This document shows positions 1-64,000 of a stretch of 64,000 bases of DNA, in pieces. The DNA is from Halobaculum saliterrae. Lineage in GTDB: Archaea; Halobacteriota; Halobacteria; Halobacteriales; Haloferacaceae. The stretch lies in NCBI RefSeq assembly GCF_009831625.1, contig NZ_WUUS01000002.1:186001-250000 (forward strand), given 5' to 3'. A model generated the notes under the pieces. It was not told where the DNA came from, did no database searches, and was given only the letters and a program-made list of their open reading frames with translations. The number at the start of each line of letters is the position of its first letter. Position 1 is the stretch's first letter. Made by a program: the position numbers and the translations under genes.

Positions 1-620
1 CCGGTAGCGGGAAGACCACGCTGTTCCGCATCATCGCGGGGCTGGAAGACGCCACTTCGGGGACGGTGTATCTCGGCGGCGACCCTGTCGAGGGGCCCGG
101 ACCGAACCTTGGTCTCGTCTTTCAGGAGTACCACCTGTTCCCGTGGCGCACTGTCGCAGGCAACGTCGGCTTTGGTTTGGAGAAGCAGGGCGTCGACCAC
201 GAGGAACAGGAGCGGCGAGTACGCGAACTACTGGAGTTGGTCGGACTTGACGGCTTCGCCGACAGCTATCCGCGTGACCTCTCCGGCGGCATGAAACAGC
301 GAGTGGCGCTGGCACGCGCACTCGCTGTCGACCCGGAGCTCCTCCTGATGGACGAGCCGTTCGGCGCCGTCGACGCACAGACCAAGCGAATGCTCCAGAA
401 CGAACTACTCGACATCTGGTCGGAAACTGGCAAGACGATCCTGTTCGTCACTCACGACGTCGAGGAGGCAGTCAAGCTCGCCGACCGAGTGGTCGTCATG
501 GCCACGGACCCAGGACGGGTCCGAGAGATCGTCGAGATCGAGACAGAGCGCCCGCGCTCCCGGTCGGACACGTCGTTCGGCGAGTACTACGAACGGATCA
601 TGAAGCTCATTCGGGCCTAG
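1..620 (+). CDS. ABC transporter ATP-binding protein, sulfonate/taurine/nitrate type (5' end outside window)
   Basis: The frame is open from the left edge and begins inside the Walker A loop (GSGKTT), so only the N-terminal few dozen residues are missing. It then shows a Q-loop (FQEYHLFPWR), the ABC signature ([15 protein letters not shown]), Walker B with the D-loop (LLLMDEPFGAVD) and the switch histidine (FVTHDVEEA). The FPWRTV and DEPFGAVDAQTK wording is typical of SsuB/TauB/NrtD ATPases, which energise uptake of sulfonates, taurine or nitrate at the inner face of the membrane. The substrate cannot be told from this subunit alone. Its permease and binding protein are presumably to the left; nothing to the right belongs to this operon. 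Confidence 0.93.
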   Translation, partial: GSGKTTLFRIIAGLEDATSGTVYLGGDPVEGPGPNLGLVFQEYHLFPWRTVAGNVGFGLEKQGVDHEEQERRVRELLELVGLDGFADSYPRDLSGGMKQRVALARALAVDPELLLMDEPFGAVDAQTKRMLQNELLDIWSETGKTILFVTHDVEEAVKLADRVVVMATDPGRVREIVEIETERPRSRSDTSFGEYYERIMKLIRA

Positions 621-880
621 GAGCGCCGCATCGGTGCGAGGGACGTCCGAACCAGGGCTGTGGAGACTGCGCTCCTTACGGACATCAACTGAGCTCGAAC
701 CATGATCGAATAACTGTGCCGCGTAATGGGATTGCGCTCGTCGGGACCGGTTCCATCCGGATCGCGCAGTCCACGCAGATCGGATGGGTGACCCGTTCGC
801 CCTGTCCCTAGGTGTGGGCCTCGCCAGTCTCAGTGCCGGCGGCGCGTCGCAGAACGCGTAGCCGACGGGGGTCTGCTGCA

Positions 881-1150
881 TCACTCGCCTTCCGCGTCGG
901 CGTCGCGGCCGGCCGTCCAGCCACGGTGGAAGACGGCCAGTTGTGTCGTCGAGTCGAATGTGTTGCCGCTCGGCTCGCGAACCAGAACTTGATCCTCGGG
1001 AATCGGAGTGACGATGTTGCTGAGCAAACAGGACTCGAGCCAGAGGACTACGAGCGAGAGGTCGTCGTCGATGAGGATATAGAAGCTGCCATCCGATCCT
1101 CGTGCAACTACGGATGATCCAAGGAGTCGATCACGTGCGGTACACGTCAT
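881..1150 (-). CDS. small hypothetical protein, possibly a gene remnant
   Basis: An 89-residue leftward frame from an ATG at 1150 (MTCTARDRLL). It has a hydrophobic middle (FYILIDDDLSLVVLWLESC) and an acidic tail, which looks more like coding sequence than the opposing rightward frame. No motif is recognised. It stands alone between the ABC ATPase end and the coiled-coil gene, with about 260 bases on its 3' side in which nothing was seen. It may be a short real gene or a decayed fragment. Confidence 0.35.
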   Translation of the reverse strand: MTCTARDRLLGSSVVARGSDGSFYILIDDDLSLVVLWLESCLLSNIVTPIPEDQVLVREPSGNTFDSTTQLAVFHRGWTAGRDADAEGE

Positions 1151-1394
1151 CGGTGGCGTCCTGCCCTGGTAACCTGACAGTTGGTGTGTGGCGCGGTCCG
1201 TGACCAGGCGTCCCGATCGTCGCCGCGATCCGTCGCTCGCGAGGTACACTCACGAGTAATCGACCCACGCAAGTGGGACGGGGAGTGCGAGCAACTGCAT
1301 CGACGAGCGAGTGTGAGGTGTGTTGGAGCCGTCTGTGTCAGTGTCAGCGGGCTCGGCTGACAGGGGAGTCGCGGAGGCGGGCTACCACCAACTG

Positions 1395-2231
1395 TCAGCC
1401 ACTCTGGGGTGCTTCCTCGTCTGTGAGATACACCACAAGTCGGTTGCGTCCCCGGCCACCTGTGTCAGCAACCACCTTCCGCGCTGAGTCACTCGCGAGC
1501 GATTCGAGCTTCTCGAAGACACGTCGGACTTCCGTCGAGGTGAGCTGTTCGTCGCGTTTCAGTCCGAGCTTCTCTTTGACGGTGGCTGCGGTGATGGTGA
1601 TCCGCCGCCCGTAGGCATCGGTTGCAGTCTTGCCCCACTTGCCGAGATGACTGAGGAGGTCTCGACAGCGATGGTGCACTGCGTACACGCGATCGGTGAT
1701 GTCGCGTGGACCATACTTGAGCAGGCGTGTGATGCGGTCTTCGTCTGCACCGCCGAGGGTGTCGTCAGTGTCGATGCCGACGGAATCGGCGACGGATTCG
1801 ACGATCCGACGGAGACGGGTCGTCTCATGACGCTGGCGTCCATCGGTTGCTTGCGTTTCGTCGGCTTCGGTGGGGTGGGCTTGGAGACAGTCGATGAGCG
1901 AGCCGTGTTCCTCGAGGAACGCATCTTGATCATCGGTGAGGTAGCCGCTCTCGTCGCCGACAAGGAGTTCGTCGACCCATGAGAGGTGGCGGTCGTGTTT
2001 GATGTCGACCGTGCGCTCGAGGCTACTGACGCGTTCCTCGAGGTCGGCTGTGGGAGTCGTGCGTGCTTCGAGTTCTTCGACGCGGTCAGTGAGGTCGTCG
2101 ATTAGCTGGTGCTGCTCGTCGATGGTCTCGCGTTGCTCCTCGATCACGGCCCGTTGCTCGCGGACGAGGTCGGCCAGCTCCTCACTCGTGGGCTGTGCGT
2201 CGGTGTCGATCTGATCAGTGTTGTCACTCAT
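1395..2231 (-). CDS. coiled-coil protein with C-terminal winged-helix-like domain
   Basis: 278 residues from an ATG at 2231. Residues from about 15 to 75 form a heptad-rich coiled coil (EELADLVREQ, EEQRETIDEQ, DDLTDRVEEL), which predicts oligomerisation. The C-terminal third (VKEKLGLKRDEQLTSTEVRR to GGRGRNRLVVYL) reads like a winged helix, with a basic RGRNR turn and a closing strand. Proteins of this layout are common on haloarchaeal plasmids, where they are usually unnamed. It is the last gene of a leftward cluster (three upstream genes overlap by ATGA; a 59-base gap precedes this one). A DNA-binding or partition-like role is possible but only inferred. Confidence 0.8.
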   Translation of the reverse strand: MSDNTDQIDTDAQPTSEELADLVREQRAVIEEQRETIDEQHQLIDDLTDRVEELEARTTPTADLEERVSSLERTVDIKHDRHLSWVDELLVGDESGYLTDDQDAFLEEHGSLIDCLQAHPTEADETQATDGRQRHETTRLRRIVESVADSVGIDTDDTLGGADEDRITRLLKYGPRDITDRVYAVHHRCRDLLSHLGKWGKTATDAYGRRITITAATVKEKLGLKRDEQLTSTEVRRVFEKLESLASDSARKVVADTGGRGRNRLVVYLTDEEAPQSG

Positions 2232-2290
2232 GGTGTCGGTGTACGGTGGTTTGTTAGCAGGCGAACGGCGGACGCGGTGGTGTCGCGCGG

Positions 2291-2977
2291 CTACTCGTAG
2301 TTACCCCACTGCGGCGTCAGTGTGCACTCAGCGGGCTGTTCGCCGTCTCCAGGCTCGAAGCGCCCGATCGCCCAGCGGGCGTGCGACGCGATATCGACGA
2401 GAGACTTTGGTACCACAGTCGTTTCCTGGGGCAGCGTGCAGACGATCTCGTCGTCATCACCGTCTGCATCGGTGACCGGGGTCTGGGATTCGAGGACAGC
2501 TGTGAATTCTTGGGTGGATAGCGTTTCATTGACGACCTGATAGGCGGTCCACCGATCATAGCTTTCGCGCACCAGCACTAGCGACGACCGCGGCTCCCGG
2601 ACAAGTTCGCTGAGGCGGCGGTTCACCTCCTCGACGCTCATGTCTAGGTCGGCTGCGCAGGTGACCGCCGAGAACTCGGTCGGGAACTCGAAGGTGTCGG
2701 TGAGGTACTTCCAGATCTCTCGTTTGTCCTGCCAGCTGCGAGTTCCATGAATCGTCAACGAGTCGAGTGGGGTGTCTTCATCGGGGCACATGAGGCCATC
2801 AGGGGTGCTGGTGAGCCGGATGCGGTCTCCAGCTTGCGTTTCGACGATCACGTCGCCGCCGCGAATCGCAACGACAGTGACCGGGTCGTCGCGACCGTCC
2901 CACGTGAGGACGTAGCTCTCACAGAGGTCCTCGAAGGTGAGTGGGGCGATCGCATAGGGTGCGGCGGGTGTGGTCAT
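2291..2977 (-). CDS. hypothetical plasmid-type protein with helix-turn-helix-like segment
   Basis: 228 residues if started at the ATG at 2977, which overlaps the TGA of the preceding gene as ATGA; a longer frame with an Arg/Pro-rich start at 3079 exists but is not haloarchaeal in composition. The N-terminal part is a beta-rich module (VTVVAIRGGDVIVETQAGDR). The middle (FSAVTCAADLDMSVEEVNRR) looks like a helix-turn-helix or winged helix, and the C-terminus is acidic. No enzymatic motif is visible. Its coupling to the zinc-finger gene upstream suggests that they are made together. Confidence 0.75.
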   Translation of the reverse strand: MTTPAAPYAIAPLTFEDLCESYVLTWDGRDDPVTVVAIRGGDVIVETQAGDRIRLTSTPDGLMCPDEDTPLDSLTIHGTRSWQDKREIWKYLTDTFEFPTEFSAVTCAADLDMSVEEVNRRLSELVREPRSSLVLVRESYDRWTAYQVVNETLSTQEFTAVLESQTPVTDADGDDDEIVCTLPQETTVVPKSLVDIASHARWAIGRFEPGDGEQPAECTLTPQWGNYE

Positions 2978-3540
2978 TGGGTCGAGTGGTGGGCGCGCGC
3001 GAACGCGAGTTGCATGGCTTGACGGATGTGATACCGTGCGTCGGCGTCTGCGGTCAGGTGGAGGGCCTTCCCGAGGCAATCTGTGAGTGGGTCTGCAGCG
3101 AGTGGCCCAGGGAGTTGACAGTCACAGGGGCCGGCCCGGACGGTGCCCGGGCCAGCGACCGACAGAGACCTGACTGGGTCGCCGCAGTTGGGGCAACTCG
3201 GGGCGGAGTCATCGACGTCGTGAATCGAGGAATCGGGGATACTTTCGATGTGGGTGTACTCCACGTGGAGGAGCTGTTGGCCAGCGTCGGTGAGGACGTA
3301 CTTCGTGTCGGTCTGTCTGAGCAGGCCCTTCTCAGTAAGGGCGGTGAGTGCCTCCTCGTCGGGATCGGGCTCAGGGTCCGTCTCAGTAGGAAGGTGGCTG
3401 CTGCCCCGTGTGAACGAGTGCTCGGGTTGCTCACTGCGGTCGCGTTCAAGCCGGTCGATGAGCGACAGCGTCGTGCGTTCGGTGGCGGTGAGGTCGGTCC
3501 AAGCGATGTCTTCGGGGTCGACGTCGTGTGAGTTGGTCAT
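2974..3540 (-). CDS. winged-helix protein with zinc finger
   Basis: 188 residues. The first half reads as a winged-helix domain (TERTTLSLIDRLERD, then ALTALTEKGLLRQTDTKYVL, then TDAGQQLL). The second half carries a CPNCG knuckle followed about 20 residues later by CDC, a probable zinc site, and ends with an alpha-helical stretch. It starts within an ATGA overlap with a 39-residue upstream frame and ends in an ATGA overlap with the downstream gene, so three genes are translationally coupled. A DNA-binding regulator or plasmid-maintenance factor is likely, but the target is unknown. Confidence 0.78.
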   Translation of the reverse strand: MTNSHDVDPEDIAWTDLTATERTTLSLIDRLERDRSEQPEHSFTRGSSHLPTETDPEPDPDEEALTALTEKGLLRQTDTKYVLTDAGQQLLHVEYTHIESIPDSSIHDVDDSAPSCPNCGDPVRSLSVAGPGTVRAGPCDCQLPGPLAADPLTDCLGKALHLTADADARYHIRQAMQLAFARAHHSTQ

Positions 3541-3656
3541 TGATCGGCCTCCGTGAGCGGGTTATGGGTGTCGTGGCTGGCGCTGACGGGGTCATGTGCA
3601 GGTTGTTCGTCGTCGTGTCCGGCACGTTGAAGCCGGGCGAGGCGTGTTGTGCTCAT
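3537..3656 (-). CDS. 39-residue leader gene of the leftward cluster
   Basis: A short frame from an ATG at 3656 beginning MSTTRLARLQRAGHDDEQ. Its stop codon overlaps the ATG of the zinc-finger gene as ATGA, the same coupling as in the two genes below it, which is the main reason to accept it. The peptide is rich in Asp, His and Ala and has no recognised motif. It may simply start the translationally coupled set. Confidence 0.5.
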   Translation of the reverse strand: MSTTRLARLQRAGHDDEQPAHDPVSASHDTHNPLTEADQ

Positions 3657-3805
3657 GTCGCTTGCTGGAGCGGAATTGACCGTTCTACCGTGGTTGCGAC
3701 CCCACGCGGCGGTTCGGTGGGTCTAGCACCGGATCGCCACAAACCGTGGGCGATGTGTAACCCGCGTAGCGTCGCATGTTGATTTCAAGATAGCCCCTAC
3801 TTATA

Positions 3806-3849
3806 GTTGTTCCGGCACTACTATAGTTCCGGGACAGGGCTATAAATTC
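3806..3849 (+). promoter_or_regulatory. promoter with paired operator-like sites upstream of the wHTH gene at 3888
   Basis: A TATA box (CTATAAATT, about 3840-3848) lies some 40 bases before the ATG at 3888. Just upstream are GTTGTTCCGGCAC (3806-3818) and GTTCCGGGACA (3826-3836). The same pair recurs, on the other strand, upstream of the convergent paralogous gene at 4348. The core TTGTyCCGGrACAA is close to a palindrome. The whole block 3657-3887 holds no gene; a leftward TATA-like CTATAAG (3800-3806) could serve the leftward cluster. Confidence 0.6.
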
Positions 3850-3887
3850 GCCCTTCTTTTTGCAAACGTGTGAGAAATCAGTAGCAA

Positions 3888-4133
3888 ATGCCGGGTCCGA
3901 AGCCTGACGTTCCCGATCAAGAAGTGCTTCGAATGATAGCTTCGGCCCCAGACCCTGTAGTTACGTCGAGTGAGCTTGCGGAGGCTCTGGACATGTCCCA
4001 GCAGGGAGCCTACAACCGGCTTTCCTCGCTGGAAGAGAAAGGATTCGTACGAAGCAGAAAGGTCGGTGCGAGCGCCCGAGTATGGTGGATCACTGATACG
4101 GGTCGAAGTGAGTTGCCTCCTCTTGGAAGCTAA
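3888..4133 (+). CDS. small winged-helix transcriptional regulator (paralogue A)
   Basis: 81 residues, almost entirely a winged helix: SSELAEALDMSQQGAYNRLS forms the helix-turn-helix, and KGFVRSRKVGASARVWWITD forms the wing. The protein is clearly paralogous to the convergent gene at 4130-4348, sharing the SQQ-Y-RL, KVGA-A-VWW and terminal D pattern. The two genes run tail to tail and their stop codons overlap. Both promoters carry the same operator-like pair, so auto- and cross-regulation is the natural inference. No effector domain is present, so the signal, if any, is unknown. Confidence 0.82.
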   Translation: MPGPKPDVPDQEVLRMIASAPDPVVTSSELAEALDMSQQGAYNRLSSLEEKGFVRSRKVGASARVWWITDTGRSELPPLGS

Positions 4134-4348
4134 TCGTCTACAAACCACCAAACGACTGCGTTGGCACCTACTTTCCGTTTCTTCACTACGCCTTGCTGGT
4201 ATAGGCGGTTCAGTCGCTTGTAGCTCGCTTGCTGAGAGATCTCGAATTCGTCCATGAGATCTGAGGTAGTCATCACTGGACAGTCGAGTCTCCGAAACAA
4301 TTCTTCTACGCTGGTTTTGTCTGAGCTGGTGGTTTCCACAGTACTCAT
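4130..4348 (-). CDS. small winged-helix transcriptional regulator (paralogue B)
   Basis: 72 residues. The N-terminal 15 residues are Ser/Thr-rich. They are followed by TTSDLMDEFEISQQASYKRL (helix-turn-helix) and a wing KKRKVGANAVVWWFVDD. It shares the helix and wing pattern with the gene at 3888 and faces it tail to tail, overlapping by four bases. A TATA-like CATAAATCC sits between two operator-like sites at 4362-4401, about 30-40 bases upstream of the ATG. The pair may form a small mutual switch. Confidence 0.8.
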   Translation of the reverse strand: MSTVETTSSDKTSVEELFRRLDCPVMTTSDLMDEFEISQQASYKRLNRLYQQGVVKKRKVGANAVVWWFVDD

Positions 4349-4361
4349 ACATGCCTATTGA

Positions 4362-4401
4362 TTGTTCCGGGACAAAGGATTTATGGATGTGCCGAAACAA
4401 C
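4362..4401 (-). promoter_or_regulatory. promoter with paired operator-like sites upstream of paralogue B
   Basis: Read leftward, the order is GTTGTTTCGGCAC (4401-4389), a TATA-like CATAAATCC, then TTGTCCCGGAACAA (4375-4362). The first differs by one base from the site at 3806-3818, and the second contains the same CCGGrAC core as 3826-3836. The near-palindrome sits between the TATA box and the start codon, a position where bound regulator would block transcription. Confidence 0.6.
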
Positions 4402-4450
4402 TTCGCAACGAGAACTTCCATCCCAGATTGGTGCCTTGACGGCGTAGGTA

Positions 4451-4501
4451 CCCGCGTGCTGCAACACGCGGGCGATGGTTGTTCTCAGGAGAGAACCAAC
4501 C
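4451..4501 (+). promoter_or_regulatory. two hairpins in the leader of the tiny-gene operon
   Basis: CCCGCGTG (4451-4458) pairs perfectly with CACGCGGG (4465-4472) across a six-base loop. GGTTGTTCTC (4477-4486) pairs with GAGAACCAACC (4491-4501) with one bulged base. The second hairpin ends one base before the ATG at 4503 and would contain any ribosome-binding site (AGGAG). This suggests control of translation or RNA processing, but it is only a structural reading. Confidence 0.5.
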
Positions 4502-4502
4502 G

Positions 4503-4580
4503 ATGTCAGATACGACTTCCAGCGGTGAAAACGGTACCGACGACTACCACATCCCAATGGCAGCGAGGTGGTCGGTGTGA
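4503..4580 (+). CDS. 25-residue peptide, first of three overlapping tiny genes
   Basis: Starts MSDTTSSGENGTDDYHIPMA and ends RWSV, with its stop overlapping a GTG start of the next frame (GTGTGA). The acidic, Ser/Thr-rich start is typical of real haloarchaeal N-termini. It is supported mainly by the tight coupling to the zinc-ribbon frame behind it. No function is recognised. Confidence 0.45.
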   Translation: MSDTTSSGENGTDDYHIPMAARWSV

Positions 4581-4699
4581 GTGCTCGCGTCTACGGCGTC
4601 ACCTGCGTGGGCTGCGGCTCCATGATGCTTCGCGGGAAGGGCGATGCCCAGTTCTGCTCGCGTTGCGAGATCGAGCACGCAGTTCCTGCAGACCGATGA
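4577..4699 (+). CDS. 40-residue zinc-ribbon microprotein
   Basis: Starts at a GTG and reads VSARVYGVTCVGCGSMMLRG then KGDAQFCSRCEIEHAVPADR. The CxxC (TCVGCG) and CxxC (FCSRC) pairs, 17 residues apart, make a complete four-cysteine zinc site, which is strong evidence that it is translated despite its size. It overlaps the gene before (GTGTGA) and the one after (ATGA). Small one-domain zinc proteins are frequent in haloarchaea and often bind nucleic acid or partners; nothing more specific can be said. Confidence 0.62.
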   Translation: MSARVYGVTCVGCGSMMLRGKGDAQFCSRCEIEHAVPADR

Positions 4700-4950
4700 G
4701 TAACTGCCGCGTTGAGCAGCGCCGGCAGGCCGATCGACTCGCCGACACGCTCGCGTTGAATCAGTCAGTCGTCGCCGTCGACGTGCTCGCTCCTGGTGTC
4801 GGTGCTCGCGATGGCTGGGTCGTCGAGGCGATGTTGGATCGCGCGTCGATTCCGACCGGTGTGTTGCGGACGCTGGCAGCTGGCGGCGCGATTGTGGTGG
4901 ATGCGAGTCCGCAGGGGCCGGAGAATATGATCGTGACGGCAACGATCTGA
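4696..4950 (+). CDS. 84-residue hypothetical protein of the tiny-gene operon
   Basis: Starts at an ATG overlapping the zinc-ribbon stop as ATGA. It reads MSNCRVEQRRQADRLADTLA, then NQSVVAVDVLAPGVGARDGW, and ends PQGPENMIVTATI. The alternating hydrophobic strand pattern and balanced composition suggest a folded alpha/beta domain. A longer in-frame extension back to 4351 crosses two genes in other frames and is rejected. No family is recognised. Confidence 0.6.
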   Translation: MSNCRVEQRRQADRLADTLALNQSVVAVDVLAPGVGARDGWVVEAMLDRASIPTGVLRTLAAGGAIVVDASPQGPENMIVTATI

Positions 4951-5162
4951 GTCGGGTGCTGATTCGATTTTTGCTGGTCTTTTGAGTACAACGAAACAAC
5001 GACTGCTGGTGACGGGGAACAGGGTGAATCTGACCGGTGAATTCAGGACTAGAGTGGACTACGGAGACGGCCCTGTTGACTAGTGTCTTAGATATCGGTG
5101 ATGATATTATAGTCTTGTGGACAAGCTTTGGGGTGAAGTTCTTGCTGTCGATGTCTGAACGG

Positions 5163-5175
5163 GATTTTATATACT
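5163..5175 (+). promoter_or_regulatory. TATA promoter of the McrBC-like operon
   Basis: TTTTATATACTCC lies about 25-30 bases before the ATG at 5197, so the transcript would be nearly or fully leaderless, as is common in haloarchaea. The 245 bases before the gene are AT-richer than their surroundings. Confidence 0.6.
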
Positions 5176-5196
5176 CCCCACTACCTGTATTCGATA

Positions 5197-6426
5197 ATGA
5201 GTGACTCGTCGGACGACTATACACTTGAGGATGCGAAAGACGAAGTCGGAATTCTTCGCCGTGTAACCGACGACGTCGTCGAAGCGATCCGGAGTGCAGA
5301 GAACGAAGACGTACTAGAGTTCCTAATCGAGGACGAGAAACTCGACGTGATCCACGACGGGGAGCGTGGTCTAGGACAGGTACGACGTGCCGTGCTTGAG
5401 TCGTCGCTGGCCTCAGACCGGCTTAAGCGCGTCGTGAGTCTCCGCGGTGACGAAACGCCCGGAGAGATACTCGTACCGAAAGACGTGGAGCGCAACGCAA
5501 AAGTCGCGCTTAAATCCGGTAAGCCGGTCGTCCTGTACGGACCAACCGGCACAGGGAAGACGACATTCGCCAAGCAGCTCGCGCGTGAGACCGGCATCGG
5601 GTACACCCTCAACACCGCGACACCGTCGTGGACGCCGTCGGACATTATTGGAGGAATCAGCCCGGACTACACTGGAGACTCGCTAAGCTACCGGACGAAA
5701 CTCGGTTGCGTGTCCGAAGCCGTTCAGCGTGCTCGCCGGTTCGACGTTGAGTACGGCGTCATCCTCGACGAGATCACTCGGGCGGACATTTCGAAGATCT
5801 TCGGTCCCCTCTACACCGCTATCGAGAATCCACACCAGACCATTTTCGAGACTGACGAGGGGGAGACAATCGAACTTGACGAACGGGTGAACATCATCTG
5901 TACGATGAATATGTCCGATCGGACAGTGAACGAACTCGACAACGCGATCACCCGTCGGTTCGCTATGATCGAACTGGACGAGTACGAGGAAGATAAGCGC
6001 CGACAACTGTTCAAAGACTGGATCACTACGCACATCACCGACCACACAGATCTCGGCGAAACCCAGATTCTCCGTCTGTTCGAGCGAGACTATCAGGGGA
6101 TCAATCACGGCCACGAATCGACGTCGCAGGGATCGATTATGCGCTTCGGCCCGATGCATTACCGCGACATCGCTGTCTTCCTTGGAGTCGGCTGTCGAGA
6201 AGGCGGGGAGTACGAGTACGACCAGACAGACGCCGTCGGACAGGCGTTCCGGACGTACATCGTTCCGCGACTCCTGAACGCCGCCGCGTTCCCACAAATC
6301 GAGCGAATCGCGGAGCACTACCGCGCGATGAACGGCGAGTTCGAGGAGTTCGATCTTTCCCCTGCTGCTGAGCTGGCCGAACGAGAACTCGAACAGGAAC
6401 GACGCCAGATGGGCTCCTACGAGTAA
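5197..6426 (+). CDS. mcrB: McrB-like AAA+ ATPase/GTPase
   Basis: 409 residues. The AAA+ core begins near residue 110, with Walker A GPTGTGKT (115-122), Walker B GVILDE (187-192) and the McrB hallmark MNMSDRTVNELDNAITRRF (237-255), the local form of the MNTADRS motif that binds the guanine nucleotide. The first 100 residues are acidic and helical and do not resemble a known modified-base reader. The family drives NTP-dependent DNA translocation that activates the partner nuclease McrC. The next gene starts within its stop codon (TAATG), so the two are coupled. A DNA-modification-dependent or otherwise selective restriction role is inferred. Confidence 0.88.
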   Translation: MSDSSDDYTLEDAKDEVGILRRVTDDVVEAIRSAENEDVLEFLIEDEKLDVIHDGERGLGQVRRAVLESSLASDRLKRVVSLRGDETPGEILVPKDVERNAKVALKSGKPVVLYGPTGTGKTTFAKQLARETGIGYTLNTATPSWTPSDIIGGISPDYTGDSLSYRTKLGCVSEAVQRARRFDVEYGVILDEITRADISKIFGPLYTAIENPHQTIFETDEGETIELDERVNIICTMNMSDRTVNELDNAITRRFAMIELDEYEEDKRRQLFKDWITTHITDHTDLGETQILRLFERDYQGINHGHESTSQGSIMRFGPMHYRDIAVFLGVGCREGGEYEYDQTDAVGQAFRTYIVPRLLNAAAFPQIERIAEHYRAMNGEFEEFDLSPAAELAERELEQERRQMGSYE

Positions 6427-8186
6427 TGAGCACCGTTGACGAAGTCTACGAGTACGGGCAGGACACCTTCAACGTCCCCGAGCGCGGGGAGATCCGGATA
6501 GAGGGCTGCCCGTCGTCCATCGGGGACCAGCTTCGTCGCGCGTCCTTCACACAAGAGAGTCCCGGCGTCTTCACGAAGAGCCAGGCAGCACTCGACGGTG
6601 AACAGGAGTACGAGGTCGTCACGGTTACCATAGACGGCGACGAGAATGAGGTACTCCACGTCGAAGCGACGGACATCATCGGCGTCGTGAGCCTCACACC
6701 GTCGTCGAAGGTCCAGGTCGATCCGAAGATCGACTGGGAGTACATCTTCGATATGCTGCTGGCCGTCTACGACCAGAATCGGTCCATCGAGTACCACGGG
6801 ATTCCGCTCCAGGACTTCCTCTCCGACGACATCCATCTCGACGATGTCTTCGTAGTGCTGGCGATCAACTACCTCGACGGGTTAGAGACGATTCACCGGC
6901 AGGGGTACATCCGTGACTTGGTCATCCGCCGGCTCGACAGTCTCGACGGGCGTGGAGAGATCGACGTCGAACAGACACTCCTCAACCACGCGCGCGGGAC
7001 GCTGGAACCACATTGGATCCGCAACGAGACCGAGTACGACAACGCTGCGAACTCGCTGCTCCACTTCGCTGGTAAGACGTTGCTTCGGCTCTTCCGGCAG
7101 AACTCCCACGAGAACGATCACCCCGCGTACGACCGCATCTTCTCGGAAGTTCACCGAGAGGTGGAGCGCCTGGAGAGTATGGGTGTCAGTAGCGGGTTAG
7201 ACCGGATGGACGCGTATCGCCGTCTCTCGCTCAGCGACCTTCCGAAGCAACGACGGTACTACCAGAAGGCGTTCGACGTCGCCAAGGCGGTGATGTCGTC
7301 GTCGCTCGGCCAGCAACTCCGCGACGGCCCGCGAGAACTGGTCGTGGACTACGTCCTGAATATGGAGTCGCTGTTCGAGCAGTACTCCCAGGTCGTCATC
7401 GAGCGCGAACTCTCGTACATCAAGTCTTACGACCACCTCGGTGACCTTGACGACGTGACTCCTGTCCGGTCACCGTCCGTGAATCCGTTCGAGGGTGAGG
7501 GACAGATCTACCACGAACCGGACCACGCGCTACAGGAGGGCGACGAGACGCTGGCAGTGTTGGACTCGAAGTACTACGCGGAAGGCCACGACCCGGTGAA
7601 AGAATCGCCGTCCCGGTCACGGCTGTTCAGCTACGCCTATCTCCTCCATTCTGATCGGCTTGCGTTCCTGTGTCCGCTTCTCGAACCGAAGCGTCGCCGA
7701 GTCACCCAAACTGGAGCCGAACTGCAGATCGTCTCACCCGAGCAGGAGTTCACTCTGGACGGATACGGCGACGTCGTCCAGAACTATCTACACGAGGTAC
7801 TCGTCACGAGGTCACCCGAACTCGAAGCCTTTCGCGCTGTTGCCGAGAACCGGCTGTGCCTCGACGGCGTCGAAGAGACGGATCTGAACGACGCGAAGTC
7901 GATGGGTGGTCCGTTCACGTTCAAGGACGCTCGGGACTTCTCGCTCCGCGTCCTCAAGGCTGCCGCCGACGAGCATTCGTGGGAGGTCCGCAATCGGTAC
8001 GACTTAGAGCAAGACGGCGACTGGACGCGAGAACAGATCGAAACGCGCTGTGAACAGCGCTACGAACACACGACGACGTGTGTGCCCGTGTTCTGCCGTG
8101 AGTACGGGCAAGAGTGGATCGACCTGTACTTCCTCCAGAACGGATCCGGTGAGGTAGAAAAAGAAGGGCCTCTAAAGCTACTGTAG
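6426..8186 (+). CDS. mcrC: McrC-like nuclease subunit
   Basis: 586 residues, longer than classical McrC (about 350). The N-terminal half is acidic alpha/beta. The middle has the family wording YVLNMESLFEQYSQVVIERE. The C-terminal half contains a PD-(D/E)XK nuclease core: HEPDHAL (PD at 365-366) and AVLDSKYYAE (D380, K382). It therefore probably cuts DNA when driven by the AAA+ partner encoded immediately upstream. About 190 residues follow the nuclease core and may carry target recognition. The gene ends 15 bases from the convergent gene at 8201. Confidence 0.85.
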   Translation: MSTVDEVYEYGQDTFNVPERGEIRIEGCPSSIGDQLRRASFTQESPGVFTKSQAALDGEQEYEVVTVTIDGDENEVLHVEATDIIGVVSLTPSSKVQVDPKIDWEYIFDMLLAVYDQNRSIEYHGIPLQDFLSDDIHLDDVFVVLAINYLDGLETIHRQGYIRDLVIRRLDSLDGRGEIDVEQTLLNHARGTLEPHWIRNETEYDNAANSLLHFAGKTLLRLFRQNSHENDHPAYDRIFSEVHREVERLESMGVSSGLDRMDAYRRLSLSDLPKQRRYYQKAFDVAKAVMSSSLGQQLRDGPRELVVDYVLNMESLFEQYSQVVIERELSYIKSYDHLGDLDDVTPVRSPSVNPFEGEGQIYHEPDHALQEGDETLAVLDSKYYAEGHDPVKESPSRSRLFSYAYLLHSDRLAFLCPLLEPKRRRVTQTGAELQIVSPEQEFTLDGYGDVVQNYLHEVLVTRSPELEAFRAVAENRLCLDGVEETDLNDAKSMGGPFTFKDARDFSLRVLKAAADEHSWEVRNRYDLEQDGDWTREQIETRCEQRYEHTTTCVPVFCREYGQEWIDLYFLQNGSGEVEKEGPLKLL

Positions 8187-8200
8187 TGACTCAACTCAGC

Positions 8201-9346
8201 TCATCCGAAGTCGCCTAATGAACTCTGGTCTTCGTCGAACTCTTCGATGACCTTCCTCATAGCCTTGATCTCGATCTTCCGGTCAATCGCTTTTGTTCGG
8301 TATTTCTCCTGCAGATTCTTCAGTACTGTTTCGACGGAACGGCCTCGTACCCGGTAACGATAGAACTGCTCACCCGCCGTGAGTTCGGTTTCTTCCTGGT
8401 CGATGGTCGTGACCAGATTATCCGACTCTAGTCGGTCCATCAGGCCATCGTAAATCCGTGTACCAATCTCGTTTGCGTTGTAATGGGGGAGATGCCGCTG
8501 AGATGTTAGGATGTTGTGTAACTCTGTGTCAGTGAATTCTCTCAGCGGATTTTCGTTTCTGATTCGCTTCTTTAGAAGCTGCGAGAGCGCCGCTTCCATA
8601 ATGTGGAAGGTGTGCGAAGACGGGAAGAACGATGGTGTCGCCTGCCTCTCCTTTGTGATTTCGACACCCGAGTTCAGAACATGAGTGAGTTCACTGTCGT
8701 GCGTAGCCTCGGAACGAGTTCGGTTGTCAAAACTGGTGAAGAGATCAATCCGTTCACCCTCCTTGAGGTAGTGCCACCTCCACACGTAGACCTGTTCCCG
8801 AGCGTCACCGTTCTGCTCCTCGTGCTCAATTCGTTGCGCTAATTGTTCGTCAAGGTAACCGGGAACACAAATTGCTGTTTCGAGCTGCTCGATCTCCATC
8901 CCGATGTTCTCTGAAAGTTCATCACGGTATTCCCGGACCGCGTCAGCTGCGTCATAGATTTGGGTTAGAGCGTTCCCCGGTGAGGAGAGGCTGGTCTTAC
9001 ATTCGACAATGAGCGCGAGGTTCCGATCAGGATTACAGAAGATGGCATCAGCATTCGGCTCATTATACTCAGACAGTGGTTCTGCTCCGTGAAACGTCCA
9101 GCCCGTCTGTTGTTGAACAGTACCGTTCGGGAGGAACGCCGAGATTGTAGACGTAAGGAGATTGTCGTGCTTTCGAGCGTTTCGAATCCCTGCCTCAACC
9201 TCCTTTCTCGCGTTCTCAACTACCTCGTCATCACTCTGGAGTTCATCTTCGTACTCTGCCTTTCGTTCCTTGTAAGAGGGAACGCGGTCGATGATAATCG
9301 CGTATTGCTCGCGGACCTCTTCATCGTCCAACTCACCGACCGTCAT
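8201..9346 (-). CDS. probable PD-(D/E)XK nuclease of a defence-island trio
   Basis: 381 residues from an ATG at 9346. A restriction-fold core is visible near residues 100-125: ADAIFCNPDRN followed by LALIVECKTSL, giving the D-x(n)-E-x-K arrangement of PD-(D/E)XK nucleases, with HDNLL near residue 60 as a possible leading acidic residue region. The C-terminal half (TDTELHNILTSQRHLP, YRYRVRGRSVE) reads like winged-helix DNA-binding segments. The upstream gene ends four bases before its start, so the two are co-transcribed. Family not recognised; a DNA-cutting defence effector is the best inference. Confidence 0.7.
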   Translation of the reverse strand: MTVGELDDEEVREQYAIIIDRVPSYKERKAEYEDELQSDDEVVENARKEVEAGIRNARKHDNLLTSTISAFLPNGTVQQQTGWTFHGAEPLSEYNEPNADAIFCNPDRNLALIVECKTSLSSPGNALTQIYDAADAVREYRDELSENIGMEIEQLETAICVPGYLDEQLAQRIEHEEQNGDAREQVYVWRWHYLKEGERIDLFTSFDNRTRSEATHDSELTHVLNSGVEITKERQATPSFFPSSHTFHIMEAALSQLLKKRIRNENPLREFTDTELHNILTSQRHLPHYNANEIGTRIYDGLMDRLESDNLVTTIDQEETELTAGEQFYRYRVRGRSVETVLKNLQEKYRTKAIDRKIEIKAMRKVIEEFDEDQSSLGDFG

Positions 9347-9349
9347 ACG

Positions 9350-10417
9350 CTATGCTGGTGCTAGTTCGGCGCTCTCATCGACGCTGTCTTGGATGAACTC
9401 GTAAAACCGGTAGAAGGTGCCGAGGTCGCTTTCATCCTGTGGGAAGATCCTGATTTGGTCCTCGTTTGCTTTGATTCGGAACGTGCTGTTTTTGACTTGG
9501 TCGATAACCTCGGTGGTGAAATACAGCGAACCCTCTTCGGAGTAAGATCCAACAAGCACGTAGTCCCGATCCTGCATGCTATCCTTCAATCCGTCAAGTT
9601 CGTGATATCGGATCCGATTGTTTAGTGTGATTGCTGCTGGCTCGGAGGTAGGGACTTCGAGCTGGGCAGAAGCTGTAATCATCTCGAAGTCGGTGCGCTC
9701 GTACGCCTGCTTCACCTTGAGCGCTTCTTCGATGCAGGTTTCGATGTGCTTGAAGAGGCGCTTCAGGCTCCCGTTCTTGAGCTTGAACACGCCCTCGTGA
9801 TTGATCCGGAAGCAAAGATCACCGGGGACGTTGAACTCCATAATACGGGGGAGCACCCCGTAGTGTTCTTCCATCTCACGAAGGCTCTCAAGCCCATCTC
9901 TGCCGTAGTAATTGATCGTGCGCCACTCCTCGGGTCGGAATCGTGCACTTGTATCAGTGCGCTCTGTCCGCTTGGCTACGAACTCGGTGATCTCAGTAGC
10001 GGGGTCCTCGGAAACGATCTTCTCCCGGATATCTTGGAGGAGGCTAGGACTGATGTACAGGTAGTGGACACCGGGCTTGTTCTCAAGGAATGGTTCGATA
10101 GTATTCTCTACCTCCTCGGTCTTCCGCATGTCCGTGTAGAATAAAATGACGTTATCCTCAACGTCGTAAGAGAGGTAGAATTCCGCTGGCCGGTCACCGC
10201 CGTAGTCACAGCGAATCTTTTGAATTCCTCCGTAGTTCTCAACGATATCGTAGCCGTTATTCCTGAGAAGGTTGAGGAAATCTTCTCGGGAGTATTCAGT
10301 CAGACCGGCGATTACGTAGAGATCGTTCTCGATGAGGGTGTCGTAATGTTCCGCCAGGTAGTGATTGAAGCTCACCCGGTCGGGGAACTCCTGCGGTTCG
10401 ACTTCGAAGACACCCAT
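9350..10417 (-). CDS. hypothetical protein, partner of the nuclease-like gene
   Basis: 355 residues from an ATG at 10417. The sequence is acidic alpha/beta with several strand-like blocks (AEFYLSYDVEDNVILFYTDM, HYLYISPSLL, ICFRINHEGVF-like) and no catalytic motif that can be named. The gap to the next gene is only a few bases, giving a tight two-gene unit with the probable nuclease. It may be a sensor or specificity subunit, but that rests on position alone. Confidence 0.65.
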   Translation of the reverse strand: MGVFEVEPQEFPDRVSFNHYLAEHYDTLIENDLYVIAGLTEYSREDFLNLLRNNGYDIVENYGGIQKIRCDYGGDRPAEFYLSYDVEDNVILFYTDMRKTEEVENTIEPFLENKPGVHYLYISPSLLQDIREKIVSEDPATEITEFVAKRTERTDTSARFRPEEWRTINYYGRDGLESLREMEEHYGVLPRIMEFNVPGDLCFRINHEGVFKLKNGSLKRLFKHIETCIEEALKVKQAYERTDFEMITASAQLEVPTSEPAAITLNNRIRYHELDGLKDSMQDRDYVLVGSYSEEGSLYFTTEVIDQVKNSTFRIKANEDQIRIFPQDESDLGTFYRFYEFIQDSVDESAELAPA

Positions 10418-10491
10418 TTGTTTCGTCTCTTATCTGGAGCGTCTAATCAGTACCGGTAAAATAACAGTTGTGTCTCAAATCTGATTACCGA

Positions 10492-10875
10492 CTAGAACGG
10501 TGCGACGAGCCAGTCACCCTCTTCTTTCCGTTCGAGTTGTGGACCGAAGACCTGCTGTAGGGAGTGCAGCGCATCGTTATAGCGGAGGTCGTAGGTCTTC
10601 CCGCTTCGGTGGAACGTCCCTTCGACGACAAACTGGACGGTCGGGCTTTGATATTCCAAGTCGTTCGCTCGTCGATCCATTGCACGAGCGAGCTCTTCTG
10701 CCACGTCGCCGTCCTCGAACGCGTCACCCAGTCCGACGACGCTGACCTTGTCTGGTACGTCGTCATCTTCTAGGCGCTTGACGAACTCCTCGACCGGCAT
10801 CTGGTGGTCGAACACGTCATACTCGCCTTCGACAATGATGTTGTATCGTCCGGGTATCTGGCCTGGTCCTGCCAT
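10492..10875 (-). CDS. hypothetical protein, head of the leftward trio
   Basis: 127 residues beginning MAGPGQIPGRYNIIVEGEYD. It has a beta-alpha-beta look: N-terminal strand, helix VEEFVKRLEDD, strand KVSVVGLGD, a long helix and a C-terminal strand pair (VQFVVEGTFH). The 74-base gap to the next gene is compatible with one transcript. No family was recognised. Confidence 0.65.
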   Translation of the reverse strand: MAGPGQIPGRYNIIVEGEYDVFDHQMPVEEFVKRLEDDDVPDKVSVVGLGDAFEDGDVAEELARAMDRRANDLEYQSPTVQFVVEGTFHRSGKTYDLRYNDALHSLQQVFGPQLERKEEGDWLVAPF

Positions 10876-10975
10876 TCGTTAAAATACGTTTCTCGTCGGC
10901 TCATTAAGTAACTGTGCTGTCAGACGCACGAACTGGGGGAGAAAGTATTCAACGCGAACTGACGTTTGTCATCGT

Positions 10976-11173
10976 ATGTTGGCAGAGCCCGAGGAACTGA
11001 TCGCACTCCCGTTCATCATCGTGGTCGGCATTGCACTCGTCGCTGCTGTCTGGATTGGCGGTAACGGCGGCGATGTCAGCTGGATCTCTAACGTGGTTCA
11101 GGCTCTCGCCCTACCCGCAATCGTCGTCGGTCTGCTTCTCGCGGCCGGTGCTGCGCTCATAAACGCACTCTGA
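10976..11173 (+). CDS. small membrane protein with two transmembrane helices
   Basis: 65 residues. Two hydrophobic segments, about residues 9-28 (IALPFIIVVGIALVAAVWIG) and 40-62 (VVQALALPAIVVGLLLAAGA), are separated by a short polar Gly/Asn/Asp loop. This is the pattern of a helical hairpin in the membrane. It is divergent from the hypothetical trio, with about 100 bases between. Two-helix membrane proteins in defence islands are often pore-forming effectors, but there is no direct evidence for that here. Confidence 0.65.
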   Translation: MLAEPEELIALPFIIVVGIALVAAVWIGGNGGDVSWISNVVQALALPAIVVGLLLAAGAALINAL

Positions 11174-11263
11174 CTTTCCGTAGGCACACCTGTCGGTTCA
11201 CGGGAAGGCATTGGTGAAAACGAAATTTATCGAACGTGACATCGGCGGTACCGTCTGTCTGAA

Positions 11264-11362
11264 TCACTCGTGAGCGAGTTCATCGTAGATCTTCTCGTAG
11301 TCTTCGAAGTCCGGCCTCCCGAGGAATCGGATGAGATACCACCGGGCCTCCTCGGCGGACAT
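11264..11362 (-). CDS. 32-residue microprotein, homologous to the one at 31699
   Basis: Reads MSAEEARWYLIRFLGRPDFE then DYEKIYDELAHE. The gene at 31699-31836, 20 kb away and on the other strand, encodes MSAEEARQYLMRFLGHQDLD then EHEEIYDELATE. The two agree at most positions, with mainly conservative changes elsewhere. Two related copies in different settings, both acidic and helix-forming, argue that this is a real gene. It sits alone in a 250-base gap before a PIN-type toxin-antitoxin pair. Function unknown. Confidence 0.55.
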   Translation of the reverse strand: MSAEEARWYLIRFLGRPDFEDYEKIYDELAHE

Positions 11363-11421
11363 TTCGGGAGGAGACGATCCTCGGCAGTTCGTTGAGGTCC
11401 TTAGTCAATAACTGAGGGTCG

Positions 11422-11994
11422 CTACTCGGGTATCTGTTTTACTGTTACAGTATCAATGCCGACTGAATCAGGATCAACACCGATGAAGTTGGTTTCGTTG
11501 GTTAAGATGCGTGCGGTGATGGTATCGACACCAACTTCGTTGAGAAGCCGCTTCAGTCGGAACTCCTCAGGATCGTTCGGGATCGCTTCCTGCGAGTGGT
11601 TCGGTGGGTCATATGCTTCAATAAATTCTGTTAGGCGGTACGCTGTGGCGAGGATCGGCGCGTCTTTCGGTTCCATATCACAGACAGCTGCGAGCGTCCT
11701 CGTCGTCGCGTGGTTCCGAATTGCGTGTACATCTACTCGGAACCGATTCGGATGAGGAACAACCGCAGCAGGAGTCTCGCTCAACGTGGTCAGATGTTCC
11801 CAAGCGATGTCAGCGCCCTCCTCCCCTCGGTTTCGTTCCATCACCTGATAGAATTCGGTTGCGACGTACCGAGGGAGAAACACGATACGTTCACCCTGCA
11901 GAATTTCTTCGTGAATTTCAACGGCCCACGGCTCGGCCTCGTTGGCCATATAGACCAGTAGTTGTGTATCCAGAACGTCCAGCGTAGCCTCCAT
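11422..11994 (-). CDS. PIN-domain-like toxin
   Basis: 190 residues from an ATG at 11994. The start VLDTQLLVYMANE matches the first PIN strand with its metal-binding Asp. The glutamate of ATEFYQVMER fits the second acidic position. DAPILATAYRL and ILTNETNFIG fit the third and fourth. PIN toxins of the VapC type are Mg-dependent RNases that cut tRNA or rRNA. The gene follows the likely antitoxin gene by 11 bases. The insertion of about 30 residues before the last motif makes it longer than typical VapC. Confidence 0.72.
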   Translation of the reverse strand: MEATLDVLDTQLLVYMANEAEPWAVEIHEEILQGERIVFLPRYVATEFYQVMERNRGEEGADIAWEHLTTLSETPAAVVPHPNRFRVDVHAIRNHATTRTLAAVCDMEPKDAPILATAYRLTEFIEAYDPPNHSQEAIPNDPEEFRLKRLLNEVGVDTITARILTNETNFIGVDPDSVGIDTVTVKQIPE

Positions 11995-12005
11995 CGAAAA
12001 GCGAG

Positions 12006-12284
12006 CTATCGGGGTGTGGCGGATTCGTACCGCTCGTCATCGTCCGACGAAACGTCACCGAAGTCTCGACCAGTTACGACTGGATTCGGAAAATCGACTT
12101 CCCTATCGGGAAATCGAATGAACTTCTTCGGATCCAGATTTGCCTGAGCATAGTAGACCTCGAACGCTCGCGCCCAATCTATGTCGAGAGCTGCACCGCG
12201 GCTGCGTGCCCGACGTGCACGCTCCGCTGTCTCATCGGATGCGGACAGATCGCGTTCGAATCGGTCGGCTAGTTCCTTACTCAT
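12006..12284 (-). CDS. antitoxin-like partner of the PIN protein
   Basis: 92 residues from the ATG at 12284; a TTG two codons upstream is a less likely start. It reads MSKELADRFERDLSASDETA and is rich in Arg/Ala helices, followed by an acidic, disordered tail. This layout, helical DNA-binding-like start and flexible tail, suits an antitoxin that plugs a PIN active site, and it is encoded directly upstream of the PIN gene. No named antitoxin family is recognised. Confidence 0.6.
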   Translation of the reverse strand: MSKELADRFERDLSASDETAERARRARSRGAALDIDWARAFEVYYAQANLDPKKFIRFPDREVDFPNPVVTGRDFGDVSSDDDERYESATPR

Positions 12285-12373
12285 GCTCAAGCCCTCTACA
12301 GTACCGTGTACTTAGTCCCGGCTCAAAAACCTTCGGTCGTGCCCGAACCGGAGATACTGAGCTACAACCGTCG

Positions 12374-15055
12374 TCAGTAGCTCGTGATGTCTCGGTCCCC
12401 GAGCACCCGCGTGTACGTGTCGTCGCCGGTCACATCGGCGAGCCGTCCCGCGAGTTCGCGCAGGTCGTCATCGACGTCCCACTTTTCGACGTAGTTCTGG
12501 ACGGCCTGTCCCTTCTCGTAGCGGTAGCGGAGGAACTGAAGCTTGTCGAGATTCGAGAGGTGGTCGCCGCCGTCGCCGTTGACGCGCTCCTGGATGTACG
12601 CCTGTCGCTTCTCGTTGTCCCAGGTGCCGAGTTCGAAGCCGTCGTCCTGATTGTACAGGCGCATCTCCTTGAGTTCCTCTGGCGTGGCGTTCGTCCCGCG
12701 GCAGAGCTTGTTGACGTCGTCGTAGGAGACGTTCGCGGTGTCGAGCAGGTCGATGAAGACGTCCTCGACGCCGATGTCGCTGGCCTCCTGAATGATGCCG
12801 TAGATTTCCTGGACGACCTCCTTCGCGCTCATGATGTCGCCATCGCGCTGCACCTTCTCATGGTGTTTGGAGTACTCGCGGAAACACGCGCCCATCTCCA
12901 TCACGCCGATATCGCCCCGTGAGAGGTCACGTGTCTCTTCGAGTTGTTGACGTGTCCGCCGGGCTGTGCGGTAGATGTCACGCCTGAGGGAGTTCCAAGA
13001 TACCGGTTCTGTTTCATTAATTGGACGCGCCACAACTACAATATCGAATGAAACAGCCTCACCTTTTATGAACTTTTGAATGTCTGCACTAATCGGGTAC
13101 GTTGCAGTAACTATGAAACCAGAGTTACAGACAGAAGTAAGTAGTTCTCCCCAAGAATCGGAATCACTGTGGTGGTATGTGAATGTCAATACCCCATCTT
13201 CTTTCAAACTGTCTCTGAGAACACTAAATGCCTGCCCCAGTTCGGTCTCGAACTCTTCTGCCCCTTTGTTTAGAGCAGGATTAGCAACAATACTCTCTTG
13301 TCGTGGCGTCATCTCTGGCTCAAATTCTTTGTACTCGTCCTTTAGAAGGACTCTTTGCCACACATAAAAGAAATTTGACAGTTCCGAGTAAATAACATTA
13401 TCGTAATACGGTGGATCTGTGATTATCGCATCATAGTCTGAATCTGTAGACATTTCCCTCATATCTCCACATGTAACCTTGCAATTATTACCAAGAGGCT
13501 GACTGAACGGTTCAGTCTCGTGAGTTTCACCGTTTTCAATATACCTTTCAGTGGGAGCATTCGAATATTCAACTCCAGACACTACCATATCCCACATCGC
13601 TGAAAAGCTACCAGCACCATATTCTGATCCCCATACATTTATTTCAACTGGAAGAACCGGTGGTTCAAAAGAGTTTGATTTAAACAGATTTGTTGCTTTG
13701 TTATACGATGCTTGGTATCCACTCATCATATTGTTATAGTTCAAAGATTCTGTCAGGGCGAGCAGGAGAAATTCAGATGTATTTTGATTTTCAATTTCAT
13801 CTATAGATTTCATTATTTTTGCTAGCGACAATAACTGGCGAGAATTAAACATATCTGTCCAGTTATTGAAATTATGTTGGAAGACGTTATTGCCGGTCAC
13901 AGACGAAGACTGGCTTCCATCAACAGTTGCAGTAATAGCCCCCTCAGGGATAGATTCTTTGGGGACATATTCTTTTAGCACTTCAGATCTTTTCCATTCC
14001 TGATTTGCTTCTTGTACCAACTTCAAATCGAAATCATCTACACTCTTATAATTTTTATAATCGCGTCTATCTAGCCCCTCTTCATCACAGGTACTACAAT
14101 AATATTCGATAGCACACAGCTGTTGATTATACCCTCCTTGTTCTTGAATTGCGTCTGTAACCCGATACTTTTGACCACAGTCAGGACAGCTATAATTACC
14201 TCTATTATAATTTCCTTCTTGCGGCACAAAACTAGCCGCACAGTCGTTACATGAGGTCTGGCTTCTCCAGTCCTCCGTATGTACTATTGAATGACAGTCT
14301 GGACAGAGTACTTGATAACCGTCTTGCCCATATCTTGATTTCCCCAACCGGTAATCTTTAAAAAGTGATACAGTATTTTGACAAGAAACACAATCTAATT
14401 GACGGACCCAAAAGAAATACATAACATCTGCTTTATGATCCCCATTCGGACATTCGGTTTTATAGTAACCTTGTATATCGTCAGCGACTTCGTCTTTCAC
14501 TCTATCAAAAGCTTCGTTTAGATCTTCAACATTTGTTGTCCCTGCATCAATTTCTTTGCTTGTTATATACCATGCGACTGGGTTCAAATCATTACCGTGG
14601 CATTCAACACCAAAACGAGAAGCTTCGATGAGTGATGTGCCGCCACCCATAAATGGGTCCAGAATCTTCTTGTCCTCAACGCGAACGTCTTTTGAGTAGA
14701 GTTCCCACAGACTCTCTGGATCCGACATATTGACTCCGTCAATGACCGATGCGATATCGACGGTTTCGTTCTCGGCTTTGTCGCCGTAATCTGCTAGTGT
14801 CCCACTCTCATGACCGGGTTCAAACACCGAGACCTTTTCCGGATCGTCAAGCAGGCTGTAAAGAGAGATGGCACGGAAGACGCAACCGAGTCTTCGTGCC
14901 CACCACTTGTGCATCGTGTAGTTCGGTCGGTAGTACATTTTTGCCCGACCTTCTTTCTCAGCGAGTTCGTTGACACGCTCAATGGGGAATCCACGCTCAA
15001 TAGGGAGTTCCGTCCGCTCCTGCTGGCCCTGTGAAGATCCAGATTGCTCAGACAT
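12374..15055 (-). CDS. DUF1156-type adenine-specific DNA methylase with zinc knuckles
   Basis: 893 residues. The N-terminus (LPIERGFPIERVNELAEKEG then MHKWWARR) is the DUF1156 signature. SAM-binding motif I is DPFMGGGT (133-140) with GNDLNPVAW behind it. The catalytic motif is TDPPY (546-550), as in N6-adenine or N4-cytosine methylases. Between them are five CxxC knuckles (CVSC 222, CPDC 251, CNDC 269, CPDC 290, CSTC 320), which probably form zinc ribbons for target binding. In other genomes DUF1156 methylases sit beside DUF499 ATPases and helicases in defence islands, as here. The central 1.7 kb is far more AT-rich than both ends of the gene, a sign of mosaic origin. Confidence 0.88.
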   Translation of the reverse strand: MSEQSGSSQGQQERTELPIERGFPIERVNELAEKEGRAKMYYRPNYTMHKWWARRLGCVFRAISLYSLLDDPEKVSVFEPGHESGTLADYGDKAENETVDIASVIDGVNMSDPESLWELYSKDVRVEDKKILDPFMGGGTSLIEASRFGVECHGNDLNPVAWYITSKEIDAGTTNVEDLNEAFDRVKDEVADDIQGYYKTECPNGDHKADVMYFFWVRQLDCVSCQNTVSLFKDYRLGKSRYGQDGYQVLCPDCHSIVHTEDWRSQTSCNDCAASFVPQEGNYNRGNYSCPDCGQKYRVTDAIQEQGGYNQQLCAIEYYCSTCDEEGLDRRDYKNYKSVDDFDLKLVQEANQEWKRSEVLKEYVPKESIPEGAITATVDGSQSSSVTGNNVFQHNFNNWTDMFNSRQLLSLAKIMKSIDEIENQNTSEFLLLALTESLNYNNMMSGYQASYNKATNLFKSNSFEPPVLPVEINVWGSEYGAGSFSAMWDMVVSGVEYSNAPTERYIENGETHETEPFSQPLGNNCKVTCGDMREMSTDSDYDAIITDPPYYDNVIYSELSNFFYVWQRVLLKDEYKEFEPEMTPRQESIVANPALNKGAEEFETELGQAFSVLRDSLKEDGVLTFTYHHSDSDSWGELLTSVCNSGFIVTATYPISADIQKFIKGEAVSFDIVVVARPINETEPVSWNSLRRDIYRTARRTRQQLEETRDLSRGDIGVMEMGACFREYSKHHEKVQRDGDIMSAKEVVQEIYGIIQEASDIGVEDVFIDLLDTANVSYDDVNKLCRGTNATPEELKEMRLYNQDDGFELGTWDNEKRQAYIQERVNGDGGDHLSNLDKLQFLRYRYEKGQAVQNYVEKWDVDDDLRELAGRLADVTGDDTYTRVLGDRDITSY

Positions 15056-15175
15056 TATTCAGTATGTAGAAGCGATAACCCAGCAGCCTCATAAGTGTAC
15101 GTTCTTCGCAGTAACGTCTCAGTGAGCGATCTTCATGGGGTGTCTCGAAAGGGGAACGAACGTCGAGGAAGTCGC

Positions 15176-15454
15176 CTACTCCTCTTCAGAGACGAGCGTT
15201 TCGAGGTCAGTCACGTTCTGGATGGCGGTGGACGCCAAGTCATCGTGACCTGTCTCGATGGCGTAGCCGGCTGCTTCAGTCATCGCTTGGACCACTCGTT
15301 CCACGAACAGCGAGTCATCCGTGACGTACTCTCCAGCCACCTGTAGTGCTCGCCGGCTCTTTGTCAACGGTACTTCGGTCACTTCCTCAATCTCACTGAT
15401 AATCTCTAGCGATTCGTCGATCTTCTTCGCTCGGTCGATTGCCATTGTTTGCAT
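15176..15454 (-). CDS. small helical protein upstream of the methylase
   Basis: 92 residues from the ATG at 15454 (MQTMAIDRAKKIDESLEIIS); a second ATG at 15445 is equally possible. The protein is a run of amphipathic helices with regular acidic residues and no cysteine or catalytic motif. A TATA-like TTTAAAAG at about 15487-15494 on the leftward strand suits either start. It precedes the methylase by 120 bases and could be transcribed with it. Function unknown. Confidence 0.65.
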   Translation of the reverse strand: MQTMAIDRAKKIDESLEIISEIEEVTEVPLTKSRRALQVAGEYVTDDSLFVERVVQAMTEAAGYAIETGHDDLASTAIQNVTDLETLVSEEE

Positions 15455-15484
15455 GGGTTGAACCCGAACAACTACAACCGCCAC

Positions 15485-15887
15485 CCCTTTTAAACCTTGA
15501 AGTCAGCTAGCTTATGTTCCCCACAGGAGTTTGCTTAAATGCGTGGTCGGGGTTTAAATCGCCAGAATTTAGCGATTTGCTACTCCGGAGACGACTGGAA
15601 TTCGAGCGAACCCGACGTGGCAAAGATACCCGAAACCCCGCGTCAGGCAACATACCTCCTAGTCGAGAGGAATCGATTTCGATGAATGATTCGTAATAGC
15701 CCCAGGGAATCGTGAACGACGTGCGTTCGGGATAGGAGTGCATCAGAGATACCATTCAGTCCAGACCCGACACCCACTGGCAATCGCTCGAAAACGGTGG
15801 TCGCGCCACGCGTAGCGATCAAAACGGATGCTGCTGTCCGCTACTGGACACCATTTATCATACCATCGCTGGAAGATCTGGCTATCG
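15485..15887. other. gene-free stretch between the small helical gene and the GmrSD-like gene
   Basis: Holds a hairpin AAATCGC (15556-15562) / GCGATTT (15572-15578) and divergent promoters: the leftward TATA near 15490 and a rightward TTTATCATA (15853-15861), about 30 bases before the ATG at 15888. A weak tRNA-like look (GGGGTTTAAATCG) was considered and rejected because no cloverleaf forms. Nothing else was seen. Confidence 0.5.
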
Positions 15888-17726
15888 ATGAAAGCGGACA
15901 CACTCGATCTAAAGGACATCTTTCGGAAAGACACGCGGTACGTCGTTCCACGATTCCAGCGGCCGTACGTGTGGAAGGAGGAGGAACACTGGCAGCCCCT
16001 GTGGGAGGACCTCCAGCTCGTCGTGAACGAGCTGATGGATCGGCAGGCGGATGCAGATACCGATCTCGAACGACAAGAGGCCCAACAGGACACCTCTCCG
16101 CATTTCTTGGGTGCCATCGTCCTCGACCAACAATCGACGCCGACGCAGAAGCTGGAGACACGGGAGATCATCGATGGGCAACAGCGGCTGATTACGCTCC
16201 AAGTCTTGTTGGCGGCTACACATTCCGTAGCGAAGGACTTCGAAGACGACGGATCGGCGTCCTTGGTCGAGAAGCTGATGTACAATGACAAGGACCTCAC
16301 GAGGACGGAGACAGACCGACTGAAGGTCTGGCCCATCGAAGCCGATCAGGACGCGTTCATAGACGTGATGACTCTTTCTGACCCGGAGTCTGAGCACGCC
16401 GAACTCGACGGCGACGACAACTTGGAGGAGTGCTTCCGGTACTTCAGGGATGAAATTCGAGAGTGGGCTGAGTCCGGAAACGAATCCACCGAGGAACACC
16501 TGGAAGCGCTCGTCACGACGATGTGGCATCTGCTCCGCGTCGTCGTCATCGACCTCGAATCCAACGACGATGCACAGGTGATCTTCGAGACGCTGAATGC
16601 TCGTGGAACACCGCTACTCGCAGCCGATCTGATCAAGAACTACCTCTTCCGGGAGGCCTCCGTTCAGCACAACGACCCAGGTGAACTGCACGACAAGTAC
16701 TGGAAGCAGTTCGACGAGGACGAGTGGCGCGTCGATGTCTCTCAAGGGCGTCTTGACCGTCCGAAGATAGACGTGTTCATCATGCACTGGCTCACGATGG
16801 AGATGAGCCAGCAGGTTCGCGCGAAGAAGCTCTTCCCGGCGTTCCGAAAGTACCTCGACAGGACCGACCACTCTGTCGAGGAGATCGTCAAGGACATCGA
16901 CTACTACGCGTCCATCTACGAGACCATCTCTGAGCCAGACCGTGGGTCTCGGGAGGGGATCTTCTTCCATCGGCTGGACATCCTCGACACAACGACACCG
17001 TATCCGGTTCTGCTCTGGATCTTCGGCCACGAGGATATCCCGAAGCAACAACGCGTGAAAGCCGTCGAAGCCATCGAAAGCTGGCTGATGCGTCGGATGC
17101 TTTCTCGACTGACGTCGAAGAACTACAACAAGATATTCATCGAACTACTGGACGAGCTTAAGGAGCGAGACGACGAGCCCGTCGGAGACGTTGTCGTCCA
17201 GTTCTTCCGGAGCAAAGAGGGCGAGAGCGACTATTGGCCTGGTGACGAGAAGCTGACGGACTCGATGGTCAGTATGGAATACTGGGCCGTCATTAACCAG
17301 CGACGCCTCAAGATGGTGTTCGCAGCCATCGAACGTGAGTTACGGAACACCGGATACAGCGAAACGGTGGAGTTCACGCAGGACCTGGAGATTGAACATA
17401 TCCTTCCGCAAAAGTGGTCCACACACTGGTCGCTTCCGGGTGAACGACCTGCCGAAGTCGAACGAATCGAGCGCGACGAGGCGAAGAACCGAATCGGGAA
17501 CCTGACGATCCTCACCGACAAGCTGAACCCCTCTATCTCGAATGCAGCCTGGGACGACAAACGAGAAGCGATTCAGGAACACACCGTCCTGCGTCTGAAC
17601 AAGCACTTGGTTACGGACTGGCCCGACGAATGGAACGAGGAGACGATTGCCGAGCGTGGCGAGTGGCTCGCTGCGCAAGCGAGTGACGTTTGGCCGGAAC
17701 CAGACGCAGAGTACTGGGACAGGTAG
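15888..17726 (+). CDS. GmrSD-like fused DUF262-DUF1524 modification-dependent nuclease
   Basis: 612 residues from the ATG at 15888, chosen because the TATA box is correctly placed and MKADTLDLKD is the family's normal start. The DUF262 part shows VPRFQRPYVW (20-29) and the nucleotide-binding REIIDGQQRL motif near residue 95. The C-terminal DUF1524 part carries the HNH-type pattern EIEHILPQKW (about 500) and NRIGNLTILTDKLN. Fused GmrS-GmrD proteins cut glycosylated or otherwise modified phage DNA in an NTP-dependent way. It is transcribed against its neighbours, lying between the methylase and the DUF499 ATPase. Confidence 0.9.
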   Translation: MKADTLDLKDIFRKDTRYVVPRFQRPYVWKEEEHWQPLWEDLQLVVNELMDRQADADTDLERQEAQQDTSPHFLGAIVLDQQSTPTQKLETREIIDGQQRLITLQVLLAATHSVAKDFEDDGSASLVEKLMYNDKDLTRTETDRLKVWPIEADQDAFIDVMTLSDPESEHAELDGDDNLEECFRYFRDEIREWAESGNESTEEHLEALVTTMWHLLRVVVIDLESNDDAQVIFETLNARGTPLLAADLIKNYLFREASVQHNDPGELHDKYWKQFDEDEWRVDVSQGRLDRPKIDVFIMHWLTMEMSQQVRAKKLFPAFRKYLDRTDHSVEEIVKDIDYYASIYETISEPDRGSREGIFFHRLDILDTTTPYPVLLWIFGHEDIPKQQRVKAVEAIESWLMRRMLSRLTSKNYNKIFIELLDELKERDDEPVGDVVVQFFRSKEGESDYWPGDEKLTDSMVSMEYWAVINQRRLKMVFAAIERELRNTGYSETVEFTQDLEIEHILPQKWSTHWSLPGERPAEVERIERDEAKNRIGNLTILTDKLNPSISNAAWDDKREAIQEHTVLRLNKHLVTDWPDEWNEETIAERGEWLAAQASDVWPEPDAEYWDR

Positions 17727-17809
17727 ACTCCGACAGACCATTTCCCACCGATATCGTCGAGTTAGCAAGTAACCGAACAGGCTATTCGGTATGCTGCGGA
17801 TGATCCAGT

Positions 17810-18022
17810 ATGACTGACTTGCTCGAAATACGAGACGACGGAGAGTTCGTGATTTCTGGAACGGTGAGTCGAGATGAGCTTGAGGCGGAACTGACACCGC
17901 TGAATCCGCGCAGTTTGTTCGATAGACGACTGAAAACTGTTCTGAGGGATATGCTGGATGAGGCGGACGGTGACGAGATCCTCGTCGAGGCGTTAGTCAG
18001 AAACGGCGATACTGAACCGTAG
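17810..18022 (+). CDS. small acidic hypothetical protein
   Basis: 70 residues: MTDLLEIRDDGEFVISGTVS, then DELEAELTPLNPRSLFDRRL, ending with an acidic helix. It lies 83 bases behind the GmrSD-like gene on the same strand and ends nine bases from the convergent DUF499 gene. Composition and position suggest a real small gene, but no motif is recognised. Confidence 0.55.
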   Translation: MTDLLEIRDDGEFVISGTVSRDELEAELTPLNPRSLFDRRLKTVLRDMLDEADGDEILVEALVRNGDTEP

Positions 18023-18031
18023 AAGACGCGG

Positions 18032-21000
18032 CTACTTCTGGAAGCTGATCTCGATCTTCAGACTTGACGCCTCTTCCGGCATTCGCTCGAAGAGGTCTTG
18101 CACCTTCGTGTAGTCCTGTTCGGATCGCAACGTCAAGCTGACCTGTGTGCGCTCGACGTCGGCGGTCCCCTGAAGAGCACCGGGAACACCCTCCCTGTCG
18201 GGCAGCATGAACGTGACGTCGCCGTATTCGACGCTCCCCGTCTGGTGGTCGTTCCGCCACTTGCTCCGCATCGCGGCGACGTCGTCGCCGTTGTACTCGA
18301 AGCGCCACGTGTCAGCCTCCGTGTCGGCCTTCCGGAACGGGTAGCCAGGCACCCAGTCCGAGGCCTTGTCCGACCCGGTCGTGTTAACCACGTACTCCGG
18401 CTCCTCGTCCTTCCCGATGTTCTCCAGCAGGTACGTCCGCACCATGTACTCAGTAACGCTGTCGTCGAAGCGGTCGGTGACCTTGTTCACGGTAAACTGG
18501 TCACCCGGATCCAGATCCTCGATGTACGAGAGTATCTGGTCACCGATCCGGTCCGATACTGTCGGGACGATCTTCACCGTCGTCGGCTCACGGTCGCCCA
18601 GCGATGCCAGATACCTGCCGCCCGCCTCCAGTACGTAGTCGTCAACGAGGAACTCGTTGACCGCCTCGCGGGCGACGGACTCGGTCTCGTCCGGTGGGAG
18701 GAATACCGCTTCGTCCGCACGTATTTCGCCGATGATCGTGTCAAGGTTCGCGTAGCCGTCGTCGTCGATGTGCGCTTCGATTCGGTCCACGAGAGAGGAC
18801 GCGCCGATGACCGTCGCGCTCCCGACATCACGGACCGTGGCGTCGGACTGCGGCTTGTCGAGGATCTCATTGCCGCGCACGATGACGTACTGATCCTCGC
18901 GGTTCAGGCGACCGATAGCTCGCATTACGACGTCGTGGCTGTCGCCGTCGATCCAGATCTCGCCGTCTTCAACGAGTTCCAGTTCAAAGTCTCCGATATC
19001 GAGCGCGGTCGTCCCGCTCCCGAAGCGCTGTCGGAGTTCCTGTTCAACGTCATCGACGCCCCACACGTCCACGTCGTCCTGCTGGACGAGCACGGTGTCG
19101 AGCGAGCTTCCGGAGAGATCGTCACGGAACCCGCCCGAGTCACGCGCCAGTACCGGCTTCCCATCGAGCGCTTCGACTGTCGCGTTCAACACGTCGTTCG
19201 CGCTTCCGGGGATCGGGAACTCCGGGTCACGGAGGAACTGTTCGTAGATGTCTTCGACCGAGATCTCTCCGCGTCGATCCAAGAGGTCTTCAGCGATCTC
19301 CCAGACGTGTGACTGAAGATCGAACGGGTCAGCAGCCGCTGAATTCCCGATGTTCGTCGCGTCGAGTTCGGCGTCGACGAGGACGAAGACATCGAGATCC
19401 ATCGGCTCCACTTTCGCCCACTCGTCGTCATCCAACAGGTTATCCCCATCGAGCACCTCGCCGTACAGGAGTTGAAGCTCTTCACGGAGTTCGTTCTCCT
19501 CCTGCTCCTTCATACTCTGAATCGACGTCCGGATTTCGTCATCGAGCGACTCGTCCGCGAGTACCTGCCGCGCACCCTCGATATACCGCGCCTTGTCGAT
19601 GTAGCGTGTGCCTGACTCGATGGCCTTGTCGCCCGAAGGTTGGACGAACACGAGCGTGTTGCGCCACTCGCGTCCGCGGCCATCGTTGGTGATGACCTTC
19701 TTCACTTCCTCCTGGCTCCACTGGCTGTCCTTTACGACGATTTTGACGTCGCGGTCGTCCGGGATGTCTCGCATGTCGTTTGTCCGGAACCCGACCGGGT
19801 ACGCGTTCGAGCCGAAAATATCCGTGATGAAGTCCGCAATCTCGGCTTTTGCCGATGTCTCCGACACGTCCACGGCTGCGTTCCGGATGAGCGCGTTGGG
19901 GTTCTGTCGGTCCCGGATGGCGTACTTCCCGTTGAGCTTATGGAGGTGCCACGCGACGCCGTGCAATCGTTCGAGGTTGAGGACGACGTCGGAGACGAGG
20001 TCACCAGTCTGGTAAGCACCCATCACGATCTCTGATACCTCCGCGCCCTCACCTTCGCTCGGCTTCAGTGAGTACAGCAGAATCGTGTTCAGTATGCGCC
20101 GACCGTGAGGCACTTCATCGGTGTCAATACGGCTTTTGATGTCCCCGGTGGCGGCGTTCAGCCGTTCGTAGTTGATCTTCGCCAGTTCGTCTTCGAACTC
20201 GATGGCGTCGATGTCGCCGTGCGTGATCAGGTCCGTCTGATCCTGCATCTGCAAGAGGACCTTCGAGAAGAGGTAGATCATCCCGCGCGTGTTCTGGTTC
20301 CCCTCGTCGGCGTAGTAGCGCGTCTCAAGCGCATCCAGAAGCACGGGATGGAACGGGTAGAGGTCGTGCATCTCCGACAGCAGGTCGTCAGGCAGATCGA
20401 CGTGCCCCTCTGCCTGATCGTACGCGTCGAAGTACCCATTGACGATCTCGCGGGCAGCACTCTCGTCTACGGAATCGATCAGGCGGTGGCGGAGGACCTC
20501 GCGCTTGTCCACCTGGTTATTCATGTTGACCTCGACCGCCTGTTCCCGATTCAGAATGTCGTGAACCTCGGACCCTTCGCGAAGCACCGAGACAATGGTG
20601 TAGAGTTCGAGATCAGAGAGCGCCGTCGATTCGAGCAGCGACTGGAGGAACGCTTTGTTTGCGCTCTTGCGGTCGCCCTGCAGCGTGTCGAACCAATCCT
20701 CCAGCTCGTCCACGAAAAATGCGACTGTGTCGTCGCCGACGGCCTCCTGAATAGTCTGCATATCGGGATACCCACCCGAGTTGAACGTTCCAGGGTCGTA
20801 GTCGAGCGCCTCGAAGAACGGCTCCCAGAGGTACTCGTACTGTTCGTTCTGCATCGCAACCGTGATCGGCGTCGCCGACTCCGGAAGTGCAGCGTCGAAC
20901 CCTTCGACCGAGTCATTCGCCCACGTTCCTGCCGCCGCGGGATCATCGAAACAGTGGTACAGCGCCACCATCTGGTGAGACTTCCCACTGCCGTACGGGC

Positions 21001-21247
21001 CGTAGAGAATGTGTGTCCCGCGTGGATCGTCGCCAGTGAGCGAATCACGAAGGATGGCGAGGGCCTCTCGAAGGCCCTGTGTCATCAGCGTCCGCTCGAA
21101 GAAGAGGTCCGCATCAGACTCGAACTCCTCGTCGTCGTCAACGTTGTAGAGTTTTACCTGTCCATCGATCTGCCCTTCTTCTCGAAGCTCACGGCTGAGG
21201 GTCACCGTGTCTTCGAGAGTGTTTGATAAGGATCCCGTCTGTGCCAT
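18032..21247 (-). CDS. DUF499-type large P-loop ATPase (BrxC/PglY-like)
   Basis: 1,071 residues from the ATG at 21247. Walker A is GPYGSGKS (83-90) with HILY before it. Walker B-like FFVDELEDWFDT follows near residue 160. The remainder is a long acidic helical protein ending in repeated beta-rich modules (VEYGDVTFML, TQVSLTLRSEQDY, LKIEISFQK). Large DUF499 ATPases occur with DNA methylases in BREX/Pgl-like and other modification-based defence systems. The start is separated by 145 bases from the divergent SNF2 helicase gene, so one control region could serve both arms. Confidence 0.85.
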   Translation of the reverse strand: MAQTGSLSNTLEDTVTLSRELREEGQIDGQVKLYNVDDDEEFESDADLFFERTLMTQGLREALAILRDSLTGDDPRGTHILYGPYGSGKSHQMVALYHCFDDPAAAGTWANDSVEGFDAALPESATPITVAMQNEQYEYLWEPFFEALDYDPGTFNSGGYPDMQTIQEAVGDDTVAFFVDELEDWFDTLQGDRKSANKAFLQSLLESTALSDLELYTIVSVLREGSEVHDILNREQAVEVNMNNQVDKREVLRHRLIDSVDESAAREIVNGYFDAYDQAEGHVDLPDDLLSEMHDLYPFHPVLLDALETRYYADEGNQNTRGMIYLFSKVLLQMQDQTDLITHGDIDAIEFEDELAKINYERLNAATGDIKSRIDTDEVPHGRRILNTILLYSLKPSEGEGAEVSEIVMGAYQTGDLVSDVVLNLERLHGVAWHLHKLNGKYAIRDRQNPNALIRNAAVDVSETSAKAEIADFITDIFGSNAYPVGFRTNDMRDIPDDRDVKIVVKDSQWSQEEVKKVITNDGRGREWRNTLVFVQPSGDKAIESGTRYIDKARYIEGARQVLADESLDDEIRTSIQSMKEQEENELREELQLLYGEVLDGDNLLDDDEWAKVEPMDLDVFVLVDAELDATNIGNSAAADPFDLQSHVWEIAEDLLDRRGEISVEDIYEQFLRDPEFPIPGSANDVLNATVEALDGKPVLARDSGGFRDDLSGSSLDTVLVQQDDVDVWGVDDVEQELRQRFGSGTTALDIGDFELELVEDGEIWIDGDSHDVVMRAIGRLNREDQYVIVRGNEILDKPQSDATVRDVGSATVIGASSLVDRIEAHIDDDGYANLDTIIGEIRADEAVFLPPDETESVAREAVNEFLVDDYVLEAGGRYLASLGDREPTTVKIVPTVSDRIGDQILSYIEDLDPGDQFTVNKVTDRFDDSVTEYMVRTYLLENIGKDEEPEYVVNTTGSDKASDWVPGYPFRKADTEADTWRFEYNGDDVAAMRSKWRNDHQTGSVEYGDVTFMLPDREGVPGALQGTADVERTQVSLTLRSEQDYTKVQDLFERMPEEASSLKIEISFQK

Positions 21248-21392
21248 CTTGATACTTAAACAAAGTTCAGTGGCACCCAATAAACACTATGGTCCCAATG
21301 AACAGAGCCGGAGGCTCAACAACAGTACTGCGTACCGATCCACGATTGTCGGTCACAAAACGTATTTTACGCACACCTGTTTCTACGAACGT
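21248..21392. promoter_or_regulatory. divergent promoter region of the DUF499 and SNF2 genes
   Basis: 145 bases between two divergent start codons. A rightward TATA-like GTATTTTACG (21362-21371) is about 25-30 bases before the ATG at 21393, giving a leaderless transcript. The leftward side has an AT-rich TACTTAAACAAAG just before the DUF499 ATG. Shared control of the two genes is likely. Confidence 0.5.
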
Positions 21393-23147
21393 ATGAGCGG
21401 GTACGACCTCGTCGATATCGAGGTCACACACGAGTCTGCAGACGATCTCCTGGATTCGCTGTCTGAAGACGGTGCTGAGGGAGACCATCTACAGAGTATC
21501 CAAGCTGTGCGTCTCCAAGCCGGCCAACCGGACTCCGAACTTCGGTCGTTGAAAGAGCTGGACGAAAACTCCGTCAAGCTACTGGAACACCAAGTGGATG
21601 CGGCTTATCGGGCCCTCTTCGAGATGGACGGAAAAGCACTCCTGGCTGACGAAGTCGGCCTCGGGAAGACAATTGAGGTCGGGATGATTCTCAAGGAGAT
21701 GCACTTCCGTGAAACGGACGAGTCCGTCCTCATCCTCACGCCCGCACAACTGGCCAAGCAGTGGCAGGCAGAGCTCCGTGAGAAGTTCGGACTCGACTTC
21801 ATCTGCAACTACGACGACGAATTCGAGGACTTCGACGCCCATGACTACATCATTGCGAGCATCGATACTGCGAAGAGCGAGCGACACCGCCAGACGGTTC
21901 TCGACCGCGATTGGGATGTTCTGGTACTTGATGAGGCACACTACGTCAAGAACGAAGAGACGGACCGCTACGACCTGATTGACCGGCTCGCATACAACTA
22001 CGCGTTCTTCCTGACTGCGACGCCGATTCAGAACGAACTGACTGACCTGTACAACGTCGTCTCGCTACTCCGCCCCGGACTGTTCGGCACACGCGATGTC
22101 TTCCACCAGTACTTCGTGAACAGCAATCAGGAGACGCTCGTCAACCGAGACGAGCTACAGGATCGGCTGAACAAAGTGATGATCCGGAACCGACGGGAAG
22201 ACACGGACATCGACTTCACGGACCGGACTATCGACACACGGACGTTCGAGCCTACCCCAAAGGAACGCGAACTCTACCAAGCAGTCTCTGACTACGTCAA
22301 AGGCGCGTACAGTCAAGACCAGGGACAGAAGCTCGTACTGATGCTCCTTCAGAAGGAGGTCGTCAGCAGCCCGGTCGCGCTTAAGCGGACCATCGAGAAG
22401 CGACTCTACGAACAGTCGGAGCTCACGCACGCGGACGAACTGGAGACCATCTTGGATCTGATCGATGAGATCGATACGGTGACAAAACAGGAGCGGCTCT
22501 TGGATATCGTCGAAGAAGCCCGCGACAACGTCGAGATGGGGAGAGTCATCGTCTTCACTCAATTCCGAGCAACCCAACAGCAGATCCTCGACAGACTCGT
22601 CTCAGAGGGATACACAGTACACGCCTTCCACGGCGGTCACTCCAGCAGTGAGAAAGAACAGATTGTCGAGGATTTCGAAGAAGAGGGTGGAATCCTCGTT
22701 TCAACCGACGCGATGAGCGAGGGGCGAAACTTACAATTTTGCAACATGTTGGTAAATTTGGACTTGCCGTGGAATCCGATGCGTGTCGAACAGCGTATCG
22801 GTCGGATACATCGAATCGGGCAGAAGCGGGACGTCTTCATCTTCAATATGGCGTTGAAAGATACGATCGAGGAGTACGTACTTGAGCGATTGTATCATAA
22901 AATTGATCTATTTCAGCAGAGTGTTGGAGAACTGAGCTCGATCTTGAGTCGCTTGGAGGAATCGGGCACAAGTTTCGAAGACCAAATTTTCGAGCGGCTA
23001 ATGAACGCTGATTCCGAAGTCGAGCTTGAGAACGACTTCGATGCGATGGCTGTTAACCTCCAGGAACAGCGCGAGCTCGCCGACAAACTTGAGGAGTTCA
23101 ATAGCGGCGTGTTCGAAGGGTTTGACCTGGGGGAGAGCGATGACTGA
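21393..23147 (+). CDS. SNF2-family helicase of the defence island
   Basis: 584 residues from the ATG at 21393; an upstream in-frame start at 21207 would overlap the DUF499 gene and is rejected. Motifs in order: DEVGLGKTIE (I), ILTPAQLAKQW (Ia), LDEAHYVKNEE (II), LTATPIQNELTDLYN (III), HAFHGGHSS and STDAMSEGRNLQ (IV-V), QRIGRIHRIGQ (VI). This is the HepA/RapA-like branch of SNF2 ATPases, which move along double-stranded DNA. The same branch supplies the helicase of DISARM class 1 (DrmD). The next gene starts inside its 3' end, so the two proteins are co-translated. Confidence 0.9.
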   Translation: MSGYDLVDIEVTHESADDLLDSLSEDGAEGDHLQSIQAVRLQAGQPDSELRSLKELDENSVKLLEHQVDAAYRALFEMDGKALLADEVGLGKTIEVGMILKEMHFRETDESVLILTPAQLAKQWQAELREKFGLDFICNYDDEFEDFDAHDYIIASIDTAKSERHRQTVLDRDWDVLVLDEAHYVKNEETDRYDLIDRLAYNYAFFLTATPIQNELTDLYNVVSLLRPGLFGTRDVFHQYFVNSNQETLVNRDELQDRLNKVMIRNRREDTDIDFTDRTIDTRTFEPTPKERELYQAVSDYVKGAYSQDQGQKLVLMLLQKEVVSSPVALKRTIEKRLYEQSELTHADELETILDLIDEIDTVTKQERLLDIVEEARDNVEMGRVIVFTQFRATQQQILDRLVSEGYTVHAFHGGHSSSEKEQIVEDFEEEGGILVSTDAMSEGRNLQFCNMLVNLDLPWNPMRVEQRIGRIHRIGQKRDVFIFNMALKDTIEEYVLERLYHKIDLFQQSVGELSSILSRLEESGTSFEDQIFERLMNADSEVELENDFDAMAVNLQEQRELADKLEEFNSGVFEGFDLGESDD

Positions 23148-24291
23148 CGCTTCGATTACTGTCACGCAATCTGTGGTAGAGCAGTTCACAGAACGGTATC
23201 TCCGCTCTATCGGCTGTTCCATCGAGCGAAGTGACGATCACTGGGTGGTGTCGGTACCCGATGATACGGACACCGAGATCACCCACGGGAGACACACACT
23301 TGTCCGTGGGGAGGGTACTCCAGAGGATGACAGCACGAAACGGCTGAATCCGGAGAGTGCGTTCTTTCAACGGCTACTCCGTGAGGCGGGTGAACGGTCA
23401 CCTTCTGGCAAGCTGTCGATAGAGAGTGAATCCGACATCGAGATCCCGGGGTGGATCCAAAACGGCGCTGTCGAGGTACAGGGCGCTCAGTTCACTCCGT
23501 ACTACGACCGTACAGCTATCGTAATTCTCTTTCGTGTCGGTATCGAGACCGTCAGTGAATACCAGCAAGAGCTTCTCCGCGCCGTCGCTGTGGACGCACG
23601 GTCGGAAGAGCACCTGCCGAGATTGGCGGAGAGTTTCCTCGAACGAACATCGATAGAGGCCAACGAAGTCTTCGCTGGCAACTCACAATTGGCAAAGGAG
23701 GAGGCACGACCACTTCTCGATGCGGCTCGTGATCTGCTACTTGACGGAATACAACACCGACTCGACGAGATCCATCAGGAAGCCTCGCGTGCTGCAGATT
23801 CAGAAGTTGAAGAGTACCGCCAGATGCAACAACAGCGTATCCAGGAACTACAGGAGGAACACTCGAACTTGTCGTCGAAGATCGACGACCTAAGTGAGAA
23901 GATCAACACTGGAGACGAGGACTCACGCGTTCAAGCACTTCGAGAACGTAAAGAACTCAAATCGGAGTACGAGGAACTTGACGAGACGCTCGACGAGTTG
24001 TGGGAGCGTCGTGATAGTGGGTTCCCCGAGCGACAACGAGAAATCCGAGAGAGGCACTCACTCGACGTGAAGGTCACGCCGCTTACTCTGACTGAAATCG
24101 AGTACGAGCGAGGTGAGGTCGATTTCGAACTCATTGACGGTAACATAAATCAAACCGTTACTCTTGGATACGGGAGTGGGATCGGTGTAGCCGATACTGT
24201 CCGATGTTCGGCGTGTGAACAGGAGCTCTCTGAACACAACCCGATTCAAACGATTTCGAACGGTCTCGAATGCCGGAGTTGTACTGAATGA
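23140..24291 (+). CDS. coiled-coil protein with C-terminal zinc ribbon, partner of the SNF2 helicase
   Basis: 383 residues from the ATG at 23140, eight bases before the helicase stop. Residues 1-200 are alpha/beta. Residues 215-300 are a long coiled coil (EEYRQMQQQRIQELQEEHSN, DDLSEKINTGD). The C-terminus has CSACEQEL and CRSC, a four-cysteine zinc site. The overlap with the helicase gene implies a fixed complex. A DNA-binding adaptor is the natural guess; no family name can be given. Confidence 0.75.
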   Translation: MTDASITVTQSVVEQFTERYLRSIGCSIERSDDHWVVSVPDDTDTEITHGRHTLVRGEGTPEDDSTKRLNPESAFFQRLLREAGERSPSGKLSIESESDIEIPGWIQNGAVEVQGAQFTPYYDRTAIVILFRVGIETVSEYQQELLRAVAVDARSEEHLPRLAESFLERTSIEANEVFAGNSQLAKEEARPLLDAARDLLLDGIQHRLDEIHQEASRAADSEVEEYRQMQQQRIQELQEEHSNLSSKIDDLSEKINTGDEDSRVQALRERKELKSEYEELDETLDELWERRDSGFPERQREIRERHSLDVKVTPLTLTEIEYERGEVDFELIDGNINQTVTLGYGSGIGVADTVRCSACEQELSEHNPIQTISNGLECRSCTE

Positions 24292-24712
24292 CGCTAAGAT
24301 ACTTCTACTAATTTAAGTATATACTCGATGAAACTATCGTATTAGCCATTGGCGTAAATGTAGTGATACACGTATCAGAGGGCAGTATACTGTTGTTTCT
24401 AAGACTCGTCGGATTAATATTGTACCACTTCAATTACTTGTGACTGAGCACATTCAGTACTATAGATTAATAGCTCGAGAAATCTGCCTTCCTAAGTGAA
24501 ACGAGCTTGTTCCCCGTATATCACCCTGGATTTCGTGTGTCCTTTCATCCACTATACCACCGGCTAAGCAGCTTAAAGTCGGCATTCAGAGCGAAGCTAG
24601 CCCTAGATTTATTGGGATAGTGTCTCTCTGATAATCTGTCTCCCGTCAAACCCGAGGCTCCTGAATACACACCCGCCTCGTTGGAACACAAGCAGGAGAC
24701 AGAGAGTCCGAC
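24292..24712. other. AT-rich gene-free gap before the CBASS-like operon
   Basis: About 420 bases, clearly AT-richer than the genes on both sides, with several candidate TATA elements (for example TTAAGTATATAC near 24311-24322) but none placed convincingly at the ATG at 24713. A leftward frame at 24545-24865 overlaps the operon start and is judged spurious. It separates the SNF2 unit from the CBASS-like unit. Confidence 0.5.
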
Positions 24713-25549
24713 ATGACCGCCGCGACCCACCCGATCGACAGCTGTACCGTTACTCCTGACTCCGCTCCTCGTGGAGCCCTGCCGCTGGTTGAGCCGCAGG
24801 CAGCACATCAAGCGTTCCTCACAAATAATCCGAACGTCCACTCGGTCGTGCTCAAACTCCCACACGTTGAGCGGCTCGTAAACCAGGGAGAGACTGCTGA
24901 CTCGTACTTCCCAGACTCCATTGCGGTTATCACGACATCAACGTGCCGCGATGAATACTTAAGCGAACTTACAGTACAACGAGAGGCAGCTCTGATCCGG
25001 GCGTTCGATCCCACGGTACACATCCCGTTTGATGTGCCTGTGTATCGCTCTACATCGCGTGTGGAGCGTCGCGAGCGGATCCGCCAGCAACTCAGGGGGA
25101 CTGCCCGCGTGGCAACGGAACTGGCTGACACGGATATCAGCCTCCTCCCATTGATAAAAGGCACCTGCAAGGAGGAGTGGCAAATCTACCATCGCTTCCT
25201 CCAACACAACGACATCCACGTTACCGCCATATACGGTACCCAATACTTCAGCAGCGGCGCGGGGCTGCGGCCTCTCAGGGAGGATATCATGACGATAGTC
25301 TCGATCATGCCGGATCTCGAAGTCATCCTACTCGGGTTGCTGTATCCACCGTACCTCGAGCAGCTTCCTCCACAGGTCATCGCAGCCAGCGGGTTGCATC
25401 AGTGGCGGACCCGCTGCGATCTTCGTGAGGGCTCCATCAAACAGACTCACGAAGAGTATGGCCGACTCAAATCGGAGGTCAACGCCACCCTCGGTGAGAG
25501 TCAGATGCCGCTTTCGACGTGGGTTGAGGATACGGGGGTCACCGCATGA
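24713..25549 (+). CDS. unrecognised protein, first gene of the CBASS-like operon (possibly TIM-barrel/TGT-like)
   Basis: 278 residues. The body alternates hydrophobic strands and amphipathic helices in a way that suggests a TIM-barrel: AVITTSTCRDEYL, PTVHIPFDVPVYRS, ISLLPLIKGTC, VTAIYGTQYFSSGAG, DLEVILLGLLYPPYL, QVIAASGLHQWR. The DVPVY and GTQYFSSG blocks recall tRNA-guanine transglycosylase-like proteins, but the cysteine zinc site of TGT is not seen. Its stop overlaps the CD-NTase start (ATGA), so it belongs to the operon. It is not a standard CBASS gene such as cap2 or cap3. The function is unknown, which makes it the most interesting unknown of the window. Confidence 0.72.
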   Translation: MTAATHPIDSCTVTPDSAPRGALPLVEPQAAHQAFLTNNPNVHSVVLKLPHVERLVNQGETADSYFPDSIAVITTSTCRDEYLSELTVQREAALIRAFDPTVHIPFDVPVYRSTSRVERRERIRQQLRGTARVATELADTDISLLPLIKGTCKEEWQIYHRFLQHNDIHVTAIYGTQYFSSGAGLRPLREDIMTIVSIMPDLEVILLGLLYPPYLEQLPPQVIAASGLHQWRTRCDLREGSIKQTHEEYGRLKSEVNATLGESQMPLSTWVEDTGVTA

Positions 25550-26604
25550 TGGGCGGTGGCTTCTCCACCGGTCACGAGTACCAGACTCGGGGCCGCGGAG
25601 TGTCCGGGCAAGGTTCCGGCGCTGGATCTGGAACGAGGATCGACACGTTCGTCGACGAAGGCGATACTGTCGACGACGCGTACGATGAGTTTGCTGAGGA
25701 CACCACAATCACCGACCGGCAAGGAGAGACAATATCTGCCCGACGGGATGTCATCGTCGCAATCCTTGAGGAGGACCTCTCGATCAAAGAGTCACAACTT
25801 ATCGGCTCGTTCACTCGCGGGACAATGGTGGGGCCGCTGAAGCAGGACTCCGACGCAGATATCATGATCGTGCTCGACGCGGATGAGCATCGACAATGGA
25901 CTACTCAGCGCAACGGTGCCACGAACGCACTGCGGGCTGTCAAACGGCGTATCGAGAACGACCCGCGGTTCGCCGATACTGAGGTGACCATTGACCAGAA
26001 CGTGGTGAAGGTACGCTACCACGACTCGACACTGGAGATCGCCCCAGCGTTTGACTACTCCGAGGTCCCGCACGCAGAGCACCCACGAGATGGGTTCAAC
26101 CTATTCAACGACGCCAGCGATGGCTATGCGATCCCCGATACACACGGGTCCGATTCGTGGATGGGGACGAATCCTCGTGCCTATAAGAACGAATTCGAAG
26201 CGCGTGACCAAGCTCACGATGGTCGTGTCTCTGGCCTCACGCGGATGATGAAAAAGTGGTCCGACAACAATGAGGTCCCCGTTCGGTCGTACCACATGGA
26301 GATCATGGTCCACAACTACTTCGCTGAGAAGGCCCGGACCGGCGAACGCGTCCCCAGCAACTACCATGATCTCGCAATGGACTTCATGCAGTCGCTTCCT
26401 GACCGAGTCCGTTCGACGACACGAGAGCCAATCTACGACGAAGCGGTCGATGGGGGTATGTCACGTGAAGAGCGTGAGGCCGCTGCCCGTAAGGCAGAGT
26501 CTGCAGCAGACACGCTTGACGAGGCTGCGGCGGCGAAAGAACGTGGGGATACTGCAACGGCAAAACAGCGTCTGAAAACTGAGTATGGGGAGGGATTCCA
26601 GTGA
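25546..26604 (+). CDS. CD-NTase (cGAS/DncV-like nucleotidyltransferase) of a CBASS-like system
   Basis: 352 residues. After a Gly-rich start, the catalytic strand-helix shows GSFTRGT (87-93), followed by DSDADIMIV with metal-binding D103 and D105. A third acidic position lies in STLEIAPAF (E164). The C-terminus has the family's closing helix pattern (AAKERGDTATAKQRL, then YGEGFQ). CD-NTases make cyclic di- or tri-nucleotides on phage infection, which switch on an effector that disables the cell. The gene is coupled to the gene before (ATGA) and the one after (GTGA). Confidence 0.9.
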   Translation: MMGGGFSTGHEYQTRGRGVSGQGSGAGSGTRIDTFVDEGDTVDDAYDEFAEDTTITDRQGETISARRDVIVAILEEDLSIKESQLIGSFTRGTMVGPLKQDSDADIMIVLDADEHRQWTTQRNGATNALRAVKRRIENDPRFADTEVTIDQNVVKVRYHDSTLEIAPAFDYSEVPHAEHPRDGFNLFNDASDGYAIPDTHGSDSWMGTNPRAYKNEFEARDQAHDGRVSGLTRMMKKWSDNNEVPVRSYHMEIMVHNYFAEKARTGERVPSNYHDLAMDFMQSLPDRVRSTTREPIYDEAVDGGMSREEREAAARKAESAADTLDEAAAAKERGDTATAKQRLKTEYGEGFQ

Positions 26605-27143
26605 CCGGTGAGATTGAGGGGGACTCTGGACTCACTACAGACCTAGAAGACCGTGTTGTGAACTGTGCGGACAATGTACTGCACACGTATAAGGGCCACT
26701 TCGAGGCCGCCGACACATACAGCGACCGTGGAAGGCAGCTTGATTTCGTCACGACGTTCGGTGCTGCCATCCTTACGGTTGCGCTTATCTGGAACCAGGC
26801 CCCGGTCATCGTTCCGATCGGGATTGCAGTCGTCACTGCCGTTGCATCTGCGTACAAAACGATGACAAATCCAGATCAGACCGCGAGCAAGCACTATCGT
26901 GCAGGTGAGGCGTACTTACGGTTATTAGACGATATCAAGGACTACATCGCGCTTGAATTTAACGCAGATACTGAGTACGAGGAGTTGGAGCGCAGGTATC
27001 GAGAACTTGCTGAGCGGAGGCAGGATTTGAACGAGGACATGCCTCAGCTGAATCGGAAATGGTACGATCGTCTCGACGAGTCAACAATCTACGACGAGAT
27101 TGAGACTACTGAGGAAGCGAAGCGTCGACTCCTCAACCGGTAG
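26601..27143 (+). CDS. SLATT-domain membrane effector of the CBASS-like operon
   Basis: 180 residues starting at a GTG that overlaps the CD-NTase stop (GTGA). An N-terminal helix (VLHTYKGHFEAADTYSDRGR) is followed by two transmembrane helices, about residues 47-63 and 67-84 (FVTTFGAAILTVALIW and VIVPIGIAVVTAVASAY), and a long charged C-terminal coiled region. This is the SLATT layout, a family predicted to open membrane pores in response to nucleotide signals. With the CD-NTase next door, membrane disruption on infection is the natural inference. Confidence 0.85.
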   Translation: MTGEIEGDSGLTTDLEDRVVNCADNVLHTYKGHFEAADTYSDRGRQLDFVTTFGAAILTVALIWNQAPVIVPIGIAVVTAVASAYKTMTNPDQTASKHYRAGEAYLRLLDDIKDYIALEFNADTEYEELERRYRELAERRQDLNEDMPQLNRKWYDRLDESTIYDEIETTEEAKRRLLNR

Positions 27144-27173
27144 TCTCGCTAATTAAGCCACAGTAGGTGGGTT

Positions 27174-27299
27174 GGCTCTGTTGAAATCCTTCGGAATTGA
27201 CATAGCGGAGAGCCGCTCTTCGCGCTGGTTTTTCGTCGATCCGGGTAGAAACTAGTATCACAGCAAATCGCAAGATATGGAGATGGTTTCAGCAGAGCC
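27174..27299. mobile_element. 126-bp MITE-like element with inverted ends
   Basis: The left end GGCTCTGTTGAAATCCTT (27174-27191) and right end, read inward, GGCTCTGCTGAAACCATC (27299-27282) form terminal inverted repeats. The inside has no coding capacity. No clear target-site duplication is visible, so the insertion is old or ended abnormally. The ends resemble those of haloarchaeal insertion sequences, but no transposase is in this window. It lies between the CBASS-like operon and the RHH gene. Confidence 0.6.
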
Positions 27300-27302
27300 T
27301 GA

Positions 27303-28304
27303 CTACTCTACTTCTCGTCTGTAGGAGGCGTTACCGACGATTTGACGAACCGATGGCGAGAGAACTGCTTCAGTTCTGGAAGGGAGTGAAGAACGCCTTC
27401 CAGTAGAGGACCGTCCACTTCGGTATTTCAGTACGACAGTGCCGTGCTGAATCAATTTCTCAAGGTCTGTTTCCTCTATCTCTTCCCCCACCTGTTTTCT
27501 GAACAGGTTGTTGTCTCCTCGGGTCACGTCCGAAATCCTATTGAGGTAGGGGTCTTCCTCGCAGTAGTCTTCTACTCGATTCATTACTCCTCTCTCCATC
27601 TTTTCAAGGCCGTCAGATAGGGCCTCTACGAGGTATCCGGGAACTTTCACGTACCAATACGAATAGGCTCTAGAGTTGTAGTGGTCGCGGAGTCCACCGA
27701 CGGCTACGAGTTGTTCTTTAGCATCCTCAATATCCTCATCGGTGAAGCCGTGGTAGTCCAGCGTGTTCGACATACCCCGGGTTTGGATGCTGTATGCACT
27801 CTGACGGGAGTAGTCCTCCTCATACGTGCGCGCCAACTGTAGTACAGTCCAGTAGGCCCATCGCACCGGTGCTTCCGAATCAACGGCCTCACGAACCTGC
27901 TTTACAGCATGGTCATAGAACTCGTCATAGAACCCGCGAGTTTCGAGTATTTCCTCTACTTCGTCCTCTGTTGGACGGGGCAGATTCTCCCACCCATCTC
28001 GAATCTCCTTTGCCGCTAGTCGAGCCTCTTGAATGTCAACATCCGTACCGGAGAACCTTGCTTCGATGTTTTCCACATACCGGCGGTTTTGATTGAGTCG
28101 GTTGAGTTGTTCGAGACTGTATGCTCCAACAACGCCGTATTCGTCGATGACTTGATGACAGAACTCCTCTACCTCGGTCATCGCATCATGCTTGTAGTTG
28201 CGGACTTCACGCTCGATGAAGTCCCGGATCCTATCCGCCATGTCTGGAACCTCACGCATCTCCTCGCGCAGATCGTCATCGAGCCGGAGTGAGTAGTTTG
28301 CCAT
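27303..28304 (-). CDS. ribbon-helix-helix-like protein with long C-terminal region
   Basis: 333 residues from the ATG at 28304. The start MANYSLRLDDDLREEMREVP is a ribbon-helix-helix pattern, strand then helix. The rest is long, acidic and helical, with aromatic-rich repeats (RWAYWTVLQLARTYEEDYSR, YSYWYVKVPGYLVEAL). The C-terminal 40 residues become Ser/Arg-rich after KYRSGRSS, perhaps from a frameshift near the MITE. A 21-bp palindrome overlaps its start region, typical of autorepression by an RHH dimer. A plasmid regulator is likely; the role of the long tail is unknown. Confidence 0.7.
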   Translation of the reverse strand: MANYSLRLDDDLREEMREVPDMADRIRDFIEREVRNYKHDAMTEVEEFCHQVIDEYGVVGAYSLEQLNRLNQNRRYVENIEARFSGTDVDIQEARLAAKEIRDGWENLPRPTEDEVEEILETRGFYDEFYDHAVKQVREAVDSEAPVRWAYWTVLQLARTYEEDYSRQSAYSIQTRGMSNTLDYHGFTDEDIEDAKEQLVAVGGLRDHYNSRAYSYWYVKVPGYLVEALSDGLEKMERGVMNRVEDYCEEDPYLNRISDVTRGDNNLFRKQVGEEIEETDLEKLIQHGTVVLKYRSGRSSTGRRSSLPSRTEAVLSPSVRQIVGNASYRREVE

Positions 28305-28309
28305 ATTGC

Positions 28310-28330
28310 TACTACTGTACTACAGTAGTA
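28310..28330. promoter_or_regulatory. 21-bp perfect palindrome, operator of the RHH-like gene
   Basis: TACTACTGTA (28310-28319), a central C and TACAGTAGTA (28321-28330) form a perfect palindrome, with a further half-site-like ACTGTACT at 28333-28340. A leftward TATA-like TTTTAATTA lies at about 28340-28348. The palindrome therefore covers the expected transcription start, six bases before the ATG. It is a strong candidate for autorepression. Confidence 0.7.
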
Positions 28331-28478
28331 CGACTGTACTAATTAAAACTATTGCCGGTCAGAGACACTGTCAGGTTTAGCCAGGTCGGAGTTTGAGAAT
28401 CTGAGAATTGTAGTTCTTTATTTGTAATCGGTCACCGACTTGCGTCCTGCATCTCACACGCTGTATTTGTCCATTACT

Positions 28479-28496
28479 GAAGATTTCAACAGAGTC
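28479..28496 (-). repeat. isolated terminal-repeat remnant
   Basis: Read leftward it is GACTCTGTTGAAATCTTC, matching the left end of the MITE at 27174 at 15 of 18 positions, in opposite orientation. The two could bound a larger 1.3-kb element holding the RHH gene, or this may be the scar of a separate insertion. Confidence 0.45.
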
Positions 28497-28517
28497 GATG
28501 GGTTGGGATTTCGCAAG

Positions 28518-29229
28518 CTACCCAAACTCCCCCAACGACGGCTCCACAACCCCCGACACCGCCCGCTGAATCTGTTCTCGATCCCACCCAAGCGGCGACA
28601 CCACACTCTCGGTAGCCCGAATCGCCTCCCGACGATACCATCCAACATCGTACCGCCCCAATGACTCGTGCCCTAACCGCACCCGCCCCAACCCAGTTGC
28701 ATCATCATCCACCACGAGGTACTCGACGCGCTGGCCGGGCTCGAGCGCACAGTCCTTCCACTTCGCGCGCTTCAACGCCGCCACCGTCACCGTCTCGTAG
28801 CGGTACTGCTCAGCGCGCTTTGACACCCGCTGAGTCACCAGCAACTCCGACGGGTCAACGTCCCCATCCTCTAGCCGCCTGAGCCACCGCCGCAGCTCCC
28901 CGACGACGGCCTCAACGTCGTGGGTCCGGTCCAACGTTCGGATCAACGACGCCTGCAACCGCACAATCCACGCCGGCGTGTCGTCCTGGCGGCACTCGAT
29001 CCCCCGCGTCTTCACCGCCTCACCCACACCCTCGTCCGGATACGACTCCCCACGTCGCCGGCCGAAGTACCGCGTCAGCGCCCCACCATCCCCACCGCGA
29101 CGTGGACAGAAGGCGACCCACTCGAAGGCGCCCTCGTACTCCAACTCGATGCCCACCTCCTAGACAATCGCTTCGAGCGCCTGCCGGTCGGTTGCAACAA
29201 TATCCGGCGCCGGCGTCACCCTGATCGAC
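28518..29229 (-). pseudogene. polB 3'-end remnant, copy 1
   Basis: The translation from 29156 to the stop at 28518 matches the last 210 residues of the intact PolB at 51993-54200, about nine residues in ten by eye (for example GIELEYEGAFEWVAF and VSGVVEPSLGEFG). Similarity continues upstream through a stop codon to about 29229 and then ends. No catalytic motif of the polymerase remains, so this is a fragment. It lies in the same orientation as intact polB, and homology stops at the polB stop codon. Confidence 0.85.
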
Positions 29230-29517
29230 ACGACGGAACTTTGAAACGCGTTCTGCATACGAACTGGCCGAGGAGCACCGCGACCTCTTCGAGCGGATCA
29301 ACTAGTGTGATGACCCGACCATCGCGGTGCTATTCAGCACGGCGCCGCTGCGGAAACTAGACGCACACAACGGGAACGAAGGCCACTACCGATTTGATGA
29401 GATCCACCTCGTACATCGACGCATTCCACGGGGGCACAGATCGATGACGACCCTGTAGAACGAACGTGACAGGCTCGATATCCGTATCAGGGACTCAGCA
29501 GCCAGTGACCAGAGCCG
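29230..29517. other. degenerate stretch, no intact gene
   Basis: Follows the end of polB copy 1. A rightward reading gives YELAEEHRDLFERIN then a stop, and VLFSTAPLRKLDAHNGNEGH then another stop. These look like remnants of coding sequence, but the gene of origin is not recognised. Confidence 0.35.
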
Positions 29518-29733
29518 TCACTCGGATCCTTCGCCGCCATCGGGAACAGCTTGCCCCTCGCTTCCGTCGACATCGTCGACGATGTCCTGAAAGTAGGCAC
29601 GACTGTCGTAGTCACTCGGGTCGCCACCGAGTTCGTCGGCCAGGTACTCACGGATATCCTCCCGCTGCTCACCCATCTTCTCGCGGGCGGCCTCGATCTC
29701 GTCGTCCGTCACCGGCTCCGGATCCCGTACCAT
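29518..29733 (-). CDS. 71-residue acidic hypothetical protein
   Basis: Starts MVRDPEPVTDDEIEAAREKM from an ATG at 29733 preceded by a good ribosome-binding site (GGTAGGAG). It is very acidic with a helix (EQREDIREYLADEL) and a Gly/Asp/Glu-rich end. It resembles many small plasmid-borne haloarchaeal genes. Just upstream, the leftward reading DTTEFVTEPHPAGVALNHAE ends in a stop near 29775 and has no start, so it is probably a remnant. Confidence 0.55.
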   Translation of the reverse strand: MVRDPEPVTDDEIEAAREKMGEQREDIREYLADELGGDPSDYDSRAYFQDIVDDVDGSEGQAVPDGGEGSE

Positions 29734-29855
29734 TTCTCCTACCTCCTAAGATACCGTTCGAGGGTCTGGAATTAGTGGTCTTCGGCGTGGTTGAGCGCGA
29801 CGCCGGCCGGGTGGGGCTCGGTCACGAACTCTGTCGTGTCCTTCTCACCCTCCTA

Positions 29856-29871
29856 GCTCTGTTGAGGTCCT
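29856..29871 (+). repeat. insertion-sequence end-like remnant
   Basis: GCTCTGTTGAGGTCCT resembles the MITE end at 27174 (GCTCTGTTGAAATCCT). The 180 bases behind it hold no convincing gene; a short leftward frame (MLSAREIPESRLVRRSTERL) may be residual. It is best read as a scar of a lost element. Confidence 0.3.
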
Positions 29872-30053
29872 ATGATTCAGATACTATCTGTGGTGAACCA
29901 GCCGCTCAGTGGATCTGCGGACCAAACGTGACTCCGGAATCTCACGAGCAGAAAGCATAGTAGCAGACTCATCAATTGAGTATCGATATGTCCTACACGG
30001 TTGCCCGCCGGTTCGAGGTGTAGACGGGGTTCTTGCCAGCCACGCGTGTGCTG

Positions 30054-31346
30054 TTACTCGCGGCTCCCAATTGCGTAGATTCGCCCATCGGCAACCCCGA
30101 CATAGCACATCCCGTGCGCTAGTGCGACCTCTGTGTCCATCACGTACCCCGCCATTCCGATATCGGGGACGGTGATTTCGATGGTCCATGCCCGGCTGTC
30201 ACTCGTCTCGTAGGCAACGACGGAATCACTCCGTGGGACGACCACACCACCGTCGCCGGCAGCAGGCGGTTGGTCGTCTCCGGTTTCGTCTGATTGCCAC
30301 CGAATGGATCCATCAGCGATGTCGATCGCGACGAGGCCACCGTGATGGGTAGTCACGTACGCCGTCTCGCCTGTGACTGCTGGTGACGGAATCGCGTTCC
30401 CGTAGTCGTCGTCGACGACGGTTGTCCGCCACAGCACGGTTCCATCTGCGGTATCGGCGGCAACGAGTTCCTCGGCGATGCCCGGGACGTACAGGCGGCC
30501 GTCGGCGACCGTCGGGGTGCCCTGAATATCCGGACAACACTCGTCTGGGGTGGCGATCTGGTTGCTCCACCGTCGATCCCCAGTCGTCGCATCGAGTGCG
30601 GCAATGCGCCCATCGGTTAATCCGACGTAGACCCCCTCGCTGTCGGCGCAGGGTGCTGTGTAGCACTCCCCCTCAATGGCTGTCCGCCACTGTTGGGTAC
30701 CATCCAGCGTGTAGGCGTACACTGCGTTATCCTCATCTCGTGTCGCCAAGTAGCACGTGCCGTCCACAACTGCTGGCGAGCCAGTTACATCCGGAATCGT
30801 CTCCGTCCAGTGGGTCGATCCGTCGATACGAGCGAGTGCCGTCAGCACCGCCTGCTCGTAGTCGGGCCCTCGTGTGACAACCAATAGCGTCTCGTTGACG
30901 AGCGCAAGGCCCGCGACACGGCCTGTTCCGAGTTCCACGTCGAGTTGCTGCTCGCCGGATTCGGCGCCGAACCCTGCAAGGTAGGCTTCCGAGTGCTCGG
31001 CATCATCTGGCGATTCGACATAGGCGATGTAGACCCGGTTCGGACCGGCGATCGGCGCCGTTGCGCTATGGGGGTCAGTCCCCGGACGGCGAAGCCAGGC
31101 GACATCGACGTCGCCGTGGGGGACTGTGGAGGTTGCGTTTCCAGTTCGGCCACCATCGTGACCGTCCTGCAGCCAGCGGCCAGCGGTGCTGTAACTCGCA
31201 GTGTATGCGTCGTTCGTGAACGGTTTCGGAACCGACTCGCCACCAGAGCGACCGGGAAGGTTCGGTGCGGTACAGCCGGCAAGTGACAGAACACCTCCGC
31301 CGGCCGCCGTCTGTTGGAGGAGCTGTCGACGCGTCAGCGGGACCAT
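30054..31346 (-). CDS. PQQ-type beta-propeller lipoprotein (Tat-exported)
   Basis: 430 residues from the ATG at 31346. The start MVPLTRRQLLQQTAAGGGVL shows twin arginines (6-7), followed by the lipobox SLAGC (C25), so it is exported by Tat and anchored outside as a lipoprotein. The body repeats blades of the PQQ/YncE kind: AVVDGTCYLATRDEDNAVYA, VYVGLTDGRIAALDATTGD, LYVPGIAEELVAADTADGTV. Such eight-bladed propellers usually act as scaffolds or PQQ-less sensors in the envelope. It stands alone, with no dehydrogenase partner nearby, so the substrate is unknown. Confidence 0.88.
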   Translation of the reverse strand: MVPLTRRQLLQQTAAGGGVLSLAGCTAPNLPGRSGGESVPKPFTNDAYTASYSTAGRWLQDGHDGGRTGNATSTVPHGDVDVAWLRRPGTDPHSATAPIAGPNRVYIAYVESPDDAEHSEAYLAGFGAESGEQQLDVELGTGRVAGLALVNETLLVVTRGPDYEQAVLTALARIDGSTHWTETIPDVTGSPAVVDGTCYLATRDEDNAVYAYTLDGTQQWRTAIEGECYTAPCADSEGVYVGLTDGRIAALDATTGDRRWSNQIATPDECCPDIQGTPTVADGRLYVPGIAEELVAADTADGTVLWRTTVVDDDYGNAIPSPAVTGETAYVTTHHGGLVAIDIADGSIRWQSDETGDDQPPAAGDGGVVVPRSDSVVAYETSDSRAWTIEITVPDIGMAGYVMDTEVALAHGMCYVGVADGRIYAIGSRE

Positions 31347-31456
31347 ACCCCCTGTGGCTAGCGCTGTGGTAAACCCCTTCTGGAGGGACAAACAGCTGGT
31401 AGCGCCAATTCGGACCCCCTCAAAAGCCCCCCGGCGCTCGACGACCGCGACTCGCA

Positions 31457-31696
31457 AAAACGCTTAGCGGAAAGGTCGTTTCGGTCGATGAACAGGCATT
31501 CGAGAACGCGGGCGGTCAGGTGGTCGATGGAGATGGCTTCCCGGTCGTTGACGAGACGCCGGCGTTCGTGGCGACCATCAACCTCTGGCTGACACGAATT
31601 GACGGCACAGTCCAGCTGCCAACAGAGCACGACACAGTTGATCATGAGTCTTACGAACCGAATGATTATGACGACGACCCCCATAGTGAGGCGTAA
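31457..31696 (+). pseudogene. 5'-truncated coding fragment
   Basis: A rightward frame is open from 31403 to the TAA at 31694-31696 but has no plausible start codon at its beginning. It reads GKVVSVDEQAFENAGGQVVD, then FPVVDETPAFVATINLWLTR, with an acidic end. Composition is clearly haloarchaeal coding. It leads directly into the microprotein gene at 31699 with a two-base gap, so the two may once have formed an operon whose front was lost. Confidence 0.45.
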
Positions 31697-31698
31697 GA

Positions 31699-31836
31699 AT
31701 GGCCGCTGAAAGTGAGCAGCCCGTGACTCCCGACAAGATGTCCGCCGAGGAGGCACGGCAATACCTCATGCGGTTCCTTGGCCACCAGGACCTCGACGAG
31801 CATGAGGAAATCTACGACGAACTCGCCACCGAATAA
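31699..31836 (+). CDS. 45-residue microprotein, homologous to the one at 11264
   Basis: Reads MAAESEQPVTPDKMSAEEAR, then a block QYLMRFLGHQDLDEHEEIYD, ending ELATE. The part from MSAEEAR onward matches the 32-residue gene at 11264-11362 at most positions. A second start (MSAEEAR) would give exactly the same length as that copy. It is acidic and helical and has no known domain. Recurrence in two unrelated contexts supports a real function or a very small mobile unit. Confidence 0.6.
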   Translation: MAAESEQPVTPDKMSAEEARQYLMRFLGHQDLDEHEEIYDELATE

Positions 31837-32191
31837 GACGGAAGAAGGCAGTCTCTCGGCGTCCACTCGTTCTTCGATACTACTGTTTGGTCCCTCCCAG
31901 GATCTATCTCAACAAAAACATCTCAGAGTTCAGTGGGTACAGCGCCCGGAGGTCCATGTACAAATCCGCGAGAGGCTTCGGGTCTTGACTTCGAGGCGGT
32001 TTACAGGCCAGTCGCGAGGAAGGGCGATGGCTGACCCATTCCGTAGCCGCGGCGGTGGCGAACGCCTCAACGGCGACTGTTCGGGCACAGCAAGATACGT
32101 TGGAGGAACAGGTAGACTGATCGAAGCACAAGATGAAGTATGAATAATTTCTCAAGAAAACTATTTGACTCCTCCATGCGTTAACTCCCCT
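31837..32191. other. gene-free gap
   Basis: 355 bases with no convincing frame. The right end has a TATA-like AACTATTTGAC (about 32158-32168), some 25-30 bases before the ATG at 32192, implying a leaderless transcript for the TumA-like gene. Nothing else was seen. Confidence 0.45.
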
Positions 32192-32704
32192 ATGACCGAG
32201 ACGTGGGATGACGTCAACGAGCAGGTCAAATCTGACTGGAAATCAGAGACCACGCCGTTCGAGCGGGTCTACGAAATCGTCGAACAGACCCACGACGGGC
32301 AGTCGGCCGCCGAGATCGCCGATCGCGCACTCGTGAGCGAGCCAACCGCACGTCGACACTGCAAGACGCTCGTGAACACGGGCTTCGCCGAGACGGAACC
32401 AGACGGCCAAACAACGCTGTACAAGCGCAACAGCGACCGGATCTTGATGTCTCGGATCCGTGAGCTGCGCGAGGAAGTCGATCGGTCGGAGCTACTCGAC
32501 AGTATCCAAGACATGAAAGCCGAGATCCGGCGCTACGAGGACCGCTATGACGTGGTGTCGCCGGAGGGACTCGCCCAGCAGCTCGACGCCGACGAGACGG
32601 ACGGCTGGGACGACCTCACCGCCTGGCGCACGACGCGGCAAAATCTTGCCGTCGCGCAAGCCGCACTCGCCTACGACGAGGCCAGCCACCAGCTCGCCGT
32701 ATGA
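32192..32704 (+). CDS. winged-helix regulator, TumA-like antitoxin candidate
   Basis: 170 residues from the ATG at 32192. The domain FERVYEIVEQTHDGQSAAEI to ALVSEPTARRHCKTLVNTGF is a winged helix with a clear recognition helix. The wing is ETEPDGQTTLYKRN. A coiled helix region (SRIRELREEVDRSEL) follows for dimerisation. The last half is helical and acidic. It is coupled by ATGA to the next gene. The pair looks like the widespread haloarchaeal HTH plus DUF6516 (TumE) unit, where the HTH member would neutralise and repress. Confidence 0.75.
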   Translation: MTETWDDVNEQVKSDWKSETTPFERVYEIVEQTHDGQSAAEIADRALVSEPTARRHCKTLVNTGFAETEPDGQTTLYKRNSDRILMSRIRELREEVDRSELLDSIQDMKAEIRRYEDRYDVVSPEGLAQQLDADETDGWDDLTAWRTTRQNLAVAQAALAYDEASHQLAV

Positions 32705-33153
32705 GCAAGGACGACCGTGCCGGCGAGTTCGGGCCGATCTATCTTCCGGCCCTCCAGCGGATTCGTGGCCTCTGGCTCGAACTCGAACCGCTTGTCGACG
32801 AAACAGCGTACGACGACGACGTCGCCCCCACGGAACTGCAGATCAATCTCGAAGATGGACTCTGCGACGCCGACAGTGCTCGGCTCGACATCCAGTGGAG
32901 CGAACTGGAGATGTATTCGTTCCAGTACGTCGATAGCGACGACGTCAACTGGCGCTTTGATCGCCACCCGAATACACACGCTCCTGAGATCCATTTCCAC
33001 CGTCCGCCTGAAGCCGTGACAAGGGACGCCGAACCGTCCTGTATCGACGTGACCGAGGTCTCACTCGTGACGCGTGCCGTCCATGCGATGTGGCGGGCTG
33101 CGTACGAGGACGACGACATGGAGCAGCTGAATAGCGTATCAAACCCGCCGTGA
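32701..33153 (+). CDS. DUF6516/TumE-like protein, toxin candidate
   Basis: 150 residues overlapping the previous gene by ATGA. It has the pattern ELEPLVDETAYDDDVAPTEL, then RLDIQWSELEMYSFQYVD, then NWRFDRHPNTHAPEIHFHRP. The conserved WRFD-HPN-H-P-HFH run is typical of the TumE-like group. In that family the histidine-rich end is thought important for toxicity, but the mechanism is not firmly known. Together with the winged-helix gene it forms a candidate toxin-antitoxin module. Confidence 0.68.
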   Translation: MSKDDRAGEFGPIYLPALQRIRGLWLELEPLVDETAYDDDVAPTELQINLEDGLCDADSARLDIQWSELEMYSFQYVDSDDVNWRFDRHPNTHAPEIHFHRPPEAVTRDAEPSCIDVTEVSLVTRAVHAMWRAAYEDDDMEQLNSVSNPP

Positions 33154-33170
33154 AGCGGCATTAGCGCATT

Positions 33171-33187
33171 GCGCGGTCAGCCACGTC
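33171..33187. repeat. 17-bp direct repeat, left copy, flanking a toxin-antitoxin cassette
   Basis: GCGCGGTCAGCCACGTC occurs here and again at 34228-34244. Similarity extends upstream with mismatches (ATTAGC in both, 8-10 bases before the repeat). The interval holds the PIN/AbrB pair and a decayed frame, so the copies may mark the ends of an inserted cassette. Confidence 0.55.
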
Positions 33188-33256
33188 TATTCTCTGCAAC
33201 ACGCGCGCTATCGGCGCCGAATTACGTTGCTTGTGTTGGGCGTGCGTTCGGAGCGC

Positions 33257-33655
33257 TTACTCCTCGGCGACCTCGTCGAGCGGGATCCGCTCGACGCCGA
33301 CCGAATCGTACGCCCGGTCCGTTGAAAGGACGGATTCGCCCTCGACATGGGCGATTCCGGCGTGGACAGCGTCGAATGGTGTAAGCTCCTCCTCGTCGAT
33401 GAACGCCGTCGCTGCGAGGAGTGCGTCCTCATGCTCGTCCGGTTGGACGGGGATGAGCTCCAGGAGGTTCGGAATCACTTGCGTGACGGGAAGCGTGTAC
33501 TCCGCGTCCTTCTCGTCGTAGAAATAGACGAGAAACTCCACATAGGTCGCGATCGACGTGTGGACGTCGTACTCGTCGAGTGCTGCCTCGGCGTCCGCTT
33601 TCAGCCAATCAGAGGGTTTCGCGAGCGCAAACAGAAAATCGCTTTCGACGTACAT
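33257..33655 (-). CDS. PIN-domain toxin (VapC-like), cassette 1
   Basis: 132 residues from the ATG at 33655. It begins MYVESDFLFALAKPSDWLKA, with the first Asp of the PIN active site. TYVEFLVYF supplies the glutamate, TPFDAVHAGIAHVEG the third acidic residue, and VLSTDRAYDSVGV the fourth region. VapC enzymes are Mg-dependent RNases. The AbrB-type antitoxin gene sits six bases upstream in the same operon. Length is normal for the family. Confidence 0.85.
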   Translation of the reverse strand: MYVESDFLFALAKPSDWLKADAEAALDEYDVHTSIATYVEFLVYFYDEKDAEYTLPVTQVIPNLLELIPVQPDEHEDALLAATAFIDEEELTPFDAVHAGIAHVEGESVLSTDRAYDSVGVERIPLDEVAEE

Positions 33656-33661
33656 CCCGGG

Positions 33662-33931
33662 TTACCGTGTCTGTCCCGCGGCGTCGATCTCCTCGCGTTC
33701 AGTCGCGACCTCCCCGCGAGCCTTCCGCCGCGCCTCGGCTTTCAGCTCGTCCGACGGCGTTCCCTCTAGGCGGTCGCCGACGGCGTCCTCGACGGCCGCA
33801 AGAGGATCGTCGGCGATCGGAAACAACGCGACGTGTGTCGGGAGTTCGACGATCCGGTATTGCTCGCCGAACCGTTCGCGGACGTCCTTTGGTAGGTAGA
33901 TTCGCCCGCGGTCGTCGGTGTTCGTTGCCAT
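33662..33931 (-). CDS. AbrB/SpoVT-type antitoxin, cassette 1
   Basis: 89 residues from the ATG at 33931; an earlier in-frame start adds six residues and lies closer to the operator. DDRGRIYLPKDVRERFG is the swapped-hairpin AbrB fold that binds DNA, followed by RIVELPTHVALFPI. The C-terminus is a charged helix (DELKAEARRKARGEVATERE) expected to wrap the PIN toxin. A perfect inverted repeat at 33954-33969 lies just upstream and is its likely operator. Confidence 0.85.
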   Translation of the reverse strand: MATNTDDRGRIYLPKDVRERFGEQYRIVELPTHVALFPIADDPLAAVEDAVGDRLEGTPSDELKAEARRKARGEVATEREEIDAAGQTR

Positions 33932-33953
33932 GGGTGTGTGTACGTTCACGCTT

Positions 33954-33969
33954 GGGAAAGGTCTTTCCC
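33954..33969. promoter_or_regulatory. inverted-repeat operator of the AbrB/PIN cassette 1
   Basis: GGGAAAG (33954-33960) and CTTTCCC (33963-33969) are perfect inverted repeats with a two-base spacer, followed by a further GGCTTTCCCC-like half-site near 33981-33990. They sit 20-40 bases upstream of the antitoxin start, as expected for autorepression. Confidence 0.6.
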
Positions 33970-34227
33970 GTATTTCTCTTGGCTTTCCCCGATGTTGCGG
34001 CGGTGTGCTCCCCTCCCTGACGGTCCGCTAGGTGCGCGGGCGAACGCCGTCGGATCGACATCCGCGATGACGTACCAGGGTCGGCGTCGAGACGGACGAT
34101 AGCGCACGTCCTCACACCCAGCTTGATTCGTCAATCGATTGTGAATGTCGCGGAGGAGGGTTCGCTGTGTGTAGCGGTTGCAACCGGCGAGAAAGATCAT
34201 TCTGTGCGGAGGGAGGATTAGCTCGTG

Positions 34228-34244
34228 GCGCGGTCAGCCACGTC
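34228..34244. repeat. 17-bp direct repeat, right copy
   Basis: Second copy of GCGCGGTCAGCCACGTC, 1,057 bases from the first. It is followed at once by a coding remnant (34248-34360). Confidence 0.55.
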
Positions 34245-34247
34245 GAT

Positions 34248-34360
34248 CCGACGCCTTGCTCTGCTACCTCGCGACGCACGGCGAACTCGACGCCGACCGG
34301 CTCCCGGAGTGGGATGAGTTCCAGGAGCTGGCGGCTAACTACGAGATGCGACTATCTTGA
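34248..34360 (+). pseudogene. C-terminal coding remnant
   Basis: The frame reads SDALLCYLATHGELDADRLP, then EWDEFQELAANYEMRLS and a stop. It is strongly haloarchaeal in composition, but its front is replaced by the direct repeat. It was probably cut by insertion of the upstream cassette. The gene of origin is not recognised. Confidence 0.4.
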
Positions 34361-34397
34361 GACCGAACATCGTCGCCAGACGTGGCGTCTGCCAGCG

Positions 34398-34832
34398 TCA
34401 GTTCGGATCGTAGGGATTCGTTGCTGTATCGAGTCGATAGATATCCTCGACTGCGTCAAAATCATCGTCGAATGCATACAGGTAGCCGAGTCCCTCGGTT
34501 TGCATATACGCGATAATGCAGGCATCGACGAAGGAAAGCAGTTCGTGTTGGCGAAAGAAGGACTTCGCTGTCGCGAGGGCGTCAGTGGTGAGTGAGTCGA
34601 TGTGGAAGCGGGCGTTTTCTTCGGTTCGATCGAGGAGATCGACGGCTGCGTCGTGGCCGGCATGGGTCGTGAGGCCGTTGAGCGTTTCAGCGAGTACGTA
34701 GTCGAGGACGACTGCCTCCGGGAGCGTTCCATTGTCGATGCCGTGGAGCACGGGAAGCGCGGCATCGTGGGATCCATCCCGTCGGTATGCGGCGGCAAAG
34801 AGGACTGTCGTATCGATGAGTGCACGAGGCAT
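34398..34832 (-). CDS. PIN-domain toxin (VapC-like), cassette 2
   Basis: 144 residues from the ATG at 34832. MPRALIDTTVLFAAAYRRDG holds the first Asp, VLAETLNGLTTH the glutamate, LLSFVDACIIAYMQTEG the third acidic residue, and YAFDDDFDAVEDIYRL the last acidic cluster. This is a full PIN active site for Mg-dependent RNA cleavage. The AbrB-type antitoxin stop codon abuts its start. Unrelated in detail to cassette 1, so it is not a recent duplicate. Confidence 0.87.
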   Translation of the reverse strand: MPRALIDTTVLFAAAYRRDGSHDAALPVLHGIDNGTLPEAVVLDYVLAETLNGLTTHAGHDAAVDLLDRTEENARFHIDSLTTDALATAKSFFRQHELLSFVDACIIAYMQTEGLGYLYAFDDDFDAVEDIYRLDTATNPYDPN

Positions 34833-35084
34833 TTACTCGACGTCGACGCCCCAGGCGTCGTGATCGCTTGTGGCATCGGTCTGCTGCTCACCAGCGTAGC
34901 CGTCGAAGTCGGCGAACGTGCCCGTTTGCTGTTGGATTACTTGGACCCGAATGCTCCCGTCGTCTTCGAGATGCCAACGGAGTTGATCACCATCGTCGAT
35001 ATCGAGCTCCCGACGAATCCTGGCAGGGATATTTGCTTGGTTTCCAGACACCTTGCTTTCGGCGTCGATTCTGTCGCTGCTCAT
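34833..35084 (-). CDS. AbrB-type antitoxin, cassette 2
   Basis: 83 residues from the ATG at 35084. SKVSGNQANIPARIRRELDI is the AbrB DNA-binding core, followed by DDGDQLRWHLEDDGSIRVQV. The acidic tail (FADFDGYAGEQQTDAT) probably contacts the PIN toxin, whose gene begins at the next base. The upstream in-frame extension to 35132 lacks family similarity. The upstream flank at 35176 is a decayed piece of polB. Confidence 0.85.
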   Translation of the reverse strand: MSSDRIDAESKVSGNQANIPARIRRELDIDDGDQLRWHLEDDGSIRVQVIQQQTGTFADFDGYAGEQQTDATSDHDAWGVDVE

Positions 35085-35175
35085 ACCTCCCGGTATGTGG
35101 CCGACGGTGAAAGGCCTAGTGTGGCGCAACACTACCCAGTCCCAAAAGAGCGATTCCGACGAAGAGGATGGTTAT

Positions 35176-35350
35176 CTACCCAACCTCCCCCAGCGACGGC
35201 TCCACGACCCCCGACACCGCCCGCTGAATCCGCTCGCGAACCCACCCCAACGGCGAGACCACACTCTCGGCAGCCCGGATCACATCGTGCTAGATCTGCT
35301 ACCCGCCCCCCAGCGACTCATGTCGACCCGACGCGTCCACCACGACGACA
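35176..35350 (-). pseudogene. polB 3'-end remnant, copy 2 (short)
   Basis: The first 100 bases or so (CTACCCAACCTCCCCCAGCG onward to GGCAGCCCGGATC) match the 3' end of the intact polB, again starting at the stop codon. After that only patches remain (ACATCGT, CAGCGACTCATG), separated by deletions, until the AddB-like gene begins at 35382. It is the most decayed of the three copies and has the same orientation. Confidence 0.75.
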
Positions 35351-35381
35351 CATTGAAACAGCGCCTCCGTGAGGCAAATGC

Positions 35382-37961
35382 GTGCCACTTCGGGAGGCAA
35401 AATCCATCGACACCCTCGCTGCGGACACACGCGAGGCCAAGCTCACACTCTCTGCGGATCCACCACTCACACTCGCACTGGACCGCCACACCAGTACCCC
35501 ACGCCTCGGCCGCGCCAGTGCAACACCGCGAAGTTACGCCGCAAACGAGTTCGTCCCCAGCGACCGCCGACGGCTGTTTACACACCTTATCAACGACACG
35601 AGCCTCACATGGAAGCAGGCCCACCGGGCGCTCGACCGGTGTCTCCAGTGTTGGGACGCAACGGGGTCACTCGACAGCATCACCGACTATCCAGAGTTCG
35701 ACACGCCGCAATTCCATACCACTCGCGACATCCTCCAAGCGGCCGATTCGAGTTACCACGATCTCGAAGCTACGAAGCTCCCCGACAGCACCGATGTGGC
35801 GGTGATCAACGAGGCGGGACTGAGCCCTCTCGACCGTACTCTCCTCCCCAATTCCTACAAGCAGGTCGACCCCTTCACCGGTGACACGACCTCCCTCCCT
35901 CAGTTTCACGTTTTCCCCTCCACCTCGGCGATCGTCGACGCGCTCATCACGCAACTCGATGCCCACACTGCCGAGGCCGTCGGGATCGTCCTTGACGAGT
36001 CGAGTCTCCTCAGTCCGCTCGTCGAGTCCGCACTCGAGACCGCCGGCATTCCGTATCAAGGTGGCCCAGGATTCATCGACGACTCCGATGTCCGGACCTT
36101 CCTTCGACTTTCCGACGCGGTCTTCACCGGCAGTGATCTGCGCGTTGCCGAACTACGCCCGCTCATCGAACGACTTGGCATCGACCTCGCAAGGACTGCT
36201 GATCACCGTCGTGTCGATCGTGTCGACATCGGCTCTGCCTACGAGCAGTTCGCCGACGCGCTCCACACAGGCACTGTCGACGACGCAATATCGACGTACG
36301 AACTGGCCGCCGAGACCTCACTCACCCACCTTCGCGAGGAGTGTGCCAAGCTCGGTCTCCTCTCGACAGCGTTCACGCCGCAGCGACTCACCCAACTCCG
36401 GTACTATATCGAGTCATTCGACATCCCGGTCGACCAGCCGAACGAAGGAATACTATTGACCGACGGCGCGGCAACCAGCTACGTCGACCGTCCGGTCGTA
36501 TTCTATCTCGGCTTAGGAGACGGGTGGGCACAACAACCCCCAGACAAACCGTGGATCGACCCGGTCGAACACGTCCAGCAAGACCTCGACCGCTTCGAGA
36601 TCCTCCTCCAGAACGGGCAGGAGCGACACTTCCTCGTCCAAGCATCGCAGGCCGACGCAGACACCTCCCCGTGTGTGTACTTCCAAGACCTCGTGGAGCA
36701 CTCCGTCGAGTCGTTCAGTGACCTGCCGCACACGACCCACGGTGCTGACGCGACGCGGGAGAGCGTCGGGACCCCGTTCGTCGCCCCCGACAAACCGGAC
36801 ACAGACCCCGAGCCACCGGAGACGATCAGCCAGTCCACCCTCCAACGCCTCGCCAACTGTCCCCGTGAGGAGTTCTTCCACCGACTGGTCGAGTCACCGA
36901 CGACGATCCCGATGGCTCGCGGCACCGTGATCCACGAGGCCGCAGAGCTGTGTGTCACGCATCCGGATGCGGTTCGCGAGCGGCACACTGAGGTCGTCGA
37001 CGCGATGCTCGACCAGATTCGTGCGTACGCGACGACGGCCCGCGAACGAGTCGAACGAACGCAGTGTGAGATTGCACTCAAGACGATACAGCGATATCTC
37101 GACGCCCGTCCGCCGACCGACACACCGCACGAGACGTACAGCGACCGCTCGCAGTCCAACAACCTCGCCGACCGGCTGGGACTCACTGTCGACTCTCCAC
37201 TCACCGAGCGGTGGTTCCAAGCCCCGGACATCGGACTCCACGGCTTCGTCGACCTGCTCCATTCGGAGACGGCGCTCATCGACTACAAGACCGGCTCTAA
37301 GTCGTCGGCTGGAAAGCTGCGCCAACAGGCGGCACTCGACCCGCTGCATGACGAGCCGAATTTCCAAGCGGCGGCGTATCTCGCCCAACATCGCCGTGAA
37401 ACCCCCGACCAGCCACTGGAGATCCGATTCGTCCACCTTCTCGAACATGACACGCAACTCGCCCGTGGCGACACTGTCCCGCTTGATGAGCTGGTCACCA
37501 CGGTCGAGTACCTGCCCTGTACGTTCGGCGAGTTCGCCGCCCGCCGCGAGGCGTTCGACGCGGTCACCGACTACGCCGACTCCAACGACCGCGTGAAAGC
37601 ACTCGACCCGCTCGGGTACGACGCATATCGCGAGTTCTTCGAGTCACACGACCTTCCACGTGAGGGGGTCGACCCGGAGCGACGGGAGGCCATTATCCAA
37701 TCGTTCATCGAGTACACCAAAACCCGGGTCAAGGACACGAAATACGTCGAACGCGGCTGTCGCTCAGCCATTGAGGATATCGACGGCCTCGTGGGCGAGC
37801 GCTACCTCACGGAGGACCTGGACGCCTTCGAAGCGTTCGTTACCGCCCAACGCGAGCGCCTCGCAGCTTATCGGGAGGAGGGCTTCCCCATCCGCACCAA
37901 CGAAGACGGCCCCAACTGGGATCGCGTCGACGCCCAAGATCTGGTGATCGACGATGTCTGA
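35382..37961 (+). CDS. AddB-like protein with RecB-type nuclease domain
   Basis: 859 residues from a GTG at 35382; a stop codon lies four codons upstream in frame, so little can be missing. The N-terminal 450 residues resemble an inactivated helicase core (VFYLGLGDGWAQQPPD, then HFLVQASQADAD). The C-terminal part has the RecB-family nuclease motifs: MARGTVIHEAAELC, then GFVDLLHSETALIDYKTGS (residues about 620-636). AddB-type subunits pair with AddA helicases to process DNA double-strand ends. The next gene overlaps its end by eight bases. Its start abuts a polB remnant, so its own promoter may have been replaced. Confidence 0.82.
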   Translation: MPLREAKSIDTLAADTREAKLTLSADPPLTLALDRHTSTPRLGRASATPRSYAANEFVPSDRRRLFTHLINDTSLTWKQAHRALDRCLQCWDATGSLDSITDYPEFDTPQFHTTRDILQAADSSYHDLEATKLPDSTDVAVINEAGLSPLDRTLLPNSYKQVDPFTGDTTSLPQFHVFPSTSAIVDALITQLDAHTAEAVGIVLDESSLLSPLVESALETAGIPYQGGPGFIDDSDVRTFLRLSDAVFTGSDLRVAELRPLIERLGIDLARTADHRRVDRVDIGSAYEQFADALHTGTVDDAISTYELAAETSLTHLREECAKLGLLSTAFTPQRLTQLRYYIESFDIPVDQPNEGILLTDGAATSYVDRPVVFYLGLGDGWAQQPPDKPWIDPVEHVQQDLDRFEILLQNGQERHFLVQASQADADTSPCVYFQDLVEHSVESFSDLPHTTHGADATRESVGTPFVAPDKPDTDPEPPETISQSTLQRLANCPREEFFHRLVESPTTIPMARGTVIHEAAELCVTHPDAVRERHTEVVDAMLDQIRAYATTARERVERTQCEIALKTIQRYLDARPPTDTPHETYSDRSQSNNLADRLGLTVDSPLTERWFQAPDIGLHGFVDLLHSETALIDYKTGSKSSAGKLRQQAALDPLHDEPNFQAAAYLAQHRRETPDQPLEIRFVHLLEHDTQLARGDTVPLDELVTTVEYLPCTFGEFAARREAFDAVTDYADSNDRVKALDPLGYDAYREFFESHDLPREGVDPERREAIIQSFIEYTKTRVKDTKYVERGCRSAIEDIDGLVGERYLTEDLDAFEAFVTAQRERLAAYREEGFPIRTNEDGPNWDRVDAQDLVIDDV

Positions 37962-40848
37962 GCCGACTCCGAACGAGAACCAGCAGCGACTCATCGAGTC
38001 TACCGACGGGATCTATCGTGTCGACGCCGGCGCCGGGACCGGCAAGACGTTCGGGATCACCCGGCGGTACGCCCACATCCTCGACTCAACCGACGCGACA
38101 CCTGAGGACATCCTCCTGGTCACGTTCACTCGCAACGCCGCTCGAGAGATGCGCGAGCGTATCGTCCAACAAACGGACTACGACCTCCGGGAACTCCAAG
38201 GCGCGCCCATCAGCACCTTCCACGCCTACTGTTTCCGACTGCTGCGTCGCTACGGGCACACTGTCCCCGAGACGCTGGGCATTGACGACCAGATCCCCGA
38301 CTCAATCGACCTCATCGAGGAGCCAGTTCGCGAACGGCAACTGTTCCAACGGTTCATGTCCACCTTCGCCGACGACCATCCGGAACACGCAGACATGTTG
38401 CGTATCTTCCGTGACCCCGCCACGCTCCACGCGCTCGTCGGCGAGCTCGCTGCAAAAGGCGTTATCCCCACCCGTGACGGCTGGTTCCGGTCGACTGCTG
38501 GGCCACTCCACGGAGACCGCGAGGCGTTTTTCGACACCGTCGCCGACGCAAACGCCCCAGGCGAGGGGGCCTCCGGTCCGACCAACAGCGACGCACGAGG
38601 GTCAGTCAGCGGGTGGGACGCGAGTGAGTACGCCCCGGACGCTCCCTCGAAAGCCGAGGTCCACGACGATCCACAGGTCGATCTCGGTGTCATCGAACGC
38701 GCCTACGACGAGGATCGGACAGCGCTGGTGGCGTTCGTCCACGACGTCTACCACGAATATCTCGCCTACGCGCTCCGGAACGACTACCTCACGCAGGGGT
38801 TGATGCTGGCGCTGGCGTTCGTCATGCTGTGTGACCGGCCGGTAGTTCGCGAGCAGGTCGCCCACGAGTACGTGATGATTGACGAGTTTCAGGACACGAA
38901 CGAGCTCCAGTTCAAGATCGCGCTGCTGCTTGCGGACACGAACAACCTCTGTGTTGTCGGGGACTGGAAACAGTCGATCTACGGCTTCCAACACACCAGC
39001 GTCGAGAACATCACCGCGTTCGACGACCGACTCGAGCGGTTCACCCGCGAGTTGAACGCCGACCGAACCCGCATCGACTACCCCGTCGAGTCGGTCACCA
39101 CCATTCCGCTGTACGAGAACTATCGCTCCTCGGCCTCGATCCTTGAGTTCGCGGAGCAGAGTCTCTCGATCCCGGCGACGTACAGCGAAGACGTGGATGA
39201 TCCGCTGGCGGGCGAGCGCTCGCTCGCGGCGACGAATCACGTCGACAACGCACGGATCGACGCGTACCACGCATCGAACGAACACGAACTTCTCCTCGAT
39301 CGGATCCAGCTGGTCGTCGGCAACGACGACTACGCAGTTGAGGTCACCGACGACCCGCAACCGGACCCCGATGCCACCGCTGCACAGCAGGAAGCAGCCG
39401 AGCGCGAGCGACTGGGTGCGCCGTCGTACGGAGACATCGCTGTGTTCACCCGAACACGCGCGTTCGCTCGGGAGTTCCTCGCCGTCGCCGACGAGTACGG
39501 CGTTCCGGTCGCCTACGAAGGCGGCGTTGAGTTGTTCGATACCCCAGAGGCGAAGCTCGCACTCGCGTGGTTGCGGATCGCCGAATCAAACGCCCGTCGT
39601 GGGTGGGCCGTCGTCCTTGAGCGCGCCGGCTACTCGTTCGATCGCACGGAGACGATTCTGGATACCGAAGCGTATCCCGACGCGATGGTGCAGTTCCGCG
39701 AGGAACTTGCAGCGATCGACACGCTCGGGGGCTTCCTTCGACGCGTCTTCGACCGCTACGGACGCACCAGCGCGTACGCTGATGCGCTCGTCGATCACCT
39801 TACGAGCCTCTACGAGACCAGCACGCTCACGCGGGGCGAGGCGATCCAGTACATCGAAGCCAACCTCACTGCGGGGACCACCGTCGAGATCGAGACAAGT
39901 CCGGGCGAGGACGCCGTCACCCTGCAGACCATCCACGGTGCAAAGGGGCTCGAGTACCCGATCGTCATGCTCGCAAACCTCAACGACCGCGCGTTCCCAC
40001 ATTACGGCCAGCCACCCGGCTGCCCGATCGTCTACGATGACGAGTTGGGACTTCGCCAAACGCGGGCATACAGCGACGCGGGCGCCCATCCGCACGTCTA
40101 CCCGCATTGGCCGACGAAGCTATTGCAGTCGATACAACCGTCGACGTACGATGAAGAGCGGCGCCTGCTGTACGTCGCGATGACGCGTGCGAAACGACAC
40201 CTCCTGTTCACCGCTGGGGACGACCCAAGTCGCTTCATGGACGGGCTCTCAATCGACGCGACGACAGTCGAGCCGGCACCCGAACACGTCACGGTCGATC
40301 GAGACGCTGCCACGCCGTTCGAGACGACGATCCCCGACAGTAGCACCGTCCCGCGACGCCTCAGTGTCCACGATATCATGGACGACAGCGTCTACGAAGA
40401 GCGCGACGGCGGTCGTGGGACGGACTTCGGAACCGATGTACACGACTTCGCCGAGGCGTACGCGCTCGACGAACCCGTCGAACCGAGCAACGACGACGAG
40501 CGCGCCGTCGCGACGCTCATCGACGATCTCGATGGGGAACTCATTCCGGAAGAGCCTGCGTTGCTACCGCTGCCCGGCGACCCACAGGTGACGCTCGCGG
40601 GGATCATCGACCTCGTCCACGTGACGGCCGACAGCGTCGAGATCATCGATTACAAGACCGACCCCGACCGGCTGGCCCACGACGAGTACCGAACGCAGCT
40701 GAGTGTGTACTACCACGTGCTCGCAAGTGTGTACCCCGACCGGTCGATTCAGGCGACTGTCTTCTACACACAGACCGCTACGTCGGTTACTGTCGATCCG
40801 GTTTCGATCGACGAACTCGATCGGCTATCGAGAGGGCGACACCATTGA
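37954..40848 (+). CDS. AddA/UvrD-like helicase-nuclease
   Basis: 964 residues. Superfamily 1 motifs in order: VDAGAGTGKTFGITRRYA (I), LLVTFTRNAAREMR (Ia), YVMIDEFQDTNELQF (II), VVGDWKQSIYGFQ (III), TLQTIHGAKGLEYPIVML (V), RRLLYVAMTRAKRHLL (VI). The last 120 residues carry a RecB-type nuclease (DFGTDVHDFAEAY, then VTADSVEIIDYKTDP). This is the helicase-nuclease arm of an AddAB-like machine for end resection or for degrading foreign linear DNA. Translation is coupled to the AddB-like gene. The last 20 residues lie close to a strong hairpin. Confidence 0.88.
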   Translation: MSEPTPNENQQRLIESTDGIYRVDAGAGTGKTFGITRRYAHILDSTDATPEDILLVTFTRNAAREMRERIVQQTDYDLRELQGAPISTFHAYCFRLLRRYGHTVPETLGIDDQIPDSIDLIEEPVRERQLFQRFMSTFADDHPEHADMLRIFRDPATLHALVGELAAKGVIPTRDGWFRSTAGPLHGDREAFFDTVADANAPGEGASGPTNSDARGSVSGWDASEYAPDAPSKAEVHDDPQVDLGVIERAYDEDRTALVAFVHDVYHEYLAYALRNDYLTQGLMLALAFVMLCDRPVVREQVAHEYVMIDEFQDTNELQFKIALLLADTNNLCVVGDWKQSIYGFQHTSVENITAFDDRLERFTRELNADRTRIDYPVESVTTIPLYENYRSSASILEFAEQSLSIPATYSEDVDDPLAGERSLAATNHVDNARIDAYHASNEHELLLDRIQLVVGNDDYAVEVTDDPQPDPDATAAQQEAAERERLGAPSYGDIAVFTRTRAFAREFLAVADEYGVPVAYEGGVELFDTPEAKLALAWLRIAESNARRGWAVVLERAGYSFDRTETILDTEAYPDAMVQFREELAAIDTLGGFLRRVFDRYGRTSAYADALVDHLTSLYETSTLTRGEAIQYIEANLTAGTTVEIETSPGEDAVTLQTIHGAKGLEYPIVMLANLNDRAFPHYGQPPGCPIVYDDELGLRQTRAYSDAGAHPHVYPHWPTKLLQSIQPSTYDEERRLLYVAMTRAKRHLLFTAGDDPSRFMDGLSIDATTVEPAPEHVTVDRDAATPFETTIPDSSTVPRRLSVHDIMDDSVYEERDGGRGTDFGTDVHDFAEAYALDEPVEPSNDDERAVATLIDDLDGELIPEEPALLPLPGDPQVTLAGIIDLVHVTADSVEIIDYKTDPDRLAHDEYRTQLSVYYHVLASVYPDRSIQATVFYTQTATSVTVDPVSIDELDRLSRGRHH

Positions 40849-40875
40849 CAACTCTACAGAGATCAAGGCAGAGTG

Positions 40876-40896
40876 CCTCGGGGCTTGACCCCGAGG
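40876..40896. terminator. strong hairpin after the AddA-like gene, resembling an IS200/IS605 end
   Basis: CCTCGGGG (40876-40883) and CCCCGAGG (40889-40896) pair perfectly around a five-base loop. It lies between two genes that end toward it, so it could stop transcription from both sides. The flanks (GCAGAGTG before, TACTTCAC after) recall subterminal hairpins of haloarchaeal IS200/IS605 elements, but no TnpA or TnpB gene is present. Confidence 0.5.
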
Positions 40897-40921
40897 TACT
40901 TCACACTACATTGCCCTGAAT

Positions 40922-41410
40922 TCACTCGAACACGCGTCGGGCATACCGGTAGATTGGCGCCTCAAGCCAGTCGCGTTCCGACGCCATGTGCTCGAATGCA
41001 GCCTCCGCTTCGGACTGGGTGAGTACCTCACGGTCAGTAAGCGCACGGAGGATCAGCGGTGACACGGCAACGTCGCCCGGTACGAGCGGTCGGAGTTCCG
41101 GTAACGCCCGATAATCATCCGTGATCAGGAATGGGGCCTCCTGTGCACGCGCGAGGGCGACACAACTGGCTTCCCCATCGTCGATACGGCTCGTGGTGAA
41201 GGCTTCTCCGCTCCTGTCGAAGACGTCGAACGAGTCGCGAGAATCGAGGATCGCAGTTGCGGCAGTACCGTGGCGATCAGCATACTCCGCAGTCTGCTCG
41301 AGCTCATCGAGGACACAGTCAGTCGTCGCAACGTCGAACTCCGCGAACACAGACCCGTATACTGACGTGACGCCAAGCGAGACAAACGCGCTCGTATCGA
41401 CAACGAGCAT
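40922..41410 (-). CDS. PIN-domain toxin paired with an RHH antitoxin
   Basis: 162 residues from the ATG at 41410. MLVVDTSAFVSLGVTSVYGS carries the first Asp, VLDELEQTAEYA the glutamate, and DDGEASCVALARAQEAPFLI then TDDYRALPEL the remaining acidic sites. It belongs to the archaeal VapC-like group of probable RNases with the DDGE motif. The antitoxin's TAA overlaps its ATG by one base. The extra C-terminal 50 residues are helical. Confidence 0.82.
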   Translation of the reverse strand: MLVVDTSAFVSLGVTSVYGSVFAEFDVATTDCVLDELEQTAEYADRHGTAATAILDSRDSFDVFDRSGEAFTTSRIDDGEASCVALARAQEAPFLITDDYRALPELRPLVPGDVAVSPLILRALTDREVLTQSEAEAAFEHMASERDWLEAPIYRYARRVFE

Positions 41411-41712
41411 TACAGGTCCGCGAGTTTCTGAGCCAACTCGTCACCTTGGTCGAGTACTTGCTTGGATGCACGGACGGACTCCGCGTCTTGGCGCCCGATA
41501 ACATCGACAAGCGCGTCGAACTCGATGTGGTCCTCAAGATACAGCTCGATAACTCCCTCCCGAAAGTCCGCTTCAGACTCCATCTCAGTCAGGTACTGCC
41601 GAAGCGCTTCGATGAGAATCTCTGTCCGATCCTTGTGGGTCACTTCCGCCGCGATATCGGCTTGGGTGACTAACTCCTCAGGAAGTCTGAAATTGACGCG
41701 CTTCGTACTCAT
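41410..41712 (-). CDS. ribbon-helix-helix antitoxin
   Basis: 100 residues from the ATG at 41712, which fits the RHH start MSTKRVNFRLPEELVTQADI exactly; longer frames add cysteine-rich nonsense. The strand (KRVNFRLP) and two helices make the DNA-binding RHH fold, and the acidic helical tail (EADFREGVIELYLEDHIE) should bind the PIN protein. The TACATACATTGTATGCA-like sequence just upstream (about 41714-41730) contains an inverted ATACA/TGTAT and is a plausible operator. Confidence 0.82.
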   Translation of the reverse strand: MSTKRVNFRLPEELVTQADIAAEVTHKDRTEILIEALRQYLTEMESEADFREGVIELYLEDHIEFDALVDVIGRQDAESVRASKQVLDQGDELAQKLADL

Positions 41713-41770
41713 GTACATACATTGTATGCACGGACACATAGATGCTTCGTCATCACCACTCACGTGGGCG

Positions 41771-42712
41771 CTACTCAAATGCGGTCAGCGACGGCTCCAC
41801 AACACCTGACACCGCCCGCTGTATCCGCTCGCGATCCCACCCCAGCGGCGAGACCACACTCTCGGCAGCCCGAATCGCCTCACGGCGATACCACTCGACA
41901 TCGTACCGACGCAACGACTCAAACTCCAGCCGCACCCGTCCCAAGCCCGTCGCGTCATCATCCACGACTAGATACTCGACGCGCTGCCCGGGCTCAAGGG
42001 CACAGTCCTTCCATTCTGCACGCTTCAACGCCGCCACCGTCACCGTCTCGTAGCGATACTGCTCGGCGCGCTTCGAGACGCGTTGCGTCACAAGTAACTC
42101 CGACGGGTCAACCTCACCGTCTTCTAACCGCCTAAGCCACTGCCGTAACTCACCCACCACAGCCTCCACGTCATGTGTCCGGTCCAACGTCCGGATCAAC
42201 GCCGCCTGCAACCGCGCGATCCACGCCGGCGTGTCGTCTTGGCGGCACTCGATGCCCCGCGCCTTCACCGCCTCATCCACACCCTCATCCGGATACGACT
42301 CCCCACGTCGACGGCCGAAGTACCGCGTCAGCGCCCCACCATCCCCACCGTGGCGCGGACAAAACGCGACCCACTCGAGGCGCCCTCGTACTCCAACTCG
42401 ATACCCACTCAGCACTCACCTCCTGGGCAATCGTATCAAGCGCCCGTTGGTCGGTTTCAGCAACCTCTGGCGTGGGCGTCACCCAGATCGAATCGACGAT
42501 TCCGTGGAGCACGCGCCACCCGCCCGCTTCCAGTGCAGCTTTCGCATCTAACAGGATCTCTCGGGCAAACGCGTTGATTGCTTGGTGGCACTCGATGCGC
42601 CCGTACTTCGCGTTCGAGAAGCCCTGATAGCCGAAACACGACACGAGGATCCACTTGATCGCCGCCGAGCGAAAGAACTCCGGGCGCCACGCCTGCTACG
42701 TGATCGACACGC
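41771..42712 (-). pseudogene. polB 3'-end remnant, copy 3, with internal deletion and frameshift
   Basis: From the stop codon at 41771 the translation matches the C-terminal 200 residues of the intact PolB (VSGVVEPSLTAFE, KDCALEPGQRVEYLVVDD). A one-base deletion near 42375 shifts the frame, but similarity continues through the conserved block read leftward (CFGYQGFSNAKYGRIECHQA). At about 42670 the sequence jumps from GCCGCCGAGCG directly to a part of polB that lies some 320 bases further upstream in the intact gene, where the same 11 bases recur. It ends near 42712. Clearly inactive. Confidence 0.88.
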
Positions 42713-42724
42713 CGCGCTTGCTTA

Positions 42725-43483
42725 CTACTGTGACGGTACGTCGGGATGAAGCTCTCTATCAGCAATATCGGGGAAGATGTAGGCACCGATCTCCGAGAGC
42801 AGCGTCTCCTCGGCGCGCTTAATATGCTCTCCGGCTGTCGACCGGTGGACGCCCAACAGGGACGCGATGTCGTCGACCGTTACGTGTTCGTCCGAAGTAT
42901 AGTATCCCAATTTCAGCGCGGTCTCGAACGCAGCCAGCTGTTTATTAGTAAGCTCCGACCGAAGCGCCTCATGCTGGATAGCGTGTTCCTCAGTGATCGG
43001 ACCTACGTCCACGTTCCTGACCAAATCGACGTTGTTGTTCCGGGTCTCGAGCAGGTCTACGAGATTCTTGAGTTTACATTTCCGCTGCATGTACACCATC
43101 CAGTGTTCGATACCGTGTTCCACAACAACGGTCGAATACTGAAAACAGCCGGTTCTGTCGATCAAGCTAAGAATCGAGGGGTTGTCGGCCGAATAGTCGA
43201 TCTCGCTGATGAAGTACGTTCGTCGAGCGTCGGCGGCCGAGACACGCTCGAGCCCGACTGCGGCCTCGTGGTCGCGATAGTCGCACGCGAACTCGTCGAT
43301 GGCCTCATCATCCCCCTCGAGTGCGAGGAGTCGCTTGGCGATGCCATCTGACACCCTGACACGGGAAACATTTTCGAGCCGTACGGCCGGATGATCGGCG
43401 GAAACGTCCGAAACCGGGCAGCCGTGATGTCTTATCGCCAGTTCTGCCTCCCACATCGTTGGACATGACTTTTCTCTAACCAT
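42725..43483 (-). CDS. Bat-type HTH_10 transcriptional regulator
   Basis: 252 residues from the ATG at 43483 (MVREKSCPTMWEAELAIRHH). The N-terminal 180 residues are a bacterio-opsin-activator-like sensor half. The C-terminus, TNKQLAAFETALKLGYYTSD then VTVDDIASLLGVHRSTAGEH, is the HTH_10 domain. Such regulators control nearby metabolic or transport genes. It is divergent from the peptide-type ABC importer operon with only 121 bases between the two starts, so it is the likely regulator of that operon. Confidence 0.88.
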   Translation of the reverse strand: MVREKSCPTMWEAELAIRHHGCPVSDVSADHPAVRLENVSRVRVSDGIAKRLLALEGDDEAIDEFACDYRDHEAAVGLERVSAADARRTYFISEIDYSADNPSILSLIDRTGCFQYSTVVVEHGIEHWMVYMQRKCKLKNLVDLLETRNNNVDLVRNVDVGPITEEHAIQHEALRSELTNKQLAAFETALKLGYYTSDEHVTVDDIASLLGVHRSTAGEHIKRAEETLLSEIGAYIFPDIADRELHPDVPSQ

Positions 43484-43604
43484 TCGGGGATATAGTTTGT
43501 CATTAACACACATACACCATAGGCCGGTCACCGCTGTGATCCTAGCGAATCCAGATATGTCTGGCCGAACCATTACTCCCAGTGAACGTAAGTGAATTAT
43601 TGAC

Positions 43605-45353
43605 ATGCGTGGTGTTGACAAGGAGGACCTCGAAGGTCCACAGATCGACCGCCGGACGGTGACGAAACTTATCGGAGCGTCAGGCATGGCCGGTCTTGCC
43701 GGCTGTACTGGCGGGGAAAGCGATCAGTCGACGAGCCAAGGAGGCGACGAAATGAGTACCTCGGGGAATACGACTGTCACCCCTGAGAGTACAGGAGGTT
43801 CCATCGAGGCCGGCTGGGCGTTCGACGCCGTGGAGGTACTCGACCCTCACTACGTCGACTTATACCAACAGATCACGATCTTCTCGAACATTTTCTCGGG
43901 GATCGTGAAGATCGATCGCAACGGTGAGATCGTCGGCGACGTAGCAAGCGACTGGACGCTCCCGGACGACACGACCTACGAGTTCACGATCCGTGAGGGA
44001 GTCACATTCCACAACGGCGACACCCTCGATGCTTCGGCTGTCAAGTGGTCGATAGAGCGCCTGATGGGGCTGGATGATTCTCCCCACATCGGGAAGGTCT
44101 CCGACATCGAGAGCGTTGAGGCGCCTGACGCGACAACTCTTCGCATCAACCTTTCGAGTCCAGTCGCGCCGTTCATTACCTTCCTCACGCGCGGACCGGG
44201 GCGTGCGGGCACCATCGTCAACAAGACCGCAGTCGAAGAGGACCCCGAAGCCTACCGTCGCTTCCCGGTAGGATCGGGCCCGTTCGAGCTCACCGATCGC
44301 TCGACGGGTGAGTCGCTGACGCTGACGGCGTTCGATGACTACTGGGAGACAGACGAGGAGGGCAATAGCCTGCCATACCTCGACGAGGTGACGATCAACC
44401 TCATTCCCGAGCCGTCGACGATGTGGAGCGCCATCTCAACCGACGGGATCCAGTACGCCGACGAACTCCCGCCACAGAACGCTAGGCAAGCACAGGGGGG
44501 CGGTGGCAGCGTCGACGTAGCGGGCGTGAGTTCCGGCGAGTGGTCCTGTATGGCGATGCTGTGCAACGATCCTGGGTCCGAAGAGTGGGCCACGCGCCAG
44601 TCGTACGCAAGCGGCAACGACCAGCCGACGGACTACTGGGAGGACAAAGAGATCCCGACGACGAACAAGAAGGTCAGGAAGGCGGTCGCGATGGCGATCG
44701 ATCGCCAAGAACTGGTCGAGAAGGCGTACTTCGGGTTCGCCGAACCGGCCCACAGCCTGATCAATCCCGCGATCGCATGGGCCTACGAAGCACAGCCGGA
44801 TAACGCGCAGATGCACGACCCTGAGCGGGCACGCGAGCTGCTCGATGAGGCCGGCTACACCGGGGAACCGCGGTTCAGCGGCCGGATCCTCGGGACGCCT
44901 ACGGATGAGCGGGTGATGACCGTCCTTCAGGAGCAGCTGTCGAACGTGGGTATCGAGGCTGAGCTTGACGTCCAGCAGGAATCCTCCTACTGGGACAACA
45001 TCTACCTCTACAACCACATGTTCGCGATGTACGGGGGCGGCGGCGACATCGACCCTTGGATGTCGTGGTGGAAGCAACTCGGGACCCCGACGGAAGAGGG
45101 CTCCTTGGGTGCCTGGCAAAAGAACCTCTACTCCAACGAGGACTTCGACGAGGCGCTCTCGCAGTCGTTCATGACGCCGAACAAAGACGAACGGATCGAA
45201 CACATCCGGCAGGCTGAACAATACTTCCTGGAGGACGCACCGTTCGCGATGACGACGTTCCCGCTAACGCCGAAGGGCAGTGTCTCTGCACTGCAGAATG
45301 TCGGTAACCAGACTGGGTTGAGCAACTTCCACCGGGCGTTCCTCGAACAGTAA
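43605..45353 (+). CDS. ABC importer substrate-binding lipoprotein, peptide/nickel family
   Basis: 582 residues. It begins with a Tat signal (DRRTVTKLIG at 15-24) and a lipobox ending at C34 (GLAGC), then a Ser/Thr/Gly-rich linker. The body is a family 5 binding protein: GWAFDAVEVLDPHY, YEFTIREGVTFHNGDTLDAS, AVKWSIERLM, and KAVAMAIDRQELVEKAYFG. It captures the substrate outside the cell and delivers it to the two permeases encoded next. The substrate (peptide, nickel chelate, sugar or other) cannot be read from sequence. Confidence 0.93.
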   Translation: MRGVDKEDLEGPQIDRRTVTKLIGASGMAGLAGCTGGESDQSTSQGGDEMSTSGNTTVTPESTGGSIEAGWAFDAVEVLDPHYVDLYQQITIFSNIFSGIVKIDRNGEIVGDVASDWTLPDDTTYEFTIREGVTFHNGDTLDASAVKWSIERLMGLDDSPHIGKVSDIESVEAPDATTLRINLSSPVAPFITFLTRGPGRAGTIVNKTAVEEDPEAYRRFPVGSGPFELTDRSTGESLTLTAFDDYWETDEEGNSLPYLDEVTINLIPEPSTMWSAISTDGIQYADELPPQNARQAQGGGGSVDVAGVSSGEWSCMAMLCNDPGSEEWATRQSYASGNDQPTDYWEDKEIPTTNKKVRKAVAMAIDRQELVEKAYFGFAEPAHSLINPAIAWAYEAQPDNAQMHDPERARELLDEAGYTGEPRFSGRILGTPTDERVMTVLQEQLSNVGIEAELDVQQESSYWDNIYLYNHMFAMYGGGGDIDPWMSWWKQLGTPTEEGSLGAWQKNLYSNEDFDEALSQSFMTPNKDERIEHIRQAEQYFLEDAPFAMTTFPLTPKGSVSALQNVGNQTGLSNFHRAFLEQ

Positions 45354-45416
45354 GATGGCGTTGGGACAGTTTGGGGATCGTTGGGCGCTGGCCGATGGGG
45401 GTGGGTCGTAGTGGGC

Positions 45417-46370
45417 ATGCGACGCTACGTCGCCAAGCGGGTCGCCCACGCGGCGGTTGTGATCTACATCGTCGCGACGATCGTGTTCTTCGCGGTCAGG
45501 GCTATTCCCGGTGACCCTGCCCGGGTACTGCTGGGCGGGGACGCCAGCGCAGAAGCTATTGCCGCTCTCCGTGAGGATATGGGCTTGACTGAACCATTGT
45601 ATGTCCAGTACTTTCGGTGGGTCAGTCGTATCTTCCAAGGCGATCTGGGAACGTCGGTGTTCAGCGACCAGAGTGTCCTTCAGATGCTCATGGGTGTTGC
45701 CGAGCCGACGTTGAGTATCGCTGGCTTGGGAATGGTGATCGCATTGTTGATCGCGATCCCCGCGGGGATCACCAGCGCAGTCAAACGGTACCAGTGGGAG
45801 GACTACGTCGCGACGGGCGTGTCGTTCCTCGGGATTAGCATGCCAGGCTTCTGGATCGGGATCGTCTTACTCATGGTGTTCGCCGACCAGCTAGGGGTCG
45901 TCCCGGCGTTCGGCTACGTGTCGTTCCGGCAGGGAATCATCCCGTGGCTGGAACACATTGCGTTGCCAGCGCTTGCGGTCGGACTGCCCTACGGCGGGAT
46001 CCTGATGCGGATGACCCGCTCGTCCATGATGGAGGTCCTCAACGAGGACTACATGCGTACTGCCCGGGCGAAAGGACTGAACGGACGGCTCATCCTGTTC
46101 AAACACGGGCTCCAGAACGCGTTGATCCCCATTGTCACGATCGCGGGCATCCTCTTGGGGGTGCTGCTCGGCGGCGTCGTCGCCGTCGAGATCGTCTTCG
46201 GGATCCAAGGGTTGGGTCGATTGCTCATCGCCTCGATCGAGCGACGTGACTTCCCCGTGATTCAGGGAGCCGTCATCGTCATCTCGTTCGTCTTCGTGTT
46301 CATGAACCTCTTCGTTGACATCATGTACACATCGATCAACCCGCGTATCAAGTACGGTGGTGGCGACTGA
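45417..46370 (+). CDS. ABC importer permease, DppB-like
   Basis: 317 residues from the ATG at 45417 (MRRYVAKRVAHAAVVIYIVA); a GTG two codons upstream is possible. It has the DppB features: an N-terminal membrane helix, IPGDPARVLLGGDAS, the periplasm-like loop LTEPLYVQYFRWV, and the EAA loop MRTARAKGLNGRLILFKHGL, which contacts the ATPases. Six membrane helices are expected. The stop overlaps the next start (TGATG). Confidence 0.93.
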   Translation: MRRYVAKRVAHAAVVIYIVATIVFFAVRAIPGDPARVLLGGDASAEAIAALREDMGLTEPLYVQYFRWVSRIFQGDLGTSVFSDQSVLQMLMGVAEPTLSIAGLGMVIALLIAIPAGITSAVKRYQWEDYVATGVSFLGISMPGFWIGIVLLMVFADQLGVVPAFGYVSFRQGIIPWLEHIALPALAVGLPYGGILMRMTRSSMMEVLNEDYMRTARAKGLNGRLILFKHGLQNALIPIVTIAGILLGVLLGGVVAVEIVFGIQGLGRLLIASIERRDFPVIQGAVIVISFVFVFMNLFVDIMYTSINPRIKYGGGD

Positions 46371-47290
46371 TGTCGGTGTCCGAACTGTTCAAGCGGACCA
46401 TCGGCGCGTCCGGCGGTGGAGGGAAGACGTTCGGTGTCCGCTCGGATCTCCTCGAGCGATTCGGGCAGACGCTCAGCCGAGACCTCCGGGCGAAAATCGG
46501 CTTCTCAGTGGTCCTCCTGTTTGGACTGGCCGCCGTGTTCGCGCCGATGTTAGCTCCCTACGATCCGATGGCACAGGAGTACGGCGTCCTCATGGCGCCA
46601 GATCTGACCAGCGCCCACCCGTTGGGGACGGACTCGTTCGGCCGCGACTTATTGGCGCGGCTCATGTTCGGTGCTCGTATCTCGCTGGCAGTCGGGCTCG
46701 GAGCCGTCACCTTCGGCGCCGTGCTCGGTATTCTCATCGGGCTGGTGTCAGGCTACTACGGCGGCTACGTCGACGACGTGCTGATGCGGGCCGTCGACGT
46801 AATGTGGGCGTTCCCGTGGCTGCTCATCGCCATCATGCTGGTGGCGATCTTCGGACAAGGCTTCTGGAACGTCATGGTCGCAGTCGGCTTCGCGTACATC
46901 GACGACTTCGCGAGGCTCGCCCGCGGGGAAGTGCTGTCGATTCGCGAGGAGGAGTATACAATGGCCGCCAAGAGCGTGGGGCTCGGCGATAGAGAGATCA
47001 TTTTCGAGGAGGTGTTCCCCAACACGGTTGCACCGCTTATCGTCCAGTTCACGGTGTTCACAGCCCGCGCCATCCTCGCCGAGAGTACGCTCTCGTTCCT
47101 CGGGTTGGGCGTGAAGCCGACCACGCCGACTTGGGGAGCGCTGCTGGGCCAGGGACGCGGGTTCATCACGCAGGCGTGGTGGATATCGATCGTCCCCGGC
47201 ATTGCGATCATGGTGACGGTGCTGGGAATCAACCTCTTCGGAGACGCGTTACGCGACGCATTCGACGTCAAGGAAACAGGTGAGACGTGA
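46370..47290 (+). CDS. ABC importer permease, DppC-like
   Basis: 306 residues overlapping the DppB-like stop. A basic leader precedes the first membrane helix ([20 protein letters not shown]). [20 protein letters not shown] is the DppC hallmark, and [20 protein letters not shown] is the ATPase-contact loop. The protein forms the heterodimeric channel with the preceding gene product. Confidence 0.93.
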
Positions 47291-47291
47291 T

Positions 47292-48512
47292 ATGAGCTCC
47301 AGTTTACCGCCGAACGCGAACGCACAACAGGAATCGAACGCGACAGCCTCACCAACGGACGGAGGTGACGACCCGCTGTTGGTAGTTGAAGACCTCCACA
47401 CCACCTTCTCGACCGACCGGGGCGAGGTGCCGGCTGTCGACGGCGTCTCCTTCGCGATCGAGGAAGGCGAGGTGTTCGGCGTGGTTGGCGAGTCCGGCTC
47501 CGGCAAGTCGGTCACCGCCCTGTCGCTACTTGGGTTGGCTGACGGAGCACGCGTGGAGGCCGACCGTGTCAGTTTCCGCGATGAGGACCTGCTGGCGAAA
47601 GACGAGCGGGGGCTCCGTGCGATCCGGGGCAACGATATCTCGATGATCTTCCAAGACCCGATGTCATCGCTGAACCCGGTGATGACCGTCGGCGAGCAGA
47701 TCGCCGAGGTGGTTCGCCATCACAACGATATCGGCGAGTCGAGGTCGCTGTTCGCGGAACTACGCCGCAAGTACGTGACGGGAACCAGCGAGTCGAGTGC
47801 GTCTTGGGAGCGGGCCGTTGAGCTCCTGGAAACAGTCGGAATTCCGGATCCGGGCGACCGGGCACATGAGTACCCACACCAACTGTCCGGCGGCATGAAA
47901 CAGCGGGTCATGATCGCGCAGGCGCTAGCCGGTGACCCAGACTTGATCATCGCCGACGAGCCGACGACGGCTCTTGACGTGACCATCGAGGCCCAGATCC
48001 TCAATGAACTGCTGGACCTGCGCGACGAGTTCGGCGTTTCGATCATGCTGATCACGCACGACTTGGCTGTCGTGCGCGAGACCTGCGACCGCGTCGCGGT
48101 CATGTATGCTGGCGAGTTGATGGAAACGGCCGACGCGGGCACCCTGTTCGATGACCCCCGCCATCCCTACACGCGGGGGCTGATCAACTCGATTCCGAGG
48201 ACCGACGACGACCGGGAATGGCTCGATGCCATCGAGGGCAACGTGCCGGACCCGACGGCAAAGCCGTCCGGGTGTCCATTCAGCGACCGTTGTGGGGCTG
48301 CGTTCTCGCTGTGTGGCGAGCCGCTTGTTGGCTATCCGGCCGGCAAGTCCGGTCATCGAACGTGGTGTCATCTTTATAATGACGCCGTCTCCCGGGACGG
48401 CGACGAGATCGACCATGTCGACGAAATGAAGGCAAAACAACACATCGAGGAGTACGCGGCAGCCGCCGACGGCGTGCCGTACCGTCCCGACTTCGGGAGT
48501 GAGTACGCGTGA
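47292..48512 (+). CDS. ABC importer ATPase, DppD-like
   Basis: 406 residues from the ATG at 47292, one base after the DppC-like stop. Walker [10 protein letters not shown]-loop [17 protein letters not shown], signature [16 protein letters not shown], Walker [15 protein letters not shown] and switch His [10 protein letters not shown] are all present. The C-terminus has the oligopeptide-type extension with the cysteine motif GCPFSDRC and a long tail. It powers uptake with the next gene product. Confidence 0.93.
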
Positions 48513-49627
48513 GCAGTCATTCGGCGCCGCCGACCGAGGATGCAACGCCAGAGGGAGCGACCGACCCGGCTGAGGAACCGATGCTTCAGGCTATGGGCCT
48601 AAAGAAGCATTTCCCGGTCGAACAAGGGATCCTCGATCGACTGTTCGGCGACGAGGAGTGGGTCCATGCCGTGGACGGTGTCGACCTCTCTCTTGGGGAG
48701 CGTGAGACACTGGGTGTCGTCGGCGAGTCGGGCTGTGGTAAGTCGACGCTCGGGCGGACGCTGTCTCGACTGTACGAACCAACGGCGGGGACGATCCATT
48801 TCGACGGCGAAGATATCTCGGCTGTGGATGGGAAGCGCCTGAAAGAGCTACGCACCGACATCCAAGTGATCTTTCAGGATCCGCTGTCGTCGCTCAACCC
48901 CCGCAAGACCGTCGGCGAGATCGTCGGCAAGCCACTGTCCGTACACGACATCGCAACGGACACACAGAAAGACGAGCGTGTAATGGAACTGTTCGAAGAA
49001 GTCGGACTGTCGCCCGACCTTCGGGGTCGGTACCCCCACGAGCTCTCGGGTGGACAACGCCAACGCGTCGGCATCGCACGGGCGCTGGCGGTCGAGCCAA
49101 AGCTCATCATCGCTGACGAGCCCGTTAGCGCCCTGGACGTCAGCGTCCAAGCGCAGATCATCAACTTGATGAAACGTCTCCAACAGGAATACGGCCTCTC
49201 GTACGTGTTCATCGCGCACGATCTCTCGGTAGTCCGCCACGTCAGCGACCGGATTGCTGTGATGTACCTCGGTAAAATCGTTGAGGAGGGTCGGACTACG
49301 GATATCTTCAATTCTCCGGCTCACCCCTACACCCGCTCGCTCCTGGCCGCGATTCCGAGCGTAAGCGGCGATATGGGGCGCCGTACGGTGTATCTCGATG
49401 GAAACCCGCCAAGTCCGATCGATCCGCCGTCCGGCTGCCCGTTCCACACGCGGTGTCCTGAGTACATCGACGAGGAGTGCGAGGCCACCGAGCCTCAACT
49501 TCAACCAGTCGCTGACGACCCTGCGGCGGACACAGCCACCCATCGGTCGGCGTGTCACTGGGTCGAACGAGACGAAGCCGACCAGCGTGCTCAAAGCCCA
49601 TACGATGGCGATGTCGGTGACTGGTGA
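48509..49627 (+). CDS. ABC importer ATPase, DppF-like
   Basis: 372 residues from a GTG that overlaps the preceding stop (GTGA). It shows [55 protein letters not shown] and [13 protein letters not shown], plus the family's C-terminal [11 protein letters not shown]. It completes a five-gene importer. The MFS gene starts inside its 3' end, so the carrier is transcribed in the same operon. Confidence 0.93.
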
Positions 49628-50921
49628 GGACGACGCCGCGGACGACCCGGGACGTGTCGCCCACGAACAGTTAGGCTTCTCGCGATGGTGGCTCGTAATC
49701 GCCGCTGCCGGGGCCATGGGCGTTGTCAGCCCGTATCAGTACGTCTGGTCGTCGATCGAGGGCCCGCTCGCGGCTGACCTCGGTATTCCCCTCCCGACGC
49801 TGGGGCTGGTGTTCACGCTGTTCGTCATCTTCCAATCTGGCTCCCAATTCCCGGTCGGCTGGTGGCGAGACCGACACGGACCTCGGCTCTTGACCGCCAT
49901 CGCAGCTATTCTGGCTGGCGGAGGCTACGTCGGGATCACGTACGCGAGTGAGGTTTGGCACCTCTACGTGCTGTACTCGCTAGGAGCCATCGGAGTCGGG
50001 ATCGTGTATACAGTCGCTGTGAACACGGCGCTGAAGTGGTTCCCAGACCGGCGAGGGTTGACGACCGGTGTCGGGACGATGGCGTTTGCCGGCGGGGCGG
50101 CGCTGTTCGTCCCGTTCGTGCGAGCGAACGCTGCCGTCGACGCGTATGGGACAGTCCTGCGAGTCATGGGGGTGGTGATATTCGTCGTTGTTCTGTCGGC
50201 CGCGGTCGTGTTGCGGGATCCACCCGCCGACTGGCGCGACTCGACAACCGAGGAGACTACTACGTCCTCAACAGACGCCGACGTGCACCTCACGCAGTAT
50301 ACGTGGGGGGAGACAATCCGAACATGGCAGTTCTGGCTGATGTACGCCATGTTTGTCGCGGTCAGTGGGGCTGGGCTGATGGTGACTGCGAAGGTCATCT
50401 CCTTCGCACAGGCGATGTCGATGACTGCGAACACGGCGACACTCTCAGCGACGATCCTCCCGATCGCCGCCGGCGTCGGACGACTGGTAATGGGGGACCT
50501 TTCGGACCGATTCGACCGTCGCCACATTATGGCTGTCTCGTTTATTCTCTGTGGCGTCGGTGTCGGCGGTCTGGTGATTGGTGCTAGGGTCGGGTCGACG
50601 CTCGTATTCATCGCAAGCGTCGTACTATCGGTCTTCTTTTGGAGTCCGCAGTACACGCTGTTCCCGAGTCTGGTCGGCGAGTACTACGGGGAACGACACT
50701 CATCCTCCAACTACGCGCTGTTATACTCGGGAAAAATGTGGGGCGGGATCTTTGGCGGTGCCGTCGCCGGCTGGGTGGTGACGGTCACGTCTTGGACAGT
50801 CGCGTTCGCCATTGGCGCACTGTTGGCCGTAAGCGCAGGCCTGAGCGCCCTCCTGTTGCGGGCGCCGACGCGGTCGACTGTGTCACACTCCGAGGCGGTC
50901 ACACCCGCCGGTGAAGACTGA
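49605..50921 (+). CDS. MFS carrier, oxalate/formate antiporter (OFA) family
   Basis: 438 residues from the ATG at 49605 (or 49611). It has twelve predicted membrane helices with the MFS A-motif WWRDRHGPRLLTAIAAILAG, the OFA block GVGIVYTVAVNTALKWFPDR then RGLTTGVGTMAF, and a second A-like motif MGDLSDRFDRRHIMAVSFIL. OFA carriers exchange small carboxylates. Its overlap with the ABC operon suggests that the importer and carrier handle related small molecules, or exchange a product for the substrate. Confidence 0.88.
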   Translation: MAMSVTGEDDAADDPGRVAHEQLGFSRWWLVIAAAGAMGVVSPYQYVWSSIEGPLAADLGIPLPTLGLVFTLFVIFQSGSQFPVGWWRDRHGPRLLTAIAAILAGGGYVGITYASEVWHLYVLYSLGAIGVGIVYTVAVNTALKWFPDRRGLTTGVGTMAFAGGAALFVPFVRANAAVDAYGTVLRVMGVVIFVVVLSAAVVLRDPPADWRDSTTEETTTSSTDADVHLTQYTWGETIRTWQFWLMYAMFVAVSGAGLMVTAKVISFAQAMSMTANTATLSATILPIAAGVGRLVMGDLSDRFDRRHIMAVSFILCGVGVGGLVIGARVGSTLVFIASVVLSVFFWSPQYTLFPSLVGEYYGERHSSSNYALLYSGKMWGGIFGGAVAGWVVTVTSWTVAFAIGALLAVSAGLSALLLRAPTRSTVSHSEAVTPAGED

Positions 50922-51098
50922 TTATCCGCAACAGGTCCTCCCATGACGACTCATGAGAGTCATCCGTGTACAGCATGCAAATGTCCGGAGGTATTGGAAT
51001 GGCGTCTGTGCATTGGATGGTCCGCTACAAATTGAAGCGGTTCTCATGACACCTATATTTACCCGACAGAAGTGGATCGAATAACGACGGGGATTCCA

Positions 51099-51416
51099 AT
51101 GATCGAACGCATTTGGCACGGATGGACGACCCCGAAGAACGCGGATGAGTATGAGCGGCTTCTGAGAGAAGAGATCATTCCCAGCTTTGCTGACAAAAAT
51201 ATTGATGGGTATCGTGGGTTTCGATTGTTGCGTCGTTCGGACCAACAAGAAGTTGAATTCGTCACGATCATGCGGTTCAGATCGATTGAATCAGTGAAGC
51301 AATTCGCAGGCGAAGATTATGAGAATGCTCACGTTCCCGAAGAGGCGCGTGAAGTACTCGCGAAATTCGACGAGCAGGCTCACCACTACGAGGTGCGAGA
51401 GCAGGTAGACTACTAG
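51099..51416 (+). CDS. antibiotic-biosynthesis-monooxygenase-like (ABM) small protein
   Basis: 105 residues from the ATG at 51099. It reads MIERIWHGWTTPKNADEYER, then GYRGFRLLRRSDQQEVEFVT, then MRFRSIESVKQFAGEDYENA, ending HHYEVREQVDY. This is the dimeric alpha/beta-barrel pattern of the ABM/YgiN-type superfamily, in which H, W and Y line a small pocket. Activities range from quinol oxidation to haem handling, so the role is open. It stands alone 177 bases behind the MFS gene. Confidence 0.75.
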   Translation: MIERIWHGWTTPKNADEYERLLREEIIPSFADKNIDGYRGFRLLRRSDQQEVEFVTIMRFRSIESVKQFAGEDYENAHVPEEAREVLAKFDEQAHHYEVREQVDY

Positions 51417-51992
51417 AAAGAGACAATCCACCGCCACCTCCCTGAAACTGAGCTACCCGGGGCGTCATTGAGGCAACACCGCAGGATAACTCCAGTTGGC
51501 TCTGTGAATCTCTCCTAAACGAGATCCGCCAAAACCACCTACACTCGAACCCCTGTGCGGTTGAAGCTTCGGGGTGAGCCTCTGATGGCGGTCTGCAGGT
51601 GGTTTCAGACGAACCCTCGTGGGCTTAAACCAGCAGGGGAAGGCGCTGACCCTGTTGATCGGCGAGGGATCTAGATGATGCCCCTGCCGCCACCCCAGCC
51701 TAATCGCACGCAGGTGTTCCAGCTGCAATTCGACTCGTCACTGAATCCGCCTCCATCGACGAGCTGTTTTCTCACGCAGAGACATCCGATGTTCGTCCAG
51801 AACAATCGCAGACGCAACGAGATGGTCCAACACAACACCTCGTTGCACCCAGTCGTCCCGCTACATCGTCACCCGACTCTTCCGGATATTATGCGGCGAC
51901 CCGAGGACGGGCACTTACTTACGCGCTCGTAGTGCGTACTTGCACGTCTCTGAATCCTCGTCGTGCGGACACTGATAATAGACTCTGTCTCA
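51417..51992. other. gene-free stretch 3' of polB
   Basis: About 575 bases with no convincing frame on either strand. A weak MITE-end-like GGCTCTGTGAATCTC sits near 51498. In the decayed polB copies, toxin-antitoxin or regulator genes occupy the position just 3' of the stop codon; here there is none. Confidence 0.45.
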
Positions 51993-54200
51993 CTACCCAT
52001 ACTCTCCCAGCGATGGCTCCACAACCCCTGAGACCACCCGCTGAATCTGTTCGCGATCCCACCCGAGCGGCGAGACCACACTCTCGGCAGCCCGTATCGC
52101 CTCCTGACGATACCACTCGACATCGTACCGTCCTAACGATTCATACCCCAACCGAACTCGCCCCAACCCAGTCGCCGCATCGTCTACCACAAGGTACTCC
52201 ACTCGTTGCCCGGGCTCGAGTGCGCAGTCTTTCCACTTCGCGCGCTTCAGCGCCGCCACGGTCACCGTCTCGTATCGATACTGTTCGGCGCGTTTCGACA
52301 CCCGTTGCGTCACGAGCAACTCGCTTGGGTCCACCTCACCCTCCTCCAACCGACTGAGCCACCGCCGTAACTCCCCGACGACGGCCTCCACATCGTGGGT
52401 TCGGTCCAACGTCCGGATCAACGCCGCCTGCAACCGCGCGATCCACGCCGGGGTGTCGTTCTGACGGCATTCGATCCCGCGCGTCTTCACCGCCTCACCC
52501 ACACCCTCGTCAGGCAACTCCACTCCACGACGCCGCCCGAAGTACCGCGTCAGCGCACCCCCATCACCACCACGCCGTGGACAGAACGCGACCCACTCGA
52601 AGGCGCCCTCGTACTCCAACTCGATACCCACCTCTGAGCTCACTTCCTGAGCAATCACATCCAATTCTCGCCGCTCTTTTTCGTCCACATCCGGCGCGGG
52701 TGCCACCCAGATCGAATCGACAATCCCGTGCAGCACGCGCCACCCGCCGGCCTCAAGCGCTTCCTTCGCATCCAGCAGAATCTCCCGGGCAAACGCGTTG
52801 ATTGCCTCGTGGCACTCGATGCGGCCGTACTTCGCGTTGGAGAAGCCCTGATACCCGAAACAGGACACCAAAATCCACTTGATCGCCGCCGAGCGCGACT
52901 CCAACGCTGCGATCTCCTCTGGATCATCCGACTCACGAATCCGCTGCTTAATCGCGTCCCGCCCATCAATAAGCGGTCCTAACACAGCGGGGAGGTACCC
53001 ATCCCGCTCACAGATACTATACCCCACGTTCGGAACCGCGTCGTTGTCACAACACCCACACCGCACCGTCTCTGGTGAGATGTTATACTCCCGAATGATG
53101 TTCGGATACAGCGACGAGAAATCGAGTTCGTGGACGTCCTCATGCACCCCCACTTCGGGCGCGAGCGTCGTCCCGCCCCGGTCGGCGGTATCGAGCGTCG
53201 CCGCCGAGCGGAAGAACTCTGGGCGCCATGCCTGCCACGGCACCAACACGCCGCGAGCCCGTGCCTCCCGGATCTGCATCGCCGTCAACACCCGCCCGAT
53301 CGACGCCCACCCGAGCTCCTGCAACGGCAGTCCAGCCCGCTCAACGAGATCGAGACAGCCCTCGAGACCTGCCTCGTGCACAAAGAACGAGTTCGACCGA
53401 TCGAGCAGCACTCTCCCCGGCACTGAATACCGCGCCGGCGAGTGACCGACGTTCCCGTAGCTCGTGTACGTCGAGGCCGACGCCAACTGTGTATAGCCCG
53501 ACTCTCGCCCAAGCTCGAACGGCCGCAGACCGTACTCTTTCGCTGCCTCGAACAACAGCGGGACGACCTCGGCGGTATCGACGATCAGCACGTCTGGGTC
53601 GACGCTCGCGACGCGCTCCGCGACGGCCGCAACCACTTCACGCGGCGTCGATCCCACCGACTCGCCGTCGACGGTGAGCTGAGACAGCGCCTCCACCCCG
53701 GACTCGTGGGCCGGAAACCCCACCTCAAGCGTTCGAAGTGCCCGCACATCCGTATCGGGCGCTGGATCCGTCCCGGTTTCAAGCGTGTAGCGGAACTGCC
53801 GCGTCACATCGACGTTGTAGCAGGTGTAGGCGTCCGCGGCACCGAACTGCTGGACCCGCCGCGCGACCGAGCGGAGGTCGTCGATCTCACGACACTCGAT
53901 ACGGAGGACCGGTCGGGCATCAGCGCGGAACGTCTGGCGCCACACGTCCACTGAGAGCGACTTGACGGCTGCCTGCCCCCTGAGGAACGAGCGCAACTCC
54001 TGAAGCTCCTCAGTGAGCGCTCCACGCGCCGGCAACTGCACTCGCGGCGTCTGCCCGCCGTGCTCGCCGTACAACTCCGTGACAGGCGCCCCGACGTACA
54101 TCGTGGGTCGGTAGTCGTCGACGCGGGTGCGTTCGACACCCGAGGCCGTGAGGCCCCACTCGACGACCGTGGTGCCATCGTAGTCGATCGCGAGCACCAT
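51993..54200 (-). CDS. polB: family B DNA polymerase, haloarchaeal plasmid type (intact)
   Basis: 735 residues from the ATG at 54200. Polymerase motif A is ELDFSSLYPNIIREYNISPE. Motif B lies around VSCFGYQGFSNAKYGRIECH. Motif C is HGIVDSIWVAP, in which the usual YGDTDS is reduced to GIVDS. CGCCDNDAVPNVG may bind zinc. The 3'-5' exonuclease acids are not obvious, so proofreading may be lost. It probably replicates the resident plasmid or element. The gene lies with a RecA-like gene and other plasmid genes to the right. Three remnants of its 3' end occur at 28.5, 35.2 and 41.8 kb. Confidence 0.9.
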   Translation of the reverse strand: MVLAIDYDGTTVVEWGLTASGVERTRVDDYRPTMYVGAPVTELYGEHGGQTPRVQLPARGALTEELQELRSFLRGQAAVKSLSVDVWRQTFRADARPVLRIECREIDDLRSVARRVQQFGAADAYTCYNVDVTRQFRYTLETGTDPAPDTDVRALRTLEVGFPAHESGVEALSQLTVDGESVGSTPREVVAAVAERVASVDPDVLIVDTAEVVPLLFEAAKEYGLRPFELGRESGYTQLASASTYTSYGNVGHSPARYSVPGRVLLDRSNSFFVHEAGLEGCLDLVERAGLPLQELGWASIGRVLTAMQIREARARGVLVPWQAWRPEFFRSAATLDTADRGGTTLAPEVGVHEDVHELDFSSLYPNIIREYNISPETVRCGCCDNDAVPNVGYSICERDGYLPAVLGPLIDGRDAIKQRIRESDDPEEIAALESRSAAIKWILVSCFGYQGFSNAKYGRIECHEAINAFAREILLDAKEALEAGGWRVLHGIVDSIWVAPAPDVDEKERRELDVIAQEVSSEVGIELEYEGAFEWVAFCPRRGGDGGALTRYFGRRRGVELPDEGVGEAVKTRGIECRQNDTPAWIARLQAALIRTLDRTHDVEAVVGELRRWLSRLEEGEVDPSELLVTQRVSKRAEQYRYETVTVAALKRAKWKDCALEPGQRVEYLVVDDAATGLGRVRLGYESLGRYDVEWYRQEAIRAAESVVSPLGWDREQIQRVVSGVVEPSLGEYG

Positions 54201-54604
54201 CGCTATCGCTCACGCTCGACCGGCGTCTCGGCGACCGTAGCAGTACTGTCGGTCCAAGTGGTCCATCGCTCATGACCCACAAGCACATCCGTGCGTGATC
54301 TCGTGTCGGTGGTCACGAGTCCAGACATGATGCGGCTGGGGATATGCCTCAGCCGTCCGTGTAGGGTGGAAGTGGTCCATCGGACCGAATTGTCTCGGAT
54401 TGTCGCATGTACAGGTCCAACAGACTCTATCTCGGCATACTCCGACTAACAGGCAATTAAGTAGTGCCGTGCCAGTGACGGGTGGAAGTGAACTCCACAG
54501 AGACCTTTCCAGAGATGTTCTCCGTTACATCGATGTCACGCCCATTGCGAAGGGTGTAGCATCCCTCCCGAACACTCAAGCCCTGAGTTGTCCAATCGTA
54601 GTGT
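54201..54604. promoter_or_regulatory. control region between polB and the UPF0175/DUF3368 pair
   Basis: 400 bases between divergent genes. AAGTGGTCCATCG occurs twice (54256-54268 and 54370-54382). A hairpin GCTGGGG-ATATG-CCTCAGC lies near 54331-54349, and GTGGAAGTG-type words occur near 54366 and 54481. The direct repeats and hairpin suggest binding sites for control of polB, but no protein is assigned. Confidence 0.45.
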
Positions 54605-54850
54605 ATGGTTTCCATCGAAATCGACGACGATGTGTATGATTCGCTGCAGTTGCCGAAACAAGAACGATCTGAGCGCCTGAAGCGGGAACTCGCTGTGTCG
54701 TTGTATTTGCAGGACATGCTCTCGTTCGGAAAGGCCCGCGCACTCGCCGACATGACACATCATGAGTTCCAGCAACTCCTCGGTGAACGGCAAATCCCAC
54801 GACATTACGGTGAGGAGGAGCTCGCAGAAGATCTCGAATATGCCGACTGA
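54605..54850 (+). CDS. UPF0175-family antitoxin-like protein
   Basis: 81 residues. MVSIEIDDDVYDSLQLPKQE is a strand-helix start. ERLKRELAVSLYLQDMLSFG and KARALADMTHHEFQQLLGER form the helix-turn-helix-like UPF0175 core. IPRHYGEEELAEDLEYA is the typical ending. The DUF3368 PIN-like gene overlaps its 3' end. The family is the standard antitoxin partner of DUF3368 proteins in archaea and cyanobacteria. Confidence 0.85.
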   Translation: MVSIEIDDDVYDSLQLPKQERSERLKRELAVSLYLQDMLSFGKARALADMTHHEFQQLLGERQIPRHYGEEELAEDLEYAD

Positions 54851-55334
54851 ACAGGTCGTCGTCGCCGATACCTCCCCGCTTCTCAATCTCGCGCTCATCG
54901 ATCAGCTCGAACTGCTTGAAACACAATTTCCCTCACTACTTGTCCCAGAGCAGGTCTGGGATGAACTCACAGCAGGTGAGGCTGGAACTGAGTCACTCCG
55001 AACTGCCCGAAAAGGAGATCTGTTCACGCTGGTTAGTGTCGAACAGACGCCCCTGTTCACCGAATTGGCAAATGAACTGGACCGCGGAGAAACAGCTGCG
55101 ATCTGCCACGCAGTTGAAACTGATGCGGACTTGGTGTTGATCGATGAAGCTGATGGCCGTGAGGTGGCTCGGCGCCACGAGCTTTCTGTAACCGGAGCTA
55201 TCGGGATCTTGCTTCGTGCTGCGAAAAACGGGGCTATCGACCTCGAAACCGAACTTGACGCGCTCCAAGAAGCTGGCTTTTGGATCTCTAGTGATCTCCG
55301 TGAGCAGGCGTTGGCGGCTGTCGAAGGGGAGTGA
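54840..55334 (+). CDS. DUF3368 PIN-like toxin
   Basis: 164 residues from the ATG at 54840 (MPTEQVVVADTSPLLNLALI). ADTSPLLNL is the family start with the first active-site Asp, VPEQVWDELTAGE gives the glutamate, LDRGETAAICHAVETDADLV and LIDEADGREVARRHEL give the remaining acids, and GAIGILLRAAKNG is the DUF3368 signature. A probable RNase toxin, overlapping the UPF0175 antitoxin gene by eleven bases. Confidence 0.87.
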   Translation: MPTEQVVVADTSPLLNLALIDQLELLETQFPSLLVPEQVWDELTAGEAGTESLRTARKGDLFTLVSVEQTPLFTELANELDRGETAAICHAVETDADLVLIDEADGREVARRHELSVTGAIGILLRAAKNGAIDLETELDALQEAGFWISSDLREQALAAVEGE

Positions 55335-55403
55335 CTCGACCGATACAAGGCGTCGATCTCTTGGTCCAATTGCTGTCGCCGCGTTCGAGGTCATCGAACG
55401 CTG

Positions 55404-55763
55404 TTACTGCACCTGCTCAATATCGTCGGTCTGGAGGTTCTCAAGGTGCTCCTCGCCATACTGCTCGGCTGCAGTCTCGTGGTGCTGGTGCAACCGATAG
55501 GCGGCCTGCAGTTGCTCCTCATCGTCAGTTATCGCCCAGTACGGACGCTTGTGTCGGACGAGCCCGCGTTCTTTGAGTCGTGAGAGAATCGCACTGACGG
55601 CGTCGGCATCCAGTTCAAGTTCTGCTGCGATTGTCGCCGCCTTCCACGCACGGTCGTCGTTCTCATCGAGGAATAGCACGATGCGCGCTGTGTCGGTCCG
55701 CTCATCGAATTCGTCGGGATCGGCGTCCTCAAACTCATCGATGTCGATGGTGCCACTCGACAT
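55404..55763 (-). CDS. winged-helix (MarR-like) plasmid protein
   Basis: 119 residues from the ATG at 55763 (MSSGTIDIDEFEDADPDEFD); a longer start at 55820 adds a Gln-rich stretch. After the acidic arm, RIVLFLDENDDRAWKAATIA then LDADAVSAILSRLKERGLVR is a clear winged helix with wing RHKRPYWAITD. The C-terminus is a Gln/His-rich helix. It is the last gene of a leftward set with a conserved 91-residue protein and a RecA-like protein, a recurrent plasmid neighbourhood near polB. Confidence 0.75.
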   Translation of the reverse strand: MSSGTIDIDEFEDADPDEFDERTDTARIVLFLDENDDRAWKAATIAAELELDADAVSAILSRLKERGLVRHKRPYWAITDDEEQLQAAYRLHQHHETAAEQYGEEHLENLQTDDIEQVQ

Positions 55764-55878
55764 GCGTTGCTGTTGGTAGTGTTGTGAAATAGGTGTTTGG
55801 ACTGTTTGGTATGTTGGCATTGCGTCGGCTTCGTTGGTATCCACGGCCGCAGAGAGATTGGTGGAGGCTTTGTTGGAA

Positions 55879-56151
55879 CTAGTCGTCGTCCGCAAGCCGC
55901 GACTCCAGTACCTCGATCCGATCTTCGAGTTCGTCGATGCGGTCCTCTTGCTCGAGGTCGATGCTCACCAGTACCGGCGCAAGGCGATCGGGGTGATTCA
56001 GATGACTCGCGGCGTCGGCGTGCTCGTGAGCGTAGGTGAACAGTCGATCAAACAGCGGCTGGTGCCTCCGGCGCAGCGCTCGCCGGAAGTCGCCCCACTC
56101 GTCTTCCATCCGCGAGAGCACATCGCGGAACGTCGGGTTCGTGCGTCCCAT
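55879..56151 (-). CDS. conserved small plasmid protein with C-terminal coiled coil
   Basis: 90 residues from the ATG at 56151 (MGRTNPTFRDVLSRMEDEWG). The first half is basic and helical (DFRRALRRRHQPLFDRLFTY, then HEHADAASHLNHPDRLAP). The end is a coiled coil (EQEDRIDELEDRIEVLESRL). It starts two bases after the RecA-like stop, so they are co-expressed. It appears to be one of a set of small proteins linked to haloarchaeal PolB and RecA-like plasmid genes; its molecular role is unknown. Confidence 0.75.
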   Translation of the reverse strand: MGRTNPTFRDVLSRMEDEWGDFRRALRRRHQPLFDRLFTYAHEHADAASHLNHPDRLAPVLVSIDLEQEDRIDELEDRIEVLESRLADDD

Positions 56152-56153
56152 GG

Positions 56154-56906
56154 TCACCACCTCTCGGGGGTGACCGGCGACGTCGTCGACGTCGACGATG
56201 CGCTCGGCGTCTCACCAGCGGTATCGACCGGCGCGTCGACGGCGCGAGCGCGGTGCTGGAGAATTTCCCGCCAGAACGCGAGCGTCGTCTGCAGCCATCC
56301 GTCGCCGGTGCGATACACCAGCGTCTCCGCGTCGGACTCGGTATCGTCGCTGGTGAACCGTGGGCCGAACGGCGTTGACTGGCAAGTGAGCGTCTCCCCA
56401 GCGGCAGCCTCGAGCGGCGCCGACAGCTCGTCGTCGCGAGTGCGAGTGAGCACGATAGGCAAGTCACGCTCGCGAGCGAGCCCGGCGAGCGTCGCCAGCC
56501 GCTGGACCAGCAACTCCTGGGCGTGTTCACGGGCGATATCGTCCTCACGGTAGAGCAGGTCCATCGCGGGAACGACCACGAGCGCCGGGTCGGTACGCTC
56601 GAGAGCCGCGTTCGACACGATCCGCGGGAGGCGATCGAGCAGTGACGCATGCTGATACGCCGTGAACCCACGAGCGACGGTGATTCGCTCCAAGAACTGG
56701 GGATGCGGAGCAAGTGTCGCGAGTGTAGAGGTCTGCACGTGCCCACCGGCGTCGACCCAGAAGGCGTGGTCCCCCGAAGTCAGGAGCTGGTCGAGGACGA
56801 GCGCGCACAACGGTTCGGCGCCGAGGTCGGCGTCGATCTCCAGCAGCGTCACGCCCGACTCGAGGGTGGGCAGTTCGACACCACCGTGCGGCTGGTCGCG
56901 ATGCAT
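56154..56906 (-). CDS. RecA/Rad51-like protein lacking a Walker A loop
   Basis: 250 residues from the ATG at 56906 (MHRDQPHGGVELPTLESGVT). It has a RecA-fold layout: TLLEIDADLGAEPLCALVLD where the P-loop should be, but with no GxxxxGKT; then HAFWVDAGGHVQTSTLATLA; a Walker B-like PALVVVPAMDLLYREDD; and LPIVLTRTRDDEL. ATP binding is therefore doubtful. Such proteins may act as single-strand binding or regulatory partners of plasmid replication. It heads a leftward set of three genes. Confidence 0.72.
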   Translation of the reverse strand: MHRDQPHGGVELPTLESGVTLLEIDADLGAEPLCALVLDQLLTSGDHAFWVDAGGHVQTSTLATLAPHPQFLERITVARGFTAYQHASLLDRLPRIVSNAALERTDPALVVVPAMDLLYREDDIAREHAQELLVQRLATLAGLARERDLPIVLTRTRDDELSAPLEAAAGETLTCQSTPFGPRFTSDDTESDAETLVYRTGDGWLQTTLAFWREILQHRARAVDAPVDTAGETPSASSTSTTSPVTPERW

Positions 56907-57332
56907 ATCAGATCGGACGGAGAGCACGCATAAGGGGCTCAGCCATGCGTGTGGAGTGGAAGTGAAAATGAACAGCCCATTGAGTCCGAAACGCGGCTTG
57001 GAGGGCTGCTTGCGGCCGGTAACTGCGGTTCCACTTGTAAGGGCGGTTATTCCTGGTGTCGTCAGTTGCGACCGGAAGTGAAGGGCATCAAGGCAGCCGT
57101 ACTGGACCCGTCGCGAGGCGTGGAGCAACTACGATGTAGTGAGACACCAGATTCGATCCTCAGCCGAGGGGTGTGATCGTCGAGTCGATCCCCTCCTCTC
57201 CTACAATACCGTCGTGTCCGAAAACGCGCGTGTACCTGGAACCGGCTCGCTGACATTCTGGCCACGCTATGGGTGGCTCCCAGCCAGTGGCACTGCCATA
57301 GGACCGCAAGGGCTAACGGTGAGATGACTACG

Positions 57333-57369
57333 TTGCAGTGGACTATGCAGCGAGCATGATCCACTGCAA
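57333..57369. repeat. 37-nt near-perfect stem-loop
   Basis: TTGCAGTGGA (57333-57342) pairs with TCCACTGCAA (57360-57369), and an inner ATGC (57345-57348) pairs with GCAT (57354-57357) around a five-base loop. It lies in a gene-poor stretch to the right of the RecA-like gene. It could be an origin element, a small RNA or a terminator. Confidence 0.6.
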
Positions 57370-57415
57370 GCAACGGCGGGGGAACCGAATGCGGCGCGGT
57401 CGCAGTCACGGTTCG

Positions 57416-57527
57416 AAGCCGGGGGAGGTGCGGTCGACCCGCCCCGCCGACGCAAGCACAGAAGGCGAACTTCGTGAGCCGAGGCGCGCAGCGAGGCGCG
57501 GCGGGTCGACCGTGCCGACTCCCGGCT
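57416..57527. repeat. long inverted repeat forming a large stem-loop
   Basis: GGTCGACCCGCC (57432-57443) is a perfect inverted match to GGCGGGTCGACC (57500-57511). Outside it, AGCCGGGGGAG (57416-57426) matches CTCCCGGCT (57519-57527). The loop is about 56 bases and very GC-rich. Together with the 37-nt hairpin it suggests a structured RNA or an origin-associated structure. No good gene overlaps it. Confidence 0.55.
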
Positions 57528-57721
57528 CAGGCTGGGGCACCACGATCGACTCAGCGGTCGCTGTCGCGGTCGTGTTCCTGTATCAAGTATGTGGTAGGTC
57601 GGTGTTCGTTGGAGGTGGTGTCCCACCGGTTCGATCTGCGTCTGCCCCTATGGGGCTCCTGCCGACTCGCCCCCCACTGGTCACTCCTCACTGTCCGTCC
57701 ATCCCCATGGGGCTCTCATGG

Positions 57722-57955
57722 TCACTCGTCGATCACACGGACAGACTTCTCCCGTGCGTAGCCCCGGTCGATGGGGTGGTCGATAGCCGCGCCGATCGGC
57801 TCCACTTGCGCTGGGGTGACGACCTCGTCGACGCGGCGTGTCGCGGCGCCGTCGGTGCGGCCCGATCGCCACGGGTTGTCCCCCCGGCTCGAGTCGTCGC
57901 GGTCGACGTCGACGGTGGTGACTCCTGGGCCGACTGCCCACGGGATGTCGGACAA
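57722..57955 (-). CDS. possible 77-residue hypothetical protein
   Basis: The frame starts at a TTG directly after a stop codon and reads MSDIPWAVGPGVTTVDVDRD, with an acidic, charged composition like haloarchaeal proteins, ending EKSVRVIDE. The lack of an ATG or GTG and of a clear promoter makes it doubtful. It may be the end of a lost gene. The opposing rightward frame at 57338-57994 is less likely. Confidence 0.3.
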   Translation of the reverse strand: MSDIPWAVGPGVTTVDVDRDDSSRGDNPWRSGRTDGAATRRVDEVVTPAQVEPIGAAIDHPIDRGYAREKSVRVIDE

Positions 57956-58369
57956 CTACTCGGCTTGCGAGTCGGTGATGTATCGAGATACTGATAGAGC
58001 TTCCAGCGTGTGCGGTCCTCTCTGACTGGCGGTCAGGAAAGAGCCGGTGGGCTCGTCTGCCCTTCCCCTTCCACCTAGCGGCGATTGCCTCACGGTCCGG
58101 TTGCATCACTGCCGATCCTCCACCACTTCCAGTATCCCTCACCCTCCATCTTCAGTCGCAATCGGCGACTGCCGATCCGCTGTGGCGGGGCCACTCCCCT
58201 GCTAGTCGATCGGCCAGTCGTCCATCTTCGGCTGCCGTCATAGCCAACCCACACCCGCTCATTCCTATATCAGCTCCCTGAGAGTTCGAAGGCCCCACTG
58301 GCCGCTTGGCGGTGTCTTCGATTCTACTTGGCCTGTCGGCCTTGGAGACAGGAGCTGTGCTCCGTAACG

Positions 58370-58890
58370 TCTTATAGGGGGTTATTCAATACGGACTTTA
58401 TGTACCCCTCCCCTCGGCGCAAATCTTGAAATAAACTATCCCTTAACAGATAGCCATTGTTCGTCGGTTTTCGCATGATAGAAGCCCTCTAAGAGTAGAA
58501 TTTGAGAGTTAATAAGCAATCTCGAAATCTAGCTATATCGTCTGACGTGAACCCCTTGATAGCACCCCTTAACAGCACCCTCTAACACGACTACGTACAG
58601 TAATTCTAGGTCCCATTTGAGAATCAGTATAGCAATTAATAATACATTTTGCCTCGATGGCAGTGTTAAGGGGTCCAGAATATCATCTTAACCCGCCGCA
58701 CTATGGTTTTTTGCAGGTTTTCGGAACCTCGGCCACCCTTTAACAGCACCCTTACCACCAGTACAGGGCACCCCTTAACACTCATACGAGAATTGGTAGT
58801 TCAATGTGGACTGAGAGGATGCTATTCTCAACCGGCGGCGATACTGGGTTTGAGATAACATTCCAATATGTGGGTTAACACGCTGGGTCA
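58370..58890. repeat. iteron-like CCCCTTAACA repeats in an AT-rich gene-free zone (candidate replication origin)
   Basis: The word CCCCTTAACA or close variants recurs at 58439-58448 (as TCCCTTAACA inside CTATC...GATAG), 58565-58574, 58735-58744 (CCCTTTAACA) and 58771-58780, in opposite orientation at 58664-58673 (TGTTAAGGGG), and more weakly at 58577-58586 (CCCTCTAACA) and 58872-58881 (GGGTTAACAC). Several are preceded by GCA or CA and followed by GCACCC. The zone has no gene, is AT-rich and lies between plasmid replication genes and a large plasmid ATPase. This is the classic look of a replication origin or a multi-site regulator region; no Rep gene is adjacent. Confidence 0.6.
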
Positions 58891-59496
58891 GAGAGTGATG
58901 TCGAGTCATTCCCTTGTCCCCAACACGTAGGAGAGTGAGAGCAACTTGGATCTCGATGGGCCTGACCCCCTATCCACTAGCGGGGCAGTATGAGCCGGAC
59001 TTGGAGGTGAACAACGGGCGGGCTGAGTAGACTCAAAGCCCCGATCCACGCTGGTTAGTAATATCACATATCACCTTTCAGAAATAGATTCACAGCCCAG
59101 CATTCAGTCTGTGGGACCAACATCGTCGACTCTACCCGGGTCATATCTCTACAGCGAAGTGGTCATGCGTAATGAGAAATCTCGAGTATGTTTTACTGTG
59201 TCATATTCAAAAGATGTATATTATATTTCGAGTAAAATTATGATGATTAATATTCCAATATCTCTGGTCGTTCGAGTCTCACAAACGACCCAAATTGAAA
59301 AGGATCCAACCTGTCGACGATGAATCGTATGGCGAGAGTGACCGCTGACTTCGCTTGAGTCGCTGCATGATTATCGAGTGTAGATCGGACAGAGTGAATC
59401 AGTATCAGTCTCTCTCGATAACAGCGTTTGCTCCACTACACATTGAGCCGAACTACTATACCAGAATCCAGATAGGTTTCTGATTTTCTGACCGAT
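58891..59496. other. AT-rich gene-free stretch beside the iteron-like zone
   Basis: No convincing gene on either strand. The part around 59160-59300 is especially AT-rich (for example GTATATTATATTTCGAGTAA) and could be a DNA-unwinding element if the repeats to the left are an origin. A 70-residue frame at 59111-59323 has an untypical Ser/Ile/Lys composition for this genome and is rejected. Confidence 0.4.
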
Positions 59497-62400
59497 TTAG
59501 ATTTCTAGCTGGTCGTCTGAGTCAGGGTGCATCTCGGCTAACTCTTCACCAGTCTGTGCAAGAGTTACCCCGATTAGACGAGTGGCAGCCGTTCCATTCA
59601 CCCGTTGGACTTCCTTCTTACAGCCGAGGTAATCGACCATGTCTCCGATGTTCTGCACGTTTCGCGGCTCCACGTCGTTCTTCTCACAGAACATCTCGTA
59701 GGCATGGTACGCAGTCCTCGATGGGACTTGTAGGTAGTCGACATTTTGTTCGGGAGCAACCTCCGCACTATCTGTAATGTGATAGTCTGCGAACCGCTCC
59801 ATCGACTCCTCCTGAGTAAGGTCATCGACGGTCAGTTGGACGTCTTCATCCTCACCGGGCGAGTTATCGTGTGCTCCGACAGAACTTGACGCATCAATTA
59901 CGGTATCCACATCGAGTGGTGCGACTGCTTCCTCGGTCTCTTCCTGCTTCGCACCTGCGGCAGGTTGTTGATTGTCGCCATCATCTGACACGGTGGCCGG
60001 CGCTTCGGTGGACGAGTCTGTGGCGTCTCCGCTTGCAGACACTCCACTGGCTGACGCTTGCCCAGTAGTTGCCTCGTCGGCAGTCGGGGCGGTCGCTTCT
60101 CCAGCCTGTTCCTGCTGGCCGGTGGTGCTGTCCTCGTGTGTAGTGGTGTCTGGTCCACCACCAGATCCGCCATCTGAGTCATCGTTGCCGTCCCCCATCT
60201 CTTCGAGATAGAGGTCCCAATCGATCGACGACGTCGACGAGTCGTGCGGGTCGTTCAAGGAGACGAACCCTTCTGCCTCGAGGAGCACGTTGGCTCGGAT
60301 AGCTGTCTCGATGTGTTCCTCGGCAACATCCTGCGGGATATCGTGAGCGTTTTCGACGAGTCCGGGGAGCTCGTGGCGGGGGAAGATTTCCTCCTGATCG
60401 ACGCGGGCGAAGTTCCAGACGTGGACCCATTCTTCGGGCGGGTCCCGCGCTGGGAGCCGGTACGACACGATCGTCTTGCCACCGGGGCCTTCATCCTCGA
60501 CTTCTTCGAGTGTGCCCCTGGAGAGTGACGCTTTGACCGCTGCTCGGACGCGGGGTCTGACAGCGTCGTCGCCAGTGAAGGGGCCACGGTTCAGCGCGTT
60601 CGCGGCAAAGCCTGTACTAGTGATCGTCTCGCCGGGCGAGATGTTATTCGCCTCCCACACGGCACGCCACGCCTCACGCTGGACGTACTCGTCGGTGTTG
60701 TTACGGAGGACCAGCGACACACGGTCTCCGCGCGGTGGGGCAAGGAAGAATCCGATGTCGGTGTAGATCAAGTGACCCGCGAGAACAGCATCCTGTATGG
60801 CCTCCTCGCGGTTGTTGGTCATGGCGTGGGCACCCTTCATCGCGGTTTTGAGCGTGCTGGCGTCCATGGGAGCGTCAAGGTCGACACCCTCGCCGTGACG
60901 CTTCCAGACCTGTTCCCAGAAGAGACGAGTCAGTGGTTCTTTCCCACCGTAATCGACGCTGGCGGTGTGGTTGCGTTCGATCGACGGAAGACTGGCGTCT
61001 TCATCACGCATTTTCTCTGCGGTGATGAACTTGCGAGACACCGTGTCGTAGAGTTGCTGGTGGTGACTGCTGGCTATCTGGCCGTTGCTGCTGGATGACT
61101 CCCCGAAGCCCCTGAGCAAGGCGGTCTCGAACGTCTGCCCGAAGGATTGCTCCCAGTAGTCCTCGTCGATGAGGGGCTTCGTTTCTTCGCCGTCGTAGAC
61201 ACGCGGCATCGCGTCGACGGGCTTCTCGATCTGTTCGGGGTCGGTCGGCATGATGACGATCTCCCAGTCGTCTTCGGTGGGCAGGTCGTCGAACTCGTAC
61301 TCGGGGAGGAACGGCTTGCGGACGCGCTGCCACTCTTCTTCCAATTCCTCAAGCGAGTCGTAGAGGAGTTCGCGGTTGTCGTGGCTGTAGACCTCCCACT
61401 CGTCCTCGTAGGTGTCGTAGCGACACCAGGAGTCGACGGTATTGACTGATGGATCATCGAGTTTGCCGGCTCCCATGCGACCACGCTCGGCGGATTCCGG
61501 TCCACTACCGTCGTAGAGCCGTAGTTGGCTCCCGTCCCACTCCCACACGGTCTGGTTCCCCTTGCGGATGAGAGCGAACTTGTCGGCCTCGTCTTCGTCG
61601 GAGAAGTCGAGGAATTCGGTGCGGTTGTAGAGGATCAGGCTTTCGTGAACATTGCCCTCGTTATCTTCCCAGACGTTCTCACGGCTGGCGAGCGGCGGAT
61701 CGGTCAGATACCCGTGGAGTGTACTTGCGTCGTGCTCCCGCTTGCGGTTGTTCACGCGGCCGTCCTGCGTGAGGAAGAACACTTTCTTGCCCTGATTCAC
61801 TCCGCGTTGGAGGTTATGCAGCGGACCCGCAGGCTTCGTTAGCGATGCCTCCGCCTCGATGGTGATGTCCTTGCTGTCTCCGAGGTCGTACGCCAATTCG
61901 TGCTCTTCTTCAAGCCGCTCGATGGACTGCTTCAGCGCACGCGGCGAGGACTCGTCCAGTTCACCGGGCAGCTCACCCTCGGCGTCACTGATATCGTCTT
62001 TCTTGGACTGGGCGAGGATCGAGACTTGGAAGCCGGCCCGGGAGAACCAATCGAACCCGTGGGAGAGTATCGTCCGGTGGACGTCCGTCATCTCAAATGA
62101 GCCTTCGTCGGCTGCAAGGACGAACGCCATTCCCTCCTCGGTGATGGTCACAGCACCCTCGGTGTCAGCGATCAGGTGTTCGTCCTCGCCTTCCGTCACG
62201 TCGGTGTAGGCGATGGTGCCGGGGGGAGTCTCCTTCTCGAGTAGTTCGTCCTTCGGAACGGAGACGCCGTCGTCCGGCTCTTCTCCTTGGACATCCTCGC
62301 TGATCTGGACGTAGCGGTTGAAGTGGTCGGGGTTGATTTTCAGACCGTTCGGGTAGTCGTCGATGGAGCGGCCGGTACGTTCCTCGAACACTTCCGCGAC

Positions 62401-64000
62401 CCGGCGGAGGGCGACGGCCTCAGCTCCGCGTTCCAACTGCACTTCCCGGATCGCTTGGAGGAAGTGGCGTTGGGTTGCTTCGTCGTTCCCGAGGTTGTGG
62501 ATGAGCATCGCCGTCTCGTTGATGTTGGCCTCCAGCGGCGGGACGCCGTACTCGTCCAACGAGTTCACCAGCTTGGCTTTCGCCTCGTCACGACTCCGTT
62601 CGGGTGGGTAGTCCGCGAACGTGTTGACGGGTATCGGATCCGAGAGGTACTCCTCGTGTTCTCCTTGCAGGAGGATGCGGAGGTACATCACGAACCGCGG
62701 GATGTCCTCGATATCGGGGCCGTCGACCTGCTCACCGAGTCGTTCGGCGAGCAGGCGTGCGTCTTCCGGGAGGCCGATCCCGAAGGTGCCCATTGTCCGG
62801 CTGTTAGCGAACATCTGGTCGCGGGTCTCCTCGGTGATCTGACCGGGATTCTGGTTCGCCAGCCCAACACCCATCTTCTTGGAGCGGGCCTTCGACAGCA
62901 TGGCCTCGACGTCCATCTCCTCGCTCTCGACCCAATCGAACTCGTCGATGAACGTGAAGTAGGGCTCGCGAAGCTCCTCTTCCTCGCGGCGGGATTGGAT
63001 TGCCGACCAAATCCGGCGCATCACCGCGGTAGAGACGACCCGCTTCAGGTCTTCACTCTCGATGGGGATCTTCACGAGGATGATCTTGCCTTCCTCAACC
63101 GATTCCGCGAGGTCAACCGTCCCCTCGCGGTGGGCAACGATGCCGCGGGCCAGCGGGTCCTCAACCCACGACTGGATACGCCGAACGACGGCGTCCACTT
63201 CGGCGTCATCCATCTCCGCGATCTTCTCGGTGTAGGAGTGGATGTTCATCATCGCCTCCTTGTTGTCCTCGTCGAGGCCCTCCTCGTCCATGAGGCGGCG
63301 GCCCTCCCGCTTGATCATGTCCGCGAACGCCCGCCGGGACTGCTTAGACATGATGACGTGGTACATGTCGGTCAGCGTGAAGGGCTTCGGCGACCGGATC
63401 ATCGCCCGAGCGATGTTGGTGGTGATCCCCTGCATCTTCGGGCCCCAGTAGTCGCCGCCTTTCAGGATCGCCACGAGGTCGTCGACGATGGACGATACCT
63501 CCTTGTTGTAGGCGACTGTGCCCGGCTCCTTCGTCGCCTCGAGGAAGTTGATCCCGACGACCTGATCGAAGTCTTCGGACCCGGGCTCGATCCAGATGAC
63601 GTCGTCCATCCGGTTCTCGGGAATCTCCGTGATCAACTCGTCGACGGTGTCCCCTTTCGGGTCGATGTAACAGAAGCCGTAGCCCTTCCGGGCGATCTGG
63701 TTGAGGATGTTCTTCTGAGCGGTGGACTTCCCGTTCCCCGTCATGCCGAACATCGTCATGTGGCGGAACCAGGAGCTCTTCTCGATCCCGATCTCGTGGA
63801 AGCCGACGCGGTTGTCCTTCAGGTAGCCCAACCAGATTGGGGAGTCCGGGTGTTCCTCGTGGACGTCGATGAGTTCGTTCTTCACGTCCTGGCCCATGTA
63901 GACGTTCCCGTCTTCGTCGTGGACCTTCACCTCGTAGGCGCGATCCTCGTTCGTGTGAGGGTCGAAGCACCACTCCCGTTCCACGCTATCAGGCGTGATC
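59497..64000 (-). CDS. very large HerA/VirD4-like ATPase (5' end outside window)
   Basis: At least 1,500 residues; the frame is open to the right edge, with a GTG at 63984 as one possible start. Counting from that GTG, Walker A is GMTGNGKS (80-87), YIDPKGDTVDELI follows (typical of TraG/VirD4/HerA), and Walker B is YFTFIDEFDWVESEE. ANQNPGQITEETRDQMFANS is the expected sensor region. Several helical, winged-helix-like regions follow. Near residues 1280-1390 lies a Thr/Ser/Ala/Glu-rich linker. The last 100 residues (AYHAYEMFCEKNDVEPRNVQ, then RLIGVTLAQ) resemble the winged helix ending phage/plasmid primases. DNA transfer or plasmid partition is the likely job; the pump-like core fits conjugation. 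Confidence 0.82.
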   Translation of the reverse strand, partial: ITPDSVEREWCFDPHTNEDRAYEVKVHDEDGNVYMGQDVKNELIDVHEEHPDSPIWLGYLKDNRVGFHEIGIEKSSWFRHMTMFGMTGNGKSTAQKNILNQIARKGYGFCYIDPKGDTVDELITEIPENRMDDVIWIEPGSEDFDQVVGINFLEATKEPGTVAYNKEVSSIVDDLVAILKGGDYWGPKMQGITTNIARAMIRSPKPFTLTDMYHVIMSKQSRRAFADMIKREGRRLMDEEGLDEDNKEAMMNIHSYTEKIAEMDDAEVDAVVRRIQSWVEDPLARGIVAHREGTVDLAESVEEGKIILVKIPIESEDLKRVVSTAVMRRIWSAIQSRREEEELREPYFTFIDEFDWVESEEMDVEAMLSKARSKKMGVGLANQNPGQITEETRDQMFANSRTMGTFGIGLPEDARLLAERLGEQVDGPDIEDIPRFVMYLRILLQGEHEEYLSDPIPVNTFADYPPERSRDEAKAKLVNSLDEYGVPPLEANINETAMLIHNLGNDEATQRHFLQAIREVQLERGAEAVALRRVAEVFEERTGRSIDDYPNGLKINPDHFNRYVQISEDVQGEEPDDGVSVPKDELLEKETPPGTIAYTDVTEGEDEHLIADTEGAVTITEEGMAFVLAADEGSFEMTDVHRTILSHGFDWFSRAGFQVSILAQSKKDDISDAEGELPGELDESSPRALKQSIERLEEEHELAYDLGDSKDITIEAEASLTKPAGPLHNLQRGVNQGKKVFFLTQDGRVNNRKREHDASTLHGYLTDPPLASRENVWEDNEGNVHESLILYNRTEFLDFSDEDEADKFALIRKGNQTVWEWDGSQLRLYDGSGPESAERGRMGAGKLDDPSVNTVDSWCRYDTYEDEWEVYSHDNRELLYDSLEELEEEWQRVRKPFLPEYEFDDLPTEDDWEIVIMPTDPEQIEKPVDAMPRVYDGEETKPLIDEDYWEQSFGQTFETALLRGFGESSSSNGQIASSHHQQLYDTVSRKFITAEKMRDEDASLPSIERNHTASVDYGGKEPLTRLFWEQVWKRHGEGVDLDAPMDASTLKTAMKGAHAMTNNREEAIQDAVLAGHLIYTDIGFFLAPPRGDRVSLVLRNNTDEYVQREAWRAVWEANNISPGETITSTGFAANALNRGPFTGDDAVRPRVRAAVKASLSRGTLEEVEDEGPGGKTIVSYRLPARDPPEEWVHVWNFARVDQEEIFPRHELPGLVENAHDIPQDVAEEHIETAIRANVLLEAEGFVSLNDPHDSSTSSIDWDLYLEEMGDGNDDSDGGSGGGPDTTTHEDSTTGQQEQAGEATAPTADEATTGQASASGVSASGDATDSSTEAPATVSDDGDNQQPAAGAKQEETEEAVAPLDVDTVIDASSSVGAHDNSPGEDEDVQLTVDDLTQEESMERFADYHITDSAEVAPEQNVDYLQVPSRTAYHAYEMFCEKNDVEPRNVQNIGDMVDYLGCKKEVQRVNGTAATRLIGVTLAQTGEELAEMHPDSDDQLEI

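What the first reader, a model, noticed from the sequence alone, without database searches (positions are those of the whole stretch)
12374..24291. DUF1156 methylase, DUF499 ATPase and SNF2 helicase with zinc partner: a candidate modification-based defence system
The window shows a DUF1156-type methylase with five CxxC knuckles, a 1,071-residue DUF499 ATPase, and a divergent SNF2 helicase co-translated with a coiled-coil zinc protein. It has the parts of BREX or DISARM (methylase, large ATPase, helicase) but no PglZ, BrxL, DrmA, DrmB or PLD gene. It may be a distinct, incompletely described archaeal system.
Basis: partly seen in the sequence, partly recalled or inferred. Interest (0 to 1): 0.78.

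Follow-up and report, generated by a model that had tools for sequence, protein, structure and literature searches.

The report
Haloarchaeal BREX-like restriction system with McrBC
Salt-loving archaea carry a mobile seven-gene defence cluster in which a swappable DNA-marking enzyme, a large ATPase and a DNA motor travel with a dedicated McrBC DNA-cutting pair, which suggests a variant of the BREX family of virus defences whose cutting part has been exchanged; no experiment has tested it yet.

Summary
The four genes are real, at the stated coordinates, and co-occur in haloarchaea. In about 56 of 392 haloarchaeal genomes the DUF1156 methylase, DUF499 ATPase, SNF2 helicase and zinc coiled-coil protein sit with an McrB-McrC pair (window 5197-8186) and a new 128-aa protein (10492-10875). 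McrC is in 55/56 system genomes and 1/24 controls. Among 72,556 plasmids it is on 11, all with the DUF499 gene. Gene order is reshuffled between clades but membership is kept. Six proteins share one history. The methylase does not: its target-recognition region (about 50% identity) is swapped freely on an otherwise near-constant machine. The core trio is known (Hma; DUF499-centred 'BREX-related' systems, NAR 2026). The McrBC-linked, split-helicase, PglZ-less form was not found described in the papers I could search. Closest relatives sampled are DUF499-DUF1156 loci with a PglZ-like gene, so McrBC may replace PglZ as nuclease. Best reading: a BREX-like modification-based restriction system, methylase as interchangeable specificity subunit, McrBC as effector (inferred, about 0.55). 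GmrSD (15828-17726) and a CBASS operon are separate neighbouring cargo.

The parts
5197..6426 (+). mcrB: AAA+ GTPase, NxxD signature (N238-D241); no recognisable modified-base reader domain in its ~95-aa N-terminus
   Evidence: Pfam AAA_5 9.8e-18; McrB structures 3.5e-12; near-invariant Walker A/B and NMSD
6426..8186 (+). mcrC: McrC nuclease subunit, PD366...D380-S-K382 active-site motif
   Evidence: Pfam McrBC 3.4e-9; motif near-invariant in 46 homologues; linked to the system in 55/56 genomes and 11/12 plasmids
10492..10875 (-). c4: conserved partner of 127 residues (128 codons), unknown fold class
   Evidence: cluster c4 present in 50 of 59 fetched loci, several misses at stretch ends; AF2 pLDDT 90.5; no family or PDB match
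12374..15055 (-). DUF1156 DNA methylase (probable N6-adenine; motif I DPFMGGGTS, motif IV DPPYY), five CxxC pairs, hypervariable TRD at residues 326-525
18032..21247 (-). DUF499 AAA+ ATPase, 1071 aa
21393..23147 (+). SNF2 helicase (RapA/DrmD/BrxHII type) without fused nuclease; start inferred from homologue length
23140..24291 (+). zinc-ribbon coiled-coil partner of the helicase (C356/C359/C378/C381), overlaps the helicase gene by 8 bp
15828..17726 (+). GmrSD type IV restriction enzyme: cargo in the DUF1156/DUF499 gap, not a core part (13 of 40 clade A loci, no shared history)
   Evidence: Pfam GmrSD_N 4e-38, GmrSD_C 3.9e-25
8201..10417 (-). two unknown genes (381 and 355 aa) in the McrC/c4 cargo slot, in 4 of 40 clade A loci
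   Evidence: no family match
24713..27143 (+). neighbouring CBASS operon (TGT-like, CD-NTase, SLATT 2TM effector): separate system

Best explanation
A seven-gene, mobile, haloarchaeal restriction system of the DUF499-centred BREX-related kind: mcrB, mcrC, c4, DUF1156 MTase, DUF499 ATPase, SNF2 helicase, zinc coiled-coil partner. Proposed working: the DUF1156 MTase recognises a short DNA motif through its exchangeable TRD and methylates host sites. The same MTase, through its conserved C-terminal region, docks on the DUF499/SNF2-Zn machine and gives it its target sequence, as PglX does in BREX. An unmethylated motif on incoming DNA starts ATP-driven scanning or translocation, and McrB-McrC, which has replaced the PglZ or fused nuclease of relatives, cuts the DNA. 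Shown here: membership, conservation and co-inheritance of the seven genes; swapping of the MTase alone; conserved catalytic motifs; absence of PglZ. Inferred: methylation of adenine, complex formation, that McrBC is the effector, and antiviral activity.
For: Co-occurrence of the four genes in the same 392 genomes with co-localised, reshuffled maps that keep all members. McrC in 55/56 system genomes, adjacent in almost all (the MAG G013 has it on another contig), vs 1/24 related genomes without the system, p = 8e-18. In 72,556 plasmids this McrC occurs on 11, all also carrying the DUF499, p = 2e-45. Within clade A the distances of SNF2, Zn, McrB, McrC and c4 track DUF499 (Mantel rho 0.80, 0.80, 0.54, 0.76, 0.75; p <= 0.009), while the MTase (0.07) and GmrSD cargo (0.11) do not. 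TRD 326-525 about 50% identical against about 90% in the C-terminal part; pairs with DUF499 99% but TRD 41%, and the reverse. No window of the other six proteins co-varies with the TRD. McrC PD...DSK, McrB and MTase motifs near-invariant. DUF499 and MTase trees put the McrBC-linked genes next to PglZ-linked ones, and PglZ is absent from all 56 loci.
Against: No experiment. Co-inheritance fits co-mobility as well as joint action. One system genome (G250) lacks McrC, and the Halosegnis marinus plasmid has DUF499 without an McrC match. The trees have only a Type-2 outgroup, long branches and quick support values. PglZ identity of the relatives' gene rests on sub-threshold profile matches and motifs.
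Confidence: 0.55

Rival explanations
1. Two systems that travel together: a BREX-related methylation system restricting unmodified DNA by an unknown nuclease, and an independent Type IV McrBC that attacks viruses carrying foreign modifications (layered defence).
For: Type IV enzymes are known BREX companions (BrxU/GmrSD, PMC8565348), and GmrSD really is loose cargo here. McrBC is its own convergent transcription unit in the window.
Against: Unlike GmrSD, this McrBC is nearly obligate (55/56 genomes, 11/12 plasmids), almost never found without the system (1/24 genomes, 0 other plasmids), shares the DUF499 history (rho 0.76), lies between MTase and SNF2 in clade C, and its McrB has no recognised modified-base reader domain.
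Confidence: 0.3
2. An ordinary Hma / Type-1 BREX-related system whose helicase gene has split, with McrBC a hitch-hiker.
For: Closest PADLOC models include HmaB 1.5e-37, HmaC 5e-19, HmaA 1.9e-57.
Against: No fused REase; the zinc protein shows no detectable similarity to the C-terminus of the one haloarchaeal fused helicase compared or to DrmD/HmaA profiles; DUF499 and MTase are far closer to PglZ-linked than to PLD-helicase haloarchaeal loci.
Confidence: 0.1
3. Chance or generic defence-island clustering of unrelated genes.
For: The window is a defence island (CBASS, GmrSD, McrBC).
Against: Fixed membership with shuffled order over three clades and many genera, and correlated gene histories.
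Confidence: 0.02

Closest known systems
DUF499-centred BREX-related (BR) systems, Types 1-3 (PMC12839542)
   Same: DUF1156 N6-MTase, DUF499 ATPase, Swi2/Snf2 helicase; no BrxL; archaeal distribution
   Different: McrB/McrC instead of fused REase (Type 1), HKD + DUF3780 (Type 2) or PglZ + iSTAND (Type 3); helicase without nuclease plus a separate zinc coiled-coil protein; extra 128-aa gene. McrBC is not mentioned in that paper.
Hma (HmaABC), PADLOC (PMC8565338)
   Same: helicase, methylase and ATPase; best profile matches for the methylase and the ATPase
   Different: HmaA profile is 1176 aa; here a 584-aa helicase plus separate zinc protein, and McrBC linked
Haloarchaeal DUF499 - PglZ-like - DUF1156 - c4 loci (L159-L163; pHLAC01 of Halorubrum lacusprofundi)
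   Same: nearest sampled DUF499 and MTase relatives; three of the five loci carry a clear c4 homologue, two a divergent one
   Different: PglZ-like gene, no McrBC, no SNF2/Zn pair in the stretches fetched
McrBC linked to DNA methyltransferases or DISARM-like cassettes (PMC11090510)
   Same: that census reports McrB clades associated with DNA MTases, or with a DISARM-like set (its figure key lists SWI2/SNF2 and PglX-like MTase)
   Different: details deferred there to a later paper; DUF499 not mentioned
DISARM class 1 / ARMADA (PMC12458937)
   Same: SNF2/RapA-type helicase and DNA methylase
   Different: no YprA-type helicase (DrmA/ArmC) or DUF1998 protein; methylase is DUF1156, not a PglX/YeeA type

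Membership tests
DUF499-centred BREX-related (BR) system | DUF499 ATPase + DUF1156 MTase + Swi2/Snf2 helicase in one locus | tested here: met
BR Type 1 / Hma | helicase with C-terminal PD-(D/E)XK nuclease (79% of taxa) or a nearby nuclease | tested here: inconclusive
   no fused REase in the SNF2 or Zn proteins; McrC would be a nearby PD-(D/E)XK nuclease, which the paper allows in general terms
BR Type 2 | HKD nuclease on the helicase and a DUF3780 gene | tested here: not met
   no PLD or DUF3780 match in locus proteins
BR Type 3 | standalone PglZ (near universal) and iSTAND | tested here: not met
   no PglZ at any of 56 loci and none in G000; c4 shows no similarity to BrxF-type iSTAND
BREX | PglZ with BrxC/PglY ATPase | tested here: not met
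DISARM | DrmA, DrmB (DUF1998) and DrmC (PLD) | tested here: not met
   only the helicase resembles DrmD (5.9e-85), NCBIfam cut-off missed by far (284 vs 610-950 bits)
McrBC Type IV restriction | McrB NxxD GTPase plus McrC PD-(D/E)XK nuclease | tested here: met
McrBC Type IV restriction | restricts modified DNA via an N-terminal reader domain on McrB | tested here: inconclusive
   ~95-aa N-terminus without known domain; activity not testable here
BREX-like mode of action | methylase alone sets specificity of protection and restriction | tested here: inconclusive
   sequence evidence supports it; needs methylome and infection assays

The most novel reading that the evidence does not exclude
McrBC, classically a Type IV enzyme that cuts modified DNA, has been rewired as the dedicated nuclease of a BREX-like system that cuts unmodified DNA, replacing PglZ, with an exchangeable methylase as the only specificity subunit.
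Probability: 0.45. Interest if true: 0.8.

Novelty: new variant of a known kind. Interest (0 to 1): 0.6.

Why it matters
What cuts the DNA in BREX and its relatives is an open question. The 2026 survey argues that REase, HKD and PglZ replace one another as nuclease; a fourth replacement, McrBC, would support that strongly and link Type IV restriction with BREX. The natural MTase swaps let specificity be tested directly: swap the methylase, read the methylome, see which DNA is restricted. A platform may exist: genome G163, whose contig sizes match Halorubrum lacusprofundi ATCC 49239, carries this system on a 525,943-bp replicon. A laboratory strain of that species lost 38% of its secondary chromosome and the megaplasmid, with most defences, and is virus-sensitive and genetically tractable (PMC10544981); whether the lost part includes this locus was not mapped here.

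Tried and rejected
GmrSD as the system's nuclease: present in only 13/40 clade A loci and without shared history. PglZ hidden elsewhere in the locus: none. Zinc protein as the split-off C-terminus of an HmaA/RapA helicase: no sequence or fold support. c4 as BREX iSTAND: Foldseek's top hits are P-loop folds but not significant (best E 0.05), and profile comparison with three BrxF proteins is negative. Zinc protein or McrB as specificity subunit: no co-variation with the methylase TRD. System outside haloarchaea: a two-pattern scan of 84,980 species gave 44 loci, all Halobacteria, and the c4 profile gave no clear hit outside haloarchaea in a 177-genome phylum sample. Phage records: no match. The SNF2-Zn pair also occurs in a second, different cluster (L164-L169), left unexplored.

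Full report
The observation. The four genes exist as described. The window is G000:C2:186001-250000 of a haloarchaeal genome. The methylase carries motif I (DPFMGGGTS), five CxxC pairs and motif IV (DPPYY), the order expected of an alpha-class adenine methylase with its target-recognition region between the motifs (sequence; the adenine assignment is inference). The DUF499 protein has intact Walker motifs (GPYGSGKSH, FFVDELEDW). The SNF2 protein is a RapA/DrmD/BrxHII-type motor that ends after its helicase core and carries no nuclease.

What was missed. DUF499, zinc, DUF1156 and SNF2 searches were run over the same 392 Halobacteriales genomes. Eighty stretches were fetched, gene-called with the window and clustered. 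In 59 loci of three clades the four genes are accompanied, where the stretch reaches, by an McrB/McrC pair and a 128-aa protein (c4). In clade A (DUF499 75-97% identical to the window) the layout is McrB-McrC > < c4 - MTase - DUF499 < > SNF2-Zn; in clade C (about 47%) McrBC lies between the MTase/DUF499 and SNF2/Zn halves; in most of clade B DUF499 abuts c4. Order changes, membership does not. Clade B and C loci carry one to three DUF1156 genes for a single DUF499 gene.

Is McrBC part of it? Searching McrC in 56 system genomes and 24 system-less genomes of the same genus and family gave 55/56 and 1/24 (Fisher p = 8e-18). Distances to the nearest core gene, read from those coordinates, are at most about 6.5 kb, except in the fragmented MAG G013 where McrC is on another contig. 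The 56 genomes are those with near full-length DUF499 and further system genes; two more genomes (G211, G327) carry an orphan or degraded DUF499. Independently, in 72,556 plasmid records the DUF499 is on 12 haloarchaeal plasmids at full length and the McrC on 11, all 11 among those 12.

Who co-evolves with whom. In 44 clade A loci, pairwise distances of SNF2, Zn, McrC, c4 and McrB correlate with DUF499 (Mantel rho 0.80, 0.80, 0.76, 0.75, 0.54), whereas the methylase (0.07, p = 0.27) and the GmrSD cargo (0.11) do not. The methylase's variation sits in residues 326-525 (about 50% identity) while residues 701-893 are about 91% identical. L201 and L096 share 99% DUF499 but 41% TRD; the window and L194 share 95% TRD but 92% DUF499 and 58% Zn. 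No 100-residue window in the other six proteins co-varies with the TRD (maximum rho 0.17, median 0). So the DNA-sequence specificity very probably resides in the methylase alone, and the rest is a constant machine: the logic of BREX PglX and, in older terms, of Type I specificity subunits (inference from established knowledge). The fast-evolving zinc protein (56% mean identity) tracks the machine, not the TRD, so it is more likely adapting to something else, for example viral inhibitors (inference).

Relatives and the nuclease. The DUF499 and MTase of this system form supported clades whose nearest sampled relatives are haloarchaeal loci L159-L163 with DUF499, a 297-312-aa protein, a DUF1156 MTase and c4 or a divergent c4. 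That protein has PglZ-type motifs (SDHGY, HGG) and weak but repeated PglZ profile matches. One such locus lies on pHLAC01 of Halorubrum lacusprofundi. PglZ is absent from all 56 McrBC loci. Together with the near-invariant PD...DSK motif of McrC, the simplest account is nuclease replacement: McrBC where relatives have PglZ, a fused REase or HKD. This is inference; co-mobility of two separate systems is the main rival.

Structure. c4 models confidently (pLDDT 90.5) but matches nothing solved; the zinc protein models as an alpha/beta N-terminus, a long coiled coil and a C-terminal zinc-ribbon region (pLDDT 85) with no fold match.

Known or new. The trio is Hma (PMC8565338) and the BR systems (PMC12839542), so the kind is known. 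The BR paper does not mention McrBC. The McrBC census (PMC11090510) reports McrBC clades tied to DNA methyltransferases and to a DISARM-like system and defers them to a later paper; part of this linkage may therefore be known to those authors. Searches of the held library found no description of the McrBC-DUF499-DUF1156-SNF2-Zn set; many subscription papers and all supplements were out of reach. Distribution appears confined to Halobacteria, with plasmid carriage and patchy, cross-family presence indicating mobility.

Noticed in passing
window 24713-27143: CBASS operon: TGT-like protein (PADLOC 3e-74), CD-NTase (NCBIfam CBASS_cyclase_b 1e-76) and SLATT_4 2TM effector, overlapping genes; looks like a type IV-like CBASS without the OGG gene.
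   Followed up: partly
window 15828-17726: GmrSD type IV restriction enzyme in the gap between DUF1156 and DUF499; that gap is an accessory slot holding different genes in different genomes.
   Followed up: partly
L164-L169, e.g. L166:6911-18002: A different haloarchaeal cluster: SNF2 (53-58% identical to the window's), a 676-1186-aa protein that in part resembles the zinc partner, a weak Mrr_cat-like protein, and in three loci a second helicase (ResIII type) with further small genes. No DUF499 or DUF1156 in the stretches fetched.
   Followed up: no
L159-L163; NC_012030.1 97421-103918: Compact DUF499 - PglZ-like - DUF1156 - c4-like operons with no SNF2 helicase in the fetched stretches, unlike published Type-3 BR systems.
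   Followed up: partly
L223:4815-8353: Clade C locus on a Halorientalis litorea plasmid has a second AAA ATPase (780 aa)/McrC-family (401 aa) pair, and a TATA-binding protein gene, next to the core.
   Followed up: no
window 27303-28304: 333-aa protein with a VapB-like N-terminus (3.4e-6) downstream of the CBASS operon.
   Followed up: no
window 8201-10417: Two adjacent unknown genes (381 and 355 aa) recur as a pair between McrC and c4 in four clade A loci; no family match.
   Followed up: no

Follow-up and report, generated by a model that had tools for sequence, protein, structure and literature searches.

A plasmid iteron array in Halobaculum saliterrae that is probably recognized by the winged-helix tail of a neighbouring giant DNA motor protein

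The origin of phage P4 contains repeats in both orientations, and TraB of Streptomyces has a winged-helix tail and a site, clt, that lies near its gene. To our knowledge, the movement of large haloarchaeal plasmids, and initiators of their replication other than Orc1/Cdc6, have been little studied. Passages of one published account describe the P4 alpha protein (of the TOPRIM type) as binding the origin repeats through a winged helix, place the origin of pRN1 3' of its replication gene, and state that among pRN1 relatives the flanks are conserved and the sequence of the site diverges (PMC4234260). Parts of another report that a TraB hexamer assembles at clt via 8-bp repeats and transfers the double-stranded plasmid (PMC4170104). 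By analogy, P4 alpha and pRN1 appear to be the closest models for the locus described here, and TraB/clt the closest for transfer. No description of the array site or of the giant protein was found in the open-licence PMC literature, subscription papers being outside the scope of the search.

The stretch of DNA analysed, referred to as the window, comprises 64,000 nucleotides (bases 186001–250000) of the 454,224-bp contig C2 of Halobaculum saliterrae, which may be an incomplete replicon, because no overlap of its ends was found. An initial annotation had seen, in a gene-free zone, at least five close copies of an iteron in both orientations and two more degenerate ones. This description holds: CCCCTTAACA has five matches at one mismatch or fewer in the window, one of them inverted and all inside 342 bp (58439–58780), to which three copies with two mismatches each can be added, and no gene was found in 58370–59496, the nearest ORFs of at least 80 aa ending at 58142 and 59497. 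An AT-rich block had also been placed next to the iterons; a stretch at about 58608–58652 does lie close, but the richest one (about 59190–59262, read by eye) is some 400 bp away. As for the flanking genes, the family B polymerase gene and the large ATPase gene from 59497 are present, but no RecA-like gene was seen beside the site. In H. rubrum, too, a type B polymerase gene lies near the site (L020:2868–5075). The features are as follows.

51993–54200, minus strand: family B DNA polymerase gene
57390–58436, no strand assigned: conserved outer block of about 1 kb with no convincing gene, 88–89% identical in H. rubrum and H. gomorrense
58439–58448, plus strand: iteron with one mismatch, TCCCTTAACA (word match to CCCCTTAACA)
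58552–58561, plus strand: degenerate iteron with two mismatches, CCCCTTGATA (word match)
58565–58574, plus strand: exact iteron, part of the 13-bp direct repeat GCACCCCTTAACA (word match)
58578–58587, plus strand: degenerate iteron with two mismatches, CCCTCTAACA (word match)
58608–58652, no strand assigned: AT-rich stretch that follows the first group of iterons and precedes the inverted one (read by eye)
58664–58673, minus strand: inverted iteron, exact (word match)
58698–58715, plus strand: core element GCACTATGGTTTTTTGCA, which corresponds to GCCGTATGGTTATTTTCA with four mismatches
58736–58745, plus strand: iteron with one mismatch, CCCTTTAACA (word match)
58748–58757, plus strand: degenerate iteron with two mismatches (word match)
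58771–58780, plus strand: exact iteron (word match)
59497–64000, minus strand: 3' part of the giant gene, which continues beyond the window to C2:251592
59497–59847, minus strand: predicted C-terminal winged-helix domain, proposed to bind the iterons (116-aa segment)
63634–63795, minus strand: ATPase P-loop region matching TrwB_AAD_bind, HerA/DUF87 and CedD

On the whole of C2, five of the eight matches to CCCCTTAACA at one mismatch or fewer, and all three exact copies, fall within the array. Five matches anywhere in the window were reached in 2 of 100 whole-window shuffles, and when any 10-mer could be chosen freely the window site tied with its shuffles (five copies against a maximum of five in 20 shuffles). 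The window array alone is hence only moderately unlikely when the word is free to choose, and for this reason the case for it rests on the comparison with relatives.

The array lies about 720–1,060 bp 3' of the giant gene, whose product is a protein of 2,031 aa from the likely ATG, in an intact frame. Its ATPase scores just over the Pfam cut-offs for TrwB_AAD_bind and HerA/DUF87 and far below the NCBIfam cut-off for CedD; these are its best models, and no FtsK match is listed for it. A TOPRIM part is missing from the window protein, and the rest of the genome yielded no homologue of it. By Pfam scan, no SF3 helicase was detected in the proteins examined.

In its predicted fold, the C-terminal tail is similar to RFX, to Orc1/Cdc6 and to the origin-binding domain of phage P4. 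AlphaFold2 models the 116-aa segment as a winged helix (mean pLDDT 84.1), with a wing at residues 77–92 and a recognition helix, by our own assignment, at residues 64–74. With VIA-align 2, the model matched the DNA-binding domains of RFX5 (Z 8.7) and RFX1 (Z 8.1), the C-terminus of the PrimPol of African swine fever virus (ASFV; Z 6.9) and origin-bound Cdc6/Orc1 (Z 4.9), and the P4 origin-binding domain (1ka8) gave Z 6.2 over 82 residues at 3.0 Å, with RFX and others scoring as high or higher; values of 6–9 on a small winged helix may reflect the common fold only. Foldseek likewise placed RFX at E 0.012–0.017, with no match at E 0.001 or better. Sequence searches of the PDB with the winged helix returned weak matches to RFX5 (E 0.0012) and to the DNA primase 7ola (E 0.026), while those with the primase and with the ATPase returned nothing useful. 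Pox_D5 matches the window tail below the Pfam cut-off (E 0.0056) and a Salinigranum relative above it.

A DNA search with the window locus found three Halobaculum plasmids that share a short conserved stretch, and Halobaculum plasmids are its closest relatives. Eight members were compared: the window, H. rubrum, H. litoreum, H. magnesiiphilum, H. marinum, H. gomorrense, Haloferax elongans and Hfx. gibbonsii pHG3. In all eight plasmids or contigs the layout is much alike, consisting of direct iterons, an inverted iteron, a conserved core (CCGTMTGGTTATTTTC) and again direct iterons, and each of the eight sites is located 3' of a gene for a protein that ends in the shared winged-helix domain of about 100 residues. 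The core differs from GCCGTATGGTTATTTTCA by 0–4 mismatches, the window having four. Every part of the layout is found at one mismatch in the window, H. litoreum, H. marinum and H. gomorrense; the inverted copy before the core is also present in the latter three and in Hfx. elongans and pHG3. For H. rubrum and H. magnesiiphilum, CCCCTGTCCG finds direct copies only and the inverted pre-core copy appears in another word register, and for Hfx. elongans and pHG3 no direct pre-core copy passed, degenerate ones being visible.

Seven different words occur across the eight sites: CCCCTTAACA in the window, CCCCTGTCCG in both H. rubrum and H. magnesiiphilum, CCCCTGCCCA in H. litoreum, CCCCTGCACA in H. 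marinum (iterons at 206274–206459), CCCCTGCAAC in H. gomorrense, CCCCGCACAG in Hfx. elongans and CCTTGCACAC in pHG3. Each has three to nine copies at one mismatch or fewer in its own 1.2-kb site, a count reached in 0 of 200 shuffles, which is a flattered figure as the words were picked from the same sites; with the word free to choose, the best one beat all 20 shuffles in six of seven sites, the window tying and pHG3 being left out. In cross-counts with one mismatch allowed, certain words also occur at other sites, as does that of H. marinum in H. litoreum, Hfx. elongans and pHG3.

The tail and the array are constant partners, and the protein outside the tail varies, with a VirD4/HerA-type ATPase, a TOPRIM primase or both. 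The ATPase, TOPRIM part and tail occur together in H. magnesiiphilum, H. marinum and Hfx. elongans. The window protein has ATPase and tail without TOPRIM, and the proteins of H. rubrum and pHG3 have TOPRIM and tail without ATPase, so that five of the eight carry a TOPRIM-type primase on the tail-bearing chain. In H. litoreum and H. gomorrense only a TOPRIM stump and the tail are left, the ATPase and the catalytic part of the primase both being absent. The H. rubrum protein matches DNA-primase families (PHROG 849, E 4.6e-12), and an ATPase remnant of 64 aa is found upstream of its gene. A structure prediction for the TOPRIM segment was set aside (mean pLDDT 51.8). No match was found for the TOPRIM protein in phages or for the tail domain in viral contigs, and a scan of viral contigs with the core pattern gave nine hits.

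Each related plasmid appears to use its own form of the repeat, matched by a change in the protein tail. For this comparison, the domain was split ahead of the recognition helix into an N half (residues 8–56) and a recognition half (residues 57–96), and identities were compared by Fisher tests, which treat residues as independent. Between the window and H. gomorrense, whose words differ, 44/49 residues are identical in the N half and 23/40 in the recognition half (p 0.0005), and the same is seen for Hfx. elongans and pHG3, whose words also differ (46/49 and 23/41; p 0.00003). H. rubrum and H. magnesiiphilum, which share a word, are alike in both halves (47/49 and 38/40; p 1.0). In two close pairs, then, word and recognition half have both changed, and in the third both are conserved. 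Part of the excess in the recognition half is background, because in distant pairs (28 pairs compared in all) this half is generally less conserved than the N half. H. rubrum and H. magnesiiphilum also look as if tail and site had been exchanged as one cassette: identity is 81–99% over the final ~400 nt of the gene and most of the site, and mostly 57–77% over the next ~1.4 kb of the gene, apart from two 100-column blocks at 87% and 85%.

Tail and array thus very likely belong together, and the array is probably recognized by the tail of the neighbouring giant DNA motor protein. The initial annotation had suspected an initiator other than Orc1/Cdc6, as the repeat did not look like the usual origin box; the word indeed differs from the repeats at the plasmid's own Orc1/Cdc6 locus, and the likely binder would be the winged-helix domain encoded next door. 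Its further proposal that the array is the origin of the plasmid is unsupported. An Orc1/Cdc6 locus with its own repeats elsewhere on the replicon, one half of what that annotation had named as speaking against its origin, is present on C2: the gene (C2:411312–412580, or L013:11312–12580) has about 20 ACACCACCGTGTCCGCTGTT-like repeats on both flanks, some in a 34-bp tandem array, and includes the only Orc1/Cdc6 match over the family cut-off on the contig (C2:411459–412553), about 167 kb from the array. Since all eight array plasmids or contigs carry Orc1/Cdc6, none of them needs the array site to replicate. GC skew was uninformative for C2 and the H. rubrum, H. marinum and H. litoreum replicons, its excursions of a few hundred bases resembling a random walk.

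On balance, we favour a secondary, plasmid-specific and P4-like iteron origin or loading site that would act beside the Orc1/Cdc6 origin. The C-terminal winged-helix domain would bind the iterons that flank the core and thereby position the VirD4/HerA-type motor, together with the TOPRIM primase where there is one, on DNA that would open between the two iteron groups, and would thus act much as the P4 alpha protein does at its iteron origin; we infer binding, melting and the replication outcome alike. Because the primase part has been lost from the window protein, initiation on this plasmid would need another primase, or loading alone would remain. In favour of an origin, all eight members keep the array beside this C-terminal domain, whatever the make-up of the remainder of the protein; against it stand Orc1/Cdc6 in all eight, the absent TOPRIM part in the window, the lack of an SF3 helicase match and the distant relatives linked to type IV secretion.

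The likeness to P4 alpha lies in the repeats in both orientations, which the window site has as a P4-type target does, and in the TOPRIM primase on the chain of five of the eight members, and it may extend to the origin-binding fold, given the predicted C-terminal winged helix. In contrast to P4 alpha, a VirD4/HerA-type ATPase is found in four of the eight instead of an SF3 helicase, the window protein lacks a primase and the replicon also has Orc1/Cdc6. We do not claim membership of the P4 type, because the window protein is without a primase and no SF3 helicase was found. With crenarchaeal pRN1 and its ORF904 protein, as far as the passages cited above describe them, the locus shares a site 3' of a gene for a large protein ending in a winged helix. 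The pRN1 system differs in its 100-nt stem-loop, AEP PrimPol and SF3 helicase, where here iterons and TOPRIM or VirD4-type modules are found.

The main rival is a transfer site, a reading that we regard as possible and hold only tentatively: the array would be a clt- or oriT-like loading site where the tail of a VirD4/HerA-type translocase engages the plasmid, as Streptomyces TraB does at clt, with the primase acting once the DNA has been transferred. Models of coupling proteins match the ATPase, and TraB, a hexamer that recognizes 8-bp repeats at clt and moves double-stranded plasmid according to the parts of the study cited (PMC4170104), offers a precedent. Shared with TraB/clt are a DNA-pumping ATPase paired with short plasmid repeats and no VirB4 match on C2; the tail, the repeats and the change of tail and word together may likewise be TraB/clt-like, provided that the tail binds the repeats. 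In contrast to TraB, the motor matches VirD4/HerA/CedD models and relatives carry primase modules.

Transfer is also what type IV secretion ATPases among the distant relatives of the tail point to. The tail profile matched 27 of 392 genomes of the order, and apart from the Halobaculum-type members, 24 longer loci were examined, in which the tail relatives sit on such ATPases. A gene like the carriers of the NrS-1 PrimPol HBD (PF22763) begins 335–404 bp past the ATPase gene in 19 of the 24, a partial PrimPol-like match lies about 1.7–1.8 kb on in three and none was found in two; a VirB4 match falls within the stretch examined in 16, and 17 of the 19 gaps between ATPase and PrimPol genes (not those of L066 and L067) hold a repeat cluster that at most 2 of 60 shuffles reach, all of these counts being non-independent, as many of the 24 loci are closely related. 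The named plasmids of Halomontanus and Salinigranum likewise have a repeat cluster in the gap (0 of 60 shuffles each). In L092:7748–13688 and L091:10205–14909, a type IV secretion-like ATPase with a D5-like tail is followed by a repeat-bearing gap of about 340–350 bp, and the genes after these gaps match PF22763 at E 5.8e-31 and 4.3e-32.

These haloarchaeal type IV secretion loci, with VirB4, a VirD4-like ATPase and PrimPol, resemble our locus in that the ATPase has the same C-terminal domain, mostly with repeats 3' of its gene. They differ from it in the position of the repeats, which lie about 30–260 bp past the gene there and about 720–1,060 bp past it here, and the window contig has a core element and lacks matches to VirB4 and, in the vicinity of the site, to PrimPol. 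VirB4 was found in this genome on C1, C3, C6, C12, C13 and C16, and neither on C2 nor on the H. rubrum, H. litoreum, H. magnesiiphilum, H. marinum and pHG3 replicons or in the H. gomorrense genome, which argues against transfer; seven of the eight replicons or contigs give no VirB4 match, and the Hfx. elongans contig has one such match plus a second ATPase. A translocase would also be hard to reconcile with H. rubrum and pHG3, which have primase and winged helix without the ATPase and yet keep the array, and with H. litoreum and H. gomorrense, which keep it without either the ATPase or the catalytic primase part.

That the DNA-binding tail and the array alone are constant in all eight, with the enzymes coming and going, would also suit a partition or incompatibility site, at which the domain and its iterons would keep plasmid copies separate or joined and would initiate no DNA synthesis, and plasmid-specific words are what incompatibility would select. 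We consider this unlikely: separate ParA genes are annotated on the H. rubrum and pHG3 plasmids, and a primase or DNA motor on the same chain, or an adjoining PrimPol gene as in the relatives, would be unexpected. Similarly improbable is a relic, that is, a once-active site decaying here on a plasmid maintained by its Orc1/Cdc6 origin. Within the set of eight, the window iterons (three exact, two with one mismatch and three with two) and the core with its four mismatches rank among the more degenerate, the TOPRIM part is missing, and the ATPase remnant of H. rubrum could be read in the same way; however, the 2,031-aa frame is intact, and word and recognition half appear to have changed together relative to H. 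gomorrense. Autoregulation is disfavoured by the position of the array about 0.7–1.1 kb 3' of the giant gene, away from its promoter.

Like this site, the Orc1/Cdc6 origins of haloarchaeal replicons consist of inverted repeats arrayed about AT-rich DNA. The word here is another one, the Orc gene is about 167 kb away and the proposed binder is not Orc. Unusual Orc1/Cdc6 boxes used by the plasmid's Orc protein are rejected as a highly implausible reading, since on the four fully read replicons (C2, H. rubrum, H. litoreum and H. marinum) different repeat words surround the Orc genes, and clustering of the iteron word is confined to the array site, CCCCTTAACA being absent from the Orc locus of C2.

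More speculatively, and in our view rather doubtfully, one domain–iteron pair might both start DNA synthesis and feed the motor, which would give replication and cell-to-cell transfer from one site without a classical relaxase, with the co-switching of word and recognition half keeping co-resident plasmids from interfering. In each case, a domain of 116 residues and a 10-bp word form a testable pair, with natural swaps between relatives. Should the pair start replication, it would represent an iteron origin of a type other than Orc1/Cdc6, one served by a fused DNA motor. Should it start transfer, the site would be a candidate for the element that acts in cis in the transfer of haloarchaeal plasmids, and the place to look would be the wider family that has VirB4 and PrimPol neighbours.

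Small haloarchaeal plasmids (10.8–18 kb) that encode relatives of the TOPRIM module neither support nor refute the origin reading: no comparable iterons were found in L086 or L087, and a tandem repeat with 24-bp spacing in L088 is unconnected with its TOPRIM-relative gene. The largest genes of the 10.8- and 14-kb plasmids (L086:3486–7226 and L087:4076–9370) match the TOPRIM primase module, which is followed, as read by eye, by a helicase-like part, and they may encode the replication proteins of those plasmids.

The conserved outer block on the far side of the array might encode a non-coding RNA transcribed leftward. H. litoreum and H. magnesiiphilum retain the two ends of the block only. A promoter-like GTACATAAAG was read by eye on the minus strand at its inner end (about 58402–58411), 52 of 270 pairs of a consensus fold are changed on both sides among five sequences, and no match was found in Rfam. 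At the distal end (57395–57535) lies a strong palindrome with folding z-scores of −3.0 (minus strand) and −4.5 (plus strand); parts of this palindrome-rich segment recur at scattered places in 90 of 170 genomes of the family, so that the block may equally well be a dispersed repeat as a structured RNA.

Elsewhere in the window, adjoining PD-(D/E)XK nuclease and UvrD helicase genes (35382–40848) form an AddAB-like pair on the plasmid, and 6426–23147, with matches to the McrBC, DUF1156/N6-N4 methylase, DUF499 and SNF2 helicase families, is probably a restriction or defence island.
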